Position numbers and translations under genes: made by a program
Assembly: GCA_027065515.1 (NCBI GenBank)
Contig: JAMOOM010000126.1
Coordinates: forward strand, 1 to 38,981
Source: Campylobacterales bacterium
GTDB lineage: Bacteria; Campylobacterota; Campylobacteria; Campylobacterales; Hydrogenimonadaceae
Direction of reading: 5' to 3'
Length of the DNA: 38,981 nt
Notes under the pieces: model-generated
What the model was told of the DNA's origin: nothing
Seen by the model: the letters and a program-made list of their open reading frames with translations, nothing else
Database searches by the model: none
Shown here: positions 1 to 38,981 of the stretch, piece by piece
Position numbering within the stretch: position 1 is the stretch's first letter
Layout: the number at the start of each line of letters is the position of its first letter

Positions 1-1332
1 CGTGGTTCCTTCGCCGACGACAGACTCGATGACAAGCTCCATATTATGAAGCTTGAGAATGTATTCAACTATCGCCAGCCCCAGCCCCATCGAATTGTCC
101 CATGCATTTTTATCGGCACGGAAATATTTTTTTACAACCCTCTCTATATCTGGTGGCTCTATGCCGCTTCCTCTATCGGAAACGCAAAGCTTTCCATCCT
201 CCAATACGATCTCGACATCGTCGTCGGAATATTTAAGAGCGTTATCCACCAGATTCACTACCACCATCTCCATCATCGTCCTGTCGGCATGGATTATGCA
301 GGATTTGGCTTTCAACACAACCCGTCTTTTGCCGTACTTTTTCTCCAAAGAAACTGCCGTGCGCTCAAGGATGGGCACAATGTCAAAATCACTCATCTGG
401 GGTGTGATTTCACTGTTTTCAAGCCTGGTAACAAAACTGAGCCTGTCGATCATTTCGGTGATACGGTTGGCATTTTGTTCGATCCTCTCGAGAAATTTGC
501 GGCGCAAAGAGAGCGGCACATCGTCGTCGTCGAGCAATGTCTGAGCGTATCCAACGATCGCTGCGACCGGATTTTTGAATTCATGGCCGATTGCGGAGAT
601 GATATCACCGCGCTGCTTGTTGATAAGTTTGAGTTTTGCCGTATATTTACGCTTTCGCCTATCACTCTTTTCGAGCTTATTGGCCAGTTTCCGAAGCAAT
701 ATCGCAATCGACGTAAACTCTTTCAAAAAACCTGTAGCATAGGTGGCGTCGTAGCGCTTTCTTGCAATATCCTGTAGGTAATTTTTAAGTTTTTGAAGCT
801 CGCTATCGATCTCTTTTTGTATCAGCAGACCGATGACTATACCTATGGCAACGATAAAGGCAAACGCTACCACCAACCTAAACCAGAGTATTTTATAGTC
901 GGTCATGATATTTTCAAGCGAAGCCGAAATACGCAAAACCGCTGGTTCACGGTTCCATGTTATCGAAGTCGCCACATGGATGCAATCGTCTTGTGTTCCG
1001 ATCTCTTTTTGCCCGTTGGCGTGGCTTTTCATATTTCGTGCGTCCATTTGGCTATCGAAAAGAATTTTGCCATTTTTGGCAACCAGTGTGATGCGAATCG
1101 GGTGCCCCATGATCTTATCCATTTCCGCACCAATATCCGCAAGCGCTCTTCCTTTGCCTATCTGTGTCTTGGCGTAGGCCATTTCGCTTTTTAGCCAAGT
1201 CTTGTATCGTGAAATCTCTATCTCTTTGAGCGTATAGTTGATAACAAACGAAATAATCGCCAAAGCGACAAGAAGCAGCAACATAAAATTGACGATAAAT
1301 ATCTGTGAAATTTTGAAACGTGGATTCAGCAA
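1..1332 (-). CDS. Sensor histidine kinase, PhoR/PhosS-like (C-terminus cut by window edge)
   Basis: Membrane sensor kinase that should phosphorylate the response regulator encoded just upstream. Translating the minus strand gives one open frame running off the window start. It has a membrane segment at about residues 12-30, an extracytoplasmic region of about 110 residues, a second membrane segment near 148-170, then a kinase core with the H-box IGHEFKNPVAAIVGY (His250), N-box residues NLVDNALKYS, and a glycine box MGLGLAIVEYIL close to the edge. Only the last few residues are missing. The chosen start is a TTG at 1330-1332 that overlaps the regulator's stop codon; the first ATG in frame is at 1284 and would shorten the first membrane segment. 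The overlap implies translational coupling. Nearby porins and a phosphate permease suggest that it senses phosphate limitation, which is inference from context. Confidence 0.88.
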   Translation of the reverse strand, partial: MLNPRFKISQIFIVNFMLLLLVALAIISFVINYTLKEIEISRYKTWLKSEMAYAKTQIGKGRALADIGAEMDKIMGHPIRITLVAKNGKILFDSQMDARNMKSHANGQKEIGTQDDCIHVATSITWNREPAVLRISASLENIMTDYKILWFRLVVAFAFIVAIGIVIGLLIQKEIDSELQKLKNYLQDIARKRYDATYATGFLKEFTSIAILLRKLANKLEKSDRRKRKYTAKLKLINKQRGDIISAIGHEFKNPVAAIVGYAQTLLDDDDVPLSLRRKFLERIEQNANRITEMIDRLSFVTRLENSEITPQMSDFDIVPILERTAVSLEKKYGKRRVVLKAKSCIIHADRTMMEMVVVNLVDNALKYSDDDVEIVLEDGKLCVSDRGSGIEPPDIERVVKKYFRADKNAWDNSMGLGLAIVEYILKLHNMELVIESVVGEGTT

Positions 1333-1994
1333 ATCTTATACCCCACACCTCGAATCGGCTTGATATAATTCTTGCATTTTTGAGGATCGATCTTCTCTTT
1401 AAGGCGATTTATAGCCACGTTTACGGTGCGCTCCTGCACCCCCTCCTCTCCCTGCCATACCATCTCTATCAGTTCGACGCGGCTAAGGATGCGATTACGG
1501 TTTTTAAGCAGCGCCAAAAGCAGCTCAAATTCCAGTTTGGTCAACTCTACCGGCCTTGCGCCCACAAAGACTTCTCTGCTTTTGGGCTTTAGCAAGATAT
1601 CGCGATACAGCACTCTTTCACTATCTTCCGCTCCGCTTCGACGAAGTATCGCTTTGACGCGGAGCAACAGCTCTCTAATATTGAAAGGTTTGCTCATATA
1701 GTCGTCTCCGCCGCGTAAAAAGCCCTCCTCTATCTCCTTGTCGGAAGTTTTGGCGCTAAGGAATATGACAGGTATATCCACTCCCTCTTTTCGCAGCTTT
1801 CGAACGAATTCACTCCCCTCCACGCCTGGAAGGTTTCGGTCGACGATCATAAGGTCGGGCAACTCTTCTTCAAGCAGCTTTTCGACGGGCCGTATCGTTA
1901 CGGATCCGAAAGTCTCATACCCCTCTTTGCCCAGATGGTACTCCAACAGATCGAGAAGATCACGTTCATCTTCAATCACTACAACAAGCGCCAT
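1326..1994 (-). CDS. OmpR/PhoB-family response regulator (PhosR-like)
   Basis: A 222-residue DNA-binding response regulator. The receiver domain (about 1-118) has the acidic pair E8/D9, phosphoacceptor Asp52 in IVDRNLPG, and the conserved Lys102 in MSKPF. The C-terminal half is a winged-helix Trans_reg_C domain ending in the typical INRLKEKID and IRGVGYKIC. Length is normal for the PhoB/OmpR family. The start is an ATG preceded by AAAGGA. The gene precedes and overlaps its cognate kinase gene and is divergent from a porin gene. With two porins and a Pit permease following, the best guess is a phosphate regulator equivalent to Campylobacter PhosR; the assignment to phosphate rests on neighbours and on repeat elements in the promoters, not on the protein itself. 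Confidence 0.92.
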   Translation of the reverse strand: MALVVVIEDERDLLDLLEYHLGKEGYETFGSVTIRPVEKLLEEELPDLMIVDRNLPGVEGSEFVRKLRKEGVDIPVIFLSAKTSDKEIEEGFLRGGDDYMSKPFNIRELLLRVKAILRRSGAEDSERVLYRDILLKPKSREVFVGARPVELTKLEFELLLALLKNRNRILSRVELIEMVWQGEEGVQERTVNVAINRLKEKIDPQKCKNYIKPIRGVGYKIC

Positions 1995-2026
1995 AGACCC
2001 ATCCTTTTAAATTACCTATACTGGAA

Positions 2027-2071
2027 ATTATATCATTGTGTAACCAAACTGTATTCGAAACTCTCTACCAT
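2027..2071. promoter_or_regulatory. Divergent promoter region with Pho-box-like 11-bp repeat
   Basis: Two half sites, TGTAACC (2039-2045) and TGTATTC (2050-2056), are separated by AAAC, giving an 11-bp period as in PhoB-type boxes. On the plus strand a weak -10 (TACCAT, 2066-2071) sits 27 bp from the first half site, the same distance as in the second porin promoter. On the minus strand a perfect TATAAT (2027-2032) lies 17 bp from the repeat, so the box covers the -35 region of the regulator gene too. This suggests shared control of porin and regulator. Confidence 0.6.
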
Positions 2072-2139
2072 ACTCGCACAAAAAGCTCAAGATAAGAATA
2101 CCAACGAGCTGACGTTACAAGAATACAAAGGACCAGACA

Positions 2140-3504
2140 ATGGTAAAAAAAATCATTTCAGCGGCACTGCTCGCGGCATCCTCTTCGGTAGCGGCTGCCG
2201 GGGCGATCACACTCTATCAGGATACGGCTACCGGTTTCATCTCCACAAAACCGGGACCAGGGCGAGTCAAACTGGGAAATTTCGTCAACCAAGAAGAGAT
2301 CGATTCGAAAATCGCAAAAAGAGAATTGAAACTAAAAAAAGTTTTATCGAAAACTGAAAACAGTGAATCACCCGAGTTCCCTCTCGGCAAAGAAACCGCT
2401 CCGAGCATGAAAATCCACGCTTTCGACAATCCCGATATGTGGCTAAAGATCGGCATTCGCCTTCAAGGAACATTTGAAAACCGTCAGGTAGATTATGCCG
2501 ATAGAAATACGATGGATACGGATATATGGGATGCATATCTTCGCCGTGCCCGCCTGGAAGTCGGAGTCGGCTTCTTTGAAAATGTCTCTTTTGCGATGGA
2601 TATCCGAAACGACAAGGCGAACTACGCAAACAAAGGCGAGCAGGGATTCAATATCGGGGATGCCTATTTGAAAATCAAAAGACCGTTCGGTACGTCATTG
2701 ATCAATTTCAAACTCTATCGTGCCAAAATAGATATATCGAGAACCGAAACCGTCAAATCAGCCTATGTTCTACACTATGACAGACCACATGTAGCCGATG
2801 AGGCGGCACAATATATCTCTCATAATCGACGCGCCACAAACGCTCAAATGTACGGCAACTGGAAAAATAAAATCCACTATCAGATTGCGTTTGGTGACGG
2901 GGTATATTCAGGCAAATTAAAAGATGCCTCAGGAAGAAAATTCAGCGGAAAGCTTGACCAGAAGAGTTTCTTTTATGGAGGAAAAATTACCTTTTCTCCA
3001 TTCGAAGGGTGGGAAGAAAAGAGACGAACGGAGACCTATTTTGCAAAAGGAAAACACTTCAGCGTCGGAGCCTCCTACTGGAAGAGCCCGGATATTTCAT
3101 ACGACGATGGCATCGTTGCAAAAAAAATCGATCACCGGCTTATCAATTACGAAATTTCCGCACACTATCTGGGTGCATTCGTGCAAGCTGAATATTTCGA
3201 TTTCGATGGCATCGTAAAAAAATGGGGTGAGAGCGAAATTGGAAAATCAAATGGCTGGTACGTAACCGGAGAATATCTTTTTAAAGATTTCTACTATATC
3301 GCACCATTTGCACGATACGAAAACTGGGACAAATGGAAAGACGCAAAAGGGTATGATCTGGTTTCCAAGATATTGGGAATAAATTGGTACCTCCGGGGCA
3401 ACAGCACAAAAATAGGCCTCTCCTACCAGCGAGACGAGTACGAAAAAAATATCGGAAACAAAATGGAAGATCGCATAAAACTTACGTCGCAATGGTTTTT
3501 TTAA
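2140..3504 (+). CDS. Outer-membrane porin, phosphate-selective O/P-like
   Basis: A 454-residue predicted outer-membrane beta-barrel. A signal peptide (about residues 1-20, lysine-rich start, small residues at the cleavage region) is followed by a module beginning AITLYQDTATGFISTKPG and then a charged, possibly coiled-coil stretch to about residue 80. The rest alternates polar and aromatic residues as barrel strands do, including DAYLRRARLEVGVGF, and ends in Phe (QWFF), the usual signal for barrel assembly. The pattern resembles the Porin_O_P family (OprO/OprP). The ATG at 2140 has AAAGGA upstream. The gene is divergent from the response regulator and has a Pho-box-like promoter, which supports a role in phosphate entry; other anions such as arsenate or sulfur oxyanions cannot be excluded. 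Confidence 0.8.
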   Translation: MVKKIISAALLAASSSVAAAGAITLYQDTATGFISTKPGPGRVKLGNFVNQEEIDSKIAKRELKLKKVLSKTENSESPEFPLGKETAPSMKIHAFDNPDMWLKIGIRLQGTFENRQVDYADRNTMDTDIWDAYLRRARLEVGVGFFENVSFAMDIRNDKANYANKGEQGFNIGDAYLKIKRPFGTSLINFKLYRAKIDISRTETVKSAYVLHYDRPHVADEAAQYISHNRRATNAQMYGNWKNKIHYQIAFGDGVYSGKLKDASGRKFSGKLDQKSFFYGGKITFSPFEGWEEKRRTETYFAKGKHFSVGASYWKSPDISYDDGIVAKKIDHRLINYEISAHYLGAFVQAEYFDFDGIVKKWGESEIGKSNGWYVTGEYLFKDFYYIAPFARYENWDKWKDAKGYDLVSKILGINWYLRGNSTKIGLSYQRDEYEKNIGNKMEDRIKLTSQWFF

Positions 3505-3512
3505 AAGCTTCG

Positions 3513-3545
3513 TGTAATCAAACTGTATCCATCTTGTTTTATAAT
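3513..3545 (+). promoter_or_regulatory. Promoter with three phased TGT repeats (Pho-box-like) and TATAAT
   Basis: Half sites TGTAATC (3513-3519), TGTATCC (3524-3530) and TGTTTTA (3535-3541) recur every 11 bp and run directly into a perfect -10, TATAAT (3540-3545). There is no recognisable -35 hexamer; the repeats occupy its place, as at activator-dependent PhoB-type promoters. A 17-base core here matches the element at 2038-2054 at all but one base. The downstream gene starts at 3582. Confidence 0.65.
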
Positions 3546-3581
3546 ATGGGTATCTTGAAAACAATTACAAGGAATACCGGA

Positions 3582-4721
3582 ATGAAAAAGATTCTTGTTT
3601 CTGCAGCCGCCATCGTAGGACTTTCGGCTTCTCTTTTTGCCGCGCCGATTACACTTTATCAGGATACCGAAACGGGTGCCATCTATACCAAGCCGGGCGA
3701 AGGGCGCATCAAACTCGGCAATTTTATCAGTGCCGAAGAGATTCAAAAAGAGCGCGAAACGGACATCAAGAAAGAGTTGGGGATCAAAGTTGAATCCCAT
3801 GTTCCCACACTGAAATTCAGCGGTACGCACTACCTTGGATATACCTATACCGACAACAAAAGAGACTCAAGCAAAAACAGCAGTAAATTTGAAACCCGCA
3901 GAAACTATCTGCAGGTCAAAGCATACTGGAACGAACATGACTATTTGAGAACCACCCTGGATACATTTCAAAACGATGACGGCAGCTGGCTGTTGAGATT
4001 GAAATACGCCTATATCTATATCAGTGACATACTTCCGCTTACCGGCGTAGAATTCGGTCAGGTGCACCGTCCATGGATCGACTGGGAAGAGCATCATGGA
4101 TGGCTATATCGCTCGATCGCCAAAACCTTTATCGAAGAGGGTGAAGGCGCACATTTGACGGACTCGGCGGATCTTGGCGTCAACTTCAAAACAAAAACCG
4201 ACTACTTCAGCTCCGAAATCGGCGTATATAATGGTGCCGGATACCACCACAAACATGAAGGCGACAGATTATCTTACGAGTGGCGGCTTACCGCCAACAT
4301 ATTCGGAACCGGCAAAAGGCATGTCCACGCCACCAAAGACGAATACCTGGATCTCTCTTTCACCGGCCAGATCAACAACCAAAAAAAATACGACTGGTAC
4401 GGGATACATGGAGTGTATAACCAGCCAATGTTCCTGCTCGCTGGAATGTATATCACCTACGAAGATTACGTTACAGACAAAAGCCATGACGGCTGGACGG
4501 TCAATGGCGAGTTTCGCCCGATCGAAAAATGGTCCATCTTTGCAAGATACGACAATTTCGAATACAATACAAACGACCTGACCCGCTACGAAACGATCGC
4601 CGGAGCAGCCTATATATACAACAAAAATGTCAAGCTTATCGGAAATATCTTCTACATAAACGATGACGACGACGCCAAAGATGAAACCAAATATATGTTT
4701 ACGACAGAAGTGAACTGGTAA
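3582..4721 (+). CDS. Outer-membrane porin, paralogue of the preceding one
   Basis: A 379-residue barrel protein. The open frame extends further upstream, but the ATG at 3582 is chosen because it has AAGGAA upstream and opens a clear signal peptide (MKKILVSAAAIVGLSASLFA) and because the promoter lies between the earlier starts and this one. The mature N-terminus, APITLYQDTETGAIYTKPG, matches the module in the neighbouring porin, while the barrel (about residues 65-379) has diverged strongly. The C-terminus is EVNW, ending in an aromatic residue. Its own Pho-box-like promoter and the Pit gene 83 bp downstream suggest phosphate or oxyanion uptake. Substrate is not readable from the sequence. Confidence 0.8.
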   Translation: MKKILVSAAAIVGLSASLFAAPITLYQDTETGAIYTKPGEGRIKLGNFISAEEIQKERETDIKKELGIKVESHVPTLKFSGTHYLGYTYTDNKRDSSKNSSKFETRRNYLQVKAYWNEHDYLRTTLDTFQNDDGSWLLRLKYAYIYISDILPLTGVEFGQVHRPWIDWEEHHGWLYRSIAKTFIEEGEGAHLTDSADLGVNFKTKTDYFSSEIGVYNGAGYHHKHEGDRLSYEWRLTANIFGTGKRHVHATKDEYLDLSFTGQINNQKKYDWYGIHGVYNQPMFLLAGMYITYEDYVTDKSHDGWTVNGEFRPIEKWSIFARYDNFEYNTNDLTRYETIAGAAYIYNKNVKLIGNIFYINDDDDAKDETKYMFTTEVNW

Positions 4722-4804
4722 AATATTATGGAAAATCCCAAAAACAAAGGCGCCTTACATGGTTCCTTTGCTATCATTACCTCAATACACACAAAGGCAT
4801 ATGG

Positions 4805-6388
4805 ATGGAAATAAAAACATTCGAAAAGATGCAAAAAAAGGCTACAAAGAAGTCTCAAACGGACTTTTTGCGCCTGGGGTTATCTTTGGTATTCATGGCG
4901 ATCGTACTGCTGGCCACGTGGAACAAAATTCCTGGCAATCCATTCCTGGCGGTCGCCGCGGTATTTGGCGCCTATATGGCGATGAATATCGGCGCAAACG
5001 ACGTCGCCAACAATGTAGGCCCCGCGGTAGGCTCCAAAGCGATGACGATGGTGGGGGCCATCATAATAGCGGCGGTTTTCGAATCGGCAGGTGCGCTGAT
5101 AGCCGGTGCAGATGTAACAGGAACGATCAAAAAAGGGATTATCGATATTCACGCCTTCGCCAATCCCGACTATTTCGTCTGGGCGATGACCGCCGCTCTT
5201 TTGGCAGCTGCATTGTGGCTCAATTTCGCCACATATCTGAAAGCGCCGGTATCCACCACTCACTCGATCGTAGGGGGCGTCATGGGCGGCGGTATCGCGG
5301 CAGCCGGAACTTTCGGTATCGTCCATTGGGGAACGATGGGCAAAATCGCTGCAAGCTGGGTCGTCTCACCCGTTCTTGGCGGTGTTATCGCAGCGGGATT
5401 TCTATATGCGATCAAACGGACCATTCTTTACAAAAAGAACACCAAAGAAGAGGCGATGAGACTGGTGCCCCTTTATGTGGCGGTTATGGGGTGGGCTTTT
5501 GTCACATATGCAGTACTCAAAGGGCTCAAACATATCGCAAAGATAGGCTTTCCGACAGCCTCCGCTATCGGCTTCGTTTTGGCTGTGGCGATCTTTTTCC
5601 TCGTAAAGGGCACTATCGCAAAATATGCCCACCTGCTCGACAATGAACGAATCAGCGTCAACCGCCTCTTTACGATTCCCCTTATCTTCTCCGCCGCACT
5701 GCTGAGCTTCGCGCACGGCGCAAACGACGTAGCCAATGCCGTAGGGCCGCTTGCAGGCATAGCGGATGCCTTGACACATGCCGCCGTATCGTCCAAAGCG
5801 GCTATCCCGCTATGGGTCATGGTGATCGGGGCGGTCGGAATCTCTTTGGGGCTGGCGCTCTATGGACCAAAATTGATCAAAACCGTAGGGAGCGAGATCA
5901 CCGAACTTGACCAGATAAGAGCGTTTTGCATAGCGCTTGCGGCAGCGATCACAGTGATTTTGGCTTCACAGCTGGGGCTTCCCGTAAGCTCTACGCATAT
6001 CGCGCTGGGCGGGGTTTTTGGCGTCGGTTTCCTGCGCGAATGGCTCGATCGCACACAGCGTCTGGAGTATCGGATAAAAGAGGAGAAAGCTCGTATCGAG
6101 GATCTGAAAAAACGACTCGATGCGTTGAAAAGAGAGCTGGAAACACTCGAAAGCAAAGATGAAAAGAGTCAATCTGATTACGAGAGGATCGTACGTCTTT
6201 TCGAGGAGATAGGCGAATATGAAAAGATGCTCAAAAAAGAGAGTAAAGCGCTAAAAAATGTCTATAAGACAAAATATGTCCAGCGAGCAGCACTGAATAA
6301 AATCGTCGCGGCATGGATCGTCACCGTCCCGGCAGCGGCCGTCGTCTCGGCTATTATCTTCTACGTCATCAAAGGCATGATGGTTTGA
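4805..6388 (+). CDS. pit: Pit-family inorganic phosphate permease with cytoplasmic coiled-coil insert
   Basis: A 527-residue inner-membrane transporter of the PiT family (Na+- or H+-coupled phosphate or metal-phosphate symport). Both halves carry the family signature: GANDVANNVGPAVGS at 63-77 and HGANDVANAVGPLAG at 304-318. About ten hydrophobic segments are visible. Between the last two, residues 410-491 form a long, highly charged stretch with heptad-like hydrophobic spacing, predicted coiled coil, before a final membrane helix. The ATG at 4805 has AAAGGC upstream. The 83-bp gap after the porin holds no clear promoter, so it is probably co-transcribed with it. This is the inner-membrane partner of the porins in a phosphate-uptake unit. 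Confidence 0.92.
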   Translation: MEIKTFEKMQKKATKKSQTDFLRLGLSLVFMAIVLLATWNKIPGNPFLAVAAVFGAYMAMNIGANDVANNVGPAVGSKAMTMVGAIIIAAVFESAGALIAGADVTGTIKKGIIDIHAFANPDYFVWAMTAALLAAALWLNFATYLKAPVSTTHSIVGGVMGGGIAAAGTFGIVHWGTMGKIAASWVVSPVLGGVIAAGFLYAIKRTILYKKNTKEEAMRLVPLYVAVMGWAFVTYAVLKGLKHIAKIGFPTASAIGFVLAVAIFFLVKGTIAKYAHLLDNERISVNRLFTIPLIFSAALLSFAHGANDVANAVGPLAGIADALTHAAVSSKAAIPLWVMVIGAVGISLGLALYGPKLIKTVGSEITELDQIRAFCIALAAAITVILASQLGLPVSSTHIALGGVFGVGFLREWLDRTQRLEYRIKEEKARIEDLKKRLDALKRELETLESKDEKSQSDYERIVRLFEEIGEYEKMLKKESKALKNVYKTKYVQRAALNKIVAAWIVTVPAAAVVSAIIFYVIKGMMV

Positions 6389-6396
6389 ATCTGCAA

Positions 6397-6429
6397 GCCC
6401 GGGCTTCACGCCCCGGGCATTTTAAATTT
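6397..6429. terminator. Intrinsic terminator between convergent pit and ThiF-like genes
   Basis: A GC-rich perfect 7-bp stem (GCCCGGG, 6397-6403, with CCCGGGC, 6412-6418) is followed on the plus strand by ATTTTAAATTT. It lies just after the pit stop codon. Its right arm overlaps the last codons and stop of the convergent ThiF-like gene. It should end pit transcription; the minus-strand side has no T-run, so termination in that direction is less likely. Confidence 0.7.
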
Positions 6430-7083
6430 CTGCGTCACAAGCTCACCTTCATCATTGAAAAACAGATAATAGAGAAGATCCTTTTTCACTCTCTGATTCG
6501 CAAGATACAAAAGCCCAAGATTGGCCTGCAAGGAAGCGATATGCATAACGATCGGCGCAGCGATGCCTGCCGGTTCGCGTTCAATGATTTTAAATGCATC
6601 AAAAGAGCTTTTATCTATAAAGCAGACCTGCCCATTGAAAGCCTCGACGGAGCCATAGACCCATGGCGTACCGATCTCTTTTGCATAGGAGTCGATCTGC
6701 GCACGACTTGGAAGGTTGTCCGTGGCATCGAAAATCAGATCGTATTCGCGCTTTCGATCGGCAAAGGTGGCAAAATCTGTAACGAATGGCCTCACGGTCA
6801 CGAAAGGACAGCGGGCTTGCACAAGTTCAGCCGCGACTTCGGCTTTATATTTACCTTCGTCACCGACCCTGAAAGCGATCTGCCTATGGATATTGTGTAT
6901 CGACACCTCATCGAAATCGACCAAATCCATGTGGCCGATACCACTAGCACCCAGCGCGATGGCAAGCGAACTGCCCAAGCCTCCCGAGCCAACTATAAGG
7001 ATTCTTTTCTCCCGCAACGAAGCCTGTGTGCTCTCGCCCCACAGCATCACCTGACGATTGAAATACCTATAATAACTCTCCAT
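6406..7083 (-). CDS. ThiF/MoeB/HesA-family E1-like adenylyltransferase
   Basis: A 225-residue Rossmann-fold enzyme of the E1-like family, which adenylates the C-terminal glycine of ubiquitin-like sulfur carriers (ThiS, MoaD) or other small proteins. Visible motifs are the nucleotide-binding VGSGGLGSS (31-39), NIHRQIAF (64-71) with the conserved Arg, GKYKAE (77-82) and DATDN (119-123). It is slightly short for ThiF or MoeB and has no CxxC pair, so the usual zinc site is absent; only two cysteines are visible. The partner carrier protein is not in this window, so thiamine, molybdopterin or another pathway cannot be separated. It stands alone between the pel operon and pit. Confidence 0.82.
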   Translation of the reverse strand: MESYYRYFNRQVMLWGESTQASLREKRILIVGSGGLGSSLAIALGASGIGHMDLVDFDEVSIHNIHRQIAFRVGDEGKYKAEVAAELVQARCPFVTVRPFVTDFATFADRKREYDLIFDATDNLPSRAQIDSYAKEIGTPWVYGSVEAFNGQVCFIDKSSFDAFKIIEREPAGIAAPIVMHIASLQANLGLLYLANQRVKKDLLYYLFFNDEGELVTQKFKMPGA

Positions 7084-7163
7084 CTTGTCCGCTCCTCGCT
7101 TAATAAAACAATCCCTTCAGCCATTTTTAAATATACCGATAGAGTCGGTCAGACTGATTTTTT

Positions 7164-10100
7164 CTAATATAACATTGAATATTGGAGATAGACTTTAAAA
7201 ACCGACTCCGAATTGCCGGAAACTCCGGGCGTGACACCTGTCCCGATGGCCAAATGGCCCTGATGGAAGATATTTCCGCCGATACCCGCATCCATCTCCA
7301 GATTCATATTCCCGCCAACAAGATCGACAGATGGAGAGATGCCGAAAAACGGCCGCCACGGACGAACATGGGTCACTTTGTTCTGATACCCCCAGTAAAC
7401 GCCTGCTCCCAAGTTGAAATAATCGTCGGGCAGAACGTTTCCATGTACGGCCATAATTTTATCCAACACTCCTTTTTGAGAGTTTTTTTCGCTGAACGCT
7501 CCATGGTTTGCAAAAAGCGTAACGGCCAGATCGGGATAGCCAATCCTAAGAGAAGTGTAAGATTCTGCGCGGAGCACCATACCGCTCCCCAACGATACGC
7601 CATCTTGTGACAAGAAACGGTATTTTCCAGCTCTCATCTGAATCGTCGTGGAGGGCAGAAGCACATATTTGCATTCAAGCTCGACCCCTTTTTTCATTCC
7701 CCCAACGGCTAGGTAGTCACTCTCCAATGCCTCCTGATTGTGCAATAGCGAGAGCCTGCTCCTCCATCGGTCATCGATTTGGTATATCACCGATCCGGTC
7801 AACTGAAGATGGTTTTTCACTCCATTTCGGATTCCTGCGGCCAATGAGATCTGCACCCGGTCGGATTTGTGGAGGATCTGTGCCTCGTATGTATTGTCAT
7901 TTTGCGGAAGATATCGGTAAACGGAGTCATCCCAGCCGCTATTGTGACGCGCTTTCAGACTCTCTTTGAGATACCATCCTTCACCTATGGCATTTTTGTT
8001 TGTCATATTCGAAACTATCTGCTGCATACTGCTTCTGGAATCTGTCGAAACGTAAAAATGCCATTCATCGGCCCACTTGCGTTCAAGCTGTTCGTTTTGG
8101 TAATAGAGAAGTTCGTCGTTCCGATTCGTCTCCATGCCCCAAAAAGCCAGACTCTGCGCCAGTGCGATCCGTCCTGATCGTTCAGCCGCATCGACACGGT
8201 CACGTACGGGAAGCGCACAGAGGTCGCCATCCAAAAGAGTACTCATCTTATCCCTCTCGTAGAAATGGAGCGCAAGAGCGAGCCGCATCCACATCTCGGG
8301 GTTATGGAGACGATGAAGCGCTTCCCTGGCAGCCTCGTAAGCGTTGTTGTGCATATCCCATAATGCGCGGATCTGAAGATATCGCTGTCGGTCAAGATCG
8401 TCTTTCACGCTTTCAAGAAGCGCCTCGAATCGATCAGGGTTCATCGTGTAGATAGCCGCTTGAAGATAGTTTTGCAAAAATTTGCGCTCATGCAGCTTTT
8501 CGGGATCTTTCGACAAAATCCTGCCGAGTGAGCAGGCTACCTCTCTCATTTGGCGCATGAAAGCTTCATGCTCGTTTCGTCCCTGAAGAAGGTAGGCATA
8601 GGTCAATTTCATCTCGATGGATAGCTCCGCGGCCTTCGATATCTTTCCAAGATAGGCCATGGCCATATCCCCTTCCTGAAGCTTCATATGGGCTGCCAAC
8701 AGTGGCGCCCATAGTATTTCCGGCAGGCGAAGACCATCTTTTTCGAGTTTGGATACGAAAGCATGCAGCTGTACGCAGTCGCCGGCATCGACAAGAAGCC
8801 AGAGCATCTGTGCCTCCATCGCATGGTTGCCCGGATCAAGAAGCATCGCCATTTTCAGGGCTCGAGATGCCTCCTTTTTGAGATGAAGAGCGATCAGAAG
8901 ATACGCCTTGACGCTCCAGTAACGTGGATCTTGCAGCAAAACACTCTCCTGGTGCTTTTCGATATTTTCCATATGTCTCGAAAGCTCTTCATACAAGTGT
9001 CCATCAAGGGCGATATATGCATACGTTATAAAGTTTTCCGGCAATCTGTCGGTTTTGTAGATTCTCCACGCCGCTTTCGATGCGAGCAGAGGATCTTTTC
9101 TTCGATAAACATCGAGAATCCGCCGCAAATCGACTGTTCTGGCCGCTTTGTCGCCCATGAGTTCGAGGGCATGTTCTGATGCCTCATCATATTTCCCCAG
9201 ATACCACGCCAAATCCCCCGCCAATTGCAAAAAATCGACCGGAGCACTTCGGTCTTTGTGCTTGAGAGCTTTTTTGACAACGACATAGGCACTCTCCGGA
9301 CGGCGATTCAAAAACTCATAATAGGCGATACGCCGGGCCGTGGTGAAATCGTCCACACCCAAAGCGTTCAGCCGCCTTGCGACCTTTCCGGCTCTTTGCA
9401 TATCCCCGCTGTCAAGCGCCAACTGCAATATCCAAGAAAGAAGAGCAGGTTTTTTTGTTTTTTCATACATTTCAAGGAGAAAATCTATAGCACCCCCGGG
9501 ATCGCCGACCATATTGTAGAGATAGACAACGGTATCAATGTTCTTCTTGCTAGGATCCGTTCTGGCTTCATCTTTAGCCAACTTCAATGCCGATTCATAC
9601 TGATAGGCGTCGATCATCAGAGGCAGCAGTTTCTTGCGCAGTCCGGCGGTGGGATGCATAGCATAGGCACGAAGGTAGTGCTTCATGGCCTTCTGCGTCA
9701 TTTGTGACCACAGGGCACTCTTCGCAGCCCTCATCTGCCATGCGTAACTCCTTTTGCCACGCAATACAATCTCAGCGGTTTTGTAGGCGTGCAGCGGATC
9801 TTTTGTATAAAGAAAGGTCTTGAAGAGCAAATCGAAATCGCATCCTGACGAAATGCTCCTTTTTTCACACATTTTTACAAGATGAAGTGCAATGCGATGA
9901 GCATCCTCCAAGGCATTGGAAGCAAGATAGAATCGAAGAAGCTTTTGTGCATATCTTCTGTCTGCAATCATCTGTCTTTCATATCTTCTTGCCATACGTA
10001 AAGCCTCTTTATACCGATGATTCCAGGCAAGAATATCTATCGCTTTGAACAGATAGGCCGCTTGAGACCGCCTGCGATATGCTTGCAGATACAGATTGGC

Positions 10101-10805
10101 TGCATCCAAAGCCCGTTTCTCTTTGAGATAGATCGATGCCAGTGCATCTCTCCACCGATCTTCTCTCGCACGGTCGGCCTTCAAAAGACGCAAAAGAAGT
10201 GTTTTGGCAGTTTCAAACTCTTCAAGTCCTACGGCCAGATAGTAGCCTGTCTTGAGCCATGCAGTATCGTATGGGTTCTTTTCAAGTGCCGTTAAAGCGA
10301 TTGAAAGAGCCAAACGGTCGTTTTTCAGCCATAGCGCTTCGGCAAACCATCTCGAGACATGACCGGCATCGATCATGTCTCGCTCTTGCATCATCTCCAA
10401 AATGCCGGTGAGCTCCTCCTTGATTTTTTTGCGCAATCTGGCATCTGTCGTGGTGAAATAACGCCTTTTTTCAATCTCATACCATAATGGATATGCCATG
10501 CGTTGCGTTTGGGGATTTTTGCTAGCAATCAATGCGCTTACCATTTTTCGCGCCATATCCATTCGGTTGCTTCTGAAGGCAGCCTCGGCCAGTTTCAGCA
10601 TCAACGCTTCGTTGTGAGGATCCGCAGGAAGCAGGTTTTCCAGATAGAAAAATGCGAGGTCGTAGTTGCTCTTTTCTGAAAGCAACCCTTTTTCAAGAAA
10701 CGATTTTGGATAAAGAAGATACAAGATCACGACAAAAAGTGTGATCAGAAGAAGAATCTCAGGGCCTGAAACGACCTTGATGCGAGACCTAGGGGCATCG
10801 GACAT
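7164..10805 (-). CDS. pelB: PelB, TPR-rich outer-membrane secretin of Pel polysaccharide
   Basis: A 1213-residue protein with the PelB layout: one N-terminal membrane anchor (about 16-32), a very long periplasmic superhelix of tetratricopeptide-like repeats (about 40-880), and a C-terminal beta-barrel (about 900-1213) ending in tyrosine (YLQYSMLY). In Pel systems the barrel exports the polymer and the TPR region binds and localises the modifying enzyme PelA. The ATG overlaps the end of pelA by 17 bp, so the two are translationally coupled. It is the last gene of the pel operon here, and a gap of 80 bp separates it from the ThiF-like gene. Sequence conservation of PelB is low in general, so identity rests on architecture, size and position. 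Confidence 0.9.
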   Translation of the reverse strand: MSDAPRSRIKVVSGPEILLLITLFVVILYLLYPKSFLEKGLLSEKSNYDLAFFYLENLLPADPHNEALMLKLAEAAFRSNRMDMARKMVSALIASKNPQTQRMAYPLWYEIEKRRYFTTTDARLRKKIKEELTGILEMMQERDMIDAGHVSRWFAEALWLKNDRLALSIALTALEKNPYDTAWLKTGYYLAVGLEEFETAKTLLLRLLKADRAREDRWRDALASIYLKEKRALDAANLYLQAYRRRSQAAYLFKAIDILAWNHRYKEALRMARRYERQMIADRRYAQKLLRFYLASNALEDAHRIALHLVKMCEKRSISSGCDFDLLFKTFLYTKDPLHAYKTAEIVLRGKRSYAWQMRAAKSALWSQMTQKAMKHYLRAYAMHPTAGLRKKLLPLMIDAYQYESALKLAKDEARTDPSKKNIDTVVYLYNMVGDPGGAIDFLLEMYEKTKKPALLSWILQLALDSGDMQRAGKVARRLNALGVDDFTTARRIAYYEFLNRRPESAYVVVKKALKHKDRSAPVDFLQLAGDLAWYLGKYDEASEHALELMGDKAARTVDLRRILDVYRRKDPLLASKAAWRIYKTDRLPENFITYAYIALDGHLYEELSRHMENIEKHQESVLLQDPRYWSVKAYLLIALHLKKEASRALKMAMLLDPGNHAMEAQMLWLLVDAGDCVQLHAFVSKLEKDGLRLPEILWAPLLAAHMKLQEGDMAMAYLGKISKAAELSIEMKLTYAYLLQGRNEHEAFMRQMREVACSLGRILSKDPEKLHERKFLQNYLQAAIYTMNPDRFEALLESVKDDLDRQRYLQIRALWDMHNNAYEAAREALHRLHNPEMWMRLALALHFYERDKMSTLLDGDLCALPVRDRVDAAERSGRIALAQSLAFWGMETNRNDELLYYQNEQLERKWADEWHFYVSTDSRSSMQQIVSNMTNKNAIGEGWYLKESLKARHNSGWDDSVYRYLPQNDNTYEAQILHKSDRVQISLAAGIRNGVKNHLQLTGSVIYQIDDRWRSRLSLLHNQEALESDYLAVGGMKKGVELECKYVLLPSTTIQMRAGKYRFLSQDGVSLGSGMVLRAESYTSLRIGYPDLAVTLFANHGAFSEKNSQKGVLDKIMAVHGNVLPDDYFNLGAGVYWGYQNKVTHVRPWRPFFGISPSVDLVGGNMNLEMDAGIGGNIFHQGHLAIGTGVTPGVSGNSESVFKVYLQYSMLY

Positions 10806-13545
10806 CTATGCGTGCCTCTTTTTCTCTTTCATATCGAACGCTCACTCGATCGCCATGATGCACGATCGATGCGTTTTTTGGGAAAGTGACGATGCGACAC
10901 TCCCGCTCGGCCATTATCACGGTTTCGAGTGGCACATGCGACGCAAAATGCGCACTGAAACCGTTAGGATTTTTCCAAAACGCCATCGTCTTGCCATTGG
11001 AAGAAATCAGGCAGGCATGAGCCGACAGACCACCGCTTTCATAATGCAATTCCTTCTTTTCCTCTCCTGAAAGGTGCAGGTAAAGACCCTGTGGCGATTT
11101 TTTATATCCGATCACCCCATCACTCAGAGCGATGTTCGGCAGACGCCCATCTTCGAGTCTAAGAGTACGTAGTTCACGCAGCCCATAGATTTGCCATCCC
11201 TCTTGCGTATGTGCAATCGAGGCATCGTAATACTCCATCACTTTTGGAATATATTCACTCGTGTAGATCGGCATGACATCTCGCTTTACAGCCCAGTCAA
11301 AAACAGCTTTGAGCGCATTGAGCGGCGCCCGCTTGCTACCGGAATAGAAGTGGTAATAGATATCGATCGGTTTGAAACGTCTGGGCCGGTCCGTCATCTG
11401 ATATGTCTCGATAACGTTTTTAAATCCCCAAAAAGGGCCGTGCCAGTTATTCGTATAGAGGTTTTCGTTCTGCACTCCGCAATATATTTGCCAGTATGGC
11501 CCTTTACGTATCCCCAGTGGAGCGATATAGCTGAGCCAGGGATGGGCTTTTGTGATATGGGTGTCTCCACCGTTGATATTCAACAGATCGTGCCTGTAGA
11601 CATAATCTAGCACTTTCAAAGGCGGCATACAGTCGCCCGACCAGAAAACGGTACGGGCTTTGGGTTTGTGTGCGGGCAGAAGTTTCGTGTTGATATACCG
11701 CAAAGATCCTGCAAGCTCTCTGTCGAGTGAAAAAGTGTAGTTTTTTATCGGAAGGCGATATCGGACAGGTAAGTCTCCATTCTTGTCGATCTTTCCCCAT
11801 ATAAAAGGGTGCGAAAAGGTATGTGTAGCCGCTTCGACATTGAGCAGGCGATAGATCGATCGTGCAATCGACTCCATCTTTTTGGAGATTTTCGGATAGA
11901 GCCCGTAGGGTGCGATCTCCCCTTCCACAACGGAAACGGAATGGGGAATATGATAGCGTGACAGAATCTCATCTCGAATCACTTCGCTTGCGTAGATCTT
12001 GGAGTTCCACTCGGCTTTGTCGATGAACGCATCGCCATCGATGTGGGTAAAAAGCAGTCGTCGTCCGTTTTCCGTGGTCGGATCGGGTACAGGAATCGGC
12101 CGCATATGCAGAGCCTCTGAAAAAAGCCTGAATGGATCGATGGTCCAGATATTGTCACCGTTGAACTCGACTATGGATGCCTCTTCCACGGCATAACCAC
12201 CCCAGGGCATCAATGCAGCGAGTACATTCTTCTGCCTTTTGCCGTTCGTGACTCCGTATAAAATATTTTCGGCGTTCGGTTCAAGCATCGTTTCGTGAAA
12301 AAGGGGGTTTATCGGGGTTTCGTAATTCATCATATCGTTCGCTTCTACCGACAAGACGTGAGTGTTTTGAATGGTTTCGAGGTTTTGTACGGTTTTGATG
12401 CCGAGGGTTTTTAATGCGCCATAGCTCTCTGAGGGAATGGGGAACAATCCTAGGATGAGAGAATTTACACCGTGCAAACTGTTTTTTACGATCCAGTCAG
12501 CCAATTTTTTTGGCTGGGCATAGGGGCGGTCGAGCCACAATATTGCGCCGGAAAATCTCTCCCATGCATCTTCGGGCAGACCGCGCCTTATATCGGACAA
12601 TATCGGGATATATCCAAGATACTCTACAGGAAGAGAAGCCAGCATATGCACGGCTTGATCCTCTTTTGCAAATCTTGTTCCATCGTAAAGCATCAGTATC
12701 TCACGCTTGAGCACTTTCCGGTTGGTGATACCGTATCGGGTCAGATCCTTGCCTGACACATACCCTATAAACCCCTCTTTTGAAACTCTTTTCAAAAGCT
12801 CGGGTCCTTGCTCATAAAGCTTTTCTTGCGGGAGGTATTCTATATCGATCACATCTATACCTTCTGATGCCGCTTTGCGCATACGTGCCGAAAGCCACTC
12901 TCTGTCTCTTTTCTTCACGGGCTCGTAGGCAAGGTTTTCTCCGCCTATTCCATGAAAAAGCGACTCTGCCGCTACCGCGGTAATCATACCCTTTAGATCC
13001 GGGAGCAGTTCGAAACCGCGATTGAGCATGATTTTTATATCGGGCCAGCGATGCCTGATCTCTTTGATGAGCGATACCAGACCAAGCCGTTGTCTCTTTT
13101 GTTCGCTGCTTTCTGCCGCAGCTATTCGATACGAATCGAGCGTATCGAGAAATATGTTTTCGAAACCTTTTTCTCGCAATCTGCCAATAACCTCATCAAG
13201 CAAAAAATCCCTGTACGCACGACTGGAGAGATCCATGACATCACTCTTCCATGCAAGATTATGGCCGATCTTCCATGAGGTATCTATTTTTGGATAGTAC
13301 CATTGGCCACTCTCAACTTCACCGACGCTGACATATGCATAGACTTTCGGACGGTATGTTTTGAATCCGTGGGTATGCACATCTGTATTTTCGGGCTGCA
13401 CCACGATATAATCATGCGCTCCGACCAGTGGCCACGATATATCCCTGCCATAATAAAAAATAGCGCTTTTTCCGTTCGGCGCACTCCACAAACAGAGTGG
13501 GAAAAGCAAAACGAACACCAATTTACTGAAGCATAAAAGTCTCAT
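10789..13545 (-). CDS. pelA: PelA, Pel glycoside hydrolase and polysaccharide deacetylase
   Basis: A 918-residue periplasmic two-enzyme protein. After a signal peptide (about 1-21) comes a GH114-like hydrolase domain (about 25-270) with LDTLDSYR (133-140) and a candidate catalytic Glu194 in AAESLFHG. A middle domain (about 280-430) follows. The deacetylase region contains the metal-site motifs HIDGD (501-505) and HTFSHP (575-580), consistent with the CE18-type deacetylase of Pseudomonas PelA. It should partly deacetylate the GalNAc-rich Pel polymer and cleave it in the periplasm. Length is close to the Pseudomonas protein. The start overlaps the end of pelG by 23 bp. All expected catalytic signatures look intact. 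Confidence 0.93.
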   Translation of the reverse strand: MRLLCFSKLVFVLLFPLCLWSAPNGKSAIFYYGRDISWPLVGAHDYIVVQPENTDVHTHGFKTYRPKVYAYVSVGEVESGQWYYPKIDTSWKIGHNLAWKSDVMDLSSRAYRDFLLDEVIGRLREKGFENIFLDTLDSYRIAAAESSEQKRQRLGLVSLIKEIRHRWPDIKIMLNRGFELLPDLKGMITAVAAESLFHGIGGENLAYEPVKKRDREWLSARMRKAASEGIDVIDIEYLPQEKLYEQGPELLKRVSKEGFIGYVSGKDLTRYGITNRKVLKREILMLYDGTRFAKEDQAVHMLASLPVEYLGYIPILSDIRRGLPEDAWERFSGAILWLDRPYAQPKKLADWIVKNSLHGVNSLILGLFPIPSESYGALKTLGIKTVQNLETIQNTHVLSVEANDMMNYETPINPLFHETMLEPNAENILYGVTNGKRQKNVLAALMPWGGYAVEEASIVEFNGDNIWTIDPFRLFSEALHMRPIPVPDPTTENGRRLLFTHIDGDAFIDKAEWNSKIYASEVIRDEILSRYHIPHSVSVVEGEIAPYGLYPKISKKMESIARSIYRLLNVEAATHTFSHPFIWGKIDKNGDLPVRYRLPIKNYTFSLDRELAGSLRYINTKLLPAHKPKARTVFWSGDCMPPLKVLDYVYRHDLLNINGGDTHITKAHPWLSYIAPLGIRKGPYWQIYCGVQNENLYTNNWHGPFWGFKNVIETYQMTDRPRRFKPIDIYYHFYSGSKRAPLNALKAVFDWAVKRDVMPIYTSEYIPKVMEYYDASIAHTQEGWQIYGLRELRTLRLEDGRLPNIALSDGVIGYKKSPQGLYLHLSGEEKKELHYESGGLSAHACLISSNGKTMAFWKNPNGFSAHFASHVPLETVIMAERECRIVTFPKNASIVHHGDRVSVRYEREKEARIDVRCP

Positions 13546-14896
13546 AATCGAGATCCTCCATTTCGTCTCTTATAACCTTCAGGCTCCATGCAAAACTTAT
13601 CAACAAAGAGAGAGCATAGCCATAGCCATAAAAATAGGGGCCCATCTGCATAGAGGCAAAAGTTAAAAGTGCATTGAGCACAAAAAAGAGAATCGAAAGC
13701 CACATCGCTTCGACTCTTCTGTCCAGATAATAAAGAATCGCCAGTACCGACATAAATCCAAGCTGGAGCATGGCCCCCACCGTCAATATATAAAAAAGCC
13801 CCGTATAAAGCTGCGGGATATTCAGAAGCGAAAAAATCTTGGGCGCCAGCATAAAAAGCAGGATATCCACAATGCCTTGGGTTATTATAATTTCCCGTAT
13901 CGCATGACGGATCGTCTTGATCATTTCATCACGGTAATGCTCAATAACCTCAAGCGTGCCGTCGGTCCGCACGGCATCGTAGTAGAAATCATATTTTTGC
14001 GCAAAATCCGCCTCTAGTCTGTAAAAAAATATCGCCATGCCCGGTACAATGGAAAGATAGGCCAGAAATATCGGGAGGTCGTAAACGACGGAGGCATGCA
14101 GCTTTCCAATGACAGGATACCCGGTTGTCGGATAGTACCAGAATATGAATTTGTCCACCCAGGAACCCAAGTTATAGAAGAGTCCGGCAAATCCCAAAGA
14201 CCAATAAAATTTTCTATTGAAGAAGAAGCCGAAATCGATAAATCCATCCCCTTTGTAACTCTTGACTATTAAAACAAAAAGCCATACGAAAAGCAGAGCG
14301 TTTCCGAAAAAGAAGATAAAAAGAAGGTGATCCACATTTCCGCCAAAGAGATAGGAGAGTGCGACGATAAGCCCGTAGCTGACGGTATAGGCCCAAAGCA
14401 CCCCTTTGTAAAACTTGAGGCTTGTCGCCAGGATATTCGATATCCATACCCCACACAACACCAAAAAAATAGATACAACATTAAATTTGAAAAAAAGATC
14501 CTGTTGGGGAAAAATATAGATTGTCGCGGGCACCACAAAAGGCAGTCCCACCAACCATGCTGAAAAAATGGTCGCCAAATATGAGGGGAGTACTTTCTCT
14601 TCGCGGCGCGCATAGATCAAGTCTGCAATGTAGCGGGTAAACGGAAGCTGTATGAATCCTGTAATAATAAGGCTTGAAGCCAGTGCAATGGCATATGTAA
14701 TAACAATCTGAAACTGAACTGTTTCATTCATTTTTCCCCTGGTCGAAATATTGACGAAACCTACGATAATGATCGCGATAATCGAGATAACCCAGGGCCC
14801 CGAACTGAGAATCGCTGCATATCCATAGACTTTGCCCAGAGAAAAGAGGCTGTTTTTTTTAAGAATTTTCCGAAGCTCGAACCCTATGCCTGCCAT
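13523..14896 (-). CDS. pelG: PelG, polytopic membrane protein of Pel synthesis/export
   Basis: A 457-residue integral membrane protein with about twelve hydrophobic segments and the typical PelG opening MAGIGFELRKIL followed by LSSGPWVISI. PelG resembles Wzx/MOP flippases and forms the inner-membrane synthase complex with PelD, PelE and PelF, moving the growing polymer across the membrane. Size matches the family. Its ATG overlaps the 3' end of pelF by 13 bp. Nothing suggests damage. Confidence 0.93.
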   Translation of the reverse strand: MAGIGFELRKILKKNSLFSLGKVYGYAAILSSGPWVISIIAIIIVGFVNISTRGKMNETVQFQIVITYAIALASSLIITGFIQLPFTRYIADLIYARREEKVLPSYLATIFSAWLVGLPFVVPATIYIFPQQDLFFKFNVVSIFLVLCGVWISNILATSLKFYKGVLWAYTVSYGLIVALSYLFGGNVDHLLFIFFFGNALLFVWLFVLIVKSYKGDGFIDFGFFFNRKFYWSLGFAGLFYNLGSWVDKFIFWYYPTTGYPVIGKLHASVVYDLPIFLAYLSIVPGMAIFFYRLEADFAQKYDFYYDAVRTDGTLEVIEHYRDEMIKTIRHAIREIIITQGIVDILLFMLAPKIFSLLNIPQLYTGLFYILTVGAMLQLGFMSVLAILYYLDRRVEAMWLSILFFVLNALLTFASMQMGPYFYGYGYALSLLISFAWSLKVIRDEMEDLDYETFMLQ

Positions 14897-16392
14897 TTTT
14901 GCTCCAACTCTTCGTAAAGTTTTTCATAGCGCTCTAGAAACATATCCTGCCTGTAGTAACGATTCACTCTTCTGAGCGCGTTTTGCTGCATTTTGCGCCA
15001 CAGCTCTTCATCGTCGAGTATTCTTAGGTATTGGGCGGCCATCTCCGCCGGATTGGCGATTTTGGTTACGGCTCCTGCTTTTCCGATGGCGATATCTTCT
15101 TCATCCAGTCCGCCATAGATCAGATCGCGGCAGCTTCCCACATCTGTGGCGACAGCCGGAAGCCCAGCGGCAAACCCTTCCAGTACTACCAGTGGCATAC
15201 CCTCGCTGATAGAGGTAAGTGTAAGCAGGCCGCTCAACGGTAAAATCTCTTTTATATTACGAAATCCCAGAAATTCGATATTTTCTTCAAGCTTGAGAGC
15301 TTTGACCATATTCAGACACTCTTTGTAATATTCGGGGTCTTCATCCGTTGGCCCAGCTATCCATCCTTTTGCCTCTGGCATCGAATCGGCCACAATCCGC
15401 ATCGCACGAATAAAGCTTTTAATGTCCTTTATCGGGACGACGCGCCCAATCAGCGAGATGACAGGCGGAATGCCTTCTCTTTGGGAAACCAGAGCGGAAA
15501 GCGCATCGATATCGACACCGTTGGGGATTACCTCGCACTTGCTTTCATCTGCGCCAAAACGGATCTGTACCGCTTTTGCGCCGGGATAAAGAGATAATAT
15601 TTTTTCGCTTCTCGCATAGGCAAAATTGGCGATTTTTTCAAAAAACCGAATCCACATCCCTTTAACATAATTGAATTCTTCATTTTGCGTCATCAGTGCC
15701 GGTTTATGGTAGGCTATCCAGTCTGCGGAAAGCAGATCTATTTTTCTCTCTCTGGTGTATATGCCATGTTCGGTCAGCAGCATCGGGTGGCCGTAATGAT
15801 AGCTCGCAAGCGAAGCCAAAAAACCGGCATATCCTGTCGATGGGGCATGAAATATCTTACTTTTTGGCATCGATGCCGCAATTTCTGCAAGTATCCATAT
15901 GGGCTTGTGCATATTGCGAAGTGTCCAGAAATAATCTACAAACGGGATATCAGAAGCATTTGCAAGATATATTTTTCGGATATATTCCCATGCCTTTTTG
16001 CCATGCATGAAGTGAGAAAATGTCGTTTCTTCAAGATAAAAGGAGAGAGACCTCAGCGTCTCTGGTAACTCTTCATCGGATTTTTTAAACCACTGATGCA
16101 AAGACTCTATCTTCTGTCTTGCGCTCTCGCTCATATCTTTTTTGGATGCAAAGACATCCAAATCTGCTTCAAACAGATAATGATCTTCAAGATGCACGAG
16201 ATTTTTGGGCAAAACATAGAGAATATCACCATAATCCTCTCGCCTTGAACCCAAAAAAACAACCCCGAAAGTGATCTCCGGCAACCCCGAGATAAGCTGG
16301 TGGACCCAAGAGGAGACCCCTCCGCGAATGAACGGGTATGTGCCTTCTGCCAGAATCAGCACATCGACACTTTCACTGCGTGGGAATTTCAT
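14884..16392 (-). CDS. pelF: PelF, cytosolic glycosyltransferase of Pel synthesis
   Basis: A 502-residue GT4-type (GT-B fold) glycosyltransferase. The N-terminal signature VLILAEGTYPFIRGGVSSWV (residues 11-30) is diagnostic for PelF. The C-terminal donor-binding half has GRVVPIKDIKSFIRAM and the EGFAAGLPAVATDVG segment typical of GT4 enzymes, including the conserved Glu. It is soluble and uses UDP-sugars (UDP-GlcNAc/GalNAc in characterised systems) to extend the Pel chain, working with PelG, PelD and PelE. The gene start overlaps the pelE end by 20 bp. Confidence 0.95.
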   Translation of the reverse strand: MKFPRSESVDVLILAEGTYPFIRGGVSSWVHQLISGLPEITFGVVFLGSRREDYGDILYVLPKNLVHLEDHYLFEADLDVFASKKDMSESARQKIESLHQWFKKSDEELPETLRSLSFYLEETTFSHFMHGKKAWEYIRKIYLANASDIPFVDYFWTLRNMHKPIWILAEIAASMPKSKIFHAPSTGYAGFLASLASYHYGHPMLLTEHGIYTRERKIDLLSADWIAYHKPALMTQNEEFNYVKGMWIRFFEKIANFAYARSEKILSLYPGAKAVQIRFGADESKCEVIPNGVDIDALSALVSQREGIPPVISLIGRVVPIKDIKSFIRAMRIVADSMPEAKGWIAGPTDEDPEYYKECLNMVKALKLEENIEFLGFRNIKEILPLSGLLTLTSISEGMPLVVLEGFAAGLPAVATDVGSCRDLIYGGLDEEDIAIGKAGAVTKIANPAEMAAQYLRILDDEELWRKMQQNALRRVNRYYRQDMFLERYEKLYEELEQKWQA

Positions 16393-17326
16393 GAGACCCC
16401 CACATCAAAGAGATATAGTAGAGCTTGGGATTGAGCATAATCTTGGGATCTTTGGCAAGCAATGATTTGACGGAAATAAAATTGCGCCTATTGTAATATA
16501 TTTCAGCAAGATAAGGGGTGATGAAAGCGTTATCGTTCTCTTTCAGCTCTATGGCAAGCACAAACTCCTGTGCCGCTTTTTCATAATCTCCCTCGTAGAG
16601 GAAGACCTTTCCAAGCAGTATATGCATCTGCACATTGGCGAAATCGTATTTCAATGAGTAAAGAATGAATTTTTTCGACTCCTCTGCCATAAATTTTTCC
16701 AACACCTCGTCAGAAAGCGCAAAATAGACCAGATCCCAGTACAGATCAGCCAGATGAGAGGCCGCTTCGGCACGTTCTCTCTGTGTCTGGCCGCCCTCGA
16801 AACGCTTCAATTCCACTGCAATCTGCTCATTGATTCTCTTTTCCAGCTTATCTACAACTGAAAAGCAAAAGAGCCTCACCTCATCGTCGCGGTCCGCAAG
16901 TGCCAGTTTAATGATTTCCAAATGTTTTCTAGAAAGCTCATTTGCCAATGAAGCAAGTGCGCGTATTTTCATCCGGGAAGAGACGCTGTTCTCTTTAAAA
17001 AGCATCAACATCGCTCCTTCGCCGAACATTCTGCGAACCTGTGGAAACGAGAGAGAAAACTCTTCGATATTGATGACTTCTGCAACGTGAATTTCATTGT
17101 GGTATTTTACATGCAGCAAAAACCATACTGTCCAGACGGTAAAAACAACTCCCACAATGGGCATTGCCTGATTAAAAAGCAGAAAAAAAAGATAGACTCT
17201 CAAAGCTTCTTTGGGATATCGGTGACGCAGGAAAATCCATGCGACAAAAGCCGCAACCATAGAAACGAAAAAATAAGAAACATATGCCTCGAGAAAACCG
17301 ATACCCGGCCATACAACTTCACTCAT
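16373..17326 (-). CDS. pelE: PelE, membrane-anchored TPR protein of the Pel synthase
   Basis: A 317-residue protein with two N-terminal membrane helices (about 12-35 and 42-70) and a helical, TPR/HEAT-like cytosolic domain (about 110-310), including a clear TPR-like segment near residues 230-275. PelE is thought to hold the PelF-PelG-PelD complex together. Position between pelD and pelF and overlap with both genes (8 bp with pelD, 20 bp with pelF) support the call. PelE is poorly conserved in sequence, so identity depends on architecture and context. Confidence 0.87.
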   Translation of the reverse strand: MSEVVWPGIGFLEAYVSYFFVSMVAAFVAWIFLRHRYPKEALRVYLFFLLFNQAMPIVGVVFTVWTVWFLLHVKYHNEIHVAEVINIEEFSLSFPQVRRMFGEGAMLMLFKENSVSSRMKIRALASLANELSRKHLEIIKLALADRDDEVRLFCFSVVDKLEKRINEQIAVELKRFEGGQTQRERAEAASHLADLYWDLVYFALSDEVLEKFMAEESKKFILYSLKYDFANVQMHILLGKVFLYEGDYEKAAQEFVLAIELKENDNAFITPYLAEIYYNRRNFISVKSLLAKDPKIMLNPKLYYISLMWGSHEIPTQ

Positions 17327-18545
17327 CCTCTATTCCCATGTAGCGAAGAAATAGTTTTCGCTGATTCAGACGGAATGTAGCGTAGGTCAAGCTCTCTAGA
17401 TTTTCTTCGGCTATCGACTCCTTTATCCGGGCAACGAATCCCTCTACCGCCGCATCGTCCACAAGAGGAAAAAGAATCGCCATATAGTGCAATCCATGAC
17501 GAGAATAACCTGTGGGAATTTCAAGCAGTCTGATTGAATGCCGCACCTTCTGATCTAGCAGATGGTACAATAGTGGATCTTTTGTTTTGAAAACCAAAAG
17601 CATAGAATTGACATGAAACTCTTTTTCCAACAGCGAAAGCCTCTGCAGCTCGTAAGAGAACTCTTCGTTGAAAACAGCAGGCAGTTTCGCATCTCCCAAA
17701 ATCAGTTTTTTTTGCATCTGGTAACAAAAATACTGCATCAAAATTGCGATTGTGATGAGGGTATCTTTATTGTATGACAGAAAGGGCATCTTTCCAATCA
17801 TAAGGAGCCATTTCACCTGGTCGGCCTGAAGGCCTGGAATGACCGCCATATAGGAGCTGTTGGCATGCGGATCATCCGCGATAAAGGCAGGGTTTTTCTT
17901 CTCCAACGCCTTTTGCACCAGTGGGTCGTCGTAGTCTGCATTCAGATCGCCTTCGACAGCCAATGGCTTCAATGTTTCATCTTCGAGCCGTGCCAATAGA
18001 GCGGTTTGCACGCTATACGATTTTTGGAGCAATAAAAGAAATTCAGCATAGGCTTGATCGGTTTTTTCTTTGTATTTACCAAGTATCATTTCAAGAGCGC
18101 TTCGAAGGCTCATCGGCTTGACGACATACATCTTTTCGAGTTGATCATGCGATATTTTCAGTGCGTAAAACGCCTTGACCATCTCATCGAATTTATTATC
18201 CAGGTAATCTAGTTTATATCGTTTCTCATCGATGATACGATGCCAATAGTAGTGAAATTCACCATAAATGAGCACCAGCACAAACTGCGAAAGAAAGAGA
18301 GCGATATCGAATTGCAAATAGTAGTGTTTCATCACCGCGCCAATCAAAAGGAGCGACACGACCCCTGCCCCCAAACCGTGATACAGCGTCACAAGCGCCA
18401 AAAATATCGTAATTACCGGAATATCCATGTGAACCAAGCAGGGGTCGGCAGGGCTGAAATAGTACCCTGCCGCAAGATACAACAATGTAAGGACAATCGA
18501 CTCGAAATATCCGCTTTTCCCCCTCTGTCGGTTAAAAAATTTCAT
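17319..18545 (-). CDS. pelD: PelD, GAF plus degenerate GGDEF c-di-GMP receptor
   Basis: A 408-residue inner-membrane regulator of the Pel synthase. Hydrophobic segments at about 15-33, 40-56, 57-72 and 78-95 match the four membrane helices of PelD. A linker helix follows, then a GAF domain (about 140-275) and a catalytically degenerate GGDEF domain (about 288-405). PelD binds cyclic di-GMP and switches on polymer synthesis. The canonical RxxD inhibitory site is not seen; the aligned segment reads RLLE (339-342) just before SRHGLHY, which stands where GGDEF would be. The ATG at 18545 is preferred over an upstream in-frame TTG (18578) that lies inside pelC. The downstream end overlaps pelE by 8 bp. 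Confidence 0.9.
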   Translation of the reverse strand: MKFFNRQRGKSGYFESIVLTLLYLAAGYYFSPADPCLVHMDIPVITIFLALVTLYHGLGAGVVSLLLIGAVMKHYYLQFDIALFLSQFVLVLIYGEFHYYWHRIIDEKRYKLDYLDNKFDEMVKAFYALKISHDQLEKMYVVKPMSLRSALEMILGKYKEKTDQAYAEFLLLLQKSYSVQTALLARLEDETLKPLAVEGDLNADYDDPLVQKALEKKNPAFIADDPHANSSYMAVIPGLQADQVKWLLMIGKMPFLSYNKDTLITIAILMQYFCYQMQKKLILGDAKLPAVFNEEFSYELQRLSLLEKEFHVNSMLLVFKTKDPLLYHLLDQKVRHSIRLLEIPTGYSRHGLHYMAILFPLVDDAAVEGFVARIKESIAEENLESLTYATFRLNQRKLFLRYMGIEDE

Positions 18546-18555
18546 AGGCAGCCGC

Positions 18556-19056
18556 TCAGTGTTCGAGCATCTCTTCAATCATCTTTTGGGCTGTTGTTCC
18601 TATCGATGCATTACCCCAGTCATTTCCGGAAGCCGTAGCGCTCCAGACGACCTTTTTGGTTTCAAGATCGATCATTTTCATATGAAGGCTCACCGCCGGC
18701 TCGCCATCGATACCTGTCTTGTAGCGCCATTCGCTGACTCCCCCAAGAAGCAGATAATCACTCCCTTCGGAGACCGCTTTGAGAACCGCTTTGCGATCGC
18801 TTGTTTCTCCCTCGTCGATATGCCGCAACACTTCAAAGCCTTGTGCAATCATTACCCCCTCGACTAGATTCGCTGCACGCTTGCCGGCATCGGGCGTATC
18901 GGTATAGTTGTGAAGGGCAAAAAGAGAGACTTTTTTTGCAACCCCATCCATATTCGCCACAGGCACAGAAGTGCTCTTGGCTACTTTCGTAGCACATCCG
19001 CTCAGCAGCAATGTCACGGCTGTCAAAGCTAAAAAAACATACCCTCTCATACTCAT
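18556..19056 (-). CDS. pelC: PelC, outer-membrane lipoprotein of Pel export
   Basis: A 166-residue lipoprotein with a signal peptide and lipobox LLSGC (Cys21). The residue after Cys is Ala, not Asp, so sorting to the outer membrane is expected. The fold pattern (alpha/beta, with an N-terminal VSLFALHNYTDTPDAGKRAAN stretch and a C-terminal KVVWSATASGND segment) matches PelC, which forms a ring on the periplasmic face of the outer membrane under the PelB barrel. It is the first pel gene here. Its ATG overlaps the stop of the preceding nitrilase-family gene by four bases (ATGA), so no separate pel promoter fits between them. An alternative start two codons in is possible. Confidence 0.9.
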   Translation of the reverse strand: MSMRGYVFLALTAVTLLLSGCATKVAKSTSVPVANMDGVAKKVSLFALHNYTDTPDAGKRAANLVEGVMIAQGFEVLRHIDEGETSDRKAVLKAVSEGSDYLLLGGVSEWRYKTGIDGEPAVSLHMKMIDLETKKVVWSATASGNDWGNASIGTTAQKMIEEMLEH

Positions 19057-19874
19057 CCTTTATTTTCTACGGCATCACTCCTCATGTGACGCTTCAGCTG
19101 TCTCTCAAAACCCCAGATTCGCTTGGCTTCCCTGGTAGCTTTTCTATCGACCATTACAACCATCAGTGACTCTTTATCCTCGAGCACCTGTTCGACTTCA
19201 CCTATCGGCGACACAAGCATGGAATCGCCATAAAATTTCCATTTTACCTCTTTGTCGAGGTACTCGCCTACACGATTGGCTCGCAAAATATATATATTGC
19301 CCAAAAAAGCGCGAGTTTTCAGAATCTCCCGCCATCTATTGTGAGATTCGAAGGTCGCCGCAGTAGGAAGCAGCAGCACATCTACGTTTCTGTCGCTCAG
19401 GCGATCGAAAAACCAGTTGAAGTGTACTTCGTACCCTCCTATTACCCCAAAACGTATCCCTCCATGGGTAAACACCATCGGATCTTCCAGCGGTTTGACT
19501 TCGTTGGCAAAAAATTTAGCTTCATTCCAGTGCCCATACTCGATCAGAATCTGCTGATAATACGTATGCGTGGTTTTGGGGGTTACCTTGACGATAGTTT
19601 TGTAGCACTTTTTCCCTTTCACCTGCACCAAAGGGGTCACTACGATCATCTCATATTTTTTAGCGAGCTCTTTTATTATCGCCAAATGGTGCCCGCTTTG
19701 ATCTCTTATCATATTTACAGGCATCGTCTCAAGCTCTTTAAAAAAGTGATTGAGAACGTATTCTCCGAGCAAGACGATCTGCGCTTCTTTGCGATGAGCA
19801 GTTTTGAAATACTCTTCGAGCGTCGCAGGGCTCATCCCCTGTGTGGGCATCTGCAGCGCAGCTATGTTTATCAT
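19053..19874 (-). CDS. Nitrilase-superfamily protein, catalytic Lys and Cys apparently lost
   Basis: A 273-residue protein with the carbon-nitrogen hydrolase fold (opening INIAALQMP, then GEYVL with Glu38 of the triad). The position of the catalytic lysine reads YYQQIL (105-110), with Gln107 where Lys is expected. The nucleophile segment reads IGGYEVHF (145-152) where active enzymes have ICYDxRF, putting Gly147 in place of Cys. Two of three catalytic residues therefore seem replaced, so it may be a binding or regulatory protein or may use different chemistry. It overlaps xseB upstream and pelC downstream by four bases each. I recall a similar gene next to xseB and guaB in Campylobacter jejuni (Cj1056c), which would make this a conserved family rather than a fresh loss. 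Confidence 0.8.
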   Translation of the reverse strand: MINIAALQMPTQGMSPATLEEYFKTAHRKEAQIVLLGEYVLNHFFKELETMPVNMIRDQSGHHLAIIKELAKKYEMIVVTPLVQVKGKKCYKTIVKVTPKTTHTYYQQILIEYGHWNEAKFFANEVKPLEDPMVFTHGGIRFGVIGGYEVHFNWFFDRLSDRNVDVLLLPTAATFESHNRWREILKTRAFLGNIYILRANRVGEYLDKEVKWKFYGDSMLVSPIGEVEQVLEDKESLMVVMVDRKATREAKRIWGFERQLKRHMRSDAVENKG

Positions 19875-20083
19875 TGCGGTGACTCCTCGTCTATATCGCT
19901 CTTCTCGATCGTCTCGACCTCGATTTGCGCTTTTTCAAGAATCTCTCCCGCCTCCTTTAGAAGCCGCATCCCTTTTTTGTATAGCTTCACGCTCTTCTCA
20001 AGCGGGATTTCAGGATCCATCAACTGCTCCATTATCTTCTTCGCCTCTTCCACTCTTGTTTCGAAATCCTGCTCTTTTTCCAT
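19871..20083 (-). CDS. xseB: Exodeoxyribonuclease VII small subunit
   Basis: A 70-residue acidic helical protein with the XseB pattern: FETRVEEAKKIMEQL, then the conserved turn PEIPLEKSVKLYKKGMRLL and a final helix. XseB binds in multiple copies to the large subunit XseA to form exonuclease VII, which degrades single-stranded DNA. xseA is not in this window. The gene follows metX by 14 bp and overlaps the nitrilase-family gene by an ATGA junction. Confidence 0.88.
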   Translation of the reverse strand: MEKEQDFETRVEEAKKIMEQLMDPEIPLEKSVKLYKKGMRLLKEAGEILEKAQIEVETIEKSDIDEESPQ

Positions 20084-20097
20084 TTTCTGCCTTTTGC

Positions 20098-21201
20098 CTA
20101 ACGATCTATTACGTGAGCTACGTAATCTGAAAATTTATCCAACTCCACCAGAAACGCATCATGCCCATAGTCACTGTCAACCTCATAATAGCTGACCAAT
20201 CCTCCCTGCCCTTGCGCTTTCATCACTATTTCGATCTCCTTCATCTCTTCCGGCATAAAAAGCATATCCCGCTTGAAAGAGATTAGATGCAAATCGCTTC
20301 GTATGCGGCCCAAAGCCTCGTCCAGCGTATCGTAACCTCGTGAAACATCGAAAATATTGATCGCTTTGGTGATATAGAGATAACTTAGCGGATCGAACCA
20401 TTTGCTGAAACCGTAACCGTTGTACTCCAGATAACGCTCCACCTGAAATTTTCCGAAAAGTTCGAACAATCCATCGGTTTCGACATAACTTCGGCCAAAT
20501 TTTCTATCCATCGATTCGGGACTTAGGTAGCTGATATGCCCAGCCATCCGGCCCACCGCCAACCCGGTAAACCCCTCCTCTTTAAAATCATCCGGATCAT
20601 AATTTCCATTTTTGAATTTCGGATCTTTTACGATGGCTTCCTGCACCACTTTGTTGAACGCGATCGCCCAGGGCCTTGTGGCATGCGTTGCCGCCATGGC
20701 GATCGTATGTTTGGCGAAATTCGGGTATTCGATGGCAAAACGCAACGCCTGCATCCCGCCCATCGATCCACCTACGATAGCGTGAAGACGATCGATACCA
20801 AGTCGATCCAAAAGAATGCGCTGGGCTTTGACCATATCTTTGACGGTTATAACGGGAAATTTCAGCCTATAGCGCTCTTGGGACGGATACATCCTAGACA
20901 TCGGCCCGGTAGAGCCGTAGCAGCTGCCGATCACATTGACACAGATGACAAAAAATCTCTTCGTATCGATCGCCTTGCCGTCGCCTATGAGGCCGTCCCA
21001 CCATCCGGCTTTCCTGTCCCCTTCGTAACGACCTGCAGCATGGTGACTGCCGCTTAGAGCATGGGTAATCAGTACGGCATTGTCTCTCGCTTCGTTCATT
21101 TCACCGTATGTCTCATAAACAAGCTTGTACGGCTCGAGTATTCGCCCGCTCTCCAGATACAAAGGATTGGTGAAACTCTCTTTTTTCGTGACGATTTTCA
21201 A
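20098..21201 (-). CDS. metX: Homoserine O-acetyltransferase
   Basis: A 367-residue alpha/beta-hydrolase that acetylates homoserine from acetyl-CoA in methionine synthesis. The nucleophile elbow is GGSMGG with Ser146; the oxyanion region HALSGSHH (47-54) and the C-terminal catalytic His347 in DSDYGHDAFL are present. Size and motifs fit MetX rather than MetA. Whether the acyl donor is acetyl- or succinyl-CoA cannot be proven from sequence alone, but metY beside it favours acetyl. The start codon appears to be TTG, six bases after the metY stop, with an AGAGG-like ribosome site overlapping that stop; no ATG fits better. Confidence 0.93.
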   Translation of the reverse strand: MKIVTKKESFTNPLYLESGRILEPYKLVYETYGEMNEARDNAVLITHALSGSHHAAGRYEGDRKAGWWDGLIGDGKAIDTKRFFVICVNVIGSCYGSTGPMSRMYPSQERYRLKFPVITVKDMVKAQRILLDRLGIDRLHAIVGGSMGGMQALRFAIEYPNFAKHTIAMAATHATRPWAIAFNKVVQEAIVKDPKFKNGNYDPDDFKEEGFTGLAVGRMAGHISYLSPESMDRKFGRSYVETDGLFELFGKFQVERYLEYNGYGFSKWFDPLSYLYITKAINIFDVSRGYDTLDEALGRIRSDLHLISFKRDMLFMPEEMKEIEIVMKAQGQGGLVSYYEVDSDYGHDAFLVELDKFSDYVAHVIDR

Positions 21202-21207
21202 GCGCCT

Positions 21208-22473
21208 CTATCCTTCCAGCGACTGTTTCAAATCCGCGATCAAATCGTCGGGATCTTCCAGTCCTATACTAAGGCGAATCAACCCGGGCTTTACCCCACA
21301 TGCCAGCATCTCGGCTTCACTAAGCTGCTGATGGGTCGTACTGGCAGGATGCGTGATGATACTTTTACTGTCGCCGATATTCACCACGAGTGAAAATATT
21401 TTCGTTCTATCGACAATCTTTTTGGCCGTTTCAAAATCTTCGACTTCAAAACTCAAGAGTCCGCTGCACATTCCATCCTTGAAATATTTCATCGCCATTT
21501 CGTGATTTGGATCGCTTTTCAGCCCCGGATAATTCACCTTCAGCACTTTTGGATGCTTCACGAGAAATTCGGCTACCACCAAGGCGTTTTTGGAATGTAC
21601 GGGCATGCGGATCGGAAGAGTCTCCAGCCCCTGAATGAAAAGCCAACTGTTGAAAGGAGCGACTACCGCACCGATATCACGCAAAAGAGTGAGTCTGGCT
21701 CTTAGAGTGAAAGGCGGAAGCGGCGTATCGAGATAGACGAGCCCGTGATAACTCTCATCGGGTTCGTTGAACTGCTTGTATCTGGGGTTGTTTTTCAGTT
21801 TTTCGGAGATCGTCTTGCGTTCTGCCATAATGCCGCCGATCGCCAGTCCCTGGCCTGTTGTATATTTGCTGGCGCTATGGACTACCACATCTACGCCATA
21901 TTCCAGAGGCTGGCATATTATCGGTGTCGCCACGGTATTGTCGACTATGGTCAATATGCCATGCTTGTTGGCTATCTCTACGATAGCATCGATATCGGCG
22001 ACATCTATGCTGGGATTCGTCAATGTTTCGAAAAATATCACTTTCGTGCGGTCATCCACAAGTGTCTCGATCTGCTCGGGGGCATGCACATCGAAAAAGC
22101 GCGCTTCTATTCCAAAACGCCTAAAGGTGTGGGCAGCCTGTGTAAGCGTGCCGCCATAGAGTTGTGAAGCACATACGATATTGTCCCCGGCCTCGGCAGC
22201 ATTGGCGATGGCGTAGAATATGGCGGCCATACCGCTGGCCGTAGCCAATGCGGCTTCTGCGCCCTCCAGGCTGGCAAAACGCTTTTCGAAAATATCGGTA
22301 GTAGGATTGTTCAAGCGGGTATAGATATTTCCAAGCTCTTTGAGCGCAAACAGATTGGCTGCATGCTCCACATCTTTGAACTCGTAAGCGGTTGTCTGAT
22401 AGATGGGAACCGCCATCGTGCCTTGAGTGTCTTTTTCGTAACCTGCATGAAGAGCCAGAGTCTGCTGTTTCAT
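21208..22473 (-). CDS. metY: O-acetylhomoserine sulfhydrylase
   Basis: A 421-residue PLP enzyme of the Cys/Met metabolism family. It replaces the acetyl group of O-acetylhomoserine with sulfide to give homocysteine, following MetX. Key motifs are the PLP-phosphate region ASGMAA (79-84), the aspartate in IVDNTVATP (176-184), and the Schiff-base Lys203 in SASKYTTGQG. The 420-430 residue length and the absence of cystathionine-type features support MetY over MetB or MetZ. It is followed by metX after six bases. The 67-bp gap to guaB contains a short GGGG/CCCC inverted repeat (around 22499-22510) without a T-run, so read-through from guaB is likely. Confidence 0.92.
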   Translation of the reverse strand: MKQQTLALHAGYEKDTQGTMAVPIYQTTAYEFKDVEHAANLFALKELGNIYTRLNNPTTDIFEKRFASLEGAEAALATASGMAAIFYAIANAAEAGDNIVCASQLYGGTLTQAAHTFRRFGIEARFFDVHAPEQIETLVDDRTKVIFFETLTNPSIDVADIDAIVEIANKHGILTIVDNTVATPIICQPLEYGVDVVVHSASKYTTGQGLAIGGIMAERKTISEKLKNNPRYKQFNEPDESYHGLVYLDTPLPPFTLRARLTLLRDIGAVVAPFNSWLFIQGLETLPIRMPVHSKNALVVAEFLVKHPKVLKVNYPGLKSDPNHEMAMKYFKDGMCSGLLSFEVEDFETAKKIVDRTKIFSLVVNIGDSKSIITHPASTTHQQLSEAEMLACGVKPGLIRLSIGLEDPDDLIADLKQSLEG

Positions 22474-22540
22474 TTCAATCCTTCCGGTTTGAGTTTCAGG
22501 GGATAACCCCCGCTATCTCGAAGGCTGAGCCAACGGGATA

Positions 22541-23992
<1,452 letters not shown>

Positions 23993-23999
23993 TTACTCC

Positions 24000-25349
24000 T
24001 TACTTTTTCTCGTATGCGACGGCGCGTTCCAAACTCATGGCACCATCGAAAACTGTCTGTTCGTCAAAATGTTTTCCGATAAGCTGAAGCCCTACCGGCA
24101 GGCCGTCGTCCCTCTTTTCGATGGGCAGACTTATCGCCGGAAGCCCGGCCAAGTTTACGCCGATCGTATATGCATCGCTCAGATACATCTGCAAAGGATC
24201 TGCCATTTCACCGAATTTAAACGCCGCAGTAGGCGCAACCGGACTCAGGATCAAATCGGCATCTTCAAAAACATTTTCAAACTCATTTTTTATCAAATGG
24301 CGAACCTTTTGGGCTTTTAGATAGTACGCATCGTAATAACCCGAGGAGAGCACGAAACTACCCAAAAGAATACGCCTCTTGACCTCTTCTCCAAAACCTT
24401 CGCTTCTGGTGCGAAGATATAGATCTTTGAGGTCTTTTGGATCTTCGGCACGGTTGCCATAGCGAATGCCGTCGTAGCGGCTCAGGTTTGCGCTGGCTTC
24501 CGCGGTTGCGATGATATAGTAGGCGGCGATGTCGTATTTGGCACCCATCATCTCTTTGTGGATGATCGTGTGACCTTCCGCCTCGAGAGCCTCGATAGCT
24601 TTTTGGTAGGCATGCTGTACTTCACTGCCGGCATCCTTGATGTAGTTGTCGATCACTGCAATTTTAAGTTTCCTACCGGGATTCAGGTTCGGGGCTACCG
24701 GTGCGTACTCCACGTTGGCACTGGTGCTGTCGCGAGTATCGTGACCGCTGATGATATCGTATAAAATCGCCGCATCTTCTACGTTTTGAGTCATGGGCCC
24801 TATCTGATCGAGGCTCGAGCTGTATGCACCGAGCCCCCATCGGCTAACACGGCCATAAGTGGGCTTCATACCGACGATTCCGCAAAAGGCTGCAGGTTGA
24901 CGAATGGAACCTCCGGTATCGCTTCCAAGCGCGGCTATCGCTATATCGGCCGCAACGGCTGCTGCGGAACCGCCCGAAGAGCCACCGGGAACACGGTTCG
25001 GGTCGTGAGGATTGAGAGTTTTTCCATAAAAACTGCTTTCGGTGGAGCTCCCCATGGCAAACTCATCCATATTGGCCCGCCCAAAAGGTGCAAGGCCCGC
25101 ATTTTCGATCTTTTCGATCACGGTGGCGTTGTATGGAGCCACATAACCTTGTAGAATTTTACTGGCGGCGGTAACATTCCATCCTTTTACCTGGATATTG
25201 TCCTTGATCAAGAGAGGCACGCCATCTCCAGCTTCATCAAGAGCGATATATGCATTGATATCGGATCTCTCCTCTATCCTCTTTTTCAGGTCCGCGCGCA
25301 GTGTGCCGATCTCCTCTTTTGGAAGGGCCAGCGCCTCTTTCAATGTCAT
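24000..25349 (-). CDS. gatA: Glutamyl/aspartyl-tRNA(Gln/Asn) amidotransferase subunit A
   Basis: A 449-residue amidase-signature enzyme, the glutaminase subunit of GatCAB, which converts Glu-tRNA(Gln) (and often Asp-tRNA(Asn)) to the amidated forms. The Ser-cisSer-Lys triad is visible as Lys49 (PLLIKDN), Ser124 (PGGSSGGS) and Ser148 ([12 protein letters not shown]). The ATG at 25349 is chosen over a TTG three bases upstream because AAGGAGG ends seven bases before it. That ribosome site lies inside the end of the preceding 45-aa gene, whose TGA overlaps the ATG by one base. gatB and gatC are not in this window. Confidence 0.96.
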
Positions 25350-25486
25350 CAACTTCCCTCCTTGTGTTCACTTCTTTTTTTCTTGTCGCATCCGCTTATC
25401 TTTACGGCTATTATGCCCAAAGCCGTCAGAGCGAAAACGGCGATGATCGTCCCTGCAATTACCTGCCATTGAACCGGCTGGCTCAT
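25349..25486 (-). CDS. Small single-pass membrane protein between ileS and gatA
   Basis: A 45-residue protein, [12 protein letters not shown] at the start, with one hydrophobic segment (about 9-30: alternating Ile, Ala, Val and Leu) and a basic, lysine-rich tail ([11 protein letters not shown]) expected in the cytoplasm. It starts one base after the ileS stop and its TGA overlaps the gatA ATG by one base, so it is tightly coupled to both. I recall a small hypothetical gene in the same place in Campylobacter jejuni (Cj1060c between ileS and gatA), which argues that it is real. Function unknown. Confidence 0.75.
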
Positions 25487-25487
25487 A

Positions 25488-28244
25488 TCAAACATTCAAC
25501 ACCTTCGCGCATCGATCGCAGAGCGCCCCCTCTTCTGGTGCGGCGAAGCGCCAACATCTGGGACACTTATGGCCGCTCGCGCGCACGATGACAAATTCAT
25601 CTCCATCCACTTCGAAATCTCCCAGCACCTCTTTGTCGCTCTCTTTGGCTATCTCGCTCACCACAAACCAGTCTTCGGCATCTTTTTTGCCAAGAACCTG
25701 CAGTTTTTCACTCCGCGTCACAAGGGCCAGCTCCAGCGTCTGCTTGATGACTCCCTCCTTTTTCAAGCGATCGACAACTTCGAAAAACGCTTCTCTTGCC
25801 GCTATCATATAAGTATCGTCGATCGCGGTCTCTACTTTCGGCAACGGGCTATAACAAAGATCGAACACATCGGTTGCATCCGCCTTGATGACCGCAGGGG
25901 CATATTCGAGCAGTTCGTCTGCCGTATATGTGAGCACAGGGGCCACCAATGGCAAAAGCGTATTGGCTATCATCGCTATAGCGCTTTGGGTGCTTCTTCT
26001 TGTGATATCGTCCACCCCGTCACAGTAGAGACGGTCTTTTGTGATATCCAGATATATGCCGCTGAGCTCGTTAGTCAAAAAGTTGTTCAGCTGGTGAAAA
26101 CCTTTGGAGAAATCGTATATCTTGAACGAATTGCGCATCGCCGCGAACACCTCTTCGGCCCTTTTCAGGATCCATCGGTCGAGTTCACCCATCTTTTCTA
26201 TCGGCAACAGATCCTCAAGATCGTTGGCATTGGCCAGCAGAAAGCGGAAAGTGTTACGGATCTTACGATAATTTTCGGCTACCTGCTTCAAAATTGCGTC
26301 GCTTATCTTCAGATCGCTTTTATACTCACTCATAGCCACCCACAGACGCAATATTTCAGTTCCATACTTTTTGGCTACCTGCTCCGGAGCGACGACGTTT
26401 CCTTTCGATTTGGACATTTTTTCGCCCTTTTCATCGACCGTAAATCCGTGCGTCAAAATAGCTTTGTAGGGAGCGTGCTGCTCGATAGCGCTGCTTAACA
26501 GCAAAGAGCTTTGAAACCAGCCTCTGTGCTGGTCGCTACCCTCCAGATACAAATCGGCAGGATAGCGCCCCGCATCGTAGTTGCGTGATTTGAGCACGGC
26601 ATACCATGTAGATCCACTATCAAACCAGACATCCAGGATATCCATCACTTTCTCGAGATCGTTTGGATCGTAGCCGCTGCCGGGATACAGAAGCTCATCG
26701 ATGCTCATATCGTACCAGGCATCGCAACCTTTCATCTCGAAGATCATGGCGATGAAGTTGAGCACCTTTTCATCCAGAACGACTTCGCCGGTTTTTTTGT
26801 TTCTGAAAAAGGCGATAGGCACACCCCAATCTCTTTGGCGGCTGATACACCAATCCGGACGACCCTCTACCATCGAAGCGAGGCGGTTGCGGCCCCATTC
26901 CGGATAGAACCTGGTCTTTTCGATCTCGTCGAGTGCAATTTCGCGCAAGCTCTTTTGCGCTCCTTCGGGAGTGCCGTCGATGCTGACAAACCACTGTTTC
27001 GTCGCCCTAAATATCAGCGGCGTATGGCTTCGCCAGCAGTGAGGATAGCTATGGGTGAATTTCTCGACCTTCAGCAGCGATTTTCCAAGGAGTTTCAATA
27101 TCTCTTCATTGGCCTTGAAAATATGCATCCCTACGAACTTTTCCGGCTCGGGAAGCAAACCGAGACGAACAACCGTTTCGTCATATTTACCCTCTTCATC
27201 CACCGGCATCACGACATCCAGATCGTTCACGAGGCCGACGCGATAGTCATCCTCTCCGTGACCGGGAGCCGTATGGACCGCCCCGGTACCGTTCTCCATC
27301 ACGACATGCTCACCCAGCACAATTCTCGAAGGACGTCCATTGAGCGGATTTACAGCGATCATCCCCTCCATATCCTTTGCCGGGATACGCATCTTTACAG
27401 GTCCTTCGACTACGCCGCTTTCGACAAGATCGTCAAACAGTTTTTCGGCTACGATATATCCGTCACTCGTGAGGACATACATCTCATCGGGGTTGAGGCT
27501 GATTCCTGTGTTGGCAGGAAGGGTCCACGGTGTTGTCGTCCAGATGACGATAGCCGCCGCTTCCGGATGGCCAAGCCTCTCTTTGGCCTTGTCTCCGAGC
27601 TCGAAAGCGACATAGATGGAGTAGTCCTCTTTCTCTTCGTACTCCACTTCCGCCTCGGCAAGCGCCGTCCTCTCCGCCCAGCTCCAGTAGACAGGCTTGT
27701 TGCGCTCCACCAGCAGCCCTTTATGCGCAACACTGCAGAGTGTCCGGTAGATATTGGCCTCGAATCTGAAATCCATCGTCACGTAGGGGTGTTCCCAGTC
27801 GGCTATGACACCCAAAGACTTGAATCCCTCTTTTTGTACCTCTACAAATTTGGCGGCATGCTGACGGCAGAGCTCGCGGATTTTCGTTTTGGGAAGCTGC
27901 TCTTTTTTGGTCTTGCCGATCTTTTTTTCCACCTGCTGCTCGATCGGCAGTCCATGACAATCCCAGCCCGGCGTAAAACGTACGGCGTGCCCCTGAAAGT
28001 AGTTGTCTTTAACTATGATATCTTTCAGTATCTTGTTCAGCGCATGGCCGATATGAATCTTGCCGTTTGCATATGGGGGGCCGTCGTGAAGGGTGAACAT
28101 TTCAGCACCTTCACGCTTTTTTTTCATGCGCTCGTAAACTCTGTTTTCAAACCACTTGGTGTATCTTTTGGGTTCGTTCTGTGGGAGGTTTCCACGCATC
28201 GGGAAATCGGTTTTTGGAAGATTCAGTGTCGACTTGTAGTCCAT
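25488..28244 (-). CDS. ileS: Isoleucyl-tRNA synthetase
   Basis: A 918-residue class I aminoacyl-tRNA synthetase. The HIGH motif is at 64-67 (GKIHIGHALN), the KMSKS motif in EKMSKSKGN at about residue 600, the CP1 editing domain in between, and the C-terminal zinc finger has four cysteines in the last 25 residues (894, 897, 909, 912). The start is the ATG at 28244, which has CGGAG upstream; a TTG two codons earlier is less likely. It is the first gene of the long minus-strand gene chain, with a divergent promoter region before it. Confidence 0.97.
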   Translation of the reverse strand: MDYKSTLNLPKTDFPMRGNLPQNEPKRYTKWFENRVYERMKKKREGAEMFTLHDGPPYANGKIHIGHALNKILKDIIVKDNYFQGHAVRFTPGWDCHGLPIEQQVEKKIGKTKKEQLPKTKIRELCRQHAAKFVEVQKEGFKSLGVIADWEHPYVTMDFRFEANIYRTLCSVAHKGLLVERNKPVYWSWAERTALAEAEVEYEEKEDYSIYVAFELGDKAKERLGHPEAAAIVIWTTTPWTLPANTGISLNPDEMYVLTSDGYIVAEKLFDDLVESGVVEGPVKMRIPAKDMEGMIAVNPLNGRPSRIVLGEHVVMENGTGAVHTAPGHGEDDYRVGLVNDLDVVMPVDEEGKYDETVVRLGLLPEPEKFVGMHIFKANEEILKLLGKSLLKVEKFTHSYPHCWRSHTPLIFRATKQWFVSIDGTPEGAQKSLREIALDEIEKTRFYPEWGRNRLASMVEGRPDWCISRQRDWGVPIAFFRNKKTGEVVLDEKVLNFIAMIFEMKGCDAWYDMSIDELLYPGSGYDPNDLEKVMDILDVWFDSGSTWYAVLKSRNYDAGRYPADLYLEGSDQHRGWFQSSLLLSSAIEQHAPYKAILTHGFTVDEKGEKMSKSKGNVVAPEQVAKKYGTEILRLWVAMSEYKSDLKISDAILKQVAENYRKIRNTFRFLLANANDLEDLLPIEKMGELDRWILKRAEEVFAAMRNSFKIYDFSKGFHQLNNFLTNELSGIYLDITKDRLYCDGVDDITRRSTQSAIAMIANTLLPLVAPVLTYTADELLEYAPAVIKADATDVFDLCYSPLPKVETAIDDTYMIAAREAFFEVVDRLKKEGVIKQTLELALVTRSEKLQVLGKKDAEDWFVVSEIAKESDKEVLGDFEVDGDEFVIVRASGHKCPRCWRFAAPEEGALCDRCAKVLNV

Positions 28245-28270
28245 TCGCAACTCCGAGGAAAAATTGATAG

Positions 28271-28316
28271 ATTATAGTCAAGAGGTGATTAAAATGTGCT
28301 GATTTATTGCTATAAT
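28271..28316. promoter_or_regulatory. Divergent promoters for ileS and the CinA-family gene
   Basis: The 101-bp gap between the two start codons contains a perfect TATAAT on each strand. On the minus strand it is at 28271-28276, about 27 bp before ileS. On the plus strand it is at 28311-28316 with an extended TG motif one base upstream, about 30 bp before the CinA gene. No strong -35 hexamer is visible for either. Confidence 0.55.
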
Positions 28317-28345
28317 GATATATCAGAACCGGGAGATCCAACATT

Positions 28346-29437
28346 ATGAAGAACCATTTGATCGTCGTAGGAAAAAACATCTACCTCAATGAACCGTTCA
28401 TGGAGTATATCGAGCGTGAATTGAGCCATCTGGGTTTTTTGGAAGAGGTAACCAAACTTTCTGAAACCAGCGCGGAAACACTTTCATTGATGCAGCAAGA
28501 GTTGCAGATGGAGGGCAATCTTGTAATCGTCACGAACAAAAACTCTTTTACACCCGTTGCGAAATTTCTGGCGACGATGATAGGCGATACGTTGATCTTG
28601 AAAGAGAACCTGCTGATCCCTTCAAAAAGCGACATCTACGACGACAATAGCTTTCTGGTTCAGCATGACAGATGCAAAATCAACGTGGTATTGGCAGAGC
28701 CGGGTGCCACACTCCCTATGTTTTTGATAGAACACAGCGAAAAAGAGGGAATACTGCATCTTTTTCAGATGGATGAAGAGAGCGCCGCCATACTGCTTGA
28801 ATCCCTTGCCAAAAGCCATGAAGTCGAAACATCTCTGACTACCATAGTGCCAGGATGGATTCAGGCGGCATGCTCAAGCAAAAAATATGGCAATCTTGGA
28901 AATTTCTTTAAAAGCGCAACACAGCTTTTTGGTGACAAAATCATAGAATCGACAGATATTTTTGCCTACCTGATCCACAAACTCTCCCAAAAAAACAGAA
29001 CTGTAACTTTCGCCGAAAGCTGCACCGGCGGATTGATAGCCTCCCAGCTAACCAGTCGAGCGGGATCTTCCGCCATATTCAAAGGATCGTTGGTTACATA
29101 CTCCAATGTATTGAAAGCGGGATGGCTTGGAGTGGAAAAAGAGGTGCTTGAAAAATTCGGGGCGGTCAGCGAACAGACTGTAGAGCAAATGCTTTCAGGG
29201 GCCATAGAAATAGCCCAGGCCGACTATGCCCTTGCAGTGAGCGGCATAGCGGGCCCAGGAGGAGGCACTTTGCAAAAACCGGTGGGCACCGTGGTGATAG
29301 GTGCCACAAACGACACCGATACCATTATAGAAACTCTCCATTTCGACGGTGACCGCAACTACATCCAAAAGCAAAGTATGCTCTATGCCTACAAGCTACT
29401 AATCACAATAGCCCGCAAAGATCTTTTTAGCGTTTAA
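28346..29437 (+). CDS. cinA: CinA-family protein with C-terminal NMN deamidase domain
   Basis: A 363-residue protein. The C-terminal part (about 205-360) is the CinA/PncC domain, with TFAESCTGGLIAS (221-233) and VSGIAGPGGG (298-307), which in characterised proteins hydrolyses nicotinamide mononucleotide to nicotinate mononucleotide. The N-terminal 200 residues occupy the place of the molybdopterin-binding-like (COG1058) domain of full-length CinA but do not show its usual GDE and NTN motifs, so this half is divergent or different. The ATG has GGGAGA upstream. It is divergent from ileS and is followed by the tRNA promoter. Confidence 0.85.
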   Translation: MKNHLIVVGKNIYLNEPFMEYIERELSHLGFLEEVTKLSETSAETLSLMQQELQMEGNLVIVTNKNSFTPVAKFLATMIGDTLILKENLLIPSKSDIYDDNSFLVQHDRCKINVVLAEPGATLPMFLIEHSEKEGILHLFQMDEESAAILLESLAKSHEVETSLTTIVPGWIQAACSSKKYGNLGNFFKSATQLFGDKIIESTDIFAYLIHKLSQKNRTVTFAESCTGGLIASQLTSRAGSSAIFKGSLVTYSNVLKAGWLGVEKEVLEKFGAVSEQTVEQMLSGAIEIAQADYALAVSGIAGPGGGTLQKPVGTVVIGATNDTDTIIETLHFDGDRNYIQKQSMLYAYKLLITIARKDLFSV

Positions 29438-29443
29438 AAGATA

Positions 29444-29495
29444 TTTCAAAAATTTTTGAAAAACTCTTGACAAGAAAACTCTTTTTGTCTATAAT
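29444..29495 (+). promoter_or_regulatory. Strong sigma70 promoter of the tRNA cluster with A/T palindrome
   Basis: TTGACA (29467-29472) and TATAAT (29490-29495) are both perfect consensus and separated by 17 bp. Immediately upstream is an 18-bp perfect palindrome of A/T tracts (29444-29461) where an UP element would lie. It could also help end cinA transcription. Transcription should begin near 29502, about 27 bp before tRNA-Lys. Confidence 0.85.
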
Positions 29496-29528
29496 TTCGC
29501 TCACGTTTGCAAGAGAACGTTGTTTGAA

Positions 29529-29604
29529 GACCCGTTAGCTCAGTTGGTAGAGCAATTCCCTTTTAAGGAATGGGCCGTTGGTTCGAATCCAACACGGGTC
29601 ACCA
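29529..29604 (+). tRNA. tRNA-Lys(TTT)
   Basis: 76 bases including encoded CCA. The acceptor stem GACCCGT pairs with ACGGGTC; the D arm (AGCTCAGTTGGTAGAGC) and T arm (GGTTCGAATCC) are canonical. The anticodon loop is CTTTTAA, anticodon TTT. It is first in the cluster. Its last 25 bases recur at 29740-29764. Confidence 0.97.
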
Positions 29605-29645
29605 TGAGTCCAATGTGGATCGAATGTAAAAATGCGTAAGCTTCT
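29580..29645 (+). repeat. Direct repeat copy 1: tRNA-Lys 3' end plus flank
   Basis: From the T loop of tRNA-Lys through CCA and about 40 bp beyond, this segment is repeated 160 bp further on. The first 26 bases are identical; the flank (TCCA..TGGATC.AATGTA..AAA..GTAAGCT) matches imperfectly. Confidence 0.85.
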
Positions 29646-29732
29646 TGCTCTTACGCCGTCTTCGGGTGCATAAATGCACATCGAATCGGCTTGCGAAGCT
29701 AAAAAAGCAAAGCAGTTTGCTTTTTCTTGACG
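29634..29732 (+). terminator. Hairpin-rich tRNA spacer with a terminator-like stem
   Basis: Three inverted repeats lie in the tRNA-Lys to tRNA-Glu spacer: GCGTAAG/CTTACGC (29634-29656), GTGCAT/ATGCAC (29666-29679), and AAAAAGCAAA/TTTGCTTTTT (29702-29725) with loop GCAG. The last has the T-run of an intrinsic terminator on either strand, though its stem is A/T-rich. If active it would separate tRNA-Lys from the downstream tRNAs or reduce their transcription. Confidence 0.5.
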
Positions 29733-29739
29733 CTTCTCA

Positions 29740-29805
29740 GGTTCGAATCCAACACGGGTCACCATAGATCCAAGATGGATCAAATGTAGAAAATATGTAA
29801 GCTCC
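29740..29805 (+). repeat. Direct repeat copy 2: orphan tRNA-Lys 3' fragment
   Basis: A 26-base exact copy of the tRNA-Lys T-loop-to-CCA end, then a degenerate copy of its flank. The 5' part of a tRNA is absent: bases before 29740 cannot complete the T stem, so this is a fragment and not a gene. The break falls in the T arm, where tRNA-targeting integrases commonly recombine. Confidence 0.85.
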
Positions 29806-29832
29806 ATGGTAGTATGCTGTCAAGGGTCAAAT

Positions 29833-29908
29833 GACCCCTTCATCTAGTGGCCAAGGATGCCATCTTTTCAAGGTGGACACGGAGGTTCAAATCCTTCAGG
29901 GGTCGCCA
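29833..29908 (+). tRNA. tRNA-Glu(TTC)
   Basis: 76 bases with encoded GCCA end. Acceptor GACCCCT pairs with AGGGGTC; T arm GGTTCAAATCC; anticodon loop TTTTCAA with anticodon TTC. The preceding bases AAGGGTCA form an inverted repeat with the 5' end of the tRNA. Confidence 0.95.
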
Positions 29909-29913
29909 AATCA

Positions 29914-29989
29914 GGTCGCTTAGCTCAGTTGGTAGAGCGCCACCCTTACAAGGTGGATGTCAGTGGTTCGAGCCCACTAGCGACCACCA
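29914..29989 (+). tRNA. tRNA-Val(TAC)
   Basis: 76 bases with encoded CCA. Acceptor GGTCGCT pairs with AGCGACC; canonical D and T arms; anticodon loop CTTACAA, anticodon TAC. Five bases after tRNA-Glu, so co-transcribed and processed from one precursor. Confidence 0.97.
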
Positions 29990-30002
29990 TTTACTATTCG
30001 GT

Positions 30003-30079
30003 GCGGTGGTAGTTCAGTTGGTTAGAATACCGCCCTGTCACGGCGGGGGTCGCGAGTTCGAGTCTCGTCCACCGCGCCA
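30003..30079 (+). tRNA. tRNA-Asp(GTC)
   Basis: 77 bases with encoded CCA. Acceptor GCGGTGG pairs with CCACCGC; anticodon loop CTGTCAC, anticodon GTC; T arm AGTTCGAGTCT. It is last in the cluster. The 172 bp after it hold only an A/T-rich leader for the next gene. Confidence 0.97.
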
Positions 30080-30251
30080 TCACTTTCGAATCTACTCCCA
30101 AAACAACTTCTCGCCACCAGATTACAAATATTCACCCATTCAACCAATTTATAATTTTCGGCATATCATGCTATATAAATAGGCAATGTTAATTTTCCTT
30201 TATGTTTTAATTCGTTATTATCTCAAAACAACAATACCAAGGAGTAACATA

Positions 30252-30806
30252 ATGGTCGATAACGATATAGTCAAACTGGCAAATGAAACCAAAAAACTGG
30301 ACGCTCTCGTCGTCGAAGACGAAAAAGAGGCAAATGAGCTGATGGTCTCCACTTTCGGCAACTTTTTCAACAGCGTCGATTCTGCCACTACAGCCGAAGA
30401 GGCACTAGAAAAGTATAAAGCCAAAAAACCCGATGTTGTATTCATCGATATCATACTTCCGGGTATGGATGGCTTGGAGCTGGCGCGCAAAATTCGGGAA
30501 ATCAATCCCGATCAGATAATTGTCATCATATCTGCAAGCAACGATATGAGCAAAATATCGGAAGCGATCAAGATTGGCGTGGACAGCTTTATTCAAAAAC
30601 CTATAGATTCAAACAAGATTATAGACCTTCTTAAAAACATCAATAACACAATCGCCAAGCGCAAAAAGATCGAAACGAAAACTTTCTCCATCACTCTTCC
30701 GATGGACTTGTACGACCGCGTACACGCAGATGCAAAAGTCGAACGAATCTCCAAAAATGCGATGATCATCCGCGCACTCAAAGCTTTCTACGACATCAAG
30801 CCTTAA
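30252..30806 (+). CDS. Response regulator with ribbon-helix-helix-like output domain
   Basis: A 184-residue protein. The frame is open further upstream, but the ATG at 30252 has AAGGAG nine bases before it and gives a normal receiver N-terminus. The receiver (about 14-135) has acidic residues E22/D23, phosphoacceptor Asp66 (FIDIILPG), Ser94/Ser96 region ISAS, and Lys117 (QKP). The C-terminal 40 residues read as an Arc/CopG-type ribbon-helix-helix: a beta strand KTFSITLP (143-150), helix MDLYDRVHADAKVER, turn, and helix SKNAMIIRALKAFYD. RHH output domains on receivers are uncommon as far as I know. It likely binds DNA as a dimer controlled by phosphorylation. The partner is probably the FIST kinase convergent with it, whose end it overlaps by 11 bp. 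Confidence 0.85.
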   Translation: MVDNDIVKLANETKKLDALVVEDEKEANELMVSTFGNFFNSVDSATTAEEALEKYKAKKPDVVFIDIILPGMDGLELARKIREINPDQIIVIISASNDMSKISEAIKIGVDSFIQKPIDSNKIIDLLKNINNTIAKRKKIETKTFSITLPMDLYDRVHADAKVERISKNAMIIRALKAFYDIKP

Positions 30807-32844
30807 AAGGCAGCTCAATCCAAAAAGCGGCCCCATGACTTGTGTTGTGGGCGCTTATTTTTCCATTTAAACGCTTCTCTGCAATCATTTTCGACATATA
30901 AAGTCCCAATCCGGTACCACGAGATTGATGCTTGGTGGTAAAATAGGGTTCGAAAATCTTTTCCAGTACGGCAGAATCTATTCCTCCAGCATTATCTCGC
31001 ACAATGATGTTGATTTTGTTGTTATAGCGTACCTGCACCCCTATTTCAGGGTTTTTTACTTTTCTCTCCTTGAGTACATCAATGGCATTATAGATGAGGT
31101 TTAGAAGAATCTGCTTCAAATCGTTGGGACTCCCACTGACAAACGCATCTTTTTCCGGAAGTGAAAGCTTCAGTTTGATCCGTTCATCTTCAAGCACTAT
31201 CGAGACGAGCCGAAGCGCATCACGTACCGTATTGCAGACTTCGAAAGCCCCTGGATGCGTATAATCTTCTCCCTTTGAGGCGAAATTTCTAAAATCGTCG
31301 ATCGTATCGGAGAGATATTTGAGCGTATTTTGAATTTTGTTCTCGGCAAATTCCACTGCATCGGGCGTCAAATTGCCTATTTTGCTTTTAAGCGATAGAT
31401 CTTGCATCACCAATGCAATAATGTTGAGAGGTTGCCGCCACTGGTGGGCGATATTGTTGATCATCTCCCCCATAGCCGCAAATTTGGACTGATGAAACAG
31501 CATTTTGTCTTTCTCTCTGTTTTTTTTGACTTCCAAGGCGATGCGCCTCTCGAGCGAAGCATTCAGATGGGCAAGCTCTTTGGTGCGTTTTCTAACCTCT
31601 TCTTCAAGATGGCGATTGAGCTGAACGATCTCATGGGTGCTGGAAGCTACCAGTGTGGAAAGATTGGCCAACAGCTGATCTCTCGAATCGACGACTATGT
31701 TGACTTTATCCGCTATTTCGGCTCTGGCATCCATATCCTCCGTCAACGCCACACGGGTAAGCGAAAAGTTCAAGAAGCAGTTGTTTTTTTGATAGTGAGT
31801 AATCTCTCCAAAAGTTAGCATCCCGAAAAACTGATTGGGATTTTTGAAATATTCGGAAGAGTTTTTCATGATATCCGAATAGCCGTATAGGTATGAAGCG
31901 CAGACATAAAACCAGACCACTTCCAGTGGAAGATCGGTGTAAACGTCCGGGATCATTTCATAGCGCTCCATCATTCTGCGATAGTGCCCAAATCCAATCT
32001 GCACCTTGTCACCCTCTTTGAAATGGCCGGTAAAAAATCCTCTATCGCCTTCCCATCGCAACATGGCCCTGGCAAGCGGCCCTTTCGATGTTTGCCTGAT
32101 AAGCGGATGCCTTATCGCGACATGCAGCATCTTCTCCTTGGTCATAGGACCGAAATATTTACCATATATATCCACCAATGGCTTGCCGTCGAGCTCTTCC
32201 AAATAGCGTCCATTGGCTTTTGTGACAACAAACTCCCGGCCGATTGGCTCCCAATCAAAGAAATGGCCGCAATTTATATTCAATGCCTCCCCATGGAAAA
32301 GCACTGCGACCATTCCCTCTTTTTCATAAATTTCACTTTTTGAGAAAACCACAAAATGCTCAAAAGGTTCCACATCCGATGCAATGCCGCCAAATATCGG
32401 GATTTCTGGCATTACCTCATTGCTTCTTTCTATAAGTGCCTCGACATTGAACTCTACCGCATTGGTCAATAGCAAAATCCCTTTGGTCTCTTTTTTAAGA
32501 GATCTTTTCAGACCGCCGATTACATCTTCCATATCTGCCAGCATATGCCCATTCAAAGATTTTTCATATATATCGATCCGGCTCTTCTCGAAATATGTGA
32601 TACTAAATACTATCTCTTTAAACAATATATTATTACAGCATGTCTGTACGACACTGCTCATACCAACTACGTGCGAACGAGGCAAGACTCTATTTAAAAC
32701 CGATTGAATCTCTTCGAATATCTCTTTGGATATTTTGCCGCAATTGACCTGTACGAGCAGGGGCGATTTGTCCTCAAGAGCCTGCGCCATGACAAAATCT
32801 CTAAATGCTTCTTCGCCTTCGTATTTGTAAACCCACTGCTTCAT
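30796..32844 (-). CDS. FIST-domain histidine kinase
   Basis: A 682-residue cytosolic sensor kinase with no signal peptide or membrane helix. Residues about 25-225 and 225-370 match FIST N and FIST C domains (GGIASDVEPF and the later GMLTFGEI segment), which are proposed small-molecule sensors. A coiled coil (about 400-455) leads to the HisKA box with His467 in GEMINNIAHQWRQPLN, a form common in Campylobacterota. The ATPase domain has NLIYNAID, DNAGGID and GTGLGLYMSKMI. The gene is 29 bp downstream of hisD and convergent with the receiver-RHH gene, its probable partner. The ligand is unknown. Confidence 0.93.
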   Translation of the reverse strand: MKQWVYKYEGEEAFRDFVMAQALEDKSPLLVQVNCGKISKEIFEEIQSVLNRVLPRSHVVGMSSVVQTCCNNILFKEIVFSITYFEKSRIDIYEKSLNGHMLADMEDVIGGLKRSLKKETKGILLLTNAVEFNVEALIERSNEVMPEIPIFGGIASDVEPFEHFVVFSKSEIYEKEGMVAVLFHGEALNINCGHFFDWEPIGREFVVTKANGRYLEELDGKPLVDIYGKYFGPMTKEKMLHVAIRHPLIRQTSKGPLARAMLRWEGDRGFFTGHFKEGDKVQIGFGHYRRMMERYEMIPDVYTDLPLEVVWFYVCASYLYGYSDIMKNSSEYFKNPNQFFGMLTFGEITHYQKNNCFLNFSLTRVALTEDMDARAEIADKVNIVVDSRDQLLANLSTLVASSTHEIVQLNRHLEEEVRKRTKELAHLNASLERRIALEVKKNREKDKMLFHQSKFAAMGEMINNIAHQWRQPLNIIALVMQDLSLKSKIGNLTPDAVEFAENKIQNTLKYLSDTIDDFRNFASKGEDYTHPGAFEVCNTVRDALRLVSIVLEDERIKLKLSLPEKDAFVSGSPNDLKQILLNLIYNAIDVLKERKVKNPEIGVQVRYNNKINIIVRDNAGGIDSAVLEKIFEPYFTTKHQSRGTGLGLYMSKMIAEKRLNGKISAHNTSHGAAFWIELPFKA

Positions 32845-32873
32845 TGCCTATATCCTGTTGCGATAGTATTGAT

Positions 32874-34163
32874 CTATTTAAGGCGAATCCGAACCGATTT
32901 CTCGTGCGCGGTAAGCCCCTCCGTTTTTGCCAGCAAAGCACACGCTTCGCCGATATTCTCAATCCCTTTCTCACTCATTGCGATGATCGAGGATTTCTTC
33001 AAAAAGTTTTCGACGTTTAATGGCGAATAGAATCTCGCCGTACCACCCGTAGGAAGAGTATGATTGGGGCCTGCCATATAATCACCGACCGCTTCGGGAG
33101 TGAAACTTCCCAGGAAAATGGCGCCGGCATGCCTGATTTTGGGCAGCAATTCGAACGGGTTGGCGGTAGTCACTTCTAGATGTTCCGGTGCGATACGATT
33201 CATCAGATCGATCGCCTCCTCCATCGTTTGCGTTACAACCATGGCACCTCTCTCTTCGATCGATTTGCGTGCGATCAACTCGCGCTCGAGACCGGGCAGC
33301 TCCAGATAGATCGTCTCGCGCACAGCTTCAGCCAACTCTTCGGATGGCGTTACGAGAATGGAGCTCGCCATCTCGTCATGTTCGGCCTGCGACAGCAGAT
33401 CTATAGCCAAAAACTCTGGTATCGCAGTCTCATCGGCCAAAATTCCTATCTCGCTGGGTCCTGCAATCATATCTATATTGACATCGCCGTAAACCATCTT
33501 TTTGGCTGTTGCAACGAAGATATTTCCAGGTCCTGTAACGACATCCACTTTGGGAATCGTTTCGGTGCCATACGCCATTGCTGCGATTGCACTGGCACCT
33601 CCCACCTTGAACATCTTTTTTATGCCACAAAGGTGAGCGGCCGCCAACAACAGATGGTTGATCTCGTTGTCAGGAGTTGGAGTAGTCACCACGATTTCAC
33701 TCACGCCGGCGACAATAGCGGGAATCGCGTTCATCAGCAACGAACTGGGGTATGCGGCCTTTCCGCCTGGAATATAGAGTCCCGCGCGATCGACAGGCGT
33801 AACCTTCTGACCCAGCGTATTTCCACTTTCGTCAAAATCTATCCAGCTTTTAGGCATCTGTTTTTCGTGATACTTTTCGATCCTGTCATAAGCCATATGC
33901 AAAGCGGCACGAAGATCTTTTTCAAGATTATCGTAGGCTTTTTTCATCTCATCGGGGCTTACCATCAAATCGTTATCGCCCTGTACTTTCCATCTGTCGA
34001 ACTTTTCTATATGGCGATACAGCGCCGCATCTCCTTCACTTCGAATCTGTGAAATTATGTCGCCTACGATGGAAGATACATGCGCCATATCCATCGCGCC
34101 ACGCTCCAAAATCTTGTCGAATTTTTCGTTGAAATCTTTGTCCGTCGTCCTGATCAAAAGCAT
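32874..34163 (-). CDS. hisD: Histidinol dehydrogenase
   Basis: A 429-residue enzyme for the last two steps of histidine synthesis (L-histidinol to L-histidine with two NAD+). Family segments are clear: PGGKAAYPSSLLMNAIPA, VTGPGNIFVATAKK, GPSEIGILAD, and SQAEHDEMASSILVT with the zinc-site Gln and His. The ATG at 34163 is preferred because a G-rich ribosome site lies about six bases before it; an ATG two codons upstream (34169) touches that site. A TATAAT (34180-34185, minus strand) sits in the gap to tRNA-Leu. Other his genes are not nearby; the next gene is the FIST kinase, probably co-transcribed. Confidence 0.95.
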   Translation of the reverse strand: MLLIRTTDKDFNEKFDKILERGAMDMAHVSSIVGDIISQIRSEGDAALYRHIEKFDRWKVQGDNDLMVSPDEMKKAYDNLEKDLRAALHMAYDRIEKYHEKQMPKSWIDFDESGNTLGQKVTPVDRAGLYIPGGKAAYPSSLLMNAIPAIVAGVSEIVVTTPTPDNEINHLLLAAAHLCGIKKMFKVGGASAIAAMAYGTETIPKVDVVTGPGNIFVATAKKMVYGDVNIDMIAGPSEIGILADETAIPEFLAIDLLSQAEHDEMASSILVTPSEELAEAVRETIYLELPGLERELIARKSIEERGAMVVTQTMEEAIDLMNRIAPEHLEVTTANPFELLPKIRHAGAIFLGSFTPEAVGDYMAGPNHTLPTGGTARFYSPLNVENFLKKSSIIAMSEKGIENIGEACALLAKTEGLTAHEKSVRIRLK

Positions 34164-34179
34164 TTCCATCCCCCCGTAG

Positions 34180-34232
34180 ATTATATATCGCTATTGTATT
34201 TAAACTATTATTTAAGATTGCTTTTGTATACT
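34180..34232. promoter_or_regulatory. Divergent -10 elements for hisD and tRNA-Leu
   Basis: In the 86-bp gap, a minus-strand TATAAT (34180-34185) lies 17 bp before the hisD start. A plus-strand TATACT (34227-34232) lies 18 bp before tRNA-Leu. Both are in strongly A/T-rich sequence; -35 boxes are not convincing. Confidence 0.45.
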
Positions 34233-34249
34233 TCTATTCCACTTTTATT

Positions 34250-34336
34250 GCGGACGTGGCGGAATTGGTAGACGCGCTAGATTCAGGTTCTAGTGGGCAT
34301 TAGCCCGTGGAGGTTCAAGTCCTCTCGTCCGCACCA
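34250..34336 (+). tRNA. tRNA-Leu(CAG)
   Basis: 87 bases with encoded CCA and the long variable arm of a type II tRNA. Acceptor GCGGACG pairs with CGTCCGC; anticodon stem CTAGA/TCTAG encloses loop TTCAGGT, anticodon CAG; T arm GGTTCAAGTCC. Stands alone between hisD and oadB. Confidence 0.96.
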
Positions 34337-34406
34337 CACTCACATTTTTTCAAACAACCGATAAATCTTTCTAAAGTTTCGCTTCACAGACGGTATAAAA
34401 TTTCTA

Positions 34407-34430
34407 CGGATGCAAAACATTTTGCATCCG
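34407..34430 (-). terminator. Hairpin after oadB
   Basis: A perfect 11-bp inverted repeat (34407-34417 with 34420-34430, two-base spacer) lies 21 bp beyond the oadB stop. On the minus strand it is followed by TAGAAATTTT, so it is a plausible intrinsic terminator for the oad operon. The rest of the 115-bp gap shows nothing else. Confidence 0.55.
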
Positions 34431-34451
34431 CTTTACGAGATTTGATTGGAG

Positions 34452-35807
34452 TTAGTTAAAGATAGAGATGAGCACGCCTGCGGCTACAGCCGAGCCTATG
34501 ACGCCTGCGACGTTCGGTCCCATCGCGTGCATCAAGAGCACATTTCCAGGCTTCTCTTCCATGCCTACCTTGTTGACGACCCTGGCGGCCATCGGAACGG
34601 CTGAAACACCGGCTGCACCGATAAGCGGATTGATCGGCTCGGAAGAGAGTTTATTCATGATCTTCGCCATAACGACACCCGCGGCCGTTCCTACTGCAAA
34701 GGCTACAAGACCAAGAATCAAAATACCGAGCGTATCGCTCACAAGGAATTTCTCCGCCGCAAGTTTGGAGCCTACGCCAAGTCCCAGCAAAATCGTGACG
34801 ATATTGATCAAAGAGTTCTGCATCGTGTCGCTGAGGCGATCTACGACGCCGGACTCTTTGGCGAAGTTTCCAAACGTAAAAGCGCCGATCAAAGGAGTAG
34901 ATTCCGGCAACAGCATGATGCTAAGCCCCAATACGATCAAAGGAAGCAAAAGCTTTTCCAGCCTATGTACTTTTCGCTGCTGCTTCATGACGATTTTTCG
35001 CTCATCTTCATTTGTGAGCAATCGCATGATCGGAGGCTGTATCACAGGCACAAGGGCCATATACGAGTATGCCGCCACGGCGATAGCGCCCAGCAGATCG
35101 GGAGCGAGCTTTGTCGCGATAAATATGGATGTCGGACCATCTGCACCGCCGATGATGGATATGGCCGCACAATCTTGAAGAGAGAAGTCAAACAGTGGAG
35201 TGAATTGGCTGAGCGCCGCTGCGCCAACAAGCGTACCGAAGATTCCAAACTGAGCCGCACCGCCCAACAGCGCGGTTTTGGGGTTTGCAAGCATCGGCCC
35301 GAAGTCCGTCATCGCACCTACTCCCATAAAGATAAGCAGCGGGAAAAATTCGTTATGTATTCCCGCTTCGTAAATCACTCCCAAAAATCCATCGGGGCCG
35401 GTCATATTCGCATACGGAATATTTGCCAAAAGTCCTCCAAAACCGATCGGCAGCAGAAGAAGAGGTTCGAACCCTTTCGCTATCGCCAGATAGAAAAGAA
35501 GTAGCGCGATGCCTATCATTATAATTCGCCCCCAGGTCTGATGAAATGGGCTGACTTCCTCCCCTTCGCCGTTGACGATTCCTTTTTGGGGCGTGGTCAA
35601 CGCATAGATCCCCGTCGTTTTATAGAAAGATTTCAGCAATCCCCATATGCTTTTGTCGTGCGCTACCTCATGCTCCGAATGCGCCGATGATACACTCTGC
35701 GCCACAGCGCTCTCAGCGTGCTGCATCGATCTGTTCTCATCCGCAATCGAGTTGGTAGCAAATAGTGCAAAGATCAGCAATAGCGCTGCCATAATATGTT
35801 TTTTCAT
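34452..35807 (-). CDS. oadB: Oxaloacetate decarboxylase beta subunit (Na+ pump)
   Basis: A 451-residue integral membrane subunit of the Na+-translocating decarboxylase. It decarboxylates carboxybiotin and couples this to Na+ export. About ten hydrophobic segments are present, with the family hallmark [12 protein letters not shown], whose Asp is essential in characterised proteins, and [19 protein letters not shown] near the end. The ATG at 35807 is chosen over an earlier in-frame ATG inside oadA; AGGA lies nine bases before it. The N-terminal 20 residues look like a signal peptide, followed by about 60 polar, His/Ser-rich residues; this extension is longer than in classical OadB. It follows oadA by ten bases. 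Confidence 0.93.
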
Positions 35808-35817
35808 CCCTGCTTTC

Positions 35818-37650
35818 CTATTCGACAAATGCCAAAACTTGGCCCTCTTGGACCTGCTGGTTGGTGGTGACATTGACTTTGGAGATCGTTCCGGTTATCG
35901 GCGATGGAACATCGATCTCCATCTTCATCGCCTCGACAACCATAATTGTCTCGCCTTCTTGCACCTTGTCTCCCGGATTTTTGAGAATCTTCCAGATATT
36001 TCCGGGGACCTGTGCCACCACCTCATTGACTTCTGGCGTCTCTTCTGCCTTTTTAACGGCATTTTCATTTTTCAATGTCTCGGCAGGACTTTTTGTCGCC
36101 TCTTTCGATATGATCTCCGCTTCGCCTTCGACAACTTCGACCTTAAACTTCTCACCATCGACTAGTACCGTATAAACAGATGCCATATTTCCCTCTTTTT
36201 CTACTCTCTTTTTTTCTTCGATTTTTTCTTTCTCGACTTCCTGCACTTTTTTGCGAACTTTCAAAGGGGAGTTGCCCTTGAGAAAATCGATACCCTTCCT
36301 GTCGCAGGATGCGGCGATGAAGATATTCTCTTCAGTTACTTCCAGCTTCTCTTTTTCGAGTACTTTTTTCCAGTATGCGATAGATTTCGTCTCATCACGG
36401 TCAGCAATGTCGAGAGGATTCTCCGTTGTCGGTTCAAGCCCCAGTTGCTCGGATGCCAATCTCACTATTTCGGGGTCAGGCTCAGTCGGAGTTTTACCAA
36501 AATACCCAAGCACCATACGACCATACCCAGGCGCTATCTTCTTCCATGGCCCGAACATTACATTTCCGAAAGCCTGCTGCCAATAAAACTGTGAAACGGG
36601 GGTGACGGAAGTACCGTACCCCCCTTTTTCCACCACCTCCTGCATCGCCCGGACCACCTGTGGATACTTGTGAAAAATTCCGCTGTCTCGCATCATCTGC
36701 GTATTGGCCGTCAATGCGCCGCCCGGCATCGGAGAAAAGGGAGTCAATGGTGAAACCTGCGTCGCTTCAGGCGGAATAAAATAATCTTTAAGGCACTCTC
36801 CAAGCACCTCTTCGTATGCCAGGATCTTCTCACGCTCCAACCCTCCAAGATCGTAAACAGAGCCTTTTGTAGCATGAAGCATAGTAAGAATATCGGGTTG
36901 GCTCGTGCCTCCGCTGACCGGATGTACAGCTAAATCTATTCCATCCACCCCGGCTTCGAGCGCCGCGAGATAACATGCGACACTGACCCCTGCCGTCTCA
37001 TGCGTATGAAGACGCAAATGGGTTTTTTCAGGCAAAAGCCTGCGTGCCATCTTGATAGTTTGATAAACTTTGTTAGGATTTGAAGTTCCGCTGGCATCTT
37101 TGAAACATACACTGTCAAACGGCAATCCGGAATCCAGAATTTTCCGTAGGATTTTTTCATAAAACGGCGCATCGTGCGCGCCGTGGCATCCAGGCGGAAG
37201 ATCCATAATGGTCACGACCACTTCATGTTTGAGGCCATGCTTCACTATACATTCACCGCTGAAGGCAAGATTGCCCACATCGTTCAGTGCATCGAAATTT
37301 CTGATCGTATTTGTACCATGCTTTTTAAACAGTTTGGCGTGAAGATCGATCATCTCGCGACTTCCGGTATCGAGCATTACGGTGTTGATACCGCGCGCCA
37401 AAGTCTGCAGATTGGCATCAGGGCCAACCGTTTCGCGAAATTTGTCCATCATATCGAACGCATTTTCTCTCAAATAGAAAAACAGGCTCTGAAAACGCGC
37501 GCCACCCCCGAACTCGAAGTGAGTGATACCGGCATCTTTAGCCGCTTCGACTGCCGGAAGAAAATCCTCCATCAGCACTCTACCGCCAAAAACGGATTGA
37601 AAGCCGTCCCTGAAAGTGGTATCCATGACATCTATAAATTTCTTTTTCAT
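35818..37650 (-). CDS. oadA: Oxaloacetate decarboxylase alpha subunit (biotin carboxyltransferase)
   Basis: A 610-residue protein that transfers the carboxyl group from oxaloacetate to biotin. The carboxyltransferase barrel (about 1-300) has [11 protein letters not shown] (9-19), CFKDASG and the metal-binding [16 protein letters not shown] domain follows, then a charged linker (about 450-530) and a biotinyl domain with VEAMKMEID, biotinylated at Lys576. Closely related pyruvate carboxylase subunit B proteins exist in this phylum, but oadG and oadB on either side mark this as the decarboxylase pump. Start overlaps the oadG end by four bases. Confidence 0.94.
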
Positions 37651-37907
37651 GCTGTTTTCCCTGTCGTTTTCCTATTATGGTGAACGGCGGCCATCATGGC
37701 AGCCACCTTTATTTTACGGCTTCGCGTATCGCAGCTTATTTTTTGCATGCCGTCATCTCTGGCCGGTATCTTCTCGTCATCGGGAAAATATCTAGCTATC
37801 AAACTTTTCTGCAGACGAAGCAACAGCACCAAAATATATAAAAATATAAAGACAATTCCCATACCCAGAATCATATACTTGACCGATTCTGCCACCATAT
37901 TTTCCAT
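37647..37907 (-). CDS. oadG: Oxaloacetate decarboxylase gamma subunit
   Basis: An 86-residue small membrane protein: MVAESVKYMILGMGIVFIFL forms the single N-terminal helix (about 8-30) typical of OadG, followed by a polar tail with the final segment KVAAMMAAVHHNRK, which is similar to the OadG region that binds the alpha subunit and zinc. It holds the alpha subunit to OadB. It is the first gene of oadGAB and overlaps oadA by four bases. Confidence 0.88.
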   Translation of the reverse strand: MENMVAESVKYMILGMGIVFIFLYILVLLLRLQKSLIARYFPDDEKIPARDDGMQKISCDTRSRKIKVAAMMAAVHHNRKTTGKTA

Positions 37908-37919
37908 GCAAGCAACCTA

Positions 37920-37959
37920 TTTTTGTAGTATCTATCTCGTTTTCGTAGTATCCATCTCG
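37920..37959 (-). promoter_or_regulatory. 20-bp tandem repeat upstream of the oad operon
   Basis: Two adjacent 20-bp units (37920-37939 and 37940-37959) match at 18 of 20 positions, reading CGAGATNGATACTACNAAAA on the minus strand. They end 12 bp before the oadG start codon. The position and two-turn spacing suggest an operator or overlapping promoter elements (each unit contains GATACT). No known regulator site was recognised. Confidence 0.5.
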
Positions 37960-38033
37960 CCACTCATTCATCGATTGAAAAATCAGAGCGGCAAAAATGG
38001 GCGTTCGGAAAGAATTTCAATCGAAACAAACAA

Positions 38034-38073
38034 TCAAAAAGTGGCGGCAGCATCGACAACCGCACCACTTTTA
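38034..38073 (-). terminator. Intrinsic terminator of the acetyl-CoA synthetase gene
   Basis: On the minus strand a stem AAAAGTGG(T)GCGG pairs with CCGCCACTTTT around a 12-base loop, with one bulged T, and is followed by T residues. It begins eight bases after the acs stop codon. The remaining sequence to the oad repeat (37960-38033) shows no gene. Confidence 0.8.
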
Positions 38074-38080
38074 TCATATC

Positions 38081-38981
<901 letters not shown>

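Follow-up and report, generated by a model that had tools for sequence, protein, structure and literature searches.

The product of the gene at positions 30252-30806 of the window, the whole 38,981-nucleotide stretch of Campylobacterales DNA that was analysed, was confirmed by sequence comparison and structure prediction to be a response regulator in which a complete receiver domain is followed by a C-terminal ribbon-helix-helix (RHH) domain of the CopG/Arc type. The classification of response regulators generally rests on a small set of helix-turn-helix (HTH)-type outputs. The distribution of its orthologues, which occur as a single copy in each of the 49 of 397 Campylobacterota genomes that carry one, indicates that the receiver-RHH regulator is neither an artefact nor a one-off. 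The gene lies convergent to a histidine kinase gene and downstream of a promoter containing TGTTA motifs (Table 1), which together point to a candidate signalling partner and a candidate operator.

Table 1. Positions in the window of the receiver-RHH regulator gene, its domains, its upstream elements and the convergent kinase gene.
Feature	Position	Strand	Basis or remarks
Conserved promoter and candidate operator	30187-30221	+	Footprint in Hydrogenimonas
TGTTA	30187-30191	+	Within the conserved promoter element, upstream of the -10-like TATTAT
GTTA	30214-30217	+	Within the conserved promoter element
-10-like TATTAT	30216-30221	+	Element conserved through the genus
Shine-Dalgarno AAGGAG	30239-30244	+	Precedes ATG 30252; kept in every Hydrogenimonas orthologue aligned
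Receiver-RHH response regulator gene, 184 aa	30252-30806	+	Translation, Pfam and 56-member orthologue alignment; single copy per genome
Receiver domain, residues 19-127	30306-30632	+	Pfam Response_reg, E 3.3e-26
D66 phosphoacceptor codon	30447-30449	+	Within the receiver domain
Basic linker helix, alpha5 continued to residue 141 (AKRKKIE), straight into the RHH strand	30633-30674	+	AlphaFold model, helix 120-141
RHH domain, residues 142-180	30675-30791	+	Strand 142-150 (TKTFSITLP), helix A 151-164, helix B 168-179
Convergent FIST-type histidine kinase, 682 aa, soluble	30796-32844	-	Pfam FIST, FIST_C, HisKA, HATPase_c

Gene start, domain layout and genomic surroundings

The ATG at 30252 is taken as the true start of the regulator gene because it is preceded by a Shine-Dalgarno sequence, while a longer open reading frame starting at 30186 was rejected as it would begin within the conserved promoter. 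In the AlphaFold model of the protein, the helix formed by alpha5 and the linker is unbroken up to the start of the RHH strand, although the orientation of the receiver relative to the RHH domain is uncertain (pTM 0.65), and the models place the receiver at the N-terminal, DNA-proximal end of this strand. Two of the basic linker residues, K136 and K139, are invariant or nearly so in the orthologue alignment. No winged-helix family was matched by the C-terminus in Pfam, and the protein does not have the winged-helix output that marks the OmpR/PhoB regulators.

Directly upstream of the regulator gene, tRNA genes for Lys, Glu, Val and Asp are encoded at 29529-30079 (+), and the predicted open reading frames at 29535-29807 and 29847-30182 are probably spurious because they overlap these. 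Elsewhere in the window, a pel exopolysaccharide operon (7164-19056, -) encodes PelG, PelF, PelD-GGDEF, a PelB barrel and a PelA-like GH114 protein by Pfam, with small PelC/PelE-like genes interspersed, while a phosphate-type cluster at 1-6388 comprises a sensor kinase and response regulator pair (1-1994, -), a porin O/P-like protein (weak match) and a PHO4 phosphate transporter.

Evidence for the receiver and ribbon-helix-helix domains

The first-pass annotation had described the receiver as complete, with all phosphorylation residues in place, and both its Pfam match and its residues bear this out. The receiver model matches receiver structures by fold, and the E22/D23 acid pocket, D66, S94, F113 and K116 show little or no variation across 117 orthologues (one exception), with E22, D23, D66, S94 and K116 retained in 116 of them. 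A homologue in genome G347 (L192, 3409-3957) carries the substitutions D66E and D23S, has an intact RHH domain and lacks an adjoining kinase gene. This protein would be either a natural phosphomimic or a form in which phosphorylation has been lost, with the RHH domain retained even there.

The Pfam RHH_1 match in the window protein covers residues 145-181 (E 0.0049) and, at 17.2 bits, falls just under the family cut-off of 20.5 bits, while the L105 orthologue exceeds it with 23.2 bits. As a single sub-threshold Pfam match is no proof, four further tests of the C-terminus were made. In the first of these, RHH_1 was matched by every one of the 56 orthologues scanned (E<=0.1, the best with an E-value of 4e-5). 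No match to PDB sequences was obtained with a single RHH sequence as query, while a profile of the C-terminus placed CopG, AvtR and another CopG-family RHH protein among its top PDB matches, with weak E-values of 0.7 to 1.1 (CopG 0.86). Residues 132-184, the last 53 of the protein, were modelled (mean pLDDT 84.8) as an extended strand and then two helices, at 20-33 and 37-48 in model numbering, and the best fold match of this model in the PDB by Foldseek is CopG in its DNA complexes (1b01, 1ea4; probability 0.99). StnY, Rv0298, Arc, AmrZ and PutA are also among the top folds matched by this monomer model, with probabilities mostly >0.8 and E-values of about 0.1 to 1, which are weak because the RHH domain is tiny.

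RHH domains fold as intertwined, stable dimers, in which the intermolecular beta-ribbon sits in the major groove. Across the 117 orthologues the strand TKTFSI[ST]LP is almost invariant: T144, F145, S146, I147, L149 and P150 do not vary and position 148 is either S or T, so that the polar, predicted DNA-facing positions T144, S146 and T/S148 are present in every one. The S167-K168-N169-A170 stretch at the N-terminus of helix B is likewise invariant. In CopG, Arg4 and Thr6 contact bases and Thr8, Lys28 and Ser29 contact the backbone (PMC8251345), and in the profile alignment these five residues correspond to T144, S146, T/S148, K168 and N169, respectively. The two most conserved segments of the regulator are receiver beta5 and the RHH strand (0.946 and 0.948). 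Within Hydrogenimonas, pN/pS is 0.030 for the RHH domain vs 0.071 for the receiver, with synonymous sites near saturation. This points to stronger purifying selection on the RHH domain and indicates that the domain is more than a chance resemblance. The C-terminal strand-helix-helix of the Arc/CopG type that had been proposed on first reading is thus upheld by the orthologue-wide RHH_1 matches, the CopG, Arc, AmrZ and PutA folds and the conserved strand, and neither a C-terminus of another fold nor one devoid of a DNA-facing strand agrees with these fold matches and conserved polar positions.

Distribution of the receiver-RHH regulator

The window belongs to Hydrogenimonas, the nearest named loci being those of MAGs of this genus. 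Orthologues are encoded in 17 of the 18 Hydrogenimonas genomes, counting that of the window, as well as in the Sulfurimonadaceae, and occur sporadically, in single or few genomes, in two other families of the order. In the eighteenth Hydrogenimonas genome (G011) both the regulator gene and the hisD gene of the same locus are absent, and since hisD is missing too this gap is uninformative and probably an assembly hole. An RHH-only search of the phylum for other, non-orthologous receiver-RHH proteins yielded just the orthologues, stand-alone CopG-like proteins and noise, and no receiver-RHH protein was found in a plasmid collection or in viral contigs. Systematic searching was confined to the Campylobacterota, and one scan of genome contigs returned 80 loci, all in records whose titles place them in this phylum. 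The first-pass annotation knew of no well-described system of this kind, and literature searches, with subscription papers mostly outside their reach, similarly produced no described bacterial receiver-RHH regulator, the nearest being an archaeal RHH-HisKA-REC architecture. Given this coverage of phyla and papers, it is quite possible that receiver-RHH proteins occur more widely, or that a database already lists their architecture.

Promoter and candidate operator

The full promoter element of the regulator gene is the only match in the genome at 3 mismatches. In 36 non-redundant Sulfurimonadaceae-type upstream regions, TGTTA/TAACA was counted on either strand and compared with dinucleotide shuffles, and 79 occurrences were observed upstream of the regulator vs 27.5±5.0 expected (z 10.2). 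Hydrogenimonas alone shows a modest excess (14 vs 5.8±2.5). The neighbouring promoters of gltX, mdh, oorD, metG, glnS and the kinase gene have |z|<=1.5 for TGTTA, while an excess is found at those of gltA (z 2.8) and TetR (z 3.4). A TetR operator was rejected as the sole source of the sites, as the excess remains where a TetR gene is not a neighbour (66 vs 21.6±4.3), although it may account for them where one is adjacent. The most strongly over-represented spacings of GTTA pairs are 5, 16 and 26 in opposed and 10 in direct orientation, about one helical turn apart, while of the smaller peaks at 6, 9, 19 and 25 some depart from this phasing (6 and 19 being non-phased). Each peak is made up of few pairs (5-7), and common ancestry may account for the peaks.

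As TGTTA is enriched in the regulator's own promoter and mostly not in neighbouring promoters, autoregulation is suggested, whereby the regulator would control its own promoter, perhaps as a CopG-type repressor, via the candidate TGTTA sites. These sites could also be bound by some other regulator. In the Sulfurimonadaceae (L042-L110) the regulator gene is often flanked by gltX on one side and by reductive-TCA genes (sucCD, oorDABC) or citrate synthase on the other. The reductive-TCA neighbours were considered as regulon members in Sulfurimonas and rejected, the mdh and oorD promoters being without enrichment and that of gltA reaching just the z of 2.8 given above.

The convergent histidine kinase

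The 3' end of the kinase gene overlaps the regulator gene by 11 bp, and a kinase is the next gene in 10 of the 10 Hydrogenimonas loci where the contig extends that far. A tandem second copy of the FIST kinase is present in three Hydrogenimonas genomes, G016 (L187), G007 (L188) and G008. FIST domains of NosP proteins sense NO via heme and control kinases (PMC12570481). Among the Sulfurimonadaceae, 12 loci whose neighbours differ also encode a convergent kinase, which has PAS sensors in the cases scanned. G401 (L191) has, at 3450-4253 and convergent with the regulator gene, a gene for a kinase core of 267 residues in which no sensor domain is recognisable. The N-terminus of the Sulfurimonadaceae PAS kinase aligns to the start of the FIST kinase (hhalign probability 94.8, 57 columns), a stretch that is lacking in the L105 kinase, and this shared FIST-like start suggests a common origin with a swapped sensor. 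In the kinase-core tree, the adjacent kinases of each family form one clade but the two families are not joined, and a single ancient pair and two separate recruitments are therefore both possible.

The genes of a cognate pair would be expected to recur side by side, and the convergent kinase is therefore probably the partner of the regulator. That it is instead an unrelated neighbour, with the true kinase encoded elsewhere, appears doubtful. Such an arrangement would be in keeping with most Sulfurimonadaceae loci, in which gltX or glnS lies downstream of the regulator gene and no kinase is found beside it, with hisD occupying the kinase position in G436, and with kinase cores of the two families that are not one resolved clade. 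However, convergent kinases abut the regulator gene in two families whose surroundings differ, and the kinases of both have the FIST-like start in common.

Proposed mode of action and alternatives

On the evidence of sequence and predicted structure, it is reasonably likely that the protein is a two-component DNA-binding regulator with a CopG-like RHH output, in which phosphorylation of D66 by the neighbouring kinase tunes how cooperatively RHH dimers bind to phased TGTTA sites. The kinase, predicted to be cytosolic and equipped with a FIST sensor here and a PAS sensor in relatives, would phosphorylate D66 of a regulator that is probably dimeric beforehand, since RHH domains fold as intertwined dimers. 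Each standing RHH dimer would read about one half-site unit via T144, S146 and T148 of each strand. Phosphorylation would alter the alpha4-beta5-alpha5 face of the receiver, upon which the receivers of neighbouring RHH dimers may pair or unpair, and this may in turn change cooperative binding along the phased TGTTA sites, those in the regulator's own promoter included. Cooperative assembly of dimers is favoured because the promoter has several phased half-sites.

The first-pass annotation had proposed that phosphorylation could control dimer pairing directly. In its strict form the unphosphorylated protein would be a monomer with an unpaired strand, and dimerisation of the receivers would join the strands and so drive formation of the RHH dimer. 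The continuation of alpha5 without a break into the strand implies that receiver geometry must constrain the ribbon, and the ranking of beta5 and the RHH strand as the two most conserved segments is also in line with this proposal. RHH domains, however, normally fold only as stable dimers, and L192 keeps its RHH domain without a working phosphorylation site, although its D-to-E substitution may mimic phosphorylation. The strict form is accordingly less likely, and unlikely overall, an effect of phosphorylation on contacts between RHH dimers being favoured over one on dimer pairing itself. It is just as improbable that unphosphorylated receivers sit beside the ribbon and block or distort DNA binding until phosphorylation frees it, with the oligomeric state unchanged; attachment of the receiver at the DNA-proximal strand end, unlike in NikR, where the sensing domain comes after the RHH domain, would suit such a steric release, but the relative orientation of the two domains is uncertain in the model (pTM 0.65). 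It is very improbable that the C-terminus is a protein-protein module, akin to an antitoxin RHH domain without DNA binding, through which the regulator acts by binding a partner. Some RHH domains do form part of antitoxins, which have protein partners as well, and the antitoxins Rv0298, VapB, MazE and CopASO are among the fold matches, but T144, S146, T/S148 and the S-K-N-A of helix B are invariant or restricted to S/T in the 117 orthologues. The protein also stops a few residues beyond helix B and so lacks the tail by which antitoxins bind their toxins.

Significance and comparison with known systems

Tuning of cooperativity between standing RHH dimers thus remains the favoured reading. An RHH domain that is complete only as a dimer and is controlled by a receiver would represent a simple system for studying the effect of phosphorylation on a DNA reader that is an obligate dimer, and with a candidate operator and a candidate kinase at hand the regulator is directly testable. 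Its hosts, Hydrogenimonas and Sulfurimonas, oxidise sulfur and hydrogen and are abundant in vents and sediments, and the Sulfurimonas group has cultured members. It is tentatively suggested, as a possibility short of an even chance, that these proteins form a distinct bacterial regulator class, in which an unbroken helix joins the receiver to the N-terminus of the ribbon, phosphorylation determines how RHH dimers pair, how they are spaced or how cooperatively they bind on phased TGTTA sites, and the G347/L192 lineage, with its phosphoacceptor replaced by Glu, is perhaps locked in one state.

The best fold and profile matches of the output domain are CopG, Arc and AmrZ (RHH_1, PF01402), which have the same strand-helix-helix fold and a conserved DNA-facing strand. 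CopG and Arc, however, have no sensing domain, whereas here a receiver is fused N-terminally beside the ribbon. The OmpR/PhoB, NarL and NtrC regulators have winged-helix, HTH or Fis-type outputs, in contrast to the 40-residue beta-ribbon domain, complete only as a dimer, of the present regulator, and on a reading of the sequence the OmpR/PhoB motif GADDYxxKPF has the counterpart GV[DN]SFIQKP[IV]. The well-known RHH proteins with a sensing domain carry that domain after the RHH domain. NikR resembles the present regulator in combining an RHH domain and a signal-receiving domain in one chain (PMC9696931), but it senses nickel by a C-terminal metal-binding domain rather than by an N-terminal phospho-receiver. 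RHH and receiver domains also occur in one polypeptide in Lokiarchaeum proteins of RHH-HisKA-REC architecture (PMC5847659); these are hybrid kinases with an N-terminal RHH domain, while the present protein is a two-domain bacterial response regulator with the RHH domain at its C-terminus. In the NosP/NosK/NosR nitric-oxide two-component systems, FIST forms a protein of its own, NosP, and the output of the regulator is related to c-di-GMP, whereas here FIST domain and kinase make up one protein and the regulator is a predicted RHH DNA-binder.
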